Notes under the pieces: model-generated
What the model saw: the letters and a program-made list of their open reading frames with translations, nothing else
What the model was told of the DNA's origin: nothing
Database searches by the model: none
Shown here: in pieces, positions 1 through 64,000 of the stretch
How positions within the stretch are numbered: position 1 is the first letter of the stretch
Layout of the letters: each line of letters begins with the position of its first letter
Made by a program: the position numbers and the translations under genes
From: Laccaria trichodermophora
Taxonomy: Eukaryota > Basidiomycota > Agaricomycetes > Agaricales > Hydnangiaceae
Assembly (NCBI GenBank): GCA_018417955.1
Contig: JACTVC010000003.1
Span: forward strand, 620,001 to 684,000
Length of the DNA: 64,000 nucleotides
Direction: 5' to 3'

Positions 1-1313
1 TCAGTGTTCCAAGAGCCACTTCCTTTCGCTCGACGCTTCTCAGGCTCGCCGCTCGCGACCCACCGCTAAGGCGAAACGTCGCTCGTGCTCCGTCGCCCTT
101 CCAAGCGCTTCATTCTATAAAGTTGAATGGTAGGGCGGGCTAATGTTCTCATATTGAAGGCGGCGGGTTAATTCTTGTTGGGAGCAAGTATGGCAGTTCG
201 CTGTATAATTTCCTCCGGGCCTGAAAGAATGCTTGTTAGTAACAGTAATGTATATAGGAAAGACAGAAATACCTTTACGAGGGGAATTGTACATGGATGA
301 GGCTGGCGAGCTCCTGTAGTCGTCGTCGAATGGGAACCTTGGAGGGCCACGGCTGGGTTTGTTTGGTTTCTTGCTAAAAATAGGCGGCTTCCCGTTTTGG
401 GATTAGAGTTTGAGGCGGAAACTCAAAAGTGACCTTGCTTCCACTTGACACTTGTCTAATACGCCTCACAACCCAACCCGCCATCTAAACAACACGCCGA
501 GCTATCTGACTTTGCCTCGCCCGCCCTTAGCCCTCGAGGGCGTGAGGGCGATATGATATCCAACACGACTTTGACAAGACTTGGAGTGACCAGATCAAGT
601 TACGTTTTCATCTCTTAGGGCGCAGCGGAAAACGCGCATCATTCCCTTCCTAGATCGATGCGTGGATAGTAAATTCCGTTGACAACATCCGAGAGGCTGG
701 TCAAAGACTACACCACGTCAACTTGAAGACTTCCCCTTCTCCATCTTGAGCTCAGGCACAAACAACCACATACTTAGTGCGACCTCGAGTAAAACCAAGT
801 CAATTCGTCTCTTGCCACCACTCCGAACGGCGAATACAACCGACCTTCAATTGATTGAGGTACGCGACTTTGATGGTATGGTCAACTTCAATCGCTTAAT
901 GAGATTGGCACTTAGTCAATTAATCTCCACTCGTACTGCCGACAATCGTGCAGCACCATGGTTTGTCTTTCATTATGATAAGCGGCGCACTTTCCATGAG
1001 TGTCGTCTTTACGGACGATTGCCTGGAGTGACCCGCCGGCGTATCTTGGCAGGAGCGGTTCTGCTCCTAGCCGATTCCACATCTTGTCATTCTTGAACGT
1101 ATGCATTGAATTGCGCGCTCTTTCAAGCACCCTCTTGGTTTCATTAAGGGTCAAGTCTTCAAGAAGGGGTGCTCAGAGCTGGCGCAAGAGCATGTGTATC
1201 TGTCAGACACCTTTCTCTTGGCGCTCCAGCTCGATGGGCGCAATGAGCAGCATTTAAACCCTCGCGCAGGTTGCGAATCTGATTGTCATTCACTCCCCAC
1301 ATCAAATCAAGGG
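1..1313. other. Intergenic sequence, no supported gene
   Basis: I see no supported gene here. The open frames are short, lack recognisable motifs and do not chain through plausible introns. The last few hundred bases are the presumed promoter and 5' leader of the monooxygenase that starts at 1314. Confidence 0.5.
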
Positions 1314-3213
1314 ATGCCTGCAAAGTTCCGTGTTGCTATCTGGTGCGCCCTTCCTTGGCCGCCTCGTAAATATCTCATCCTTGATATATACAGTGGTGGA
1401 GGAATCGGTGGTCTGACAGCGGCGAGTATGTCACGAAGACTTGTGCATGGAATGACACTGACCTGGACAACTTAGTTGCACTGTCAAGGTACCCCGATGT
1501 AGAGGTTAGCGTCTATGAAGCAGCGAAAGAATTTTCCGAAGTCGGAGCGGGCATTGGGGTTTGGCCGCGCGTTTGGAAGATTCTGGCACATCTAGGTCTT
1601 AATTCTGATATGGCGAGAATGACTGCCTCGAAACCCAGCTATGACGAAGGTCTGCCAAAATCCTCTCTGATCTTTTTTTCCTACATTTTTATGACCTTTC
1701 GCAGTCAGCACTTTCATATTCAGGAAAAGCGACCAACAAGAGGGGGTCGACTTCTATAAACTACAAACGCAAGGTGTGATATCTTCCCTCTCGTTCCGAG
1801 GCATCAAGTTGTCTGAACTCGAACGTGAAAGGGACATTCCTTCGTTATCACCGACCGGACGTATTGAAAGTCCTTGTCGGACGCCTCCCTTCCCATTGCA
1901 AAACCTATTTCTCGCGTCGCTTACAATCTTATTCTCAGCGCAAAGGAAAAATAGACCTTTTCTTCTCCGACAACTCAAGAGAAACCTGTGATATACTTAT
2001 CGGCGCAGACGGCATCAAATCGGCTGTTCGTCGGTCGTTATTGATGGAGCAAGCGGAAATAGCAACCAGGTCGGGAAGAGTTGACGAAGCCGACGATATT
2101 CTGCGTCGCATCAACCCAAAGTGGTCGGGAATCGTTGCCTACAGGGCACTTATTCCCACAGCGCGCCTTCAAGCCTATCGGGATGCACATCCTGAGGCTA
2201 ACATTAGAGTCCCAGAAGCTAATTCAATACCAATCATGGTGCGTCATCCCATTTCGAGAACTGAGTTTCGAAAATTTTACATGTTACACAGTACATGGGA
2301 CAGAACGTCGTGAGCTTTGACCATTATTTGTGCCTTTACGTCGTTATAAACTAAGAAACCGCTTGCCAGAACGTCGTTGTATACCCCATAAGTTCAGGAA
2401 AACTGATTAATATTGGCGCGTTTCACGCGAAAGAGCAATTAGCCGGCACTCAATTCCCTGGCCCTTGGGTTGAAAGCGTTGAAAGGGATGAACTTTTGGC
2501 GGCTCACGAAAACTGGGAACCAGAACTCCAAGCTATCCTTCAGGTATGCGATAACGTCTCAACAATCTCAGATAGTTTAATAGTATCCACAGTGCATTGA
2601 TAACTTACCCTCCAGATGGGCCATACATGTCTCGCATACTTTGCAATCTTGGGTTTGCGGAAACGTCGCACTGCTTGGCGATGCTGTAAATCATCCGTGT
2701 ATCTTCTCCAACCCTCATTAATTTTCTTCAGGCTCATGCGATGTCTCCCCAACAAGCTTCGGGAGCTGGGCAAGCTATCGAGGTACTTCACTCTGCCATT
2801 TTTATTATTACTGTTTTCATTACGAAGACTCGCTAGGACGCTTTCATTCTTGCAACGCTTCTGGGGCACCATCTCACCAGACTTGAGAATGTTCACCAAG
2901 CGTTATCCATATACGACAGTGTTCGACGACCTATCGCGACGGAGGTAGCTCACCGCTCGCTTGTGAATGGGCGGTTATTCGGCCTCCAGTATCCTGGTTT
3001 GAACGCCGACATGGAACCTGAGCGTTTACCTGAAATTGGTGAGGAAATCAAGGATAATTGGAAATGGAGCAAGTAGAGTCATGCTACGATGCCTAAGCGA
3101 AACTGACGTTCCGATTTTGCATAGCATGGTCGACTACAATTGATTCTTCCGTGAACGACGCTTTGCGTCTCTTGGAACTTACCACGAGCTCTTCCCAGCG
3201 CGCGCATCTTTGA
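1314..3213 (+). CDS. FAD-dependent monooxygenase, salicylate hydroxylase-like
   Basis: The gene has eleven exons: 1314-1342, 1394-1425, 1476-1649, 1705-1773, 1832-2238, 2292-2309, 2370-2543, 2593-2685, 2732-2782, 2837-3068 and 3125-3213. Together they give 1368 nt (455 residues), the usual length for this family. Three flavin signatures are in order: an N-terminal Rossmann GGGIGGLTAA completed only after splicing, an ILIGADGIKSAVRR DG motif, and GDAAHAMSP, which contacts FAD. Such enzymes hydroxylate small aromatic compounds using NAD(P)H and oxygen; the substrate here is unknown. The tenth intron only works as a GC-AG intron with donor GCAAGT. The tenth-to-eleventh exon junction agrees with family pattern (WKW then WST). 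The last ~14 residues look frameshifted, because an alternative frame running to 3257 gives a more family-like tail (TYHELFPARAS). Confidence 0.85.
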
Positions 3214-3888
3214 TTGACACGGTGCAGGTTGTGGCAAGAAACATCATGCCTGAATAGCGGCTTGCAGTTTAGATTCGATAGGTTTATAGCCTTTTGATCA
3301 ATTTTTTTTTTGGTACTCCGGGGACTGCTGAATCATATATATGTACTTAAACTGGGCTCACCGCCTCTAAGTTTGCATTGAGCCAAGGACGGCGGAAATT
3401 TGTCCACTTCATGGAATTCTGACCCCTATTTCGCTTGCGAGGAAAAAAAGAAAACAGCGACAAACATAGATACTTCCTTGTGAGCCGCACCATGGCAGAA
3501 CTTACATGGTTACTACTTGCCGATTTCTTCAACTTACATTACCCTCGAAGCTTGAAGCGTCTAAAACGTTATTCAAGGAATAGAATGGTGAGTGTTGTTA
3601 TTTTTTTGGGTGCTGACCTTGCTGACCTTCATTTTCAAAGTGATTTCAAGAGGGTGACCACAACATTGTTAACGCCGTTACGGAAAGTAAGGGTGAGCGC
3701 AATATTATATTATTTGTGAATGGCTTGGGAGTGACTCGAATTTTAGCAATGCTATGGACAGCTTCCGCATAGCGAAATTGGCAACCTGCAGGCTGATGTG
3801 TGCCGTAATATGGCAGGTTTCTATGCGGCGTAGCCCGAGCTTAAGCGCCGAAATTGTCCTTCCTCGCAACGCCCACCTATGAACTGCT
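3214..3888. other. Intergenic spacer before the first RBR gene
   Basis: Positions 3214-3257 hold the alternative out-of-frame tail of the monooxygenase. The rest carries no recognisable gene. It is the 3' flank of that gene and the promoter of the RBR gene starting at 3889. Confidence 0.5.
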
Positions 3889-6800
3889 ATGCCTGATGAT
3901 TTGACCAGCAGTACTTCATCTCGACAACTATGCCGTCGTTTTTTGAGGGGCAGCTGTCCTGACGGGGAAGGATGCAGATACATTCATGCCAATTCGGACT
4001 CTACTGTACGTTCGAAGCTTCTAGAGTTCACGTCTTGATGTTGTCCATGCAGGAGACCCCTCCTTCTCGTCCTAGTGGAACAGGACGACGTGGGCGTGAT
4101 AGGCGTCGCCGAAACCTTTCATCATCAGAAACACAGGCGGCGAGCTTGAGTGGGCCTCTGCTGGTTCCCCAATCTGTGTACGTCCTAATCTTGAATGTGG
4201 CGAGCTACAATGACTATAAATGTGATCTTCAGTATTCACCAGAGTTCGGTACTACTTTTTTCCGTTATTCCAATGTCTATCCCTCTAATGTTGGTATCTC
4301 GAACAGCGAGGAATTGAAGTTGAACAAAGGATACAACCAACAGTCGATGAAGTCCAGAATATAGCAATAACGCATACGGCGGTGGGGGCACAGCAACTAA
4401 TGGATCAGGAAGGACCACGGGAACCGCCTCGTGATGGGGACAGCCGGCGCCGAGGCAAGGAGGAGGCTCAAAGGGCTGATAGGAGGAGAATGGCTGCTGA
4501 GGTGGCGCGTATACAGGCTGAGGAGTGTGCAAAGGAAGAAGCATCGAGAAAGGAAAGAGAGGAACTAGAGCGAGCGGCGTTGGAGGAACGCAAAGCTCAG
4601 GCAGCCCGGGAACAACAAGAAAGAGCACGTGTTAGAGAACAACAGGCACGGGAAGAGGCAGCACGCAAAGCCAGGGCGGAACGAGAAGAAGCAACGCGGC
4701 GAGCCCATGCAGCGCGTGAGGAAATTAAACGAAGAGCACAACAAGAACGAGAGGAAGCTGAACGAATTGCGAGGAAAGCCCGGCTGGAGGAGAGACGAGC
4801 AGAAGAAGCTCGTGTGACCGTGCAACAGATGGTTCTCGGATCCGCCTTGGTGACTTGTGGTGCGGGAGTCGACATTCGCTCTGTCATCACTGGATTTGAC
4901 CTGCTCCGAGTTGTCGTGAAAGACCTTCCCCATAACACCAATTTCAATGACGTGGCGTCAGCATTCACCCTATTCGGTGTCAACCCCGAAAATGTCAACC
5001 TTCAGGAGACGAAACCCAATGATAGATTTGCAGATGCTATTTTTTTGATGAAGGCGGACCAAGTCGAATCGATTGCAACTGGTTCAGATCGCACCATTGA
5101 TTTCCAAGGTCGGCGCTTGCAGTTTGAAGTTGGCCCAATTTCCTCTGAAGATTCTATGACCCTTTCATCGCACAACACCAATACCTTGACTGTTTACTGG
5201 CGAGTTCCATCCACATCGATGATCGCCACCTACCCCTCATTGGAAGTTGCAAAAGCTAAGGCTAAGGAGCTTGACGCCAAAATGTTGCGTGGACAGAGAG
5301 TGAAAGCAGTCATGAATACTCCGCCACCGACGCCTCACAGCTGGCGGGAATTTAACCCCGCTTCGGTCAAACTTATGAACCTCCCCCTTAACGTGCCATT
5401 AACTGAAGTTGAAGCATTCTCTGGAACGTCTTCCCTTCGCGTCCTCAGTTCTCCAACATACATTCCTGAGGAGTTCATCGAGTTTTTGCGCAAGCATCTT
5501 GAGGGTCTTCCAGGTGTTAATCGGGGGACGTTTGTTTGTCTTCCCAGCAGGGCTCCAAATCCTACTTCCCGAGTAGAGATTCAATTTCATAGCTGGGAGG
5601 AGGCGAGATTTGCATCCGATACTCTGAACAACCATAGGCTACGGAATGATTTCCCCTATGTTCACACCTTGCTTCCCAGAGCACATCGATACTTCGCCAA
5701 CATTTCTCATGAACAATATCGTTCACAGAAAAACCGTTGGGATTCACTTGTTCAGGAGAAAGGAAAGGGAATGGCTCGTGTTCAAGTACATAATCGCACA
5801 GATGGCCGCGTTGTTATTACGGTTGAAGGGAACGACAGGAAGGCAGTTGGCGCTCTCAAAGTCCGTGTTGAAAGCCTTCTTGCTGGAGAGCGTCTGGAAC
5901 CTAGCCATTGGGATCGCTTCTTTCTTTCGGGCACTGTATCCGAAGGCCTACAGGAGCTTTACGCCGAGTCGGGGGCATATGTTCGGATCGACAAACAATT
6001 CCCAGCTCTGAGAGTTTATGGTGCTGCGGAGGCCCGCGTCAGAGCTAAGGAGTCAATCAATTCATGCATTGAGGCCCGATCGACTTCCTTAGATCGGGTT
6101 ATCCCACTGAAGCAACGATCCGTTCCGTATTTTGTGAGACGCGGCTTGGCTTCGTTGAAAGAGCTTATCGGGGAGGACAATGTTTCCTTGGATCTCACGT
6201 CCACCCCACGCAAGCTGACGATCAAGGTCGGAGAAGACGCTCACCATCACCTACAAAGAGTTATGGATGAATCACTCGAATACTCCAACCTCGACCAGGC
6301 TCTCATGGATATATGTCCCATCTGTTGCGACGCTACTTCTCACCCCGAGACCCTTGCTTGTGGTCATTCATATTGTACCTCTTGTCTCTGGCATTATCTG
6401 GAATCGGCAGCCAACACAAAGAAATTCCCGCTAGCTTGCATGGGTAACAATGCCACCTGCAGGACACCGTTACCAATTCCTCTCATCAAGAGGTTCCTGA
6501 CTGTACAACGATTCAACCAGCTCGTTGAAGCTGCTTTTCTCTCCTACGTTGACCACCACCCGCGAGAACTTAAACACTGCACGACTCCGGATTGCAATCA
6601 GATTTACCGAAGAGATCTGACTAAACCATTCCTGCAGTGTCCTGCTTGTTTTTCGACAATCTGCTCTTCCTGCCAGGAGGAGTCCCACGAAGGGATGACA
6701 TGTTTACAAATCAAGCGTTATGGCCTCACAGCTGGACAGGAGTGGTTTACGGAGGATTGGGCTTCCGCTCGTGGCATCAAGAAATGCCCTGGGTGTGGCA

Positions 6801-7465
6801 TTTGGATCGAAAAGACGGTTGAAGGATGCAATCACTTGACGTGTAGATGTGGTGACCACATTTGCTGGAAATGTATGGGCATCTTCACTGCTGAAACGAT
6901 CTACGTGCACATGCGCAACGTACACGGCGAAATCTATGACGAACCACCACAGCGGGTCTTGGAGGAGCAAAAGAAAGCCCAGCTTTTAGCTGCGCAAGCG
7001 GAGCGCGAGCAGCAAGAACGCGAACGACAGAGACAGGCAGCTTTGCAGTATCAAGCCGAGATACAACGCTTGCGAGCTCTGGAACAGGCTCAGGCTCAGG
7101 AGGCGGCCAATCGTCAACGCCAATATGCGGAGGCTCAACGACAGCGGGAAGAAGCACGCCGACAGGAGGAGGAGCGCAGAAGGGAGGAGCGCCAAAGAGA
7201 AGAATGGATGAGAGAGGCTCGAGCTGCGAGAGAAAGGGAACTTCAACGACAGCAATTAGAAAGACAACGACGAGAACAAGAGGAAGCCAGGAGGACGTCG
7301 GAAAGGCAACGACGAGAACAAGAGGAAGCCAGGAGGGCGTCGGAACGGCAACGACGAGAACAAGAGGGGGCGTCGGAGGAGGGTGGTGGAGGCTGGGGTA
7401 TTGCTATAGCTGGGGTTCTTGCGGCTGTTGGGATCTTTGCTACTAGGAGCTTATTTGGTCGCTGA
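3889..7465 (+). CDS. RBR (RING-IBR-RING) ubiquitin ligase with CCCH finger and C-terminal hydrophobic tail (copy A)
   Basis: Proposed exons are 3889-4005, 4053-4175, a 16-nt micro-exon 4233-4248, and 4311-7465, giving 1136 residues. The micro-exon could instead be skipped by one longer intron (4176-4306). Exon 1 encodes one CCCH zinc finger (C-x7-C-x5-C-x3-H, residues ~15-34). A long Glu/Arg/Ala coiled coil follows, then RRM-like and KH-like segments, then RING1 (CPICCDATSHPETL), IBR (CTTPDCNQIY) and RING2 with the presumed catalytic Cys in EGCNHLTC. RBR ligases pass ubiquitin through that cysteine. After RING2 comes a second charged coiled coil containing 14-residue repeats. The protein ends in a short hydrophobic stretch (GIAIAGVLAAVGIFA) and TRSLFGR, which suggests a tail-anchored membrane protein. 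This differs from copies B and D, and A has only one CCCH finger. The precise cellular target is unknown. Confidence 0.85.
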
Positions 7466-8019
7466 TTTGTTTCGCGTTGTTGGTTGGGGTCATAGCAGAC
7501 AGAACAAGGCCTTACTTCTACTTACTCAAGGCAGATATCGGACATTTTGAAAAGAACTGTTAAGGCCCTGCAGAAAACGTGAATACATGTACTTTCAATG
7601 GGAGGATGAAGGGAGACGGAGCTGGCACGAAGCTTGGGGCCCAAACAAGGTCAAGTCGCCGTTTACAAAACATTCAACAGCAATTGTCTTATGCTTACTT
7701 GCGGATGGACGAGGGGTTGCGAATGTGAGGAAGCTTCAAAGTCGAGCGTTTGGGACTATCATCGAAAACTGCCAGTGGTCATTCTCATTCTTAAAATCTA
7801 CATAGAAACATCTGCACCTCGGCGGGCGACTCAGAGACATAACCGTGCTTTGCTCTCGGACTGCGTATATGAAAAGACCCAACTAAACCGGAGACCAATG
7901 GGGCTGCACAGCTTGGTTCTACAGCCTCACATCGGAACGGTTGAGACGGCGACCATATCGAATTTCTTGCCATCCTTTTGGAGCCTCAATTTCGCGAAGC
8001 GTAGCCTATAAAGACGCTG
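7466..8019. other. Intergenic, 3' flank of copy A
   Basis: I see no supportable gene. The open frames are short and lack domains or conserved splice patterns. Confidence 0.4.
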
Positions 8020-9189
8020 TTATTGGCCCAGCATACCACGTTTGTCATGAATTCCGATGCCAAACAGGCTTCCCGATCTGTGGGCCACGGCTTTGTAAGG
8101 GGGGGATACAAATCCCCTCCGATAGAGATAACACACCGGGAGGGGTCAACCAAGCCATCGAAAACGGCAACAACTTTGTCGTGCGCTTCCTGAACAGGTA
8201 TTCGAAGGGCTTGAGTAAGTCGTGATTGATAGGTAGGGCTGTGATATGGCGTCAGTCCAACGAAGACTTAAAATATTTGAAGAAACTCACGACATGATAT
8301 ATTAGCAATATTCTCCCTTCATTATGTAAAAGATGGAAGCTCGTCTCCAAAGCTTGAACGCAGTTCTTTGGTCGTCTCAGCTTCAAATGCCTTTGTTTGA
8401 CCGTGCCCGTCGGATAGGGTGATGGTGATATCCAAGAGCCTCTCCTAATTTGCTGGTAAAGGGGAAGAGGGTGTGCACCGCAGTAGGGATCGCCGACATT
8501 GACGCCAGGTGACAAGATCTTGCATATTTAGCGGTAAAGCTGGCCTCCTGAGAGCAAAGAGTACATCACGCCCGGGGAGTGTTCTCGCTTGTCCAGGACA
8601 GTCCAGCGTGAGTGGAGAGTAGCAATAATCTCGGCGAAACACTTCGGTGAGGTCTAACGTCGATGCAGGGCTACTCGTACACTTTAAATTGTTGCACTGT
8701 TTGGCATTGTCAAAAAGAAGAAAATTCGCGCTTAGAATTCGACGTACCGGTTTGATCTCAGCAATATCGTGACTATGCATGAAGATTCAGCTCAAAAGAG
8801 CCATCCATTTGGCCCCATCTGGCGATGGAGGAAGTTGCGGCTACGGTATGGTGAACTTGAGCATTACTTAGATTTCGAAAGGCCAAGTGGGATATTGTGG
8901 TCAACACGGCGTCTCCTGTTTGGCGGACCAAAAAACATCATTGATTGCACACAATCTGTTCACTGACGGTGCCAGGTTCAAATCTGACAGATACGACCTC
9001 AGCTAGTACCCAGGCCATCGAGGCATAAAATGCTTGGAACGGAGGGCTTTATGTAACATACATTGGGCCGGGCTCGGGGGAACACTTTCTTTCGCGCCGA
9101 AGGTGAGCAAATTTGAAGAAGCGCCTGATGTCTGCCATAATGCTTATCATTGCTGTTCATATCTCAGTAGCGCCCAGGTGCGGCAATCG
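8020..9189. repeat. Duplicated intergenic block upstream of RBR copy B
   Basis: By eye this block matches 20680-21780 in the same order. Both start with sequence that at 20680 lies just downstream of a P450 stop codon (shared 'CCCGATCTGT' and 'GGGATACAAA'), and both run into the RBR promoter. A shorter version lies at 13911-14413. The P450 that would be expected to its left is missing here, so this copy of the segment is truncated. It probably contains the RBR promoter. Confidence 0.7.
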
Positions 9190-9219
9190 ATGAACAACGT
9201 GTCCTTGCCAGCAACCGCC

Positions 9220-12200
9220 ATGTTCGAGGAGTCCCTTCCGGAAGGTACCTCTGGTACTCATATATCTCCAACTAGACAACCTTGCCGTCGTTTTCTAAAT
9301 GGCGGCCACTGTGCTTTTGGAGAAAGATGCAGGTATCCTCACATCAAACGTTCTGTATGTATATTCCCCAATTTCAGGATAGTATATCCCAATCGACTTG
9401 TCTACAGGAAATGCCATGTTCTCGCCCCAGTCCGACAGGACAGCATAAGAAGGGCCAGCTGGGCAATCAAGCTTCGTCTGGAAGGCGAACAGCGACCTCG
9501 GAAGATCCATTGTCAACCCCTCGACCTGCGTAGGTTTTCGATCTGCATCTAAGTATTGAACCACGGGTACTCATAGTCGCCCTTCGAATCCAGTGCAGAG
9601 CCGAGCGACCCGGAATACGCCTCCGCCGCTTGGGCGACTCTCGTACCCACAACTGTTACCATAGCAACTCCAGCGTCGGCCCCATCATGGAAAGTTAACA
9701 CCACTGAGAATGGTACACAGCAACATCAAAGTCTGGCCTCCAAAAAGCCGTGTTTTGCCTGGAGGGCTGGTCACTGCCGTTTTGGCCTTAGATGTCGTTA
9801 CAGTCACCAGGTCGAGGCATGTTGTCATCGGTCACTGGGTAATTTGTCTCTAATATTATTTTACAGATACGAAACCCTAATCAACATAACGTTGACACGC
9901 TTGAACACAACATGCCTGGAGCGCCAAACGATAGAAGTACAACGATAGTGCCGCCCATGCTCGTAAACCAGCAGGAGGCGCAAGGATTTTCTCGCGGAGG
10001 CTATGGAGGCCCAAGCCGGCGAGGGCGTGGAAGAGCCCAGGGAGGGAGAAAATTTGTCAAGGCTGAACGGAAAGTTGGAGCAGAACAGGAGGAAGTCGCA
10101 CGGAGAATCAGAGTTGAACAAGAGGAAGCTGAACAGAAGGCCAAAGAAGAACAGGAGGAAGCCGCACGAAAAATCAGAGTTGAACAAGAGGAAGCTGAAC
10201 GGAAAGCCGAAGAAGAACGACAGGAAGCTGCACGGAAAGCGAGAGAAGAACGGGCGGAAGCTGCACGAAAAGCGAGAGAAGAGCAAGAGGAAGTCGCACG
10301 AAAAGCAAAAGAAGAGCGAGAGGAAGCTGCGCGAAAAGTGAGGGAACGGCGACAGGAAGCCGAACGAAGAGCTCGGCAAGCTCAGCTGGCAGAGCGTCGA
10401 GCACAGGAAGCTCGGGTAACTGTGCAGCAGGTGGTTTTAGGCTCCAGCTTGGTGACATGCGGTGCAGGCATCGACATTCGTGGTATCATAGGCGGTTTTG
10501 ACCTTTGTCGAATTCTCGTGAAGCGCCTCCCGAGAAACGCCAAGCCGGATGAGGTAGTGGGGATTTTCTCCCAACAGGGCGTGGATGCAAAGGACTTTTT
10601 CCTGCTTGAGATGAAGCCCAATGGGGGCCATACAGAGGCGACAGTTCTGGCGAGGGCAGAACAAGGTGAAGTCATCACGCTTGGATTGGACGGCATCGAA
10701 TTTCGAGATGAGCGTCTACGGTTTGAAGTCAGCGCGAATGCATCCTGGGATTCTATGGGTTCATCGGGTGACAACTCCAATACTTTAACCATCAGCTGGA
10801 GAAATCCATGCACCACAATAATTGCCACATACACGTCTATCGATCTGGCAAGAGTCATGGCCAAGGAGCTTGATGGGCAAATTTGCAATGGGCGCAAAGT
10901 CAGAGCAGTCATGAACCAGCCACCTACAGGTCCTGCTTTGCGGCACTACAACCCAGCTTCAGTCAAACTCACGAACTTGCTCCTAAATGTTCCATTAATT
11001 GATGTTGAGATATTCTCTGGAACAGCCTCTGTCCGGGCCCTCTCTTCACTGGCATATGATGCTCAAGAGTTCACCGAATTTCTACGCAATCACCTTGAGA
11101 ATTGCCCGGGCGTCATTCCTCGTTCATTCACCATCATACCCAGCAATGGAAGGGATTACAACATCTGCGTAAAGGTTCGTTTTCATACCTGGGAGGCAGC
11201 GAAAACCGTTTCAGACGCACTGGACAACACCAAGCTCCGCCATGATTACCCTTTCATTCACACCTCACTCCCCAAAGCACTTCAGTACGTCATCAACATC
11301 CCGCGCATGCAATACGATTCTCAGAGCAAGCTATGGAATTCGCTCATGGAAGGAAGAGAAATCGCCATGGCTGGTCTTCACGTCCAAAATCGTTTTGATG
11401 GTCGCGTGATTATTAAGGTTACGGGGGATGACAAGAAAGCAGTGGGTGCTCTCAAAGTCAGAGTCGAAAGTCTCGTTGGCGGGGAGCGTCTTGACGCCAG
11501 CTATTGGCACCGCTCGCTTCTCTCGGCCGCTGGACAACGGTTCCTGCATCAAGTCCGTACGACGTGCGGGGCCTACGTCCGAACAGATACGAAGATACAG
11601 GCTTTGAGAGTTTACGGCAATACCGAAATGGTGGACGAAGCCAAGGAGTTGATCAAGGAAGAAGTCGAGAGACTCTCGCTCCTGGAGTGGGTTATTCCGC
11701 TCAAACGACAATCCGTCGGATACTTCGTGAGACGAGGATTAGCTGCCTTGAAGGAAGTCCTCGGAGAGGACAATGTTTCCCTTGATTTAGCTTCTACGCC
11801 CTGCAGACTGACAATAAAGGGTGGAGATGAAGCTCGTCACCACTTGAGCAGGCTTTTGGATGAATCGCTCACAAACTTCAGCCTGGACCAAAATTATGTA
11901 GCGGACGGAGACGACATCTGCCCCATCTGTTATGACACGGTTTCACATCCTGAAAGCCTTGGTTGTGGACACACATACTGCACTGCGTGCCTTCGGCACT
12001 ATCTGACCTCAGCGCCCGACACTAAGAAATTTCCACTCCTTTGTATGGGCAATGAGGCCACCTGCGACACGCCGATATCAATTCCCATAATCAAGAAGTT
12101 CCTCACTGAACAACGATTCAACCACCTCATCGAAGTCGCCTTCCTCTCATATCTCGACAAGCATCCGCAGGAGTTTAAGTATTGCACGACTCCGGATTGC

Positions 12201-12857
12201 AATCAGATCTACCAAAGCAATTCAACCAAAGCAGTCCTCCAGTGTCCTTCTTGCTTCTCAACGATCTGTCCTTCGTGCCATGAGGAAGCTCACGAGGGTA
12301 TGACATGTGATGAAAGAAAGCTTCACAAAGAAGAAAGGTTGACCAACGAGTGGGCTGCTATGAATGGCGTCAAGAAATGCCCGACCTGCAGTGTCTGGTT
12401 AGAGAAGACGGAAGGATGCAACCATATGTCGTGTAAATGTGGCGCTCACATTTGCTGGAGGTGTATGGGTGTCTTCACTGCAGGAACAATCTACGACCAC
12501 ATGCGCACAGCGCACGGGGGATTTTACGACGCTGCTCCACAGGCAAATCAGCCGGTCCCAAACAATGGGGGAATATACAACGCTGCGCCACAACGGGCAA
12601 ATCAGCCGGACCCAAACAATATTCACGCACTTTTCGCGGACAATCAGTTTCTTGCAGAACAAAGAGCGGAACTCCAACGTTTGGAACTTCAGCGTCAAGC
12701 GGTCGCACTGAGACGGGTGAGGGAAGAGGCACAAAGAGAGATCTTTCTGCGGGAAACGGAGAGACGTCTTGCAGAACGAGAGGCACTTGAAGCTCAGAGA
12801 AGGCAGGAGACTGAGAGGAGGCGGGAGGAGGGTGGAGGTTGGTGTACTATCATGTAG
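9220..12857 (+). CDS. RBR ubiquitin ligase with two CCCH fingers and C-terminal CaaX box (copy B)
   Basis: Exons are 9220-9354, 9408-9529, 9594-9810 and 9867-12857 (1154 residues). I chose ATG 9220 because it is the start shared with copy D; an in-frame ATG at 9190 would add ten residues. Exon 1 encodes a C-x8-C-x5-C-x3-H finger and the end of exon 3 a C-x7-C-x5-C-x3-H finger; such fingers usually bind RNA. Next come an RG-rich stretch (GGPSRRGRGR), a charged coiled coil with 11-residue periodicity, RRM-like segments (ICNGRKVRAVM), KH-like segments, and an RBR module with RING1 CPICYDTVSHPESL, IBR CTTPDCNQIYQ and RING2 catalytic EGCNHMSC. The last four residues are C-T-I-M, a classical farnesylation-type CaaX box. 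The family resembles the C-terminal half of plant DEAH11/12-type RNA-binding RBR proteins, but lacks a helicase. Confidence 0.88.
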
Positions 12858-13159
12858 TGTAGCGAATTTGCTAAGATGACGGCGGGAGCCCAATTCATCA
12901 GTCTCCGCATGGATGAAAGAAGCTAGATATCATATTGTCAATCGGACAAGTAAATAAAACAAGTTAGTAGCTACAACCATCTTAGCTGCAAACACTGCTT
13001 TTTACACGATGACACCTCTTTTGGTATAGTGAGTTTTGTGTACTATGGTCAATCCGTACAGGAGGAAAATGTGGGTGTAATGCTGGGTATCAGGGGAAGC
13101 GGCGAAAAAGTGCGGAGTCTCAAGGCCACCAATCTGACGGAACCCCAATCAGCGTGACA
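12858..13159. repeat. 3' flank of copy B, duplicated at 25482-25784
   Basis: This noncoding stretch matches the 3' flank of copy D almost base for base over long runs, for example the shared 'ATCCGTACAGGAGGAAA'. It belongs to the segmental duplication. No gene is seen. Confidence 0.65.
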
Positions 13160-13910
13160 GCGTCAAAGCCATCGCTGACATGCTTAGCGAGACCAAAGTT
13201 GCCTTGCCCAACTCTCAGTTTTTATCGATCCTGCGGCTGCGCTGCTGGCAGCGGAGGCCGATGTGGAGGACAATGATGTGGAAGACGAGGAAGAGGCTCG
13301 CTAGCCTGACGCGACGGCACTGCTAGATATAATCTTGGGCGCAGCGACAGCCTTCTAGGGATCCTTGAGCGCTCCTGAACCCCATGAAATTGCGGTGCCA
13401 TCTGACTGGGTAGCACCGGAAAGGGCAACGGAGACACCTTTGGGAAAGGCAATGGTGAAGCAAGTGGTCCACGTCTTGTTACTGACCACGGATGACGTTT
13501 ACTGGAAGAAGTAAATATAGGGGTATGTTGTTGCCTAGTGGGATATCTAGTCAATTGCTTCGTTCAGCATCACATTGGTTCTAACAACTCACATCTGGGA
13601 AATATAATTCAGTAGTTCCATCTTGCTTAGTAACAACGGCTGAGGGCGGATGTCAGCCAGTGTTGGTTATGTTGAATACAGAGGGGACATACTGGTAAGG
13701 AAAACCACATTGTAGTTATCTCATCATAAGCTCGATGGGCATTTTCTTCCAGATCGTTTTGAAGACTGTCACCCTTCCATGTCATCATCAAGCACGACGC
13801 GCCTCCGTTGAACTTTGTGCCTGGTCTTAGGGGATGACAACTGCGCCGACGAAACTGAGAGGTGTCGAGACGATCCCCAGAAACAAAGTTATCGTCAAAA
13901 TTGCGAACAT
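13160..13910 (-). pseudogene. Decayed copy of the Kre9/Knh1-like GPI-protein gene
   Basis: Reading leftward from an ATG complement at 13910, the sequence follows the intact gene at 30031-30881 through all three exons and their introns. It is broken by in-frame stops, including one in the conserved 'YFYQFTS' stretch (here YFFQ-stop), and by indels. The Ser-rich C-terminal tract is also interrupted. It lies between RBR copies B and C, as the second decayed copy does after RBR copy D. Confidence 0.75.
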
Positions 13911-14413
13911 CTTTTCGGGGAGAAGGGAAGAAGACGTCTTGATTTGAAGAAAGGATGCATTCAAATTGTAGATTGGCGTATGTTTAACAAGGATTCGCCC
14001 TACGCATGGAAGTTCAGCTCAAAAAAGCCTCCGTTTGGACGATGTAGCAAGCGGCTGTGGTGTCTTGAGCATTATCGTGGGCGTTCGCTGCGAGAGACGA
14101 TTGTGTCACAACAGCGTGATTACAGCCTCATTCAAGTCTCATCAGGCAGTCACCACTCGGACCAATAATTGAAATTGGAGACGGTTTTTCAAAGGTTGGA
14201 CTCATTTTCACTTTACTGACATTACCAGGTTCAATTCTGACAGATACAACTCCGACCAGGGCCTGTTCCAAGCATTTTATGCCTCAATCGCCCAGTGGGC
14301 TTTGTAAGGCTATTCCTTGGAACGCCTTTTTTCGTGCCGAACGTGAGCGCCTGATGTCTGCCATAAACTATTATTGGTGTTCTTTTCTAAGTAGCGCCCC
14401 TGCGCGGCAATCG
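13911..14413. repeat. Partial duplicated promoter block upstream of RBR copy C
   Basis: This corresponds to the right-hand end of the blocks at 8020-9189 and 20680-21780, with shared words such as 'TTCAGCTCAAAA' and 'GCGGCAATCGATGAACAACG'. It presumably retains part of the RBR promoter. Confidence 0.6.
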
Positions 14414-17400
14414 ATGAACAACGTGCATCAAACGTTCTGTATGTATATTTCACGATTTCAGGATATATCACGTAATTCTCATTCAACTTGTCTACAGGAA
14501 ATGCCACCTTCCCACCCCAGGGCGACAGGACAGTATAAGAGGGGCCAGCCGGACAACCAAGAAGGTCAGGCTTCGTCTGAAATGCGAACGAGCTTGGAAG
14601 ATCCTTTGTCAAACCCTCGATCTGCGTAGGTTTTTGATCTGTATCTAAGTATTAAACCACGGGTACTCATAGTCGCCCTCCAGTGCAGAGCCGCGCGACT
14701 CGGAATACGACTCCACCGCTTTGGCGACCACCGTACCCACAACTGTCACCATGGCTCCGGCGTCGACCGATCCTAATCAACATGACATCGACACTACTCA
14801 AAAGCCTGAACACAATATGCCTGGACCGCTGAATGATAGAAATGTAACGATAGTACCCCACGTGCTCTTAAACCAGCAGCAGGAGCAAGGACCCCCTCGC
14901 GGAGGAGGCTATGGAGGCCCAAGCCGGCGAGGGCGTGGAAGAGCTCAGAGAGTGAGAAATTCTGTCGAGGCTACGCGTTCACAGAAGCAGGAGGAAGAAG
15001 AGGATGGGACACCGGACAGGACGAGAGAAGAACGTGGAGATGCCCAGCTAGCAGGGCATGCCCCAGAAGAAGGCGCACGTCGGTCAAGAATAAAGCTGCA
15101 TGTCAGAGTGGGACGAGACGAGGCTGAACGGAAAGTAGATGGAGGACAGGAGGAAGCCGCCTGGAAAATCAGAGTTGAACAAGAGGAAACTGAACAGAAA
15201 GCCAAAGAAGAACGACAGAAACTTCCACAGAAAGCGAGAGAAAAACGGGAGGAAAAGATTGCACGAAAAGTGAAAGGAGAGCGAGAGAAAGCTGCACGAA
15301 AAGCGAAAGAAGAGCGAGAGGAAGCTGCGCGGAAAGCGAGGGAACAGCGAGAGGAAGCCGAACGAAGAGCCTGGCAAGCCCAGCTAGCAGAGCGTCGAGT
15401 TCAAGAAGCTCGGGTAACTGTGCAGCAGGTTGTTTTAGGCTCCAGCTTGGTGACATGCGGTGCAGGCATCAACATCCTTGGTATCATAGGCGGTTTTGAT
15501 CTTTGTCGAATTCTCGTGAAGTGCCTGCCGAAAAAAGCTAAAGCGAATGAAGTGGTGGAGATTTTCTCCCAACAGGGCGTGGATCCAAAGGACTTTTTTC
15601 TGCTTGACATGAAGCGCAATGATGGGCATACAGAGGCAACGGTCCTGGCGAGGGTGGAGCAAGGCGAAGCCATCGCGCTTAGATTGGATGGCGTCGAATT
15701 TCGAGATAAGCATCTACAAGTTGAACTCAGCGCGAATGCATCCTGGGGTTCATCGGGCGACAACTGCAAAACTCTGACCATCAGCTGGAAAAATCCATCC
15801 ACATCAATAATTGCCACATACACGTCGATTGATCAAGCAAGAGTCATGGCCAAGGCGCTTGATGGGCAAATTTGTAACGGGCGCAAAGTCAGAGCAGTCA
15901 TGGATCAGCCACGTCGAGGTCTGCGCCACAACCCAGGTTCAATCAAACTCACGAACCTGCTCCCAAATGTTCCATTAGCTGATATTGAGCAATTCTCCAA
16001 AACATCCTGCTTCCGGACCGTCTCTTCCCCGACATACGATGCTCAAGAATTCACCGAATTTCTGCACAGTTACCTCGAGGATTGCCCTGGCGTCGTTCCC
16101 CAGTCATTCGTCAGCATGCCCAGCAACGAAAGGGATGACAACGTCCGCGTAAATGTTCGGTTTCATACCTGGGAGGCAGCAAAATCTGTCTCAGATACGC
16201 TGGACAAGACCAAGCTCCCGGGCCGCCATGATTCCCCCTTACTTAAAACCTCGCTCCCCAAAGCGCTCCAGTACGTCATCAGCATTCCACACGTGCAATA
16301 CAAATCTCAGAGCAAGCTATGGAATTCGCTCATGGAGGGGAGAGAAAACGGCATGGCTGGTCTTCACGTCCACCAACGCCCGAATGGTCGTGTGATTATT
16401 AAGGTTACGGGGGATGACAAGAAAGCAGTGGGTGCTCTCAAAGTCAGAGTCGAGAGTCTCGTTGGCGGGGAGCGTCTTGACGCCAGCTATTGGCACCGCT
16501 CCCTTCTCTCGGCCGCTGGACAACGGTTCCTGCGTCAAGTCCATACGACTTGCGGGGCCTACGTCCGAACAGATACGAAGATACAGGCTCTGAGAGTTTA
16601 CGGCGATACCGAAATGTTGGACAAAGCCAAGGAGTTGATCAAGGAAGAAGTCAAAAGGCTCTCGTCCCTGGAGAGGGTTATTCCGCTCAAACGACAATCT
16701 GTCCGATACTTCGTAATTCGAGGATTAGCCGCCTTGAAGGATGTGCTCGGAGAGGACAATGTCTCCCTTGACTTAGCTTCCACGCCCTGCAAGCTGATAA
16801 TCAAGGGCGGAGATGAAGCTCTTCACCCCGAACTTTTGGATAAATTGCTCACAAACTCAAAGCTGGATAAAAGTTATGCAGCGAATGGGAATGACATCTG
16901 CATCATCTGTTATGACACGGTTTCACATCCCGAAAGCCTTGGCTGTGGACACACATACTGCACTGCGTGCCTTCGGCACTATCTGACCTCAGCGCCCGAC
17001 ACAAAGAAATTTCCGCTCGTTTGTATGGGCAATGACGCCACCTGCGACACACCAATATCAATTCCCATCATTAAGAAGTTCCTCACTGAACAACGATTCA
17101 ACCACCTCATCGAAGTTGCCTTCCTCTCATATCTCGACAAGCATCGGCAAGAATTTGGGTACTGCACGACTCCGGATTGTAGTCAGATCTACCAAAGCAA
17201 TTCAACCAAAACAGTCCTCCAGTGTCCTTCTTGCTTCTCAACCATCTGTCCTTCGTGCCATGTGGAAGCTCACGAGGGTATGACATGTGATGAAAGAAAG
17301 CTTCACGAACAAGAAAGGTTGACCAAAGAATGGGCTGCTACAAATGGCGTCAAGAAATGCCCGACCTGCAGTGTCTGGTTAGAGAAGACGGAAGGATGCA

Positions 17401-17753
17401 ACCACATGTCGTGTAAATGTGGCGCTCACATTTGCTGGAGGTGTATGGGTGTCTTCACTGCATAAACAATCTACGACCACATGCGCAGAGAACACGAAGG
17501 TATATACGACGTTGCTCCACAGTGGGCAAATCAGCCGGGACCAAACAACGTTCACGCATTTGTTGTTGATGACCGGTTTGTCGCGGCACAAGAGGCGGAA
17601 TTTGAGCGTCTGGAACTTCGACGTGCACAGAGACTAGCGACTCCGAGGGCGAGGGTTGAAGAGGCAGTAAGAGAGAACCTTCGGCGGCGGCGTCAGGAAA
17701 TGGAGAGACATATTGTAGAACAGGAGGAGGTACTTGAAGCCCAGAGAAGGTAA
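14414..17753 (+). pseudogene. Truncated RBR ligase paralogue (copy C), CCCH fingers and C-terminus lost
   Basis: A frame of 997 residues can still be assembled (14414-14625 joined to 14684-17465), so a truncated product is possible. Compared with B and D, three things are missing. A deletion removed nearly all of exon 1 with its CCCH finger, so the former first intron reads through in frame. A second deletion removed the second CCCH finger and fused exon 3 directly to exon 4. A GAA-to-TAA change at 17463-17465 stops the protein just after RING2 (MGVFTA-stop). The lost coiled coil and a degenerate relic of the CaaX region remain recognisable downstream to about 17810. The coiled coil, RNA-binding-like region, RING1, IBR and RING2 with its presumed catalytic Cys are intact. 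It could be a dead gene or a soluble, unanchored regulator. Confidence 0.8.
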
Positions 17754-18594
17754 CAGAGGGCGAGAGAAGGACTCCAGGAGGTTTTGGTTGTATTACATAA
17801 TGTAACGGATGAAATTTGAAAGTTCAAACTGTCCAGCGAACAATCTGCGAAAATATAATAGCAAAACGAGTCCTCATTCAAACGTCGGTGCGCGTAACGC
17901 TACAGTCGCCACAACCATCTCAGCTGTACGCTACTTTTGAACACGCCACCTAATCACTTTGTGCCAAATCAGCTGACGATTTTTTTTTTCAATACCCAGC
18001 AGGGCGCCGCAGGCAAATTTCTTTTGACTTGGAAGATGCATTTACACGGATTTTGCACGTTGACTCCTACTGTAACCATTATACCCCACCAGCACAAAAG
18101 CAGCTTATTCTCGATCTTTTCCACTTCAGGCCTGACTGAAGAGTCGACTACGAGAAGGATGCGACTCTTGCACTGGCGTATTCAAGAAAGAGTATTAGCA
18201 ACTTTGAGGACGTCAAAGGAAGCAAAACCATGGTAGCGGACGCGACTGCCTCAAGGTATTTACTTACCTAAAGTCCGGCACCGCGACATCGGCCCCGCGC
18301 CAGCATAACCACAATTGGGTTCATCGACTGGACCCTTCAAGGGTTTATAGGCATACGATACTGTATAGTGTAAGGTGAGTTCAAAGTTCTTAGTTGACAC
18401 AAATTCATATGAATCATGCTCAGGACGCGTTCAACTCTAGATGCACAATCTTGAAGCGGGCAGCATGGAGCTCAAGGCGTATTTGCCTCAGATGTACTTC
18501 TTTCGAAGCCATCATCCTGATGGGTGACGCAGTTTGACTCGGAAATAGATTACATATACGCAAGTTGCGATGGACTATTGCCTGCAGACTAGCC
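17754..18594. repeat. Upstream flank of P450 copy 1, duplicated at 26810-27461
   Basis: From about 18080 the sequence parallels 26950-27461, with shared words such as 'GAGAAGGATGCGACT' and 'AAAGGAAGCAAAACC'. A possible coding remnant (EKDATLALAYSRK in one frame) is interrupted by stops in both copies, and I do not recognise it. The part nearest 18594 is the P450 promoter and leader. Confidence 0.55.
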
Positions 18595-20628
18595 ATGGCA
18601 GCCACCCTCGATTGGCTTCTTTCAACCCACGAAGGCTTCCCTAACCACCTCTTTTCTCTCACTGCCATCATATTCGGAGTCATCGTGCTGGTCCACCGCC
18701 TCGGCGAGACTCGTAAAGTGCGTTACTGAAGCGTTCACATTTCAGTGGGTTGACCGTCCATTGTAGCTGAAGCACATCCCTACCTTGGGATTTGACTGGC
18801 CAATTCTATCCTATCTCGACGCACTTCGCTACTTTTCCAATGGAAAAACCTACGTTGACGAGACCGTTGCCAAAGTACGTCGTAAAGCTCAAAATTGTTC
18901 TGACACTGACGAAATATGGTAGTTCCCGAATCAAGTCATCAAAATACCAGATTTTTTACATTGGAAGGTTGTATTGTCTGAGTCTGATGCAATTGAAGAG
19001 CTGCGTTCAGCCCCCGAGGATGCGCTGTCATTCTCTAATGCGCAAGATGAGGTATCTAATTTCTGATTCCAGGGTAAGTGTACTTTTGCTAACGATCTAG
19101 CTGTTAATAGTTTCTTCAAACGGTTTACACACTCGGCCCCGGCTTCAGTGAAGCACCACACCACGTATCTATTGTCCGGTCACAACTCACTCGGGCCCTT
19201 CCAAAACTTGTTCTAGAAGTGCATGACGAAATTGTCTCTGCTTTCTATGAGTTAGTCATCTCACCGAACGATCACGGCGAGCTACTTTCTGCAGAAGGCC
19301 TTCTCAGTAGTCTTACAAAGTCATGACCAGGTTGGAAGAGCTTTACGGCTTTAGAAACAATGACGGAGGTGGTATGCCGAGCAAGCAACCGCGTCTTCGT
19401 CGGTCTTCCTTTGTGTCAGTCAGCCCTCATTGTCATGGATTTCTCTTTTCCAACGTTGCTTCCTACAGGCCGCAACCCAGAATACCTCAAGCTTAGCATG
19501 CAATTCACTACCGAACTTCTCGCCATGACCACCTTCCTTCAGTTGGTACTACCGTTCTTGAGACCGTAAGTCTTACTTGAAGTTTCTTCAATGCAAGTTG
19601 TGAAACCCAAATATCGGCAATAGGGTTGTCAGCCGCTTCTTTTCAAGGCTTCCGGGACGTTTCCAGCAAGGAGTAAGACACCTCAAACCCATTGTTGACG
19701 CTCGCAGGGAGGAACAGGAAAAAGTCGGAGATGGGTATGAGAAGCCGGTCAGTTTTCTTACTTCCTTGAACCTCGAATCCCTTGCTCAATGTCAGACCAC
19801 TACTATTAGCTTGATTTTCTATCATGGCTTGGATGAGGCCAAAGACGATGAACAAACTATAGAAAATCTCACAAGACGCGTCCTAGTTGTGAACTTCGCT
19901 GCTATCCACTCATCTTCAAATGTGAGTTATTCCATGTCGACGCCTCTCCAGTCACTCAACTCACCGCGTGTTGGGGGTTACACAGTCGTTTGTCCATGCT
20001 TTATTCTATCTAGCTGCTTTACCCGAATATATCGCACCCCTTCGCGCAGAAGTCGAGGAGGTCATCGAACGAGAAGGCTGGAGCAAAGAAGGCCTAGATA
20101 AGATGCACAAGGTCGACAGTTTCATCAAGGAATCACAGCGAATGAATCCTATCGGAAATCGTCAGTGTTGCTCTTTCTCGCAGATAGCCTACGCTGACGA
20201 CTACCATTTCAACAGTCTTGATGGGGCGTGTTGCTAGGAAGGAATACACATTCGCGGACGGCACCTTCATTCCCAAAGGAACCACAGTCTGTGTCAATTG
20301 TACGCCAGCTCACAACGATCCAGAAAAGTACGACAATCCCCATCAGTTTGACGGCTTTCGCTTTGCGAAAATGAGGCTGCTGCAGGACGGTAGGAAATAC
20401 GATATGGTCACCACCTCACCAGAGTTTTTGCTGTTCGGACATGGACGCCATGCCTGCCTCGGACGCTTCTTTGCTGCCTGCGAGCTCAAGATCATGCTGG
20501 CGCGCACTGTTCTCAATTACGACATGAAGATGGAGAATGAGGGTGTGCGGCCCCCTGATCTGTGGTTTGCATCAGCCTGTATACCCAATCGGAAGGCGAA
20601 GGTAATGTTTCGCAGACATGCAAGGTAG
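18595..20628 (+). pseudogene. Cytochrome P450 monooxygenase, copy 1, probably inactive
   Basis: The copy begins MAATLDWLLSTHEG with an N-terminal membrane segment and follows copy 2 exon by exon. P450 landmarks are visible: an I-helix NFAAIHSSS, the ExxR helix (KESQR) and a heme loop FGHGRHACLGR with its Cys ligand. Three defects set it apart. The donor near 19276 reads GCGAGC where copy 2 has GTGAGC. Near 19830 two bases are missing relative to copy 2 (TGGCTTGGATGAG against TGGCTTATGGACGAG), which shifts the frame; a cryptic upstream acceptor could restore it with about a dozen altered residues. The heme loop has Leu where copy 2 and most relatives have Pro. I call it a probable pseudogene, though cryptic splicing cannot be excluded. 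Confidence 0.7.
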
Positions 20629-21789
20629 GGAGAGATGCTATGTAGGGCTAGTGTATATTATAATCATACGTTATTCGCTCAGCATACATGAAGTCCGATG
20701 GAAGACAGGCCTTCCGAAACCCGATCTGTCCACGACGTCTGTGTAAGGGAGGGATACAAACCCTCTGCGCAAGAGATCGTGGTCATCGCATGGGTCAACT
20801 AGGCACCGAAAATAGCAACAATTTTGTCTTGCACTTCCGGAACAAGTTTTGGAATGGCTTCAAGAGTAAGTCGTAATCAGTAGGGGCGTGATATGGCGTC
20901 AGACCGGAACAAAGACGTAATCTATCTGAAGAAACTAATAACAGTATTATATTAGCAAAATTTCCCCTCGATTATATGACCATGAGGTGTGCTGCATCTT
21001 CAAGTTGGTTTTGATCGTCCGAGGATAGCAGCTCGTCTCCAAAGTTTGAACGCGGGTCGTCTCAGCTTCAGACGCCTTTGTTTGACCATGCCCGTCTTGT
21101 GCCTGTCAGATAATGAGATGGTGATATCCAAGAGCCTCTCCTAATTTTCTGGTATTTCCGTTCAAGGAGGATGAGGAAGAGGGTGTGCACCGCGGTAGGG
21201 ATTGCCGACATTGACGCCAGGTGACAAGATCTTGAGAGCTAAGAGTACATTACGCCCGGGGAGTGTTCTCGCATGTCCAGTCGGACAGTCCAGCGTGAAG
21301 TGGAGAGTAGCAATAATCTCGGCGAAGCACTTTGGTGGGGTCTAACATTTGAAGGGCTACTTGCTTGGCACTGTCAAAAAGAAGAAAAAAGTTCGCGCTT
21401 AGAATTCGACATACCGTTTGGGTCTCAGATCTCAGCAACGGTATCGAAGCCTGGCCCCATCTGGCGATGGAGCAAGTTGTGTCTCAATTAAACAGCGTGA
21501 TCACAAGGTCTCATGTTTGGCGTTTCAGTCACGACTCGGACCAATATGTACTTGCACACAAATCTATTCACTTTGGTTAAACGGTTTCCCAAAGTTGGAC
21601 TCATTTCACTTTACTGGCGGTTCAAATCTCGACTTTCTTTCGCAAATTTGAAGAAGCGCCTGATGACTCTGCCAAAATGCTTATCATTGCTGTTCCTTTC
21701 TGAGAATCTGAGTAGCTCCCACTGGGTCACGGTGCGGCAATCGATGAACAACGTGTCCTTGCCACTGTTGCAACTTGCCAGCAACACCC
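20629..21789. repeat. Duplicated intergenic block upstream of RBR copy D
   Basis: This matches 8020-9189 in order and content. The left part is the 3' flank of P450 copy 1 and the right part is the promoter of RBR copy D. No independent gene is seen. Confidence 0.65.
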
Positions 21790-24700
21790 ATGCTCGAGGA
21801 ATCCCTTCCAGAAGGTACCTCTGGTACCCATCATATATCTCCAACTAGACAACCTTGCCGTCGTTTTCTAAATGGCGGCCACTGTCCTTTTGGAGAGAGA
21901 TGCAGGTATTCTCACATCAAACGTTCTGTATGTATATTCCACGATTTCAGGATAGTATATCATCTTATTCGACTTGTCTACAGGAAATGCCACGTTCTCG
22001 CCCCAGTCCGACAGGAGAACCTAAGAGTGGCCAGACGGGCAACCAAGAAGGTCAGTCTTCGTCTAAAGGGCGAACAACGAGCTTGGAAGATCCATTGTTG
22101 ACCTCTCAACCTGCGTAAGTTTTCGATGTGTATCTAGGTATTAAACCACGAATACTCATAGTCGCCCTTCAGTGCAGAGCCGAGCAACCCAGAACACGAC
22201 TCCACCGCTTTGGAGACTACCATACCCACAACTGTCACCATAGTAGCTCTGGCGTCAGCCCCATCATCGAAAGTTAACACCACTGAGAATGGTACACAGC
22301 AACATCAAAGTTGGGCCTCCAAAAAGCCGTGTTTGGCCTGGAGGACTGGTCACTGCCGTTTTGGCCTTAGATGCTGTTACAGTCACCAGGTCGAGGCATG
22401 TTGTCATCGGTCACTGGGTAATTTGTCTCTAACATTATATCACAGGTGGGAAATCTTAATCAACATGACATTGACACCACTCAAAAGCTCGAACACAACA
22501 TACCTGGCGCGCCGAATGTTATGAATGCAACGATAGTGCCGCACGTGCACTTAAACCAGCGGGGGGAGCAAGGATTCCCTCGGGGAGGAGGACATGGGGG
22601 TCTAAGCCGGCGAGGGCGTGGAAGAGCTCAGAGAAGGAGAAATCTTGTCGAGGCTGAACAGAAAGCTAGAGAAGAACAAGAGGAAGTTGCACGGAAATTC
22701 AGAGTTGAACAAGAGAAAGCTGAACAGAAGGTCAAAGAAGAACAGGAGGAAGCCGCACGAAAAATCAGAGTTGAACGAGCAGAAGCTGAACAGAGAGCCA
22801 AAGAAGAACAACAGGAAGCTGCACTGAAAGCGAGAGAAGAACGGGAGGAAGCTGCACGAAAAGCGAAAGAAGAGCGAAAGGAAGTTGCACGAAAAGCGAA
22901 AGAAGAGCGAATGGAAGCTGCACGAAAAGCGAAGGAAGAGCGAATGGAAGCTGCACGAAAAGCGAAGGAAGAGCGAATGGAAGCTGCACGAAAAGCGAAA
23001 GAAGAGCGAGAGGAGGCTGCACGAAAAGCGAAAGAAGAGCAAGAGCAGCTAGCTGCGCGAAAAGCGAGGGAACAGCGAGAGGAAGCCGAACGGCGAAGAG
23101 CTCGGCAAGCCCAGCTAGCAGAGCGTCGAGCACAAGAAGCTCGGGTAACTGTGCAGCAGGTGGTTTTAGGCTCCAGCTTGGTGACATGCGGTGCAGGCAT
23201 CGACATTCGTGGTGTTATAGGCAGTTTTGACCTTTGTCGAATTCTCGTGAAGCGCCTCCCGAGAAACGCAAAGCCGGATGAGGTAGCGGGGATTTTCTTC
23301 CAACAGGGCGTGGATCCAAAAGACTTTTTTCTGCTTGAAATGAAGCCCAATGGTGGGCATACAGAGGCGACGGTTCTGGCGAGGGCAGAGCAAGGTGAAG
23401 TCATCACGCTTGGATTGGACGGCATCGAATTTCGAGATGAGCGTCTACGGTTTGAAGTCAGCGCAAATGCATCCTTGGATTCTATGGGTTCATCAGGCGA
23501 CAACTGCAAAACCCTGACCATTATCTGGAAAGTTCCAACCACATCAATAATTGCCACATACACGTCGATTGGTCTGGCAAGAGTCATGGCCAAGGCGCTT
23601 GATGGGCAAATTTGTAACGGGCGCAAAGTCAGAGCAGTCATGGATCAGCCAAGTCGAGGCCTGCGCCACAACCTGGCAGCTTCAATCGAACTCATGAACT
23701 TGCTCCCAAATGTCCCATTAGCTGATGTTGAGAAATTCTCTGGAACATGCGCCCTCCGGGCCGTCTCTTCACTGACATATGATCCTCAAGAATTCACCGA
23801 ATTTCTGCGCAATTACCTCGAGAATTGCCCCGGCGTCATTCATCAGTCATTCATCAGCATGCCGAGCCTGAGCAACGAAAGGGATGACACCTTCCGCGTA
23901 AAGGTTCGGTTTCATACCTGGGAGGCAGCAAAATCTGTCTCAGATACACTGGACAAGACCAAGCTCCGCCATGATTACCCTTTTCTTGAAACTTTACTCC
24001 CCAAAGCGCTTCAGTACGTCATCAACATTCCACGCGTGCAATACAATTCTCAGAGCAAACTATGGAACTCGCTCATGGAAGGGAGAGAAAACGGCAAGGC
24101 TGGTCTTCACATCCAAAATCGCCCAGATGGTCATGTGGTTATCAAGGTTACAGGGGATGATAAAAAAGCAGTGGGTGCTCTCAAAGTCAGAGTCGAAAGT
24201 CTCGTTGGCGGGGAGCGTCTTGACGCCAGCTATTGGCACCACTCTTTTTTCGCGGCCGCTGGACAACGGTTCCTGCATCAGGTCCATACAACGTGCGGGG
24301 CCTATGTTCGAACAGATACGAAGATACAGGCTCTGAGAGTTTACGGCAATACCGAAATGGTGGACGAAGCCAAGGAGTTAATCAAGGAAGAAGTCGAAAG
24401 ACTCTCACTTCTGGAGTGGGTTATTCCGCTCAAACGACAATCCGTCGGATACTTCGTGAGACGAGGATTAGCTGCCTTGGAGGAAGTCCTCGGAGAGGAC
24501 AATGTTTCCCTTGATTTAGCTTCTACGCCCTGCCAACTGACAATCAAGGGTGGAGATGAAGCTCGTCACCACTTGAGCAGGCTTTTGGATGAATCGCTCA
24601 CAAACTTCAGCCTGGACCAAAATTATGCAGCGGATGGGGACGACATCTGCCTCATCTGTTATGACACGGTTTCACACCCTGAAAGCCTCGGTTGTGGACA

Positions 24701-25481
24701 CACATATTGCACTGCATGTCTTCGGCACTATCTGACCTCGGCGCACGACACAAAGAAATTTCCACTCGTTTGTATGGGCAATGACGCCACCTGCGACACA
24801 CCAATATCAATTCCCATCATTAAGAAGTTCCTCACTGAACAACGATTTAACCGCCTTATCGAAGTCGCCTTCCTTACATATCTCGACAAGCATCCGCAGG
24901 AGTTCAAGTATTGCACGACTCCGGATTGTAGTCAGATCTACCAAAGCAATTCAACCAAAGCAGTTCTTCAGTGTCCTTCTTGCTTATCAACGATCTGTCC
25001 TTCGTGCCATGAGGAAGCTCATGACTCGGAGGGTATGTCATGTGATGAAAGAAAGCTTCACAGTAACCCGGCTGAACAAGAAAGGTTGACCAACGAGTGG
25101 GCTGCTATGAATGGCGTCAAGAAATGCCCAACCTGCAGTGTCTGGTTAGAGAAGACGGAAGGATGCAACCATATGTCGTGTAAATGTGGCGCTCACATTT
25201 GCTGGAGGTGTATGGGTGTCTTCACTGCAGAAACAATCTACGCCCACATGGAGACAGAACACGGAGGAATATACGACGTTGCTCCACAGTGGATAAATCA
25301 GCCGGAACCAAACAATGTTCACGCACCTGTCGCTGACAACCAATTTCTTGAGGTACAAAGAGCGGAACTCCTACGTCTGGAACTTCAGCGTCAAGCGGCG
25401 GCACTGAGACGGGCGAGGGAAGAGGCACTTGAAGCTCAGAGAAGGCAGGAGGGTGGAGGTTGGGGTTGTACTATCATGTAG
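21790..25481 (+). CDS. RBR ubiquitin ligase with two CCCH fingers and C-terminal CaaX box (copy D)
   Basis: Exons are 21790-21927, 21984-22114, 22173-22389 and 22446-25481 (1173 residues); all phases agree. Two CCCH fingers have ligands C23, C32, C38, H42 and C143, C151, C157, H161. An RG-rich tract and a long coiled coil made of 11-residue units follow. Next come RRM-like segments (residues ~390-540), KH-like segments (~700-880), RING1 (from ~894), IBR, and RING2 (from ~1056, catalytic Cys in EGCNHMSC). The C-terminus is G-C-T-I-M, a CaaX box predicted to be farnesylated. The likely role is an RNA-binding, membrane-tethered ubiquitin ligase; substrate and biological trigger are unknown. In copy D the upstream ATG used as an alternative start in copy B is out of frame because of a short insertion, which supports the start at 21790. 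Confidence 0.88.
22853..23045 (+). repeat. 33-bp coding minisatellite in the coiled coil of copy D
   Basis: About six tandem 33-bp units encode the 11-residue repeat EAARKAKEER(M/E/K). Copies A, B and C have fewer or more diverged units. An 11-residue (hendecad) period fits a nearly straight coiled coil, and the perfect in-frame unit length allows expansion without frameshift. Confidence 0.85.
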
Positions 25482-25784
25482 TGTAACGGATTTGCTAAGA
25501 TGACGGCAGGAGCCCAATTCATGAGTCTCTGCATGGATGAAAGAAGCTAGGTTCATATCGCCAATCGGACAAGTAAACAAAACAAGTCAGTAGCCATGAC
25601 CATCTTAGCTGCAGACACTGCTAAGTTTTACCACGATGACATCTCTTACTACGTTATAGTGAGTTTTGTGTGATACAGACGATCCGTACAGGAGGAAATT
25701 GTGGGTGTAATACTGGGTATTAGGGGAAGCGGCGAAAACGAGCAGAGTCTCAAAGCCACCAACCTGACGGAAGCCCAGTCAGAG

Positions 25785-26551
25785 TGACAGCATCAAAGCC
25801 ATCGCTGACATCCTTAGCGAGACCCAAGTTGCCTGGCCCGAACTCTCCGCTTTTATCGATCCTACGGCTGGGCTGCTGACAGCCTCGGAGGCTGACGCTT
25901 TGGACAATGATGTCGAGACGAGTAAGGAAGTCCGCCGGGCGCGATGGTATTGATAGATTTAAATTTGGGAGCAGTAATGGCCTTTGAGGGATCCTTGAGC
26001 GCTCCTGCACCCATGGAATTGCGGTGCCATCTGGCTGGGTAGCGTTGAAAGGGGCAACGGAGGCACTTTCGGGAGAAGCGATGGTGAGGCAAGTGGTCCA
26101 TGTCTTGTTACTGGCCACGGATGAGGCTAACTGGTAGGAGTAAATGCCGGAGTATGGTCACCTAGTGGGATATCTAGTTAGTTGTTTCATTCAGCATCAC
26201 ATCAGTATCAACAACTCACATCCGGGCAAGTATAATTGAATTGGCCGTCAGTAGCTCCGTCTTGGTTATTAGCAACGGCTGAAGACGGATGTCAGCCAGT
26301 GTCGGATATGTTGAATTTGAAGGGGATGAGTCTAAGTTACTGACAAGGAAAACTCGATGGACATTTTCTTCCAAATCGTTGTGGAGATTTTTATCCTTCC
26401 ATTTAATCAAGCACGACTGGCCTGCGTTGAACTTTACACATGGGCCTGGTGAGTCTTAGGAGGGTGACAACTGCGTCGACGAAACTCGGAGGTGTCGGCT
26501 CGGACGAACGCCAGCAACGAAATTAGTGGGTATCGTCAAAATGGCGAACAT
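25785..26551 (-). pseudogene. Second decayed copy of the Kre9/Knh1-like GPI-protein gene
   Basis: Reading leftward from the ATG complement at 26549-26551, this region follows the intact gene at 30031-30881, including both intron positions. It is interrupted by indels and stops, and the C-terminal Ser-rich and GPI-signal part no longer reads through. Its closest relative is the pseudogene at 13160-13910, so both were probably already decaying before, or soon after, the segment duplicated. Confidence 0.75.
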
Positions 26552-27461
26552 CCCTTCGCCGGAGTAAGACCTTGGTAAGACCTGGCGAATCACAATCCCC
26601 GGATAATGGTCGCTAATGCAAACTGAGCCTGAGAGGCTAATAATGTTTTTATACAACTCACGTAGGAACTCTTTAGACGAAAGCCATTTTCTTCCGTGAA
26701 GTATGGATGGTGACGAAGAAGAGGGGTGACGGTTGGTGACGGCTGGGTCGTGACGCTAGTGGACATCGCTATCGGGGCTTTCCAACTCAAACCCTGCCAG
26801 TGCATTCACTAGCGTGGTCAGCTTGAAGAGACTTCAAGAACCTCGCAATGTGTACGACTTCTCTTCTTGGTTCCGCACGACGCGGCAATTATCGTCGTTG
26901 AATGGAAAACGACCGATGTCCTGGATGATAAAGTACGCCCACTCCAACTATCATGCATCATGCCCCGCCAACACAAAAGCAGCTAATTCTCGATCTTTGT
27001 TCCCCCAGGACTGGAACGTCGGCGACGAGAAGGATGCGACTGTGGGTTTGCACTGGCATAATTGTTGAGAGAGTAGCCTCAACTTGAAGGACATAAAAGG
27101 AAGCAAAACCTTAGAAGCAGACGCGACGACTGGCTCTGCTTGAATCAAGTCCGGCACCGCGACATCAGCCCCGCGCTAACTCTATACCCACAATTGGTTT
27201 CATCAACTGAACTCTTCAGGGGCGTATAGGCATACGGTACTGCATAGTGAAAGGTGAGTTTGAAGTTGACACAATTTTGGTTGGATTCCAATGAATCATG
27301 CTCAGGACGCGTTCTCTATGTACAATATTGAAAGGGGCAGAATGGAGCTCACAGATGTACTTCTTTCGAAGTCATCATCCTGATGCATGGGTGACGCATT
27401 TTGACTCGAAAGTAGGATACATATACGCAAGTTGCGATGGACTATTGACTGCAGACCAGCC
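26552..27461. repeat. Upstream flank of P450 copy 2
   Basis: The right half parallels 18080-18594. The left half (26552-26810) shows no gene. A small frame at 26814-27068 has no recognisable domain and is not conserved as an open frame in the duplicate. Confidence 0.5.
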
Positions 27462-29486
27462 ATGGCAGCCACCCTCAATAGGCTTCTTTCAACCCACGAA
27501 GGCTTCCCCAACCACCACCTTCTTATCACTGCCATCATATTGGGATTCGTCTGGCTGGTCCACTATCTCGGCGAGACTCGTAACGTGCGTTTACTGAAGC
27601 CTTCACATTCTCAGTAGGTTGACCGCCCGTTGTAGCTGAAGCACATCCCTACCTTGGGATTCGACTGGCCAATTTTATCCTATTTCGACACACTTTGCTA
27701 CTTGTTCAATGGAAAGACCTATGTTGACAAGACCGTTGCCAAAGTACCTCATAAAGCTCAACACCATTCTGACACTGACGAAATATGACAGTTCCCGAAT
27801 CAAGTCGTCAAAATACCAGACCTTTTACATTGGAAGGTTGTACTGTCTGGGTCTGATGCAATTGAAGAACTGCGTTCTGCCCCTGAGGATGGGCTGTCAT
27901 TCTCTGATGCTCAAGAGGAGGTATCGTACTCCTTATCCGCGATGACCTAATCGTACTTTGCTAACGATCTGGCTGTTGCTAGTTTCTTCAAATGGTTTAC
28001 ACACTCGGCCCCGGCTTCAGCGAAGCACCACACCACGTATCTATTGTCCGGTCACAACTCACTAGGGCCCTTCCAAAACTTGTTCCAGAAGTGCATGACG
28101 AAACTGTCTCTGCTTTCGATGAGTTAGTCATCTCACCCAACGATCACGGTGAGCTACCTTCTGCAGAAGGCCCTCTCAGTAGTCCCTTACAAAGTCACGG
28201 CCAGGTTGGAAGAGCTTTACGGCTTTAGAAACGATGACGGGGGTTGTATGCCGAGCAAGCAACCGCGTCTTCGTCGGTCTTCCTTTGTGTCAGTCAGCCC
28301 CCATTGTCAATGTCATGGAATCCTCCTTTCCAACGTTGTTTCCTACAGGCCGCAACCCAGAATACCTCAAGCTTAGCATGCAATCCACTACCGAAATTCT
28401 CGCCTTTCTTCAGTTGGTACCACCGGCCGTGAGTATTACTTGAACTTTCTTCAATCCAAGTTGTGAAACCCGAATATCGGTAATAGGGTTGTCAACCGCT
28501 TTTTTTCAAGGCTTCCGGGACGTTTCCAGCAAGGGGTGAAGCACCTCAAGCCTATTGTTGACGCTCGCAGGGAGGAACTGGAAAAAGTCGGAGATGGGTA
28601 TGAGAAGCCGGTCAGTTTTCTTACTTCTTTCAAACTTGATCCCGTTGCTCAACTACTCTTAGCTTGACTTTCTGTCATGGCTTATGGACGAGGCGAAAGA
28701 CGAAGAGCAAACCATAGAAAGTCTCACGAGACGCGTCTTAGTTGTCAACTTCGCGGCTATTCATTCATCTTCAAATGTGAGTTATTCCATGTCGACGCCT
28801 CTCCAGTCACTCAACTCACTGCATGTTGGGGGCTACACAGTCGTTTGTGCATGCCTTATTCTATCTAGCTGCTTTCCCCGAATATATCGCACCCCTTCGC
28901 GCAGAAGTTGAGGTCATCGAACGAGAAGGCTGGAGCAAAGAAGGCCTAGATAAGATGCACAAGGTCGATAGTTTCATCAAGGAATCACGGCGAACGAATC
29001 CTATCGGAAATCGTCAGTGTTGCTCTTTCTCGCGGATAGCTTACGCTGACGACTACCATTTCAACAGTCTTGATGGGGCGAGTTGCTAGGAAGGATTACA
29101 CATTCGCGGACGGCACCTTCATTCCCAAAGGAACCACAGTCTGCGTCAATTGTACGCCAGCTCACAACGATCCAGAAAAGTACGACAATCCTGATCAGTT
29201 TGACGGCTTTCGTTTTGCGAAAATGAGGCTGCTGCAGGATGGTAGCTCTAGGAAATACGACATTGTCACCACTTCCCCAGAGTTCTTGCTGTTCGGGCAT
29301 GGACGCCATGCGTGTCCCGGACGGTTCTTTGCTGCTTGCGAGCTCAAGATCATGCTTGCGCACACTGTTCTCAATTACGATGTGAAGATGGAGAATGAGG
29401 GTGTGCGGCCTCCTGATCTGTGGTTTGCATCGGCCTGTATACCCAATCGGAAGGCTAAGGTTATGTTTCGCAGACATTCAAGGTAG
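27462..29486 (+). CDS. Cytochrome P450 monooxygenase, copy 2
   Basis: This multi-exon P450 has an N-terminal anchor (AIILGFVWLVHYLG), a conserved mid-region VVCRASNRVFVGLPLC, an I-helix NFAAIHSSS, an ExxR helix KESRR, and the heme loop FGHGRHACPGRFFA, whose Cys binds heme iron. The last pattern is typical of fungal ER P450s that oxidise terpenoid or related metabolites; the substrate here is not predictable. The exon ending near 28430 is 8 nt shorter than in copy 1 beyond an in-frame 9-nt loss, so the obvious donor GTGAGT gives a frameshift. A weaker donor, GTTGGT, eleven or so bases earlier restores the frame and loses about five residues. The gene is therefore intact only if that donor is used. 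Confidence 0.7.
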
Positions 29487-30030
29487 GAAGAGATGCTACG
29501 TAGGTCTAGTGTATATTGTAATCATTATTCCGTTGAGTGGAAAGCACTTGTCACCATCCCTTCACAAAACAAGTTGCGGTTGTAACGAGGCCAAGAGCAT
29601 CAGGCATCCAGAAGAACAGATATTGTGTGTTCCTCCAAGTTTTGCCATTGGGCCTTGTGCTCTGGTTGGCAGTCAAAGAAGCGAAGTAAGTAGGAATATG
29701 GCAGTTTAGGTTGTCACCCTTCCTGTCCTACATGATCATGCGCAGATCATTCATTAATGATGAGGGTACTTAGTATGAGGGGTAATTGATATCTATCATC
29801 CTGATATAGCCCATAGTCATAACGTTCGACTTCAGGATATGGATAAAGCAAACGATGCAAGCAATTCCATGGTATGACGATGATTATGCTAGTGGAATAC
29901 CTAAACCCAGGGGAAAATATAATGCCCAAGATCGTGAATCGTTGATAAATATAACGAAAAGCCAAGTCCGTAACCGATAATGATGCAGAGGATAACAGGA
30001 GGGCACAGTGTGCCCTCCGTCACGACAGGA
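29487..30030. other. Intergenic region between convergent genes
   Basis: This is the 3' flank of the P450 (+) and of the GPI-protein gene (-). It is AT-rich and contains no open frame with a recognisable motif. Confidence 0.5.
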
Positions 30031-30881
30031 TCATAGCAACAGCATAAAAGCCATCGCTGACGCGCCCAAGGAAACCATGGTCGTCCACACGCGACTATCA
30101 ATGATCACCGCTGCGGCTACTCCATTGCTGGCTTTAGTGGAAGAAGCCGATGCGGCCGACGATGAGGAGGAAGCTGAAGATGACGCTGACGACGACCTAA
30201 CGCTCGAGGAGGAGCGTACCATAGATGTCGCGGGACTGGAAAGGGAGACCCCAGACGCGGTGGTGGAGGTTGCACCAGATCCACTTGAGATGGGAGCAGC
30301 AACGGCTTTCGAGGGGTCGTTCAGGGCGCCGGTACCCCATGGAATGGCGTCACCTGTGCCAGGTTGAGTAGCATTAGGAGGGGGAGACGAAGCGCCCGTG
30401 GGCGAAGCAATAGTGAAACGGCCAGTCCATGTGGCATTGTTGGTCAGGGGTGACGTGAACTGGTAGAAGTAAATGGCAGAGTATGGCGTAACCTGAGGTG
30501 ATAAAAGTGAGTTGCAAACACTCAAGACGCAGGCAACATTTAAAGCTCACCTCTGGGCAGGTGTATGAGAAATGACCATCCGCCGTTCCGTCTTGGTTAG
30601 TAGCAACGGCTGAGGGCGAGGGCTCAGTTGACAAACGCGTATCTTTTGGAAGAAAACATACTGGTGAGATGGACCATGTTAAAGTTATCTCCTGTCATGA
30701 GCTCGATGGCCATGTTCTTCCAAATGGTCGTGGAAGCTGTGTCACCAATCCACCCAACAGTACAGGGGGAGCCGGCATTGAACGAGGCCCCTGGACTTGG
30801 CTCACTTGGAGTAACGTCTGCACGGACGAGAAGAGGGGAGGCAAGGGCGAGCAAGAACGTAAGAGTGGAGGTGGTGAACAT
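30031..30881 (-). CDS. Kre9/Knh1-like Ser/Thr-rich GPI-anchored cell-wall protein
   Basis: Three exons (30881-30662, 30609-30551, 30492-30031) encode 246 residues. The N-terminus is a signal peptide (TLTFLLALASPLLVRA). A single beta-sandwich-type domain follows, with the family words 'PSPGASFNAGSPCTVGW' and 'IPW'. A long Ser-rich tract then gives way to a hydrophobic C-terminus (MVSLGASAMAFMLLL), which is the pattern of a GPI attachment signal. Proteins of this family sit at the plasma membrane or cell wall and are linked to beta-1,6-glucan. This is the only intact copy; two decayed copies lie at 13160-13910 and 25785-26551. Start chosen because the signal peptide begins at its first Met. Confidence 0.85.
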
Positions 30882-30987
30882 TTTTGCTTTTAGGCTGAAG
30901 AAACAATACAAAGACGTGGTTGAGAAATGAAATGAAGGTGAAAAAGGAGAAGGTAAACGCACCTTTCTGTAAGTAAAAGGTGAGGGA

Positions 30988-31007
30988 TTTTATATCCTGG
31001 CAATTGG
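30988..31007 (-). promoter_or_regulatory. CCAAT box and TATA box of the GPI-protein gene
   Basis: On the minus strand CCAATT (31007-31002) is followed by TATAAAA (30994-30988), about 107 bp upstream of the start codon. Order and spacing are those of a core polymerase II promoter. Confidence 0.55.
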
Positions 31008-31731
31008 AAAAGAGCGGCGTTGAAAAAGAAAGTGAGGGGCACTGTTACAGTGTGATGGGTTGCGGAAAATGGTGGTTGGCAAATGCGTGCAGAAATGTGC
31101 CTGTGCCATATATTTCGTTTTGCCGACCGCTATAAACTCCGCCAAAAAATGCCCGCTCTCCAGCATCTAACTTCAAACCAGTTACCACAGCATCAATAGG
31201 CATGCATTTTCCTTGAATTGACACAGCTTCGCCCAGCCCGCTCTCTACTTCTCAAATCCTAATTTCAAACCCATCGTTGCACACTGAACTTCACTCAAAT
31301 TGCCCTTTTTGGTGGTGTGCGAGGCGGGCCCGACAGGTTCGCGACGCTGATTGATGCAACTGCAAAAAAATCCGGGATCAACCCATTTGTTCGTGCCATG
31401 CATGACTGAACGCCGAGCTTCGGAGGTGAATTCTGATCGTCTCGTAGAGGCCAACACCAATAATTTATACACACTCCATTCAACGTTTTTGCGGAGGTAG
31501 AGGATCGTAAAGAGGGGAGTCCGGAGACTCCGAAGCCGAAAACGCGCTTGATTTTTAGTTGACCTGATCTTTATCACTTGCAGATCTAAGTATAGAACAA
31601 CGCTCATATATATTACCTGCTCATACTAACTCCTAACTTCTGCTCTGATAGATGTTTCCAACTTATGTTACAAATTTGGCCATACAACGAGTCAAAGAAT
31701 TCAGCACCATCAACGCCTTCAACGCCCCCGT
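31008..31731. other. Intergenic, no supported gene
   Basis: This lies upstream of the GPI-protein gene and downstream of the broken reductase. A minus-strand frame at 31245-31607 has no recognisable motif, and I do not accept it as a gene. Confidence 0.45.
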
Positions 31732-32692
31732 TCAAATTACCCACAACTTTGGATTGCGTTCGAAAAACTCCCTCAGGTGTGTCTTGCCGACGATCTTGTT
31801 GTCATTCTCAAATACAGCCACCTCCGCCCCATTTGCAATCTCCGTCTGCATCTTTATCAGGGCTTTGGCAAGCCCGACGGACAGGCCGCCGACAGTTGTC
31901 CAGATAGACAAAGATTCGTCTTGGGTCAGCCTCTTGTGCGTGATCTTCCTTCCAAGGACTTGGCTGAGCAAGGCCGCGACCTTCCGATGGAATTTGATCC
32001 CAGCTAGCCCCTTTCTTTCTTGAAGATACAACACGTACCTCATCATATGAAAGCAACTCGGGCCCTACAATGTATTGGTCGGTGTTCCAGCTCTTCTTAT
32101 CCAGCAAAGCATCCGACGCAGCCTTCGCAATGTCATCGACCGAAACAAACGCGACGCGTCCGTCTTTTGCAACTGACCCGATTTCGTTGTGTATCCGAAT
32201 ACTATTAGGCGCCATGGGGCCGGTGGAAAAGTTCTCTAATGGGACACCAGGCATCAGCCCAACCCAGGTTGAAGACAAGTGGGGTGCATACCCATAAACA
32301 AAGTCGGACGCAGAACTGCGTAATCTACACCAATCTTCTCTAGATACTCATGGACCTTTCCAGCGACCGGGCCTCCTTTCGAGATCGCGCTTGCACTCAG
32401 ACGACGAAGCGCTTAACACCTTTAGTCACCACAAGGTCAATGAAGGGCTTCACGTGTGGAAGCGTGTCGAAAACCCCTACTGGCCCCACGACATAAACGC
32501 GGTCGATCGCTCGGTCGGCGTCGAATGGATTGGTGAAGGTTGATGGGTCAAGCCAGTCAAATTTGACGCCTTTGAAGGGGTGGGGTACTGGCCTTTGCGG
32601 GATGTAAGGAGAACGGTGTGGCCAGCTTTATTCAGCAGGTGAGCGAGCTTGAGCCCCGTCTTCCCTGTTCCGCCTGTGATAAGGATCGTCAT
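31732..32692 (-). pseudogene. NmrA/EasG-like NAD(P)-dependent reductase, broken tandem copy
   Basis: The start (MTILITGGTGKTGLKLA) and the C-terminal exon (ending KLWVI) are conserved with the intact copy at 33044-34010, as are both introns. One base is missing after the residues SRKG, near 32593, and another near 32400 (RFVV then a stop), so the nucleotide-binding half is out of frame. Silent and replacement differences are scattered along the length. It is a tandem duplicate that has lost function, unless it is read as separate fragments. Confidence 0.8.
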
Positions 32693-33043
32693 CAGATCCT
32701 TCCAAGCGTAGGATTGGTACGTCGGCTTATATGTCGGAAATCTCCCTGTCGCCCGATAAGCGTTATTGGGCACCCAAGTCACCTGAAGGCCTGACATCTA
32801 AGAATAGTCCTGCTCAATGCCAAGTTATGCGACAGGACATGGGAAAGTACGTCAAATGACTGATCCCTGTGCTGACAAAAATTTGACGAAAACCCGAAGA
32901 GGCCAAGTCTATGAGACAACACTTACGCCAACTCTGAACCTCTCCTCTGATCGCATGGTAGGTTAATCCAGCTTATGTTAAGTACTGATAGCCATACAAA
33001 GAGTTAAACAATACACGAGCATCAGCGCCTTCATTGTTCCTGT
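32693..33043. other. Spacer between tandem reductase copies
   Basis: This contains the promoter of the broken copy and the 3' flank of the intact copy. No other gene is seen. Confidence 0.5.
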
Positions 33044-34010
33044 TCAGATTACCCACAACTCCCGATTGGATTTGAAAAACTCCCTCAGGTGTGTCTTTCC
33101 AACGATCTTGTTGTCGTTCTCAAATACAGCCACCTCCGCCCCATCTGCAATCTCCGCCTCCATCTTTATTAGGCCTTTGGCAAGTCCGACGGACAGGCCG
33201 CCTACAGATGTCCAGATAGATAACGCCTCATCTTCGGTCAGCCTCTTGTGCGTAATCTTTCTTCCAAGGACTTCGCTGAGCAAGGCTGCGACCTTCACGA
33301 TGGCACTTGAGCTCAGCTAACGCCTTTTTTTTTTTTTTGAAGATACAACACGCACCTCATCGTACGAAAGTAGCTCGGGCCCTAAGATATATCGGTCGCT
33401 ATTCCAGCTCTTCTCATCGAATAAAGCATCCGACGCAGCCTTCGCAATGTCGTCTACCGAAACAAACGCGAGGCGTCCGTCTTTTGCAACTGACCCGATT
33501 TCGTTGTGTAACCGAATACTATTGGTGGCCACGGGGCTACTGGAAAAGTTCTCTAACAGTGCGGCACTGCATCAGCCCCACCCAGAATCAGAGAATGAGG
33601 TGCATACCCATAAACCATGTCGGACGCAAAACTGCGTAATCTACACCAATTTCCTCTAGATACTCGTGGACCTTTCCAGCGACCGGGCCTCCTTTCGGGA
33701 TCGGGCTTGCACCCAAGACGACGAATCGCCTAACGCCTCTGGTCACCGCAAGATCGATGAAAGGCTTCACGTGTGGAAGCATATCCAGAATCCCTACTGG
33801 CCCCACAACATAAATGCGATCGATTGCTGGGTCGAGGTCGAATGGATTGTTGAAGGTTGATGGGTCAAGCCAGTCAAATTTGACGCCTTTGAATGGGTGA
33901 GGTACCTCGCCTTTGCGAGAGGTGAGGAGAATGGGGTGGCCAGCTTTATTCAGCAGGCGAGCGAGCTTGAGCCCCGTCTTTCCTGTTCCGCCTGTGATTA
34001 GGATTGTCAT
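33044..34010 (-). CDS. NmrA-like NAD(P)-binding reductase related to festuclavine dehydrogenase (EasG family)
   Basis: Three exons (34010-33608, 33552-33356, 33292-33044) give 282 residues, close to the ~290 of ergot-alkaloid EasG/FgaFS enzymes. The N-terminal TILITGGTGKTGLKLARLL is a Rossmann nucleotide-binding loop. The middle contains the atypical short-chain-dehydrogenase pattern ([29 protein letters not shown]) of this family, and DDIAKAASDAL is the conserved C-terminal helix. Family members reduce iminium or similar bonds. Many mushrooms have such genes without making ergot alkaloids, so the substrate is unknown. No prenyltransferase or other ergot gene is seen here. A poly-A tract in the second intron matches the broken copy's position. 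Confidence 0.85.
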
Positions 34011-34568
34011 GAGATGCTTTCGAGTGGATTGATATGATCGCTTTGGTGACTGCTATATTGACAATGCAACTATGCTTTATACTACGCTAGAACTGATGAT
34101 TTCTCAGCATAATTCTAATGAGTCTCGAAGGTTTACCAATCCATTCCACACATTAATCAGCTAGACTAGTAATACAAGACTATCTATGGGTCCGCCGCAC
34201 CCTAGTACCGCGTCCAAAAGCTTCGTATTCTCAGTCCAAATAGCCTCACTAGGGTCGCATGGGCTTGTAAACTTTTGTTCCTGTTGGAATAGTACAATCC
34301 GGCATTTGCCAGTACATTCTCGCACTTAATCTAATATATAAAGAGAGGACGGTTGACAGTTATTACGTAATAGATCATGTAAGCAGCCTCTTTGTCTTTT
34401 ACTGAGCCGCGTCAGCGGCGTTTCCCGGGAATGTCACACACTGTGACCACAACTACAGAACTGAAAACATTGTGTTGGTAGCTTCCAACCACATTCTGTA
34501 ATGGTAAAATTTTGTATAGTGCTGCATTATTTTTTTGTGAGTGGTTCCGTGGTCACACCTCTCTGAGC

Positions 34569-35005
34569 AGCCTCAATTTCGCTTTTTCTGTACTATTTTT
34601 TACCCCTCACTTCCCTATATCCATTGTCAGTGTATTTTCTCCTACTTTGAGATCTATGCAGATTAAATTTCAGGTGGATTTTAGTTGCTTAATAGATTTT
34701 CATCATTGATCTACTGGGTGCATGATATGGTACTGTGTAAGCCATAGCCAAGGGTTGAAAGACCAAAAAATATAGCCCAGCCTCAATTTTGCTTTTTCTG
34801 TACTATTTTTCATCCTCCACTCCCCTCCACCCACTGTCATGGTATATTTTTCTTATTTTTGAGATCTGTGCAGATTAAATTTCAGGTGGATTTTAGTTGC
34901 TCAACAGATTTTCATGAGTGGCCTACTGAATTGTAATTTATGGTGCATGGTATGGTACTGTGTAAGCCATAGCCAAGAGTTGAAAAATCAAAAAATATGG
35001 CCAGC
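34569..35005. repeat. Tandem duplication of a ~220-bp AT-rich unit
   Basis: Two head-to-tail copies (about 34569-34777 and 34778-35005) share long runs such as 'TTTTTCTGTACTATTTTT' and 'GTACTGTGTAAGCCATAGCC'. They lie inside the Helitron-like insertion. Confidence 0.75.
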
Positions 35006-35129
35006 TTTGTACTGCTGACTGCAGTTACAGTAAAAATGTAGGACTATATAGGTGTGGATCTAAATGTAACTTTGATGATTTGGATTAGAATAAAATTTGA
35101 ATGAGGGCAGTTTAACTTTGATGATTAAG

Positions 35130-36520
35130 ATAAAATGTGTGTGTCAAAACTGGGATTGAACATATCAACTGGGAGGTCCAGGGGGCTTGCCCTGACATGC
35201 TGGCCAAGTGCAGACAGTGCTGCTGCAGTGTATTTTGAAAAGTTAAATAAAGTGTAAGTACCAAAACAGGGATTAGTGTAACTTTGAGAAACATGTACCA
35301 CAGTTATCAAATTTTTATGAGATAGCCCAAGGGTCTTCCCTTTGGCAGGCTGGCCAAGTGCAGTGAGTGCCAAACCATAGGTGCAGGTCAGAGCATAATT
35401 TAAAATTTTTGAATTTAATAAGAAATTTAATAAGATGTAAGTACCAAAACAGAGATTGAAAATGTGCACAGGAACTGGAATAAACATATGTACTGGGGGG
35501 ACAGCTTGCCTCTGGCAGACATGGCCAAGTGAAGTGAGTGCTGTGTCCAGCTCTAAGCCTAACATTGATGATTCAGATGACAGGTATACACCAGATCTGG
35601 GATAAAGAATGTGTATCAGAATGGAGATTGAATACCAGAAGTGGGATTAAACATATGCACTGGAACTGGGATAAAAGATGTGTACCAAAACTGGAGTTAA
35701 ACATGTGTACTGGGGGTCCACACCATAGGTGCAGAAAGTGTAACTTTGAGCAACATGTACACCACAACTGTTAAATTTGTATCAGATAGTCCAAGGGCTT
35801 GCCTCTGGCAAGCTGACCAAGCACCATGAGTACCACTGCAGGTTAAAGTGTATCTTTGAAAATTCAAATGAAGTGAAATAAAGAGTAAGTATCAAAACAG
35901 GGATTAAAGATGTGTACCAGAACTGGAAACAAACACATGTGCTGGGGGGTGGCAAGGCATGACTGAGCAAAGTGAGTGCTGTAGTATAAGTTCAGGTTTA
36001 AGTCTAACTATGTGTACCAAAAGTGGGATTAAATATATGTACCAGAAGTGGGATTAAACATGAACTGGGATAAAAAATGTGTACCAAAACTGGGATTAAA
36101 CATGTGTACCAGGGGGAGGAGGAGCCACGAGCTGAAGGTGAGTGGCAACAAAGACTTGGGTTGGAAGAGCTGCTTGGTGAAGCAAAGAACAACAGGTGCT
36201 GTTGGGTAACAGCACATCCCTGTTTCACTTTTATAAGCTCTTCAGGTTCTTTGCATAGCATTCAAATGTGTGTAGCCATGGCATTGGACAGCCTTATTGT
36301 TCACCTTGCATCATTCTGACTCAACATGAACTGGGATAAAAAATGTGTACTGAAACTGGGATAAAAAATGTGTAATGAAACTGGGATAAAAAATGTGTAC
36401 CAAAACTGGGATTAAACATGTGTACCAGGGGGTCCAGGGGGCATGCCCCCGGCAAGCTGTGACCAGCACTGGAGGTATGGCCGAGCGTTAGCGAGTGCCG
36501 TGCCGTAGGTGCGGGTCTAA
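35130..36520. repeat. Degenerate satellite-like repeats with one GC-rich, CpG-containing copy at the end
   Basis: The array consists of irregular repeats built from 'ACTGGGATTAAACATGTGTAC' and a GC-rich core beginning 'GGGGGTCCAGGGGGC'. The last copy (36421-36525) keeps many CpG sites. Earlier copies carry TpG or CpA at corresponding places, as expected from deamination of methylated cytosine. Three 24-bp head-to-tail units lie at 36330-36420. Confidence 0.7.
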
Positions 36521-36576
36521 AGCTTGTTAATTAGTAATATCAGACTATTAACTTAGTAATCCCGATTATGTAGATA

Positions 36577-39222
36577 CATCAGCAAAACCTGATTTTCCCA
36601 CGTAGACAGGCATAGTGCTTCCGCTAATATCATAGTTTCCCATAGTTACATGCCAAGTTTGGCTAGATGCCCTAGCGCTCCACAGTGCTCCACAGCACTG
36701 TGTGGGCGTAAGCTTGTGCTATACAGCACTACAGAGACTTGTGCCGTTACTATAGGGTGCTATAGAGGGGCCTCCACTTTCTACCCAGCCCTTATAGGGA
36801 GTCAATCTACAAGTATACTAGATTTCAGTAGAAAACACATTCCCTATTGTATATGAATAATTTATGACCAAAATACGCCTGGAATAAGAAGAAAGTACAA
36901 CACTGTCCAGAGATTGATTGACCTACAAAGATTGCAACAAGAAAGAATATGAAGTATCTTTTGCAAAACATATTCATCTTTTGCGATTTTTTTTGCGTTG
37001 GAAGGTGGTGTTCAAGCCAATTCCAACGCGTCTATTTACGTAGTATTTAGTTCAAAACTCAAATGGCTTTGGACCAATTACTGGTGAAGAATCTGCCTAA
37101 AAACGGTAAATGTTATCAGAGGTCACCTTAAACGTCGAAATATTAGGGGCTCTCAGACCCGTTTTAAAGCTCTAATTTGTGCGTTTCTAACAAGCCCAAA
37201 ATCACATGAAACGGAGCAGAACTCATGATGATAATATATATTTCAGATGTCCAATACAGGCCAAATAGTTTATGCTACAGTTTGTGAGGTACTCCAAATT
37301 TTTCTACGCCGTAAATTGGATTGCATTCGCGTGAATGAAGCAATTAAAATAAGCCTACATAGCGGCCAAACGGTGCAATACTCATGAAGTTATAGCTATG
37401 AGCTACCCTAGAAAGTGTAAGTGTGAATTGATGGAAGTTGGTACGGTTGCGGGAAGTCACGTGCCGCGCTCAACTCACATTTTCAAACTTAGACAACTTC
37501 AATTGTTACAATAGGAAATCCGTCTACATCTACTAAAGACTAAGGGTGACCCATTGTTACTACTACTACCAAAAAACAGGAAATTTTGGGAAATCATGGA
37601 AATAGCCAGGAAATTTCTGGTAACAACTGCAAATTTCTTGGAAGGCTCGGAAATTGTTCAATAATTTTCCAATATGAACTTTATATTTGCCTGATTATAT
37701 GGTGCCATCTACAATTGTGTATGCCCCCCTCGAATGCCATGCTTTCTGTGAAAGACAGTGACAGGTGACAAACAACTTCAAGTTGCGAGACAATTCGTTC
37801 AAGTCCATTGAAACTCCGACATCATGTGATTATGTTGAACTTTGAATTTCCCAACACGGAAATTCATTGTTCTTCCTTCCCACCACAATGTTCAACTTGT
37901 CCTTGACAAATGGTGTCCTCCCTCGTCGAGTTTACAGCATCCTCCCTCCCTCGATGAATGGTGTCCTCCCTCGTCCATGAACGGCGTCCTCCCTCTCTTG
38001 AAGAATGGCTTCCTCCCCCCCTTGAAGAATGGCTCCCTGCCTCCCTTGAAGAACAGCTTGCTCCCATCAAGAATGGCTTCCTCCCTTAAAGAAAAGATCC
38101 CTCCCTCATCGACGAATGGCTCCCTCGTCGACAAATGACTCCTCCCTCAACGAATGGCTCCCTCTCTTGGCAAACGGCTCCCTCCCTTGACAAAAGGCTC
38201 CCTCTTGACAAACGGCCCCCCTCCCTCAACAAACGGCTCCCCTGATGAACAGTGTCCTCCCTCGACAAACTGCTCCCTCACTCGTCGACGAACAGCATCC
38301 TCCCTCCCTTCTTGACGGACGGCGCTTCTCCCTCAATGAACGGTGTCCTCCCTCCCTCATTGACGAACGGTGTCCTCCCTCTCTCGTTGATAAATGGTGT
38401 TCCCCCTGCCTTGAAGAACGGCATCTTCCCTCACTTGTTGACAAACACATCTTCCCTCTGTTGTCGATGAACGGTGTCCTCCCTACCTCATTGATGAATG
38501 GCTCCCTCCCTCCCTTGTCGATGAATGGCGTCCTCCCTCCCTTGTCGACGAATGGCGTCCTCCCTCCTTTGAGTCCTCCCTCCTTTGAAGAACGGCTCTG
38601 TCCCTCGACAAACAACTGTCCTCCCTTCCTTGTTGGCGAATGGCATCCTCCCTCTGTTGATGAAAGATGGACAGTCTCTTTTCCGCTTTCAACTCTCAGT
38701 GACCCTGCCAAGGAGTTTGGGGATGGATGCAAACCATATTATGAACTTGGGCTCAGGAATATGCTCATTAGTATCTTTGATACTTGATACTCTGATTCCA
38801 TAAATTTGATATACTGCAGTCATTACTATGTTGAATATTAGGATATCTTGTATAATGTAGTAGTGCAGACAATAAACTTATTTTTTCGTAACACAAGTTC
38901 TGTGTAAAAATCATGAAATATGGTATTAAAATGAGCAGAATGTATGCCCCCCCTCTAGGAATCTGCAGACCCCAGGGGTTGCTACTGAGGGCTGCAGATC
39001 TGCTCCGTAATTCTAGGGAGCACTATGAAGTGGCTATGTGTTTCTATGAATGGCTGCAGATCTGCTCTGAGATTCTAGGGAGTGCTGTGTAGTGGCTGTG
39101 CATTTCTATGTAGAGCTGCATAGAATGCACAGGTGACTGTAAAAGTGATACCCCTTTCTATGGTGCTATGGCACTACACAGCCCTGCCACGTGCTGCCTA
39201 GCTCACCCAGGTTTTGCTGATG
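36577..39222. mobile_element. TA-flanked terminal-inverted-repeat element
   Basis: The ends are CATCAGCAAAACCTG and its exact reverse complement CAGGTTTTGCTGATG (15 bp), each next to a TA (36575-36576 and 39223-39224). Removing the element and one TA restores GTAGATAACACTAG, as in the intact 3' LTR. A TA duplication is typical of the Tc1/mariner group and some other DNA transposons. No transposase is recognisable, so it is non-autonomous, and most of its centre is a minisatellite. Confidence 0.8.
37900..38670. repeat. CTCCCTC-rich minisatellite inside the TA-flanked element
   Basis: The array has roughly thirty imperfect units of about 21-30 bp around the pattern 'CCTCCCTCGTCGACGAATGG'. Frames stay open on both strands because of base composition, but with no constant frame, so it is not regarded as coding. 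A similar array with similar flanks is at 49690-50290. Confidence 0.8.
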
Positions 39223-39313
39223 TAACACTAGAACATGGTAGATACATAGTAATTAGGTATATAAGGACTGTAGAAACTCGTACATAATAGAACTTTATCC
39301 TCTATTTCCAACA

Positions 39314-39328
39314 GGTTATGGGCCCTGG
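39314..39328 (+). promoter_or_regulatory. Primer-binding site of the Copia-type element
   Basis: GGTTATGGGCCCTGG directly abuts the end of the 5' LTR. It is the half-tRNA-iMet (anticodon-region) primer site used by copia-type elements. Confidence 0.75.
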
Positions 39329-39407
39329 CCCCCAGTAACGAGACTCACCGCTTTTACTGCACTTGTGCACTGCTGCCCTATCTTATCTCACGGCTATTTA
39401 TAGCATC

Positions 39408-39977
39408 ATGTCAAGTGATCAGATAATTGCGACCATCACAAAGCTTAATAGCCAGAATTATCATGATTGGAAATTTGCAGTCAGTATAGTGCTTTGGCAG
39501 AAGGGATGTTGGAAGGTGACTTCAGGAGAAGAAGAAAAACCATCCACAAAGGAGGCAGAGAAATCATGGGAGACTAAAGCCGAGGAAGGATTTATGTTGA
39601 TTGCGCTTACTGTTGAGCCAAGCCAATACACATACATACGCGACACTAAAAATGGACCAGAAGCATGGAAAGTGCTGAAGGATATTTATGAGAAGAACAG
39701 TCAATCCATGCACATTAACCTTAAACGGCAATTCTATGGATTTGAGCATGACACGAGCACATCAATTTCTGCTTATGTCAATGGCATCACAGATCTGGCA
39801 AGAAAACTCAATGCCATCGGAGTATCACTCTCAGATCAAGACATTACAGATGTCCTTATATTCAATTTGGACAATGAATATTCAAGCATAGCTACATCAC
39901 TTATTGCATCAAAGGAGGAGTTAACAACAACTGATGTTAAAAGTGCATTGCTCAAGGAGGAATGACGAAAAGGAGGG
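39408..39977 (+). pseudogene. Copia-type gag, N-terminal part
   Basis: The sequence starts MSSDQIIATITKLNSQNYHDWKF and contains the gag-polypeptide (UBN2/DUF4219-like) pattern, including 'AWKVLKDIYEKN' and 'YVNGITDLARKL'. An in-frame TGA lies at 39962-39964, followed by CGA, so a CGA-to-TGA change by CpG deamination is likely. The frame is cut at 39978 by the inserted TRIM and resumes in register at 42269. Confidence 0.85.
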
Positions 39978-40014
39978 TGTAATCATGGCAGGATTACTAC
40001 AGTTCCCATACTGT

Positions 40015-41820
40015 TGGAGTAGGGAATCCCTACTCCAGGGCACGGTCACATGCATACCATACATAGGCATCACCTGTAGTAGACACAACTTCACCATTAC
40101 CATACCGCCTGCCCAGTCTGCTATACACTGGGAAGCACCTTAGGCCTTTCCACTTGGTGATGAGAGTGTTCTTCGTGCTTCAACACGCTTGCCTCTCACT
40201 CTCTGCCTTCTTTCTTGGCCCTGGTCTCGTTCTTGCAGTTGCTGTAGCCTGTCTCTGCTGCCACATCACCAACTATGTCGTGTCCTGTATCCTCCGTCCC
40301 GCATCCTACGTCTTACCGTCTCACTGTTCGTCTCCATGCCTATCTCGTCTACGCTGTGCCTTGTGACATCACCATCATCCGTCATACGTCACCATGCCAG
40401 AAAAGAAGACCACATTGAAGAAGAAGCCTGTCAATCAGGCACCGCCCATGGTAACGCCGCCAGTGCCAGCATCCGCATCCACATCAAAACCAGTAGCAGC
40501 ATCATCGCCACCACCACCAGTATCTGAAGAGAGCCTTGTGAAGCTCATCGCTCTTGCCACGTCATTGCCAGACTTGCCATTAGGCCTCATTTGGGCGCAT
40601 GCCTTTTGGGAAGGGTTGAGGGATGGATTTCGAAGGGGGACAGAGCTTTTTAAGGATAAGGATGTGAAGCAGGCATTTCGTGATGGAGTGGATGAGGGAC
40701 AGATAATGGGGATATTGAATGAGAGGAAGGAATGGGAGTCAGCAGGCCACGGCACCTGGTGTTTTGATGTGAAGGTGACATGCTTCTCCTGTGATGTAGG
40801 ACTTCCTGAGGGACACACCTGCACCAATCAGCCTGCCAAGGTCGACGCAATGGTTCAAGTTGATTTCGTCGAGGCTTGACCACATTTTGTTGAAGCTGCT
40901 ACTCAGGTCGAAACAAACCACTCCCTACACAGCTCTGCATCCCAGACTGATCCACCACCTCTTTTTGTTGATGCGGAAGCTCAAGCCCTGCCTATGGAGC
41001 CAAAGCCCATCACCACCACTACTGCTAGGCTGCCACCCTTGATGTTTGATTGGTCTGAAGATGCTGTGTCCATTCCGATTATCCCGATATTCCTGAACAA
41101 GCAAGCTCAGTGCAATTTCTCAGCTCTCTGCACCACCAATCCCAACCCATTTGGCTCCTTAGCACGTCGGAACCAATGCTCTCATTTTTCTATAGACCAA
41201 CACAATGTTTCCACACCTACACCAATTTCGCGACATCGCACCCCACCACAGTTCCCCACTTCGCAAACCACTACTCACCGACATCACCTCCACATCACAA
41301 CTCCTGCCACACTGCCAACCCTGCTGATGCCCCCTGTTATGCTTGATTGGGATGCTGATCCACGTCTCTCAGATTTGGGTCAAGCTCTGAAGGCGCTTGG
41401 TTGGATCCATGGCTGACTTTTGTGCAGCGACGAGGACGTTGCTATTTTTGTGGGGGGTAGGAGAGTGGATTAGTGATCCACTCCTCAGATTGCTTTTGGA
41501 GGTTTGTGCTGTTTCGAGGCTCATTGATTTCTCATTGCTTTTTCTCACTTTCTCCATCACATTTTCTTTTTCATTGCTTGCTTGGTTTTGGATCTTTACT
41601 TTACACCTTTTTAGTCACTCCACCAGTTTTTTTTTCCCCAGCAGCTGGTGACGAGGACATCACCTTGTTTGAGGGGGGCAAATGGAGTAGGGAATCCCTA
41701 CTCCAGGGCACAGTCATGTGCATACCATACATAGGCATCACCTGTAGTAGACACAACTTCACCACTACCATACCGCCTGCCCAGTCTGCTATACGCTGGG
41801 AAGCACCTTAGGCCTTTCCA
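40015..41820 (+). mobile_element. Non-autonomous LTR element with an unrecognised ORF, inside the TRIM
   Basis: The LTRs are 138 bp at both ends (40015-40152 and 41683-41820), TGGAGTAGGG...CCTTTCCA, and begin with a palindrome TGGAGTAGGGA/TCCCTACTCCA. The target duplication is CTGT (ACTGT if the last A is shared), and removal restores the TRIM LTR. A primer site TGGTGATGAGAG starts two bases after the 5' LTR and would fit a tRNA ending CTCTCATCACCA. The polypurine tract GAGGGGGGCAAA abuts the 3' LTR. The LTRs differ by only a few bases, so insertion was relatively recent. Coding content is one ORF with no reverse transcriptase. Confidence 0.85.
40394..41416 (+). CDS. Unrecognised ORF of the inner LTR element
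   Basis: A single frame of 340 residues is open except for one TGA at 40877-40879, perhaps from CGA. It begins MPEKKTTLKKKP, basic and Pro/Ala-rich. A more structured middle part (LIWAHAFWEGLRDGFRRG, with 'GILNERKEWE') is followed by a small Cys/His cluster (CFSCDVGLPEGHTC). The C-terminal half is Thr/Pro/His-rich and contains two related motifs, LPPLMFDWSEDA and MPPVMLDWDADPRLSDL; the second is followed by ALKALGW. The Cys/His cluster and position would suit a gag-like nucleic-acid-binding protein, but I recognise no family. The frame is otherwise open in a recently inserted element, which suggests it was translated. Confidence 0.55.
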
Positions 41821-42268
41821 CTGTATCATATATAGAATGCACTGGCTGAGAATACAACTTCTCAGTTATTCTGCCTTTTGGCTTAGGTGGTCCTTTGTGC
41901 ATTCTAGGGACTGCTTACATTAACTGAGAAGTTACAGCTGCAGGTTCAATCCTGGCCCATGGCAAAGCCAGCTGTGGGACCATGGGAACAAATACTGTTA
42001 GTTGCAAGGGGGTAGACCCTTGGGGTGGCCTATATGAGCACTCCCACTTTGGAAACCCCATGAGGAACTCCAGGACTATGGGATTGGGACCAGGTCTGTA
42101 TGAGGGGGCAAAGTTCCAGAGATAGGGAGGGTGTAATCATGGCAGGATTACTACAGTTCCCATACTGTATCATATTTAGGATGCACTGGCTGAGAATACA
42201 ACTTCTCAGTTATTCTGCCTTTTGGCTTAGGTGGTCCTTTGTGCATTCTAGGGACTGCTTACAGAGGG

Positions 42269-42523
42269 CCAGGCACAGAAATTGCCCTATATAGTAATGG
42301 CATCAATAATGATGGAAAGGGACCAGGTGGGCATAGAGGCCCAAATTGGGATCGCCGTGAAGGATTAATTGATAATCGCACATGCTATCGCTGTGGACGC
42401 ACCGGACATATCTCACGACACTGCAAAGCCATCAAAACAGCTGATGGAAAAGATATCAATGATTCACCAACAAAGGAAACATCACAATTTGCAATTGCAT
42501 CGCTAGGTGATGCATGTTATTGA
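42269..42523 (+). pseudogene. Copia-type gag, C-terminal part with zinc knuckle
   Basis: The gag frame continues here from 39977 in register. It contains a Gly-rich linker and the zinc knuckle CYRCGRTGHISRHC (C-x2-C-x4-H-x4-C), which binds RNA in retroelement Gag, and ends at TGA 42521-42523. No protease or integrase follows. Confidence 0.88.
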
Positions 42524-42749
42524 AGGAATTATGGAATTTCCCAGGCTATCAGCAAGTAAGCAGTTGAGGAAGAGCTCCTGCCAAAATGGGGAAATATATT
42601 TTGGGATGCCTATCAGGCAAAAGACTGCAGATCTAAGGAATGATCTACAGATATTCTGGTGCTGATGCTACGTGACCAGCACAGACATGAAGGAACTATT
42701 TTTAGGATTTATTTTGAAAGCTCTTTGGAAATGCCAAATTGAGGAGGAG

Positions 42750-42916
42750 TGTTGGAATAGTACATTCTCGCACTTAATTAATTAGTAATATCAGACTATT
42801 AACTTAGTAATCCCAAGTATGTAGATAACACTAGAACATGGTAGATACATAGTAATTAGGTATATAAGGACTGTAGAAACTCGTACATAATAGAACTTTA
42901 TTCTCTATTTCCAACA
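42750..42916 (+). repeat. Intact 3' LTR of the Copia-type element
   Basis: This 167-bp LTR starts TGTTGGAATAG, contains a TATATAAG promoter motif and ends TTTCCAACA. It follows a GAGGAGGAG purine tract and serves as the undamaged reference for the interrupted 5' LTR. Confidence 0.9.
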
Positions 42917-43043
42917 GTTCCCCTTCTCCTTCAAATCAGGGTAAAAGGGAAATATAGGGGCAAGTTTGTTTATAGCTTATACTAGTTCAATCGCATTGGG
43001 TCGGTGAAAGGCCAATGTGCAGAAAAGGAGTGCCGTAATATAA

Positions 43044-44750
43044 CTATCCTGAGGCACAATGGTCCAGCAGAAACCGAAATTCCTCAGACATTGTTAGGGC
43101 GGAGAGCTCGACGCGCACTCCATGCTCAGTTAGAACGTCTTGCTGTCTTTGGTTCAGATGTAAACGAGGATCTTCTCCTTCATCACAGACGATGTTAATA
43201 TTCTGTATTGGGGAATGAATACGCCTCCGTTGCTGTACGACCGAAAGGAGGGTGTCGAAGCATTTGTCGTTTTCTCCGAATCTGGGATCCATAAAAAATA
43301 TCGCCTTCAGGGAAGGCAATAGAATGTCCGAGCTTCCCTCTTGACTATATAGGAGGTTTATAATAAAAACAACCGATTCTTCCGTGACGTGAAGTACTCG
43401 CAGGTTGTAGAATGAGGGAAGGATTTCCTTTATCGCCGAAGAGTTTTCATGAAAAGAGAACATGTCGTCGTCAACCCATAGAATCAAAGATTCAGCGACC
43501 GAATAAATGGGGCGAAAGGATGAAACAAGTCGATGAGAGCAGGATGAGACTTCTTCAGAGCTCTCCCAACTAAAGTGGAAGCTCAACATGGACGTTCCAT
43601 CAATATGGCATTTCGATCTTACAGACGCTGCTTCGCAAGTGCCCCAGGTGTTCAAAGCACCGAACCAGTTTGGATTCCCGACAATAAGATTGCTTCTCAC
43701 AATCGCCACGACACAAAGGCGACGAGCTATCACATTGCGCAGAGAACACTGGCTGGTCCATTGCTCCGCGATGTCCAACGCTTGATCTAACTCCCGGCCC
43801 AATGGCATAGATGTACACTCTAATCGCAAGCTGCACAGGGGTGGAGCCACGATGTGGTCAATTAATGAGACACAGTCATCAAATCGCCCAGCCAAACTCA
43901 GCATCAAGAGGTCGGGAAGAGGCGCTTTATTACGCTGACTCTGAATTTCGCCTTGGGGAGTGATGGAAAACAAAATTGACAGCCATCGAAGTGACGGCGT
44001 TTGGAGGAGGATGAGAACCCAAGTCGAAATCGAAATGTTTGTAACGTCCTTGATAGATAACTCGGTGAGAGTGGCGAAAAAGGGGACCTTTGATGTCATG
44101 AAGGGGATTTTGTGAATGTCACAATCGATGAGATGCAGACGGCGTAGAGCGGGAACACAAGCGTGAAGCAGTAACTCTCCTAGATCCCCATTGACGTTGA
44201 GTCCAAGAAATTCAAGATGGGGTGCTGGGTATTGGATAAACATGTTGGCTAGGTGCTCCAAGTCCGCCTGTCCCATCACCACATTGAAAGTACGAATCCT
44301 TTGGGTGCTTGCAGTTAGTATTTCCGATATTTTTCTTCCATCGCCCCATCCCAAGGTCAATTGTTGATCATCTTTCCCTACATCAATGGGGACCGGATCC
44401 GATCGCTTCAGAAGTTCTATAAGCGGAATTGAATCCTTATGGAAATTCATAATATGACTCCAGAGCTCAGGGTATGAAAGCGCGACGTTTCTCCATCTCT
44501 GGCACACTTGAGAGGTCGCCATTGTCGTTCTTCGTGGGTCGTCCATCTTGCTCTTTGTCGAAGTTGCGTTTAACAAAAAGATGAAACCGAGGATTTCGTT
44601 TGGGATTCCATAGACGTGTGGAATGAACTCGGGGGCCAGACTGAGCCCATTTTGTGGGGCAGCTGGACTGCCCTCAGGCAACTTGGGGTCGCACATCGTG
44701 GCTGCGGCGTCTACTACCAGCGAATTTCTAGCGTAGTCGATCAGTACCAT
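43044..44750 (-). CDS. F-box protein
   Basis: A single-exon gene of 568 residues. Residues ~45-100 match the mushroom F-box pattern: IPNEILGFIFLL, then a polar loop, then SQVCQRWRNVALSYPELWSHI. The remainder has irregular leucine-rich-like repeats (HLEFLGLNVNG, ALRRLHLIDCD, LTELSIKDV). F-box proteins recruit substrates to SCF ubiquitin ligases through Skp1; this one's substrate is unknown. Such genes are greatly expanded in agaricomycetes and are commonly near transposons. It lies 127 bp from the end of the Copia element and appears intact. Confidence 0.85.
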   Translation of the reverse strand: MVLIDYARNSLVVDAAATMCDPKLPEGSPAAPQNGLSLAPEFIPHVYGIPNEILGFIFLLNATSTKSKMDDPRRTTMATSQVCQRWRNVALSYPELWSHIMNFHKDSIPLIELLKRSDPVPIDVGKDDQQLTLGWGDGRKISEILTASTQRIRTFNVVMGQADLEHLANMFIQYPAPHLEFLGLNVNGDLGELLLHACVPALRRLHLIDCDIHKIPFMTSKVPFFATLTELSIKDVTNISISTWVLILLQTPSLRWLSILFSITPQGEIQSQRNKAPLPDLLMLSLAGRFDDCVSLIDHIVAPPLCSLRLECTSMPLGRELDQALDIAEQWTSQCSLRNVIARRLCVVAIVRSNLIVGNPNWFGALNTWGTCEAASVRSKCHIDGTSMLSFHFSWESSEEVSSCSHRLVSSFRPIYSVAESLILWVDDDMFSFHENSSAIKEILPSFYNLRVLHVTEESVVFIINLLYSQEGSSDILLPSLKAIFFMDPRFGENDKCFDTLLSVVQQRRRIHSPIQNINIVCDEGEDPRLHLNQRQQDVLTEHGVRVELSALTMSEEFRFLLDHCASG

Positions 44751-45055
44751 TCAAACAAATCACAAAGAAGCTGCAGGCGAACTTGATCTCGAAACAAATG
44801 CAATCTCAACTAAGCTAAGAGCGCGAAACGGTACCACTGCGCGTCTTGACAGGTATTATGGTGAAGAAGAAGCTTATCGGATGCACAGCCTTCGGGCGTC
44901 TCCTCGCCGTGCCTTCGCTCATTCACCTGAATTTGTTCTCACTTGTCGTCTCACGTTGGAGCAGGAACGACAACATTTGGAGGAATCCAGTGTCTAGTTG
45001 ACCCGTTCCTGGATGACACTACGCTTAATCCTCGGTCTGATGGATCTACAGAACT
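44751..45055. other. Intergenic spacer
   Basis: This contains the promoter of the F-box gene and the 3' end of the RNase H2 subunit gene. A possible short last exon of the latter may lie here, after a 39-nt intron beginning GTGTGT at the codon before residue CFVV. Confidence 0.4.
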
Positions 45056-46078
45056 CTATGAATAATAGACATTGTTACAAACGACGAAACACACCTCTTC
45101 AGCCAATTTTGTCCACTCCGCTAGGGAGCGAAAATACTCGTCCCGGTTTTCATCTACAGGTCGGTCCGCGTGCCATAGAACAAATGATGAAAATTGTGAG
45201 GTGGGAACAAGCGTCCGTATAGGCACGTCGTTTGGTAGTGCCTCAACGCAATCGGCCTCCAGACTCGCGGTTTCGTCGGGTTCTTGGTCCTCCACCTCCA
45301 CCTCCTCGACTGCGCGTTTTGGGACCGCGCTTCGGGTGAATCTACCCTTCCTAGTTGTTACCTTTTTCGGTACTGCCTTTGCCTTTGCCTTCCCTTTATC
45401 CCTAGTAGCTTGACTGCTGCTAGCAACACCCTCGGAGCGAAGCACTACACCTACATAGCCAGCAGGTAAGCCGACCTTTAGACCGTGAATCGCGCGTCCT
45501 CGGAAAGTTGACACAAAGCGTGATGAATCAGAATCCGAAGGGGAGGGATTGATATACTCTAGTGAAGTTGGGAGCTCAACTGACGATGTTGACTCAGTGA
45601 GGATGGGCATTTCGGGGGACGAGTCTTGCGAAGCACCCATCATTGTCGCGACTTGGGCCGCCTTTTCGCCCTTTCGCCCACCGCCCGTACTGTCTCCGAA
45701 TGACACTATGTCCTTTTCCTCCACATTTTTTTCAAGGTCAAGTTCAGTGATTGGTTCCGATGCCTTTTGTTTGATTTCAGGCATGTTAGAGTCGGTCGTA
45801 GTCTCCTCCATGGACACATCCTCGTTCACTACTTGTTTCTCTGCGGGTGCATCCTTTACCGTCAATCCTTCAACTCCAACCACCACTTCCTCATTGACAC
45901 CCCCGATCTGGTTTTTCTCAGGCGCACCAACCTCCCCCTTTGCGTGCTTGATGCGCATGAATGTCGATACTGCCGCTGGGCCGGTATAATTGATATGGAA
46001 TGGCATAAGGTTTGGGAGACATTCCGGTAGTAGCTCTCGATCGGGGATAGCTGTAATTTGGAGAGCTGACGTTGCCAT
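45056..46078 (-). CDS. Ribonuclease H2 subunit C-like protein
   Basis: This 340-residue frame has three blocks that match the RNase H2 C subunit (Rnh203) family in order: PFHINYTGPAAVSTFM near the N-terminus, FRGRAIHGLKVGLPAGYVGVVL in the middle, and SSFVLWHADRPVDENRDEY at the C-terminus. The subunit holds the trimeric enzyme together, which removes ribonucleotides from DNA in the nucleus. It is twice the length of the human protein (164 residues) because of two acidic, low-complexity insertions. The true C-terminus is uncertain: a donor-like GTGTGT near 45095 may lead to a short extra exon. Confidence 0.75.
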   Translation of the reverse strand: MATSALQITAIPDRELLPECLPNLMPFHINYTGPAAVSTFMRIKHAKGEVGAPEKNQIGGVNEEVVVGVEGLTVKDAPAEKQVVNEDVSMEETTTDSNMPEIKQKASEPITELDLEKNVEEKDIVSFGDSTGGGRKGEKAAQVATMMGASQDSSPEMPILTESTSSVELPTSLEYINPSPSDSDSSRFVSTFRGRAIHGLKVGLPAGYVGVVLRSEGVASSSQATRDKGKAKAKAVPKKVTTRKGRFTRSAVPKRAVEEVEVEDQEPDETASLEADCVEALPNDVPIRTLVPTSQFSSFVLWHADRPVDENRDEYFRSLAEWTKLAEEVCFVVCNNVYYS

Positions 46079-46949
46079 CGAGTTGGCGGAAAATGCTTGA
46101 CCTTGAGAAACGCGTTATGTCACAAGTGTTTGTGAAATCTCGTGATTCCGGAGTCACAGAGTCCGGTCACGGCAACTTCCTTTCTCAATCTTCTGTCAAA
46201 CTTGCAACAAACTTGTGTCAAACACCTGGATACCGCCGCCGTAAGTCCCAGTGATTCTGGGCATTACCGTCACCTTAACACCAATCATTCTCGAATTATC
46301 ATGTCTACAGAACAAAAAAAAACATACAAAAGTGAAACAAGCCACCCCGAATCAAGGTCCTTTCTGCGATAGCATCGTACCCTCATGAGCAGTTTCCTTT
46401 CATCTACTAAAAAATGAATCACCGTTGGGGAGTTCTCGGTCTTTTTGTGCCGTAATCGTTCTGTCTCAGGCACGTCGTCGCTCGTAGATGGATAAGCCAT
46501 GGAAAAAGTTTGCCCCAAGCGTCCAGGCCCTACGGCCTCAATTGACAGGTCACTGGCGGCCAACGTGGAGAACTATGGAAAGTTAAAGCTCCTTAGATTC
46601 AGAGGACTAGATATGGCTTCATCATTCAAGCCCGTGTATGGCTTTGTGTTTGCAACCACGGGCGCCGATCTTGATCTTCCTCTGAGCCGCTCGTCTTTGA
46701 GTTCGCATACATGTGCATGAGTATAGAAGAAGCCTTCCTACCTCCGACCTAACCTCAACCTCCTGCGCATCCTCTCCGCTTTCCATCGGAAACGAAGGCT
46801 CGGTCACCTCAGCTTAGCCAACAGTCTGTAACGACTATCTTTATCCTGGAACACATCCACAGGACCACAGTACGACATCCAAGATATATTTAGATCCAGT
46901 GGAGCGCCACTATATAGACACGCGTTTTCGATCTAAAGGCCTGCACGCG
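46079..46949. promoter_or_regulatory. Divergent promoter region between RNase H2 subunit C and DUF6533 genes
   Basis: These 871 bp lie between two divergently oriented genes. A TATATAG at 46911-46917 lies ~33 bp before the start codon of the rightward gene. I found no coding frame with a recognisable domain. Confidence 0.5.
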
Positions 46950-48649
46950 ATGGCTTCTGGAATTCCCGACGTAAACAAAATAATCTCCAGCTTGGCCGCC
47001 ACGAAGGTATGTATGTCTCATTTATTAAACTTTTCTCCCATTTGAGACTTCATGCAGTACACTACTGGTTTGTTGCTCATCGCACCGACCTTTAAAAGCG
47101 ATTAAGTCAACATCGATTTCACAGTGGCATCGGCAACCATCTTGATGTGGGATTACGTCCTGACGCTAGATCAAGAGGTAATTTATCGTATTCTTACATG
47201 GAGATGTTCTCTTATAGATCTTGACCAGATTACAAGAGTGTGGAGTGCGAAAAGGACTGTGGGCACAATGATTTTTTTCTTCGTGAGTACACACACTCTA
47301 TGTGGCCCGAGACATCCATTTAATATTTTTAGAATCGATATCTTCCGCCTTGCATTTTTGTTCTCGACTTGTATTGTATGAATCGCTCTTCCATCAAAGC
47401 CTCACGCTGATAATTAATACCCCGCCGCAAAGCACAATTCGTTTACTCGCCAACCGAGACCGTGTGTATTTTTTTGCAATCCACATGCTCATAGTAACCT
47501 CTCTTTCCAGTTGTAGGTTGCTCTATTTGAAAAGTATATTCCAGTCGTCAACTTCAACAGCTGCAGAAACTATGAAATTGTGTCGACATTGATGGATCTA
47601 GTATCCATTGCCATTATAGAAGGTGGGTTCCAAATCGTTCTTTGCATGATTCTTGCTTAAGCTAGTTTGTTCAAGCTGTGCTTGTTTTGAGAACGCACGC
47701 ACTATATCAAAAACGATGGTTGACTAATGCATTAGGGATTTTATGTTTTGTAAATTTGCAATCCCGTCTATTCAGTCAGGGGCTAACTTTTCTCAGTGTT
47801 CCATGGTCAATATGGTCACTATTTTCTTCATCGTATTTCGCTATGAAACATGTGAGTGACGTACGTTATCATAGGACACTCTGCGATATTCATGCAAAAA
47901 GGACTAGTTATCTCCGCAAGCTCTTTAGGTCTCAGGGGATGCCTCTCCGGGTGCACGAGCAAAATTTGTCAACCCCTGCTTATAGGCTTCTGGGTGCCTT
48001 TCTTCCTATTGGAGACAAGTAAATCCTTGAAGGACCTTGTTCAGCCGTCAGATAACCCTATATCCTCTTTTTGACAGTTGTTTTTGTGCTAACAGGATGG
48101 AGATCATACCAACATCGTAAGGCAACAGACATTTCGCTACTGTCCACTCTGTTTACTCGAGCTTCATCCAGTATTGATATCACCGTTATATCCTCAAAGT
48201 TCTCGTTCTCCGATTCTGACGATTCTGTCTCGCGATGGCAAGTCTTCACCTACTTCGGCGAATTATGGCTGATGGTCTTCTATGTAGGACTGATTTATTA
48301 CATTGGTGAGTATTTTCTCTCATCAACTCCATCCATCCTGAGTTCTGATTCCAAACATGCGCAGTGATCATATGTACGTCCTTCCACCTCTCCCCTGCAT
48401 TCACCATCTGATTGGGGTACAATCCTTATACAGCCGTGTCCATCTGTAACTTCTTGATATGGATATTAGATCCATTCGCCTCTTATCTGGCTGTTGGGTG
48501 AGCATCCTAAATTTGCTCTGCTGCTAATATTTATTTATTGTGAATTCTGAAGGCTATTGAAGAGCCTTCAGGCAACAATATGCTCCAGGTTCGTGGTGTT
48601 TGCCGCGCTTCTGCTACAGGTTGATATAATTGCTGTAGGCTGCTTTTGA
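46950..48649 (+). CDS. DUF6533 multi-pass membrane protein
   Basis: The gene has about eleven short exons separated by introns of roughly 40-150 nt. The DUF6533 core is visible after splicing: ASATILMWDYVLTLDQE, then ITRVWSAKRTVGTMIFF, NRYLPP, and an AVLVLRTHALYQKRW segment. Downstream hydrophobic exons (MVTIFFIVFRYET, LLIGFWVPFFLLET, LWLMVFYVGLIYYI, VSICNFLIWILDPF) bring the total to about seven transmembrane helices. Such proteins are greatly expanded in mushrooms and resemble receptors, but no ligand is known. One small exon (~9 nt, near 48365) had to be assumed between the fourth-last and last helices. Frame is kept throughout, and the stop is at 48647-48649. Confidence 0.8.
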
Positions 48650-49689
48650 ATATTCGAGGGATGTTGGAAACGCCACCTCCATCACAGGCGGATGTAGAAT
48701 TAACGACACTGATGCGAAGAGAATCAATATAGATCCGTCACGGAGGACGATTTGGTTTAGATATCAAGCTCGTAGAAGGGCAGCAGGCCTGTGGTCTTCA
48801 ATTGGGACAATTGTAATAATTTATGAGTTAGAGAAATAGGGGGAGTCAGAGTCAAGGGGGTGCCGGCATCGAGAAAAAAGACCCAGGGTCGATTTTTTTT
48901 TCTCCTCAACTTTGGGTGGACTAACTAACTACGTAATCAGGCACATGTCCAAATATGGTAATATTAGTGATATTTTTGGCTCCTTATCCTTGAGTAGACT
49001 CCCTACACACTGCGGAAACCCATATTGAGGTGCCTGCTCAACACATAGTAGTACGTAGGGTTGATCAAAATACTGTGAAATTGCATACCCATCAAGTTTC
49101 ACGGCCATTCCTTCTACACAGCAGTGCATTCATGGTGCAATTTGGCCAGTTTGATAGATAAAATTGCAATAAAATTGTTTATCATTAGAGTAACATATTT
49201 ACCCTTTACACAAAGTGTTGAACTTGCCTGTAGATGGTGCAATAGGGTGAGTAAGAGCTGCTGGAAGTCTCTTGGATGCTCCTGTCACAACGTCCTCACG
49301 CTAGGTGAACCTCAGTAAAAACGAAAGTCAGGTGAAGTCATCGAATTCTCACAAGACAGTCATGTAAAGTCACATTGGTAAATACAAAGTCATGCTAAGT
49401 CATGTCGCGCTCAGGGAGGCATTTGCAAAGATTCCACGGCCTGACTGAAGTCGAGGAATAGTCAATTACTAGTCAACTACAAGCTATGTTGTAGTCTAGT
49501 CCTGGTCATCTGAGTCACTACCATCTGTATCGCCTTTGTCCTCTTCTCCACACATACTTGACGTAAAAGAACAGCAAGGCGAGTGAACAAGTCAAAATTT
49601 TGTTGAAGTCCGTTAAAACTCCGACATCAGCTGATCATGTTGAATTTTGATTCAGCGCGGAAATTCCTCGGTTGTTCCCAAGTTCTTCC

Positions 49690-50290
49690 TTCCCACCACG
49701 TCCAGTTCAAGAGTCGATGAACAGTTTCCTCCTCGCGAACCTCCTCCCCACGACAAATGGCCTCCTCCCCACGACAAACGGCCTCCTCCCTCCCTCAACA
49801 GGCAGCCTCCTCTTCCGAAGAACAGTCTTCTCTCATAGAGAGTACCCTCCCTTGATGAAAGGTCTCTTCCCTCCTTCGACGAATGGTCTCAAGTTCTCCC
49901 TCAACAAACAATCTCCCCCGCCAACGGATGGTCTTGTCCCTTCAACAGACGGCTCCTGTATTAATTAACGGTCTTCTCCCTCAACAAATGGCTCCGTTAT
50001 CACTGAATGATCGATCCCCTCGACGAATGGTCTATTCTTCGATGAATGGTATCCCCTCGACGAACGGTATCCCATCGACGAATGCTGTCCTTTTGACGAA
50101 CGGTATTTTCTCGACGAATGGTGTCGTCCCTCGACGAACGGTGTCGTCCCTCGACGAATGGTATCTCCTCGATGAACGGTCTCCCCTTGACGAACGGACT
50201 CCGAGCTCGATGAATGAACTGCCGCCTGAATGGTCTTCTCGCCCTCCACCCTTACCTCGACAAACGGTTCCCTCCTTCCTTCGACAAATG
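49690..50290. repeat. CTCCCTC-type minisatellite, second array
   Basis: These are imperfect units around 'CTCGACGAATGGTGTCGTC', related to the array at 37900-38670. Short frames are open because of composition, and there is no evidence of translation. Confidence 0.75.
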
Positions 50291-50786
50291 ATTTCTCTCT
50301 CGTGGCCAGGTGTACATTTAGGAGATGGGTATCAGGACTTCAGGTGGTTGACTCAAGCTAGAAGGGGTGTATATACAGTGCAGTCAGTAGGCTTGGGGAA
50401 TGAATATATGATTTGACATTTCCATGACCTCAACTTGACTTTTACTTGAGAAATACACGACTAAAATCTGTCAATTAAGTGACTTGAGCATGACTGGAAT
50501 GAGACTATTACACTACCATAGCATGACTGTTTTTTGACTTTTATTTGACTATGAAATGACTACGAAGAGATGACTACATGACTGCCAAATGACTGTATCC
50601 TGCATATATTTGGCATCAGGAGGGGGAGACCACACGACTTGACATGACTTGGCGAAGTCAACTTGTAGTCAAAATTTTGTAAAATTCACTGCTTTTAGTC
50701 ATGTCTTACAATTTCGTGCAGTGGCGCGACTACTACATGACCAAGACCCGACGAATCGTTTTTACTGAGGGTGAACAGTCATTAGG

Positions 50787-50917
50787 GGGAGTCAGAGTGG
50801 CCGGTTCAGCGGCGGTTCAGCAACGATTCAACAACAGGTTCAAAGACGATTCAGAAAATTTATTTTCGCTTGAATCGTCGTTGAACCGGGTTTAACTCTG
50901 ACCCCCCCGGTTCAGCT
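50787..50917. mobile_element. Foldback (MITE-like) element
   Basis: The left end GGGGGAGTCAGAGT and the right end ACTCTGACCCCCCC form inverted repeats, and inside them CGGTTCA and GATTCA words are arranged in opposite orientation (CCGGTTCAGC...GTTGAACCGG). About 130 bp, no coding frame. Target duplication not evident. Confidence 0.55.
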
Positions 50918-51167
50918 TGAGGCTATTTCATGCCGGTTCCGGTTCTGACCACCTTCAGAATCCAAGTGTATGTTCCATAAAATTTTAGTTACATATATAT
51001 TATTCCTTCTTTGAAAGCTTGACAATAGAGTGCATCAACGGTTGTCAGAAAATTTAGACGGCATTTTTGCCGACTTGAGTATTATGCTTCTTAATATCGC
51101 GATTACAAGCTACAGAATCAAAAGGTAGTGAAAGAAAAGACACCATAGAAACCAATAAAAGCTCGAA

Positions 51168-54100
51168 CTATCCCGCGGACCCTTCCCCTGCATCGTCCTG
51201 CTCACGCCTGTCGGAATCAGTCTCCATCTCAGCCAGCGCTCTCCTGGAATGCAGTCAGGTTATCAGCCATCATACTAGGTGACAGGGTAAGCACAAACCT
51301 GTATGCTTCACGACACTGACTCCTCAAAGCTGCAGTTTTCCATTTCTGCCTCGGTCCAGAGGTAGCAAGCATCTCCTCATCGAGCTCTACGCATCATAGG
51401 ACACATCTTCAGTTTGTTGACCATCGCAAAGAACAAGGATTCACTGACCATTATCTTCTTTCAACAACAAGATCCTATCACGTGGGACACAGGCCCTGGA
51501 TCTTGTGCATGAGTGTCAACTTCAAGAAAATACAACACGGACTGACCAACTATTCAGCTTATCGAAGAACTGAACGATGTACATCTTCGATTTGCTTTTC
51601 AAACGGTCCTTCTTGAACGCTTGCAAAATATTGGAAGGTATGTCCTGATGATCCTCAGCGAAAACCACACTTGGCCAATACGGGAAGGATTCTGAATGAG
51701 AAATCAGCCTCATGACAAACAGGGCGCGAGTCGGCCAAACTCACGAGATTTAGCCCAAACTGAAAATTTAGAGGATCATCTGAGCTCAACAATCCTTATC
51801 GTTTCCAAGAGAGCACTTACCGAGTGTGCCAGTCTCCAGCTGCGTCGTCTTTGAGCGTACAGGCCTACCATCCGCCCTGACACGCCCAGGGGTAGTACCC
51901 GACTTCAAAGAAGTGCTCCCAGAATTCTTGTTCTTCCCCCGAGAAAGTGATTGACGTTCTGCCTCTCTGCCGTCGCTCCCTGCTTCGCTCAACTCACTTA
52001 AGTCAGACTCAACCTCATCATTCTCCTCTTGTTGTGCCATCGATTCTCGTACCTTACGAGACGCAGTGGAGATACGGGTGGGTCTGGATGGTCCAGCGAC
52101 GGCATTAACACCTAACGCTTCCGCAGCAGCGTCCTTTCCTTGACGACGCTTCTGCCTTCGTGTCGCAGGTGTGTCCAGTACTTCGATGACGAGGGCTTGT
52201 GCAGCCTTCTTTGCACTTCGTGTAGTGAGGGGTTTGGGACTGGAGGCTTGAATAGGTTCCAATTGTTCCTCTACTGGCTGGTCGGGTGCCTGCGGAAGAT
52301 TCTCCAAAAGATTCTGCTCCACTACCTCCATGCTCTTGTCAGCGTCAACCACAGGCTCCATGTCCACCGTAGCCTCCTGGTTCTCATGCTTGATATCAAC
52401 TTCTATGGATTCGTCACCAGGCGAAGGTGTGGTTGGGGGCGACCGTAAAGTCTGGTTTTCTGAAGCCGCTGTGCTAACCATCGACAGTCTTGAAGATGTG
52501 CCGGGATCTGTACAGATTAAGAGATAATCAGCTGACATGACAGAAATGGAAGGAAGGCTGATACGAACCTGTCCTTTGACGTTTCTTGGGAGGTGGTAGG
52601 AGCTGCCTATCTACAGGAGCTCGGCCACCACGACGTTGATCAGGGGGCAAGATCCACCCAGCATTGAACATATGGAACGAACCACGGTTGTCAACGTCGT
52701 TGACAACTTGCGGGGAAGCGGCTTGAGGAATGGAAGTGATTGAAAGTCGCTTCTTCGACCAACTTCGTTCACCCCGTTCGGCAGAAGGTGATTCTATATC
52801 CGAGGATTCACCGTCAACGGAGGAGAATGATACTTGTGCCTCAGCTTCGAAGGCGGCTGCGGCAGCTGCTGCACGTCGGGTCCGGGGTAAACCAAAGTCA
52901 TGCGTGTTATCGGTGAAAAGCGGTCTTTCCGGTGCTTTCTCCCCAGCAGCCGCGGCAGCTTCCTTCCTCGCCTTTGCGCGCTCAGCTTCAGCCTTCCTAT
53001 CGCGTTTGCCTTTTTTCGATTTTGCAGGTGGTCGCGGGGAAGGCGGTGGTGGCGGCTTGACTTGCGCGAGTTCAAAATTGAACAACGATATGATGGGGTT
53101 GTCGCCAATTTCAAGGTTGAGATCAGTGCTTATGGCCGCTGAAGAGTCGAGGAGATCTAATATTCCCAATGGAGGCTCGAGATCGCCTAGCAAGGGAATC
53201 ATGAATGTCACCGTCTTCGGGTCCGGTGCGCCTTGCGCGTCTCCAACGATATCTACGTCCATCGCAGTGTCACCGTCGTTTGATGGACCGGCTCCACCAA
53301 CAGGATCGCCTGCAGGGGCTTGTGGCGAAGGGTGGACGACCGACAGGCTATTCAACTCCTCCAATATGCCTTTGGAAGCATTCCTGATCCTGTTGGCAGC
53401 CTTGTAGAATGGGGTTCCGGGTTTATTATACAAAATAGCATTGTCCACGACAAGGTCGATGTCATCCTAAACAGAGCATTCATCTCCAAAACCGATCTTA
53501 TAAGATAGGGCAGACGTACCTTGAAAGCCTTGACATCCCAATACTCGTGTCTGTCAAGCTTGCTGTCGATGATGGACCAACACATTGGATTGGTGACGAT
53601 ATCAAAGTAGTCTGGCACTTCGTTCCTGTTGACAGGGTTCTTGAAATAATCCATGCGGTCGTGACTAGACTCTAATCAGCAAAGCAATCAAGAGATAGTA
53701 AACTTACAAGGATACTGACGCCATGATACGCTCAAAGGCCAGTCGCAAACGCGCTTCATGGGGGAACAGCGCCATGGAGAGGATCTCATGCAAGATGTCA
53801 GTTTGTCTTAGTTTTTTATTCTCTCTTTGTCGGGTAAGCTCCGCCAACGTTCGAACATTTACAAGGTCTGAGCGTAACCTTTTAAGTTGCTGGGACCATC
53901 CTCAGAAAGGCACATAAACAGTGATAGACACCACTCACCTCAAGTTTCATCAGCTTTTCCTCTCTGGATTGCCCCTTCCCTCCCGCACTCGCCGTCCAAG
54001 GCTCCAAGTGCAATCTTTTCAAGAGCGGTGCACCTCGCCTCGCTTCCCGTTTTAAACTCCAGTATCGGCACATGAGGGTGACGAACTCTGTCTTTTTCCT

Positions 54101-55661
54101 TATGGCTACCTTGCCTATGTAGGACAGGATGCGGTTCACAGTGATGGCGGGGACAAGGGGCGGGCCAGGCTTGTACGTCTTGGCGTACGCGCGGGCAGAC
54201 TTGGAAGAGAGCTTCGCATTGGGGCTTGTTGTTTGCGACCGCGCCTCATTGGCTAGAGCGGCTTCACGGATGTCTTGTTGTTCTTTCTTTGTTGTTCAAG
54301 AAACGCGGTGAGATTTAGATCAAACAGTGAAAAGGAGGACTTGAAACTCACAGGTAGATGGCGTTCGCAGTAGCATGTCAGAGTAACGGGCTCCGAGCCT
54401 TGTGTCGTTTTCATCGGCAGGAGAAACTTTTCCCTCCGAGCACATGTAGCATGGAACGCCGTAAAACATGACGTCTTCGCACATTGAATACAAGCACCAC
54501 CTCGATAGTCGCAAATACTGCATTTCTAGAGTAAAATGAACCTCGACATTCTGAAAAGGGACGCAGAGAACGTACGAGCTTCCAGCGCTGTTTTGACACC
54601 TTTTCTATGCCTGTTATCGGCTCCATGAACACCTCATTTGCGACGCGGGTTTCTGGGACCCAGATGGCGCAAAGGAGATGAACCCATTCACCGTGGACGG
54701 TCTGCTTAAATGCGCCACCTTCATTGGGGCATAATATACATTGCTATTGCACAGGGACAACACTCAATGGTCACATCGCAAGCCAAACTTGAAGGCACAC
54801 TCACAACAGGGTTTTCTGGAGATACAGTACATTTTCGACAGAGCCACTGCCCTTCCGGAATATATGGCACACCATAACAATCTAGCAGGTCATCAGCACC
54901 TTCGATAGGGTCCCAAGGATAGGATGTCGTACCCTGATGTACAGCCAAATTGCATCCATCACAGAATACAATCGCATTACTATTCTCGCCCTCGGAGTCG
55001 TCGCATATAGCACATGTAGAGTCTTCTGATGGCATCGCAAAGTCTTGTTTGGGTATATTCTTCGTCTGTTCCACCATTGAGTTGGGGAGAAAGAGCGTAA
55101 GTTTGGAAGGAAAAATTGGACGCATAAGATACGTACCAAATCAAACCACTCCTTCTCCAACCTATCCATAATAATTTCAAAAGCCTCATAAGTGACCTTA
55201 TTAAGGTCTCCCCCCTTCTTCCTATCGGCGTTCACTGCGTCCAACCATTCTTGGTCTGCAATCGCAAGGAAAGTGCATCAGTTCAACCAAATCAATCCTG
55301 ATAGACGGAAGGGAAACCGACCTTGCTCATCCATATCATACTCCACCTGCTTCGCCAGTTCGCTCTCCAAAGGTTCTACGTTCACCATCAGCAACTCAAT
55401 GGGGCCATCCTCAAAACATACTCACCAATATGCCGAATATAATGGTCCGGCCTCCGGAATTCCGAAAAGTCATTATCTACACATCTTCAGCTCTCTTCCT
55501 CCTTAAACCGCATACGCACAACGCAACAACTCACATCCATACGACCTTGCTTGCAGATCGTGCACACCGCCAGGCTGGGTTGATACTTCATCTTGGATCT
55601 TCTCGAATGAGACTTTGGGTAGCGCTACCGCCACAGGTGACGTTCGTGCTCCACGCGCCAT
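51168..55661 (-). CDS. BRPF/Nto1-type chromatin reader with PHD, extended PHD, bromodomain and PWWP
   Basis: The gene has about a dozen exons and roughly 1,250 residues. The start ([17 protein letters not shown]) leads after one intron into the EPL1-like motif [25 protein letters not shown] finger ([34 protein letters not shown]) is followed by an extended PHD ([41 protein letters not shown]). The bromodomain ([19 protein letters not shown]...[16 protein letters not shown]) is followed by a long basic, Ser-rich region, and then a PWWP domain ([27 protein letters not shown]). This is the full domain set of animal BRPF proteins, which scaffold MOZ/MORF-type histone acetyltransferases; the fungal counterpart is NuA3. 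The protein reads histone marks in the nucleus. Both PHD fingers retain all visible Cys/His ligands. Confidence 0.9.
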
Positions 55662-55848
55662 GTCTTCGTGTCGTATGCTGGTCAGCGCCGTCCGATGTTA
55701 TGAGTAAGAGGGCGAAATCGACATGGACGACGTGCAAGTTGTGTTATTCAACGAAGAGCTTGACATTTTGTGTTACGTCACGCGTGGTCACGCTTCTCCC
55801 AATAAAGATATTACAGAACGGTTTACACAACAGTTAAATTTCGAGTAT

Positions 55849-57374
55849 TTACAGCTCATCCGTCGGGCGGGGAGTTGAAACTGGCTCCTCCAGAACGACT
55901 TGATCTGCCTCCTGAGCTAGGGCAGGCTCAGCCTTCGCCGGCTCAGCAGCCGTGGTTTTCCGTGCTTGTGCGGCCTCCTCCATCGCTTCATCCAAAATCT
56001 TCTTCACATCTGCCGCCTTCTTCGCGTCCGCATCGCCCTGGCCGCTCAACGAGGCAGGCTTGACGTCGTCAACGCTCCCAGTGACTGTTGGTGCCGGCGC
56101 CAACGTTGTTTCCGAAGCAGTTGCTTCAGCCTTCTTCAAATGCTCTGGCACACCACCCATCATTCCTCCATAGCCAGCCGTTTCGTGATAATTCGCGCCA
56201 CCCTCCAAGATGGCCTTCTCAAAGTCAATTAACTCCGTGAAACCGCCGTGGAGCAACGCTATCCGCTGCGCCTCTTGCTTTCGCTGAATTTCAAGCTCTT
56301 CGGCTGTTGGTGGGACATATTCCTCCTTCTTTGCTTCCTCAACGGCAACCTTCAGGTCTGCGGTGCCATCTAGAACCGAATCAAAGAACTTGGAGAGAGA
56401 TTCGAGTTTCTGGATGCCTGCAAATTGCTATGGTTAGAGGTGCACATTGTCATTAGACAAACTCTGACCTTCGTATCGGACTGGGGTGTTAGATCCAACA
56501 GGGTATATCAAAACCTTGCTTCCCTTCTTCCCTCCAGCCTCGAAACCCAGACTCACAGAAGTCTTGCCCTCCTTATCCCGATGCATGCCCATTTCCAATT
56601 GCCCCGCGTACTTGTTCGCGAGAACTTGCCACAACAAAGGAACCTTCTTGTCCTTCGTCAGTAACAACGCGCGGTGTTTGGATGTGTTCTGATACCCAGC
56701 AACGTCAGGTGGTGTTAAAGCTTAGGAACGGGGTTTGCAACTCACTTTCTCAATCCAAGGTTTAACTTCGTATTCGTGGTACAATTTAGCGAAATGCTTC
56801 GGAATCCGACGCGTGGCCCAATAGTAGAAGCCTGTAGCAGTCCTTTCACCTGAATCATAGACCATCGGTGCTAGTGTATTGCCACGGGGGAAGAGTTTCA
56901 CCGTAGGAAATCCAGTGACACCCTTCACGAAAATCTCGTCAACCAGTAGAAATTTCCCTCAGAAAGAGTTGAACCAACCTGTTCAGCACACAATCGCTTG
57001 TTTTTCTCCGCGTCGCAGTTAACAGCATACACCGGAACAAGAGGATGAAGCCCTAGCGCGGCTTTACTGTACTCCGGTACCATCCTCTGACAATGCTACA
57101 TTCTCTTAGTTAGCTCGCAACTCAGTGGCGACAGATATCACTGAACGTACCCCACACCAAGGCGCGACGAATGCCACCATACTAGTTTGCTGTCGTCCCA
57201 GAATAAATTCTTATTTCATATGATTGTAAGACAAGAACTTACGTTGGCCTTCAACGCCTTCTTGAACGACTTTGCGTCCAACATCTTGACCAGCGAATCT
57301 GCAGGGAATATAGCAGCTGACACCAGGGACGGTGTCAGCGCCAAGGCGAGCGTGAGCAGCGGCGTAGACAGCAT
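55849..57374 (-). CDS. Thioredoxin-domain protein of the disulfide isomerase (PDI/P5) type
   Basis: The sequence starts MLSTPLLTLALALTPSLVSA, a signal peptide. A thioredoxin fold has the active site WCGHCQ, whose two cysteines lie in different exons, then VYAVNCDAEKNKRLC and GFPTVKLF with the cis-proline pattern. The C-terminal half is helical and charged, and the protein ends ...RPTDEL, a variant K/HDEL signal for ER retention. It has one redox-active domain, like yeast Mpd1 and unlike PDI with two. About 400 residues in six exons. The likely role is oxidative folding of secreted proteins in the ER. Confidence 0.85.
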
Positions 57375-57685
57375 TCCAAGAGAGAAATTTCAGTGGGTGT
57401 TTGCAGAGACATACAAAAGGTTGGTCGCCGATATAAATACGATACATCAGAAAATCCCACACTGACGTGTCGCTGATCACACTGATCGGTAACTCCCACA
57501 ACCTCTGAGCTCGCCGTGGCCGACGACGAGCACAAAAATCAGACGAATGCTTCGGAACTTGAGGTTTTTTTGTTATATGGTCTCATGCTGTACCAGTTGT
57601 CGGAGGGGATGAATGACATGAATTATTGGTATCTCAATGCTATACACACAGGTATATATAGGTGCTCGAGCTATAAAGAGAGCAA
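57375..57685. other. Intergenic, promoter of the disulfide isomerase gene
   Basis: No gene is seen. It contains the promoter of the PDI-type gene and the 3' flank of the gene upstream. Confidence 0.5.
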
Positions 57686-58510
57686 TTAAAGACTAGAGGG
57701 TTCCTCCCAGTCTTGCGCATCCTGGACTTTGACTTCCCGTGTCTCGTCGCCCCCTTCTATCATACTGTTCCGCCACTCCTCAATTGAAACCTTCTTCCGC
57801 TGGGTTAAAGATGATTGAGGAAGTGGCAGTTCTCTACAACGAGGAGTACTCGGTGGATTGGTCTCGAGGGAGTCGCTCTCCGAGTCACTTTCGTCGTAAG
57901 AGTGGCAGGGGGGCCGAAATTTACCCATCATTTTGAGGTTGGCGATTCTGATAGTCCAAGATCCATAGCAATAAAGAAGGCTTCCGAAAAGGTTTTTGGA
58001 CTTTGAGCTCGGATATTGTTCTCGGCACACCAAATATTTCAACACCGTTTTCGCCGCGTGGAAGATAACATAATGAGGGTGAACATGGGAGGGTATGAAG
58101 CCAAGGTGTGGATATGGAAATGAGTGCGTTTGCGTTGTCGTGCCACCCGCGTCGTCTGTACTACGGCGTGCGATGGGAACCATGTCATTTAGCGCCATAA
58201 TGGTGTACCTGTAGTACGGTTCCTGCAAAAGGTGACTCTCAAATGAGATAGATAGTTCAGAAATGATAGCACGCACAGGAGTCGCTGGGGGAACAGACAT
58301 TGGATTGTACCTCCCGCGAAGATAGAGATCAAGTATGTGGAGTTCGGGAAGGAGAAACCATTTTCCCTCATTGAAGAGATCAAGAAGTTTAGACCCAACT
58401 GTTGGCTTCCAATAACCCTTCACATAACAAAGTGGTACCATAGGACAACGCACGGAGGATAAGAGTTGTAGCGCGTGTGCAGATTCAACATCCCAGGTTT
58501 CTTGCTCCAT
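57686..58510 (-). CDS. Unrecognised protein, possibly the C-terminal part of an F-box/LRR-like gene
   Basis: An open frame of about 274 residues beginning MEQETWDVESAHALQLL. I do not recognise the family. The N-terminal part has hydrophobic, regularly spaced leucines (LLDLFNEGKWFLLPELHILDLYLRGR) like the repeats of mushroom F-box proteins. The C-terminal quarter is acidic and Ser-rich, without a domain. Upstream on the same strand, a frame around 58788-58534 ends in ISPTEIPSEV, reminiscent of a degenerate F-box start. I could not join it with a phase-consistent intron, so the real start may lie further right than given. Confidence 0.5.
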   Translation of the reverse strand: MEQETWDVESAHALQLLSSVRCPMVPLCYVKGYWKPTVGSKLLDLFNEGKWFLLPELHILDLYLRGRYNPMSVPPATPVRAIISELSISFESHLLQEPYYRYTIMALNDMVPIARRSTDDAGGTTTQTHSFPYPHLGFIPSHVHPHYVIFHAAKTVLKYLVCREQYPSSKSKNLFGSLLYCYGSWTIRIANLKMMGKFRPPCHSYDESDSESDSLETNPPSTPRCRELPLPQSSLTQRKKVSIEEWRNSMIEGGDETREVKVQDAQDWEEPSSL

Positions 58511-59113
58511 GAACACTCCAGATGATCGATGTCCTAAAAGTCAGTTATTTCCACTAATTCGAGTGACAAGGGGAGCAGAACAACTTCGCTAGGGATCTCC
58601 GTTGGAGAGATAAGATGAACATAGCCAACGGATTTATCAGCATTCTCGAGCATACACCGACTTTCCGTGGGGGCGACTGTTGCTGTCCTCTCTGAGAGGG
58701 AGGAACAACACGCCGGGACTGCTTTGCTATAGCTTTCGTCAAGTTGTCGATGACCATTGCCAGCGTTCGATGTACCCATAGTAGTCATCAGCGCGGAAGA
58801 AAGATGGTTGGATTGTTGTATTTGGGCTCTTTGTGTCAATAAGCAGCGGGAGAGACGTGAAGTTCTCAACGTGCGCACGTGACTGAAACCTGGTCTAACT
58901 TTTTCCTCTCTGCCGTAGGGCTCAGCGGCGTAAGACCACCTCCACAAATTTGTATCCGTTCAGACGCCGTTGAATTATCTTCGCACCGGTGTTCGGCCAG
59001 CAGCTGAATGAAGCGATCAAGAAGCGGTGTCGACTTGTTTGGATATAACAAATACACATTTGCGAAAATCAAATGTTGTTCTTAATGCTACCACTGTCGC
59101 GATATAGTGCGAT
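58511..59113. other. Intergenic or possible 5' exon region
   Basis: A minus-strand frame (ATG at 58788, stop at ~58534) may be an unrecognised first exon of the preceding gene. The remainder is promoter sequence between divergent genes. Confidence 0.4.
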
Positions 59114-60631
59114 ATGTCGAAAGGCGATGGTCAAGGTATGCCATGGAAGACATACAAGCGAGCCTCGGTCTGACCTACAAACGCAGTTGAACTCAATCCA
59201 ACAATTGACTTTATTGCGGGGACAGTCGCAGTACGTCATCGTTTTGCATCTTTTTGACCACGCTCTCAATTCCTGAGTAGGGAGTGGCGAGCTTGATAGT
59301 TGGGTTCCCTTTTGACACAGGGGAGGCGAAAAACGTCTTTAGGCGGCTGAAGCGCTTGGCTGATACTTCTGTTCAATCACAGTGAAAGTCCGGTTTCAGA
59401 GCCCAGCGATTGCGAGTAAGTATACGTCGACCTTCCAAGCCATTGCTACTATTATTCGCGAGGAGCGGTTCATTGGGTTGTACAAGGGAATAACGTCGCC
59501 CTTGGTGCGTCCTCATGCGGTGATTCAAGCTCCTACCTTGACGCGTCCATCTATAGGCGACCGTGGCGTTGATGAATGGTCTCGTGTTCGCTTCCTATCG
59601 TTTCCTTTTGAAGTTACAGCTTGTGGATTCCTCAAGCACGCCCTCGATAACTCAGATCGCGCTTGCTGGCGCGGGAAGCGGCATCATATCTTCGTACGTC
59701 GTTCAGACTTTTACCTTGTAAGGATTTAAATCTAATCTCGCCCAGCATTATCACAACACCGACAGAGCTCATAAAGATCCGTCAACAATCCCTTTTGACC
59801 GAGACAACCACTCGGCAAGTTGCGCTGCAGGTCTTGAAAGAGAGTGGCATAAAGGGCCTGTATCGAGGGATCACCGCAACGGCCCTGAGAGACATCGGAT
59901 ACGGTGCCTATTTTGCAGCGGTAAGTATCTCCATACCTTCCGGAAAGCGACGCCCATCGCGGCCTATTCTTATCAACAGTACGAAGCTACATGCCGCTAC
60001 CTTTCAACCCCAGCGGTGACGCCTCTGGATTCTTCGTTTATGATGGCTCAGGTAGAACCTGACATGACTAAACTATCGTGGCCCTCTCTTCTGCTGGCCG
60101 GAGGGGTTGCAGGAATTGGTATACTTTTTTTTTGTCTTACGCCATCAGTATTACTGATATCACTTCCGTCTGCGGCCGGTTGGGTGGTCACCTTCCCGTT
60201 CGATGTCGTGAAAACTCGTGTTCAAGGCAGCACCGCAGCACTTTCAGCACCAGCAGCAACGCCCATACCTTCCCAGACTTCTTTTTCTCCGGGTGCCCCG
60301 TTACTTGACAGATCAGGATCCAGAGCTACAGATTATAATCCGTACCGAACGACAATGTCGACAATAATCCACTCTTATCATACAGAAGGCATTAATGTGT
60401 TTTTTCGTGGTTTGGCTCCTACCCTTATTCGGTGAGTTTTCATTGTTGCTGCGCTCGCCATTTGGTCAGGGAGATGCTCTGACGCTTCGGTTAGCGGACC
60501 GCGTTGAGATTCCAATATGACTTTGTCAAGGCTTGATAGAGTGTTGCTGACCACCACTTCTTGATAGAGCTATACCAGTTAATATGGTCACCTTTGCCAC
60601 GTTTGAGGCCGTCGTTCACGCTCTCTCATGA
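59114..60631 (+). CDS. Mitochondrial carrier (SLC25) protein with two aberrant splice sites
   Basis: Exons start at ATG 59114 (MSKGDGQ), then 59187-59230 and 59281-59320. All three carrier signatures are present: VGFPFDTVKVRFQ, TTPTELIKIRQQ and VTFPFDVVKTRVQ, each followed by the expected gly-rich helix. Such proteins exchange metabolites across the inner mitochondrial membrane; the substrate here is unknown. Two splice sites are odd. The third intron (59321-59382) starts GG instead of GT, although the frame and homology require splicing there. The intron near 60115-60175 would need an acceptor reading GG rather than AG to give the usual GIAGWVV junction. Reading through it stays in frame and adds 19 residues. 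The gene is either decaying or uses unusual splicing. Confidence 0.75.
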
Positions 60632-61843
60632 GAGTATCTAGATGTGGCGTCGGATTCTCTGCTCCTACCGAATTTGCTATACCTATAGAACTATGGACAA
60701 CAACCAAGAATATAGAATTTACTACCGGTCCCGTCGCTCGCAATTATAAAGAATATAGAGGATCGCAATCCTTTCTTCATTTACACCACTACTGGCGCTG
60801 GCCGTCTATTCATAACCAACTAACCCTCATTCGTGCACCATCCACACAGCCTTTCGACCTTCCCCCGTTGTCGGACAAAGAGGTCCAGACCATTGCTCAC
60901 GGGTTATGTACATACCACGAGGAACGTCCCATCCAAATTTAATGATGGATGATAGGGCCGACTCGCGAAACAAACGAACGCGGTGAACCAGGAGACTTGT
61001 CGGGTGTACTGGCCCGTTGGCTCGTCTGTCTGTCTCCCTATGGTCAACCTCGAGGCTTCCCCGCAAATGTGCACTTGGCCCCATGTAACATCAAACGGAC
61101 TTTAGGCTGCTTATCGAAATCGTGCATGTATAAACATACCAGGTACTTCGGCTGCTCGATTGGCTGGAAATACACGCACACCGTCCAGTGTCTACGACTC
61201 CTCTGGGTCTCCCTGGGTTTGGTCAAGGTTGATTATTACTTGCGCAGGGTACTTGGCATCAAATCGACCCCCCTCATGTGTCATATGTGCCTTGGGCGGC
61301 CGGCGGCCGCCCAGGGCCGCCCTTGCAAGCGCTGATCTCGTTATGGAAACGCAACTTCTCATTGCATCTGGATTCTGTTCATAAAATACTTGCTTGGCAC
61401 ACGCCCTTTGACAACAGGAGATTCCGGACCTTGGAAGATAAGTTGTCAAGACGGTTCACTTTCAAGAGTCTAGAGTGTACTATGATAAAATTGATCCGTT
61501 GGCGAAAAATCTGAGTTGGGAACTACTTCAGATTTCGAATTTAGATAGGTTACGTGGGTGAAGGAATTGACGCCCAAATCTACTTGATAATTGGGAGGGA
61601 GGTATAAATTATTGAGTAGTACTACGTGTATGTGTACATACAATGGGTGCGATGATAAGCGCACGTCGAATACAAAGAGATAATGCGTTGTATATACGTG
61701 CTAGATGATGAGAGACGATGCAAGATGATGGGTAAGGCTGAGATGACACAATCAACAAATCGAAGAGTGGAACGAAAAAACCAAGAAAGCAAAAGATCAT
61801 AGCAAGCAACCGAACAAGAAAAAGAAACGAGGAGGACGCTCAC
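60632..61843. other. Intergenic region between convergent genes, with a GC-rich hairpin
   Basis: This is the 3' flank of the carrier gene and of the Ett1/Nro1-like gene. No gene is seen. At 61294-61312 GGGCGGCC and GGCCGCCC are separated by three bases, a strong stem-loop that could affect transcription termination. Confidence 0.5.
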
Positions 61844-63779
61844 TCACTCCGTCTCATCCATCATCCCCTCCAACTCAAACTCCTCCCCACCCTCCATCTG
61901 CGCCCTCGCATAAAGCTCCTCCCTCCTCCCCGCATCCCCCGTCAAATTCGCAAGCGTCACAAGCGCCTCAACAAGCAAACTCCTCAGTTCCTCCTTATCC
62001 TCCTCATCATCCACACCCAACTCCCACGCCTTCTCCAAAAACCCGATAGCGCTCCCCAACGCATCCCGTGCGTCCTCCGCATCCTCCGTATCGAGCACGT
62101 CCATATCCCCAGACTCTAATGCACCCTCGAGCTCTTCCGCGCGTGCAGCGCCAACGATCAAACAACACCTTCCACGTGCACGTGCGATGGGTGCCCTCCA
62201 CACCTCCATGTCAGCTTCCATCTTCATCTGGCTGAATATACTATCCGACCACGCGCCCCACGTCTGCCTTTCAGAAGGCTCCAACAGCTTTTCAGAGATG
62301 AGGAGGACCTCGGAGCCGATGGTGAATAGCTCTTTTGCGCGGGAGAATGAGTCGGGGGGTGTTTTGACTGCGGATGGTGGGCTGGGTGCTGCTCTTGACA
62401 AGGATGAGGCGGGAGGTAAGTGGTTAGGATGCGGCATGTGGAATATCCCACGTGAGAACTGGTCCATGGCTAATACGAGCAACTCGTTGGGTGTCGTTGT
62501 GGATAGGGACAGTCGACGGGTCGTCACAGGCCTCGAACGATTGATCGCTCCAAATGGACTTGCCTCTGGCCATTTAGGACTATCAGCCAGATACGAAGCG
62601 ATGAACGGATCCAGGGGTGCGTTGGGGTTCTCTTCTTTTACTTTTCCCTGACGGGCGAGGAGGTCGTCGGCGAGTGCGACGAGTGTGCGGCCCCACATGA
62701 TGGCCATGCGCCAGTCCTCTGGCGCGGATGTGCACCCTTTGCCGTTGACGCGTGTTGGCGAGTTTTCGCCTATTTCAAAGGCGTCGATGGCTGCGAGCCA
62801 GTAGGAGACTGCGGTTGTTGGCTCGCCTTCGAGCGCTAGTGTTGGATCTTGCGCGATGATGTTCCCGAAGAAGAAGAGGACGGTGCCGAGGATGGTGTGA
62901 AATGCTGTTACGAGGTCGACGCATTTGCTAATGAGGTGGTGTTGGTGATATTTTGAGAAAAAAAGGAGGAAGGGGACAGACCACTTTTTTTCTACTGGTG
63001 GTGGGGTAGGGGGTTTTCGTTTGGGGCGTTCAGAAGACATATATCGTGGCTGCTCATCGTGGAACCAGTTTCGCTCAGGGACGGGGACGGGCTCAGGGAG
63101 CGGGGGTGAGAAAAGAAGAGAGGGGTCGCGGTGGTGGCGAAGAAATCGGTGACATTCGTGTATCACAGCTCGTAAGAGCATCAGCGTCTCCGCTGGGTCA
63201 TCCCCTGATAGACTGGCATATTAGATGTTGCGTAGATCAAGTTGAACAAAAGGTACCTTCGTACTGCTCTGCAGCTTTTGCAAAAAGTTCCTTGAGATCT
63301 CTCCAATCCTCAATAGTATACTCCCCCTCCTCCTGAACAACAATGGGGCTAGGACCCCTCGCTATACTCGAAACATCCATAACTTTCGACCGGGAAGCCC
63401 ACTTGTTTAATCGTTCCGGATGCGGACTATCGCAGCGCCGTGAATAATCCCAATATCTAATCTCCTCCTCGTCGTCCGATGAGTTGTTAGAAAGCGTCTC
63501 ACTGCGATGTCGTTTTCGTGAGTGGAATCGGGTAGGTATACGACGACAACAACTATGCTCGGCGGCTTCGAGTACGTGTAGTGGTGTGTACTCGTCGTCG
63601 TCAATGTCGTCGTCGGTGGTATCTGATGAGTGTTGCTCTTGCTTATCGCGGCGAGAGCCGGTCCCACGGGCCTTCCATAAGCCTCTGGCCCGTTGCCGTT
63701 TCATGACACTCTGAGGTTTCGTCGGCGGGGGTGTGTGCTCGATGGCGATGGGGGCGGGGAAAGTGACGGAGACGGGCAT
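61844..63779 (-). CDS. Ett1/Nro1-like protein (enhancer of translation termination family)
   Basis: Exon 1 is 63779-63257 and exon 2 begins at 63204. A further 54-nt intron around 62930-62985 is probable but is in frame either way (627 or 609 residues). The sequence resembles fungal Ett1/Nro1 proteins: the LKELFAKAAEQYE helix, DDPAETLMLLRAVIHECHRFL, DLVTAFHTILGTVLFFFGNIIAQDP, and the stretch SAPEDWRMAIMWGRTLVALADDLL, all in a TPR-like helical repeat. In yeasts this nuclear protein interacts with the oxygenase Ofd1/Tpa1 and affects stop-codon reading. The N-terminus is longer than usual, Ser/Asp-rich and probably disordered. I rely on remembered family patterns, so the assignment is fairly but not fully certain. 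Confidence 0.7.
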
Positions 63780-64000
63780 GGTGTGGGTTATGGGGGGAAA
63801 TGAAGGAGGGTTCCGTGAATTATATAGCCCTTTTGCCGTTTGTCGTTCCTCTCATCGCCCAAATTCTGGACTGGACCCTGACACAAAAGGCCAGAACAAC
63901 CTATATTTATTTACATCCACCACCCAAGCTGGTTCACCTCGGCACAACGTTCTAGGCCTTTTTTTTATTAATGCATAGCCATGGCCCATGGCCGCCGCAA
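63780..64000. other. Promoter region at the right edge
   Basis: Upstream sequence of the Ett1/Nro1-like gene. No further gene is visible before the end of the window. Confidence 0.5.

What the first reader, a model, noticed from the sequence alone, without database searches (positions are those of the whole stretch)
3889..25481. RNA-binding-type RBR ubiquitin ligase family with switchable membrane anchors
Four paralogues combine CCCH fingers, a coiled coil, RRM/KH-like segments and an RBR catalytic module. The C-termini differ: A ends in a hydrophobic tail anchor, B and D end in C-T-I-M (CaaX), and C stops after RING2 with no anchor. I know of no described family in which paralogues trade a tail anchor for a prenyl anchor next to RNA-binding fingers. 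Such proteins could sense RNA at a membrane and ubiquitinate nearby targets, for instance in defence against RNA elements or in organelle quality control. The function is inference.
Basis: partly seen in the sequence, partly recalled or inferred. Interest (0 to 1): 0.88.

Follow-up and report, generated by a model that had tools for sequence, protein, structure and literature searches.

The report
RNA-binding ubiquitin ligases with swapped anchors
A mushroom genome carries a cluster of large proteins that look like RNA-binding, protein-tagging enzymes fixed to membranes by a lipid tail, and in one branch that tail has been replaced by a membrane-crossing segment while the enzyme's active site changed.

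Summary
C has lost both CCCH fingers, and a nonsense codon follows RING2: an eroded copy. The proteins belong to an agaricomycete family with no description found in my searches. Its D-like branch typically ends in Cys-aliphatic-aliphatic-Met: 108 of 148 homologues listed, and 108 of 120 aligned rows with at least 100 residues after RING2. A second branch (paralogue F) stops soon after RING2: 0 of 120 listed have the motif. The prenyl motif is therefore the usual state and A's tail the exception. A, a fifth copy E 70 kb away and three unnamed homologues form one clade with hydrophobic tails instead. All five also have a changed RING2 active site: Ser for Cys in E and P0014, one extra residue before the catalytic Cys in A, P0012 and P0015. 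Best reading: farnesylated, membrane-tethered, probably RNA-responsive RBR ligases, with a Laccaria-like branch re-anchored by a tail anchor and catalytically altered. RNA binding, prenylation and function are untested.

The parts
3889..7465 (+). Copy A gene, exons 3889-4005, 4053-4177, 4233-4248, 4307-7465; 1138 aa, tail-anchored type
   Evidence: in-frame splice model
3931..3987 (+). A: single CCCH finger (C-x7-C-x5-C-x3-H)
   Evidence: Pfam zf-CCCH 1.1e-06
6311..6955 (+). A: RING1-IBR-RING2 (ends approximate); one extra codon (GTT) before the catalytic Cys
7397..7462 (+). A: C-terminal hydrophobic tail (GIAIAGVLAAVGIFATRSLFGR), putative tail anchor in place of CaaX
9220..12857 (+). Copy B gene, exons 9220-9354, 9408-9529, 9594-9810, 9867-12857; 1154 aa
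   Evidence: in-frame splice model
9283..9342 (+). B: CCCH finger 1
   Evidence: Pfam zf-CCCH 1.3e-05
9751..9807 (+). B: CCCH finger 2
   Evidence: motif in spliced model
12843..12854 (+). B: CTIM CaaX box
14673..17465 (+). Copy C open frame (930 aa, stop to stop); CCCH-less, truncated after RING2, eroded
14425..14426 (+). C: junction of the deletion that removed the CCCH1 coding segment present in B and D
   Evidence: comparison of printed sequences
17463..17465 (+). C: nonsense TAA where D has GAA
   Evidence: also flagged as 1 TAA inside the match
21790..25481 (+). Copy D gene, exons 21790-21927, 21984-22114, 22173-22389, 22446-25481; 1173 aa
   Evidence: in-frame splice model
21856..21915 (+). 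D: CCCH finger 1
   Evidence: motif
22330..22386 (+). D: CCCH finger 2
   Evidence: motif
22623..23141 (+). D: long charged predicted helix (main-exon residues 68-240), partly in 33-nt repeats
23205..23996 (+). D: RRM fold followed by RRM-like segments (main-exon residues 262-525)
24009..24626 (+). D: three KH-like segments (main-exon residues 530-735), assigned by eye from the model's secondary structure; weak Pfam KH_DEAH11 match
24645..25268 (+). D: RING1-IBR-RING2; catalytic Cys codon 25164-25166
25467..25478 (+). D: CTIM CaaX box

Best explanation
B and D (and, ancestrally, the D-like branch of this agaricomycete family) are RBR ubiquitin ligases of the cytosolic face of a membrane. N-terminal CCCH fingers, set apart by a long predicted helix, contact RNA; the RRM/KH-like block, next to the RBR module in the chain, may relay binding to it; and the C-terminal CxxM box is farnesylated and tethers the enzyme, so that proteins on RNAs engaged at that membrane are ubiquitinated. 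In a Laccaria-like clade (A, E) the CxxM box was replaced by a single hydrophobic tail anchor, and the active site changed: E lost the catalytic cysteine and is most likely a scaffold or dominant-negative regulator, while A may keep reduced or altered activity. C is a decaying copy without either anchor. Shown: gene structures of A, B and D, domains, conservation, tree, tail classes, active-site changes. Inferred: RNA binding, prenylation, membrane insertion, E3 activity, any biological role.
For: RBR: at 25 Zn-ligand and RING2 positions other than the catalytic Cys, 146-154 of 154 rows carry the same letter, and the catalytic Cys stands in 149 of 151 rows with a letter there; Foldseek lists ARIH2, ARIH1, RNF216, Parkin and HOIP; PDB sequence hits ARIH2, ARIH1, RNF216. 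CaaX: 110 of 148 homologues have Cys at the fourth-last place; 108 of these end in Met, one in Ala (P0088), one in Gln (P0130); a2 is V/I/M/L in 108 of 108, while the preceding tail is low-complexity. F branch: 0 of 120 listed. Tail anchor: A, E, P0012, P0014, P0015 one clade, SH-aLRT 100, nested among CaaM rows; A/E tails conserved (VGIFATRSLFGR against VGIFAMKTLFNS) although dS is about 0.9, with dN/dS 0.24 and 0.16. Active site: Ser only in E and P0014; +1 spacing only in A, P0012, P0015 of 150 rows. RNA side: CCCH in 61 of 77, RRM fold, Pfam RRM_1 over cut-off in 5 of 6 relatives scanned and KH_DEAH11 in 1 of 6.
Against: D's RRM1 lacks RNP aromatics and most KH-like loops lack GXXG, so these folds may be protein-protein modules. 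A CCCH motif is missing upstream in 49 of the 108 CaaM homologues, partly because their N-termini are not held. Foldseek superpositions are loose (rmsd 8-33 A over multi-domain alignments), and the long helix has pLDDT partly below 60. No expression, localisation or RNA data; CaaX use is deduced from sequence alone. The hydrophobic-tail rows outside this genome are four predicted proteins from unnamed contigs, one of them (P0007) possibly a fused gene model.
Confidence: 0.55

Rival explanations
1. A DEAH11/12-like RBR without its helicase: the family acts in general RNA metabolism or ribosome-associated quality control, and the anchor only fixes it near membrane-bound polysomes; no sensing of foreign RNA.
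For: The only named KH models that match are KH_DEAH11 and KH_DEAH11_2nd; sources name three homologues 'ATP-dependent RNA helicase DEAH11' or 'DEAH12' (P0021, P0067, P0126). Widely retained rather than sporadic in the listed species.
Against: No helicase match in the main exons of A-D. Tandem amplification, erosion and differing tails within one genus look more like fast-evolving than housekeeping genes.
Confidence: 0.3
2. A membrane ubiquitin ligase whose RRM/KH-like folds bind proteins, not RNA; the CCCH fingers are a minor feature.
For: Missing RNP aromatics and GXXG; no CCCH motif in 16 of 77 homologues with enough upstream sequence; fingers lost in C.
Against: CCCH motifs are kept in 61 of those 77 and occur in the F branch too (Pfam lists; L010).
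Confidence: 0.25
3. The hydrophobic tails of A and E are neutral read-through extensions after loss of CaaX, without an anchoring role.
For: The tails have no traceable origin: alignment of A's tail with D's 3' flank is no better than shuffles (549 of 1000 shuffles reach it).
Against: Tail sequence and hydropathy conserved between A and E at dS about 0.9 and in P0012/P0014.
Confidence: 0.12

Closest known systems
RBR ubiquitin ligases (ARIH1/ARIH2, RNF216, HOIP, Parkin)
   Same: RING1-IBR-RING2 with Zn ligands and catalytic Cys; best solved relatives by sequence ARIH2 (7.3e-15), ARIH1 (4.2e-14), RNF216 (1.9e-11)
   Different: The extra domains of those proteins (Ariadne, UBL and others, recalled) were not found in the main exons of A-D; here CCCH, RRM/KH-like folds and a C-terminal CaaX or hydrophobic tail
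RBR 'Helicase / Plant I' subfamily (DEAH11, DEAH12)
   Same: KH_DEAH11-type segments just before the RBR, strong only in a relative
   Different: No DEAD/DEAH helicase; the subfamily's characteristic extra domain (PMC2904391, passages read)
ZAP-L (PARP13), long isoform of the zinc-finger antiviral protein
   Same: CCCH RNA-binding fingers in a protein ending in a CaaX box that mediates farnesylation and carries it to intracellular membranes; natural forms with and without the box (PMC8568172, passages read including the abstract)
   Different: ZAP-L has an inactive PARP domain and works with the separate proteins TRIM25 and KHNYN; here an E3 module is in the same chain; A's finger matches ZAP-like and PARP12-like CCCH models only below cut-off, so no kinship is claimed
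OAS1 p46/p42
   Same: Antiviral protein with a prenylated CaaX isoform proposed to act at membranes (mentioned in PMC8568172); RNA sensing recalled
   Different: Different enzyme; isoforms rather than paralogues

Membership tests
RBR ubiquitin ligases | RING1, IBR and RING2 in order with Zn ligands | tested here: met
   Pfam RING and IBR above cut-off in A-D; ligand columns near invariant
RBR ubiquitin ligases | Catalytic Cys in RING2 | tested here: met
   Present in A, B, C, D; absent (Ser) in E and P0014; A has one extra residue before it
RBR ubiquitin ligases | Ubiquitin thioester activity | not testable with these tools
   needs biochemistry
RBR Helicase / Plant I (DEAH11/12) | DEAD/DEAH helicase domain in the chain | tested here: not met
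   no helicase match in the main exons of A-D at E up to 1; the short first exons are far too small for one
RBR Helicase / Plant I (DEAH11/12) | DEAH11-type KH domains before the RBR | tested here: inconclusive
   below cut-off in B, C, D, not listed for A; above cut-off in 1 of 6 other proteins scanned, P0157
Prenylated CaaX proteins | C-terminal C-a-a-X with aliphatic a2 | tested here: met
   B, D: CTIM; 108 of 148 homologues C-x-x-M
Prenylated CaaX proteins | Farnesyl or geranylgeranyl on the Cys | not testable with these tools
   none
Tail-anchored proteins | One hydrophobic segment within about 30 residues of the C-terminus | tested here: met
   A, E: best 17-residue mean hydropathy in the last 45 residues 2.06 and 1.98
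Tail-anchored proteins | Post-translational membrane insertion | not testable with these tools
   none
ZAP / PARP13 | WWE and PARP-like domains after the CCCH fingers (recalled) | tested here: not met
   no such match in the main exons of A-D

The most novel reading that the evidence does not exclude
Agaricomycetes possess a one-chain counterpart of the ZAP/TRIM25/KHNYN system: an RNA sensor and ubiquitin ligase in one protein, farnesylated to a membrane, used against RNA viruses or transposon RNA; Laccaria evolved tail-anchored, catalytically altered or dead paralogues that retarget or restrain it.
Probability: 0.18. Interest if true: 0.87.

Novelty: new variant of a known kind. Interest (0 to 1): 0.6.

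Why it matters
Searches of the held library for RBR ligases with CaaX boxes or CCCH fingers brought up no description of such a protein by their listings (no listed paper of these was opened). Many mushrooms appear to keep one, with the box present in species of Agaricales, Polyporales and Atheliales. The anchor swap coincides with active-site change in one clade, which gives a natural experiment on what a lipid anchor does for a ubiquitin ligase, and a concrete candidate for RNA surveillance in fungi.

Tried and rejected
Origin of A's tail from D-like 3' flank: no better than shuffled sequence (549 of 1000). Alternative splicing of C around its stop: not supported; the homology with D and P0009 runs straight through the stop. 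P0007 (D-like body, A-like tail) as proof of anchor exchange: left open, because a gene predictor may have fused two neighbours. KH fold by structure comparison: the listed solved-structure rows were filled by RRM matches, so KH is neither shown nor excluded there. Prior description: literature searches (5.39 million open papers; subscription journals mostly missing). Odd letters at Zn-ligand columns come from P0093, P0139 and P0150 only; the RING2 His 917 differs in P0063, P0127 and P0128. A first pattern search for the RING2 spacing missed 26 of 152 proteins and was replaced by alignment columns. The tail-length pattern for the F branch matched none of 120, so 'stops soon after RING2' there rests on the printed last 40 residues; P0177 and P0185 are cut within RING2 and P0222 has another end. 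Nine rows (P0011, P0093, P0102, P0103, P0131, P0139, P0150, P0151, P0152) were dropped before the tree. Listings were capped: 120 of 226 hits, 120 of 322; 41 of 41 (28 of them new); each search scored only about 8000 candidates.

Full report
What is there. The window is part of a 59 Mb genome (G000:C23:620001-684000), Laccaria-like by its best named protein matches (L. bicolor, L. amethystina; genus Laccaria is in Agaricales). Four long open frames lie head to tail. Splice models for A, B and D are in frame to a single stop. A carries one CCCH finger, B and D two. A search of the own genome adds E, 70 kb upstream on the other strand (C23:550900-553425), F on contig C76 and a further, more distant relative at C23:1965253. 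E was read as its main open frame (1253 aa); its CCCH finger lies in a separate frame upstream and was not spliced on.

C is different. Its CCCH1 coding segment is deleted, CCCH2 is gone, and a GAA->TAA change stops it right after RING2. Beyond that lie a second stop and a decayed TGTATTACATAA where B and D have the CTIM codons. Its L. bicolor relative P0009 (92.4% over 646 positions) runs through RING2 but also lacks the CaaX box, so the loss of the box seems older than the nonsense codon.

Tails. Of 148 homologues listed by two searches, 110 have Cys at the fourth-last place; 108 end in Met, one in Ala, one in Gln. a2 is V, I, M or L in all 108. Of 120 aligned rows (A, B and E included; D's tail is shorter) with at least 100 residues after RING2, 108 are CaaM, 6 hydrophobic, 1 other CaaX-like and 5 none. 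The motif occurs in Agaricales, Polyporales (Fibroporia P0113) and Atheliales (Piloderma P0078). The F branch (120 of 322 hits listed) ends soon after RING2 by its printed ends and has the motif in 0 of 120. The six hydrophobic tails are A, E, P0012, P0014, P0015 and P0007; they stand apart in hydropathy (1.65-2.06 against 1.14 for the next of 154 rows).

Tree. On 145 of 154 rows and 707 core columns without the tails (quick method, LG+G4, SH-aLRT only), A, E, P0012, P0014 and P0015 form one clade (100) whose sister is the clade of B, C, D, P0010 and close rows. P0007 sits in the latter by its body. P0012 and P0015 are 96.3% identical in body but have visibly different tails, and P0007's tail resembles P0015's. 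This suggests exchange of tails between paralogues, with the caveat that these are predicted genes from unnamed contigs.

Active site. Cys 915 (D main-exon numbering) is kept in 149 of 151 rows with a letter there; the two exceptions are E (codon TCC) and P0014. Fourteen residues separate C905 from C920 in 147 of 150 rows and fifteen in A, P0012 and P0015. I recall that HOIP also has the longer spacing, so A may be active; that comes from no call. All five members of the tail-anchored clade are thus altered at the active site, in two different ways, while dN/dS stays low (A-E 0.24 for RRM-KH, 0.16 for RBR; B-D 0.33 and 0.12; C with B and D 0.41 and 0.46 for RRM-KH).

Interpretation. The anchor change is a derived, single-clade event in a branch whose usual end is a prenylation motif. 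Farnesyl transfer to CxxM boxes is general knowledge (recalled). ZAP-L is the nearest functional parallel: CCCH fingers, a CaaX box that mediates farnesylation, and dependence on membrane localisation for assembling its partners (PMC8568172, passages read including the abstract). The nearest kin by domain is the helicase type of RBR ligases, but its helicase is absent (description from passages of PMC2904391). I therefore file the proteins as RBR ligases of a new variant and leave defence against foreign RNA as the bold reading.

Limits. Homologue lists are capped; gene models of others are predictions; support values come from a quick tree; nothing was measured in cells.

Noticed in passing
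G000:C23:550900-553425 (L005/L009): Fifth paralogue E: open 1253-aa main frame, a CCCH motif in a frame upstream, hydrophobic C-terminus, catalytic Cys replaced by Ser, low dN/dS against A; a likely pseudo-ligase.
   Followed up: yes
G000:C9:634590-848884: Seven further RBR matches scattered over about 214 kb of contig C9, on both strands: a second RBR expansion.
   Followed up: no
L011 (G000:C23:1963000-1968500): A relative with three complete CCCH patterns and an incomplete one in one frame and RRM/KH-like/RING-IBR sequence in the next (by eye).
   Followed up: partly
window 18742-20667 and 27611-29525: Segmental duplication, 90-97% alike in the pieces shown, downstream of C and of D; a 165-aa frame in the first copy has no Pfam match.
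   Followed up: no
window 39339-39965: Copia-type gag (Retrotran_gag_2, 4.5e-32).
   Followed up: no
window 45056-46114, 59722-60435: RNase H2 subunit C on the minus strand; part of a mitochondrial carrier on the plus strand.
   Followed up: no
window 35570-36431 and 38258-38571: Short repeat fields with recurring 25- and 27-nt spacing.
   Followed up: no
P0007 (homologue, 1223 aa): D-like body joined to an A-like tail just before the CaaX position; real chimera or fused gene model.
   Followed up: partly
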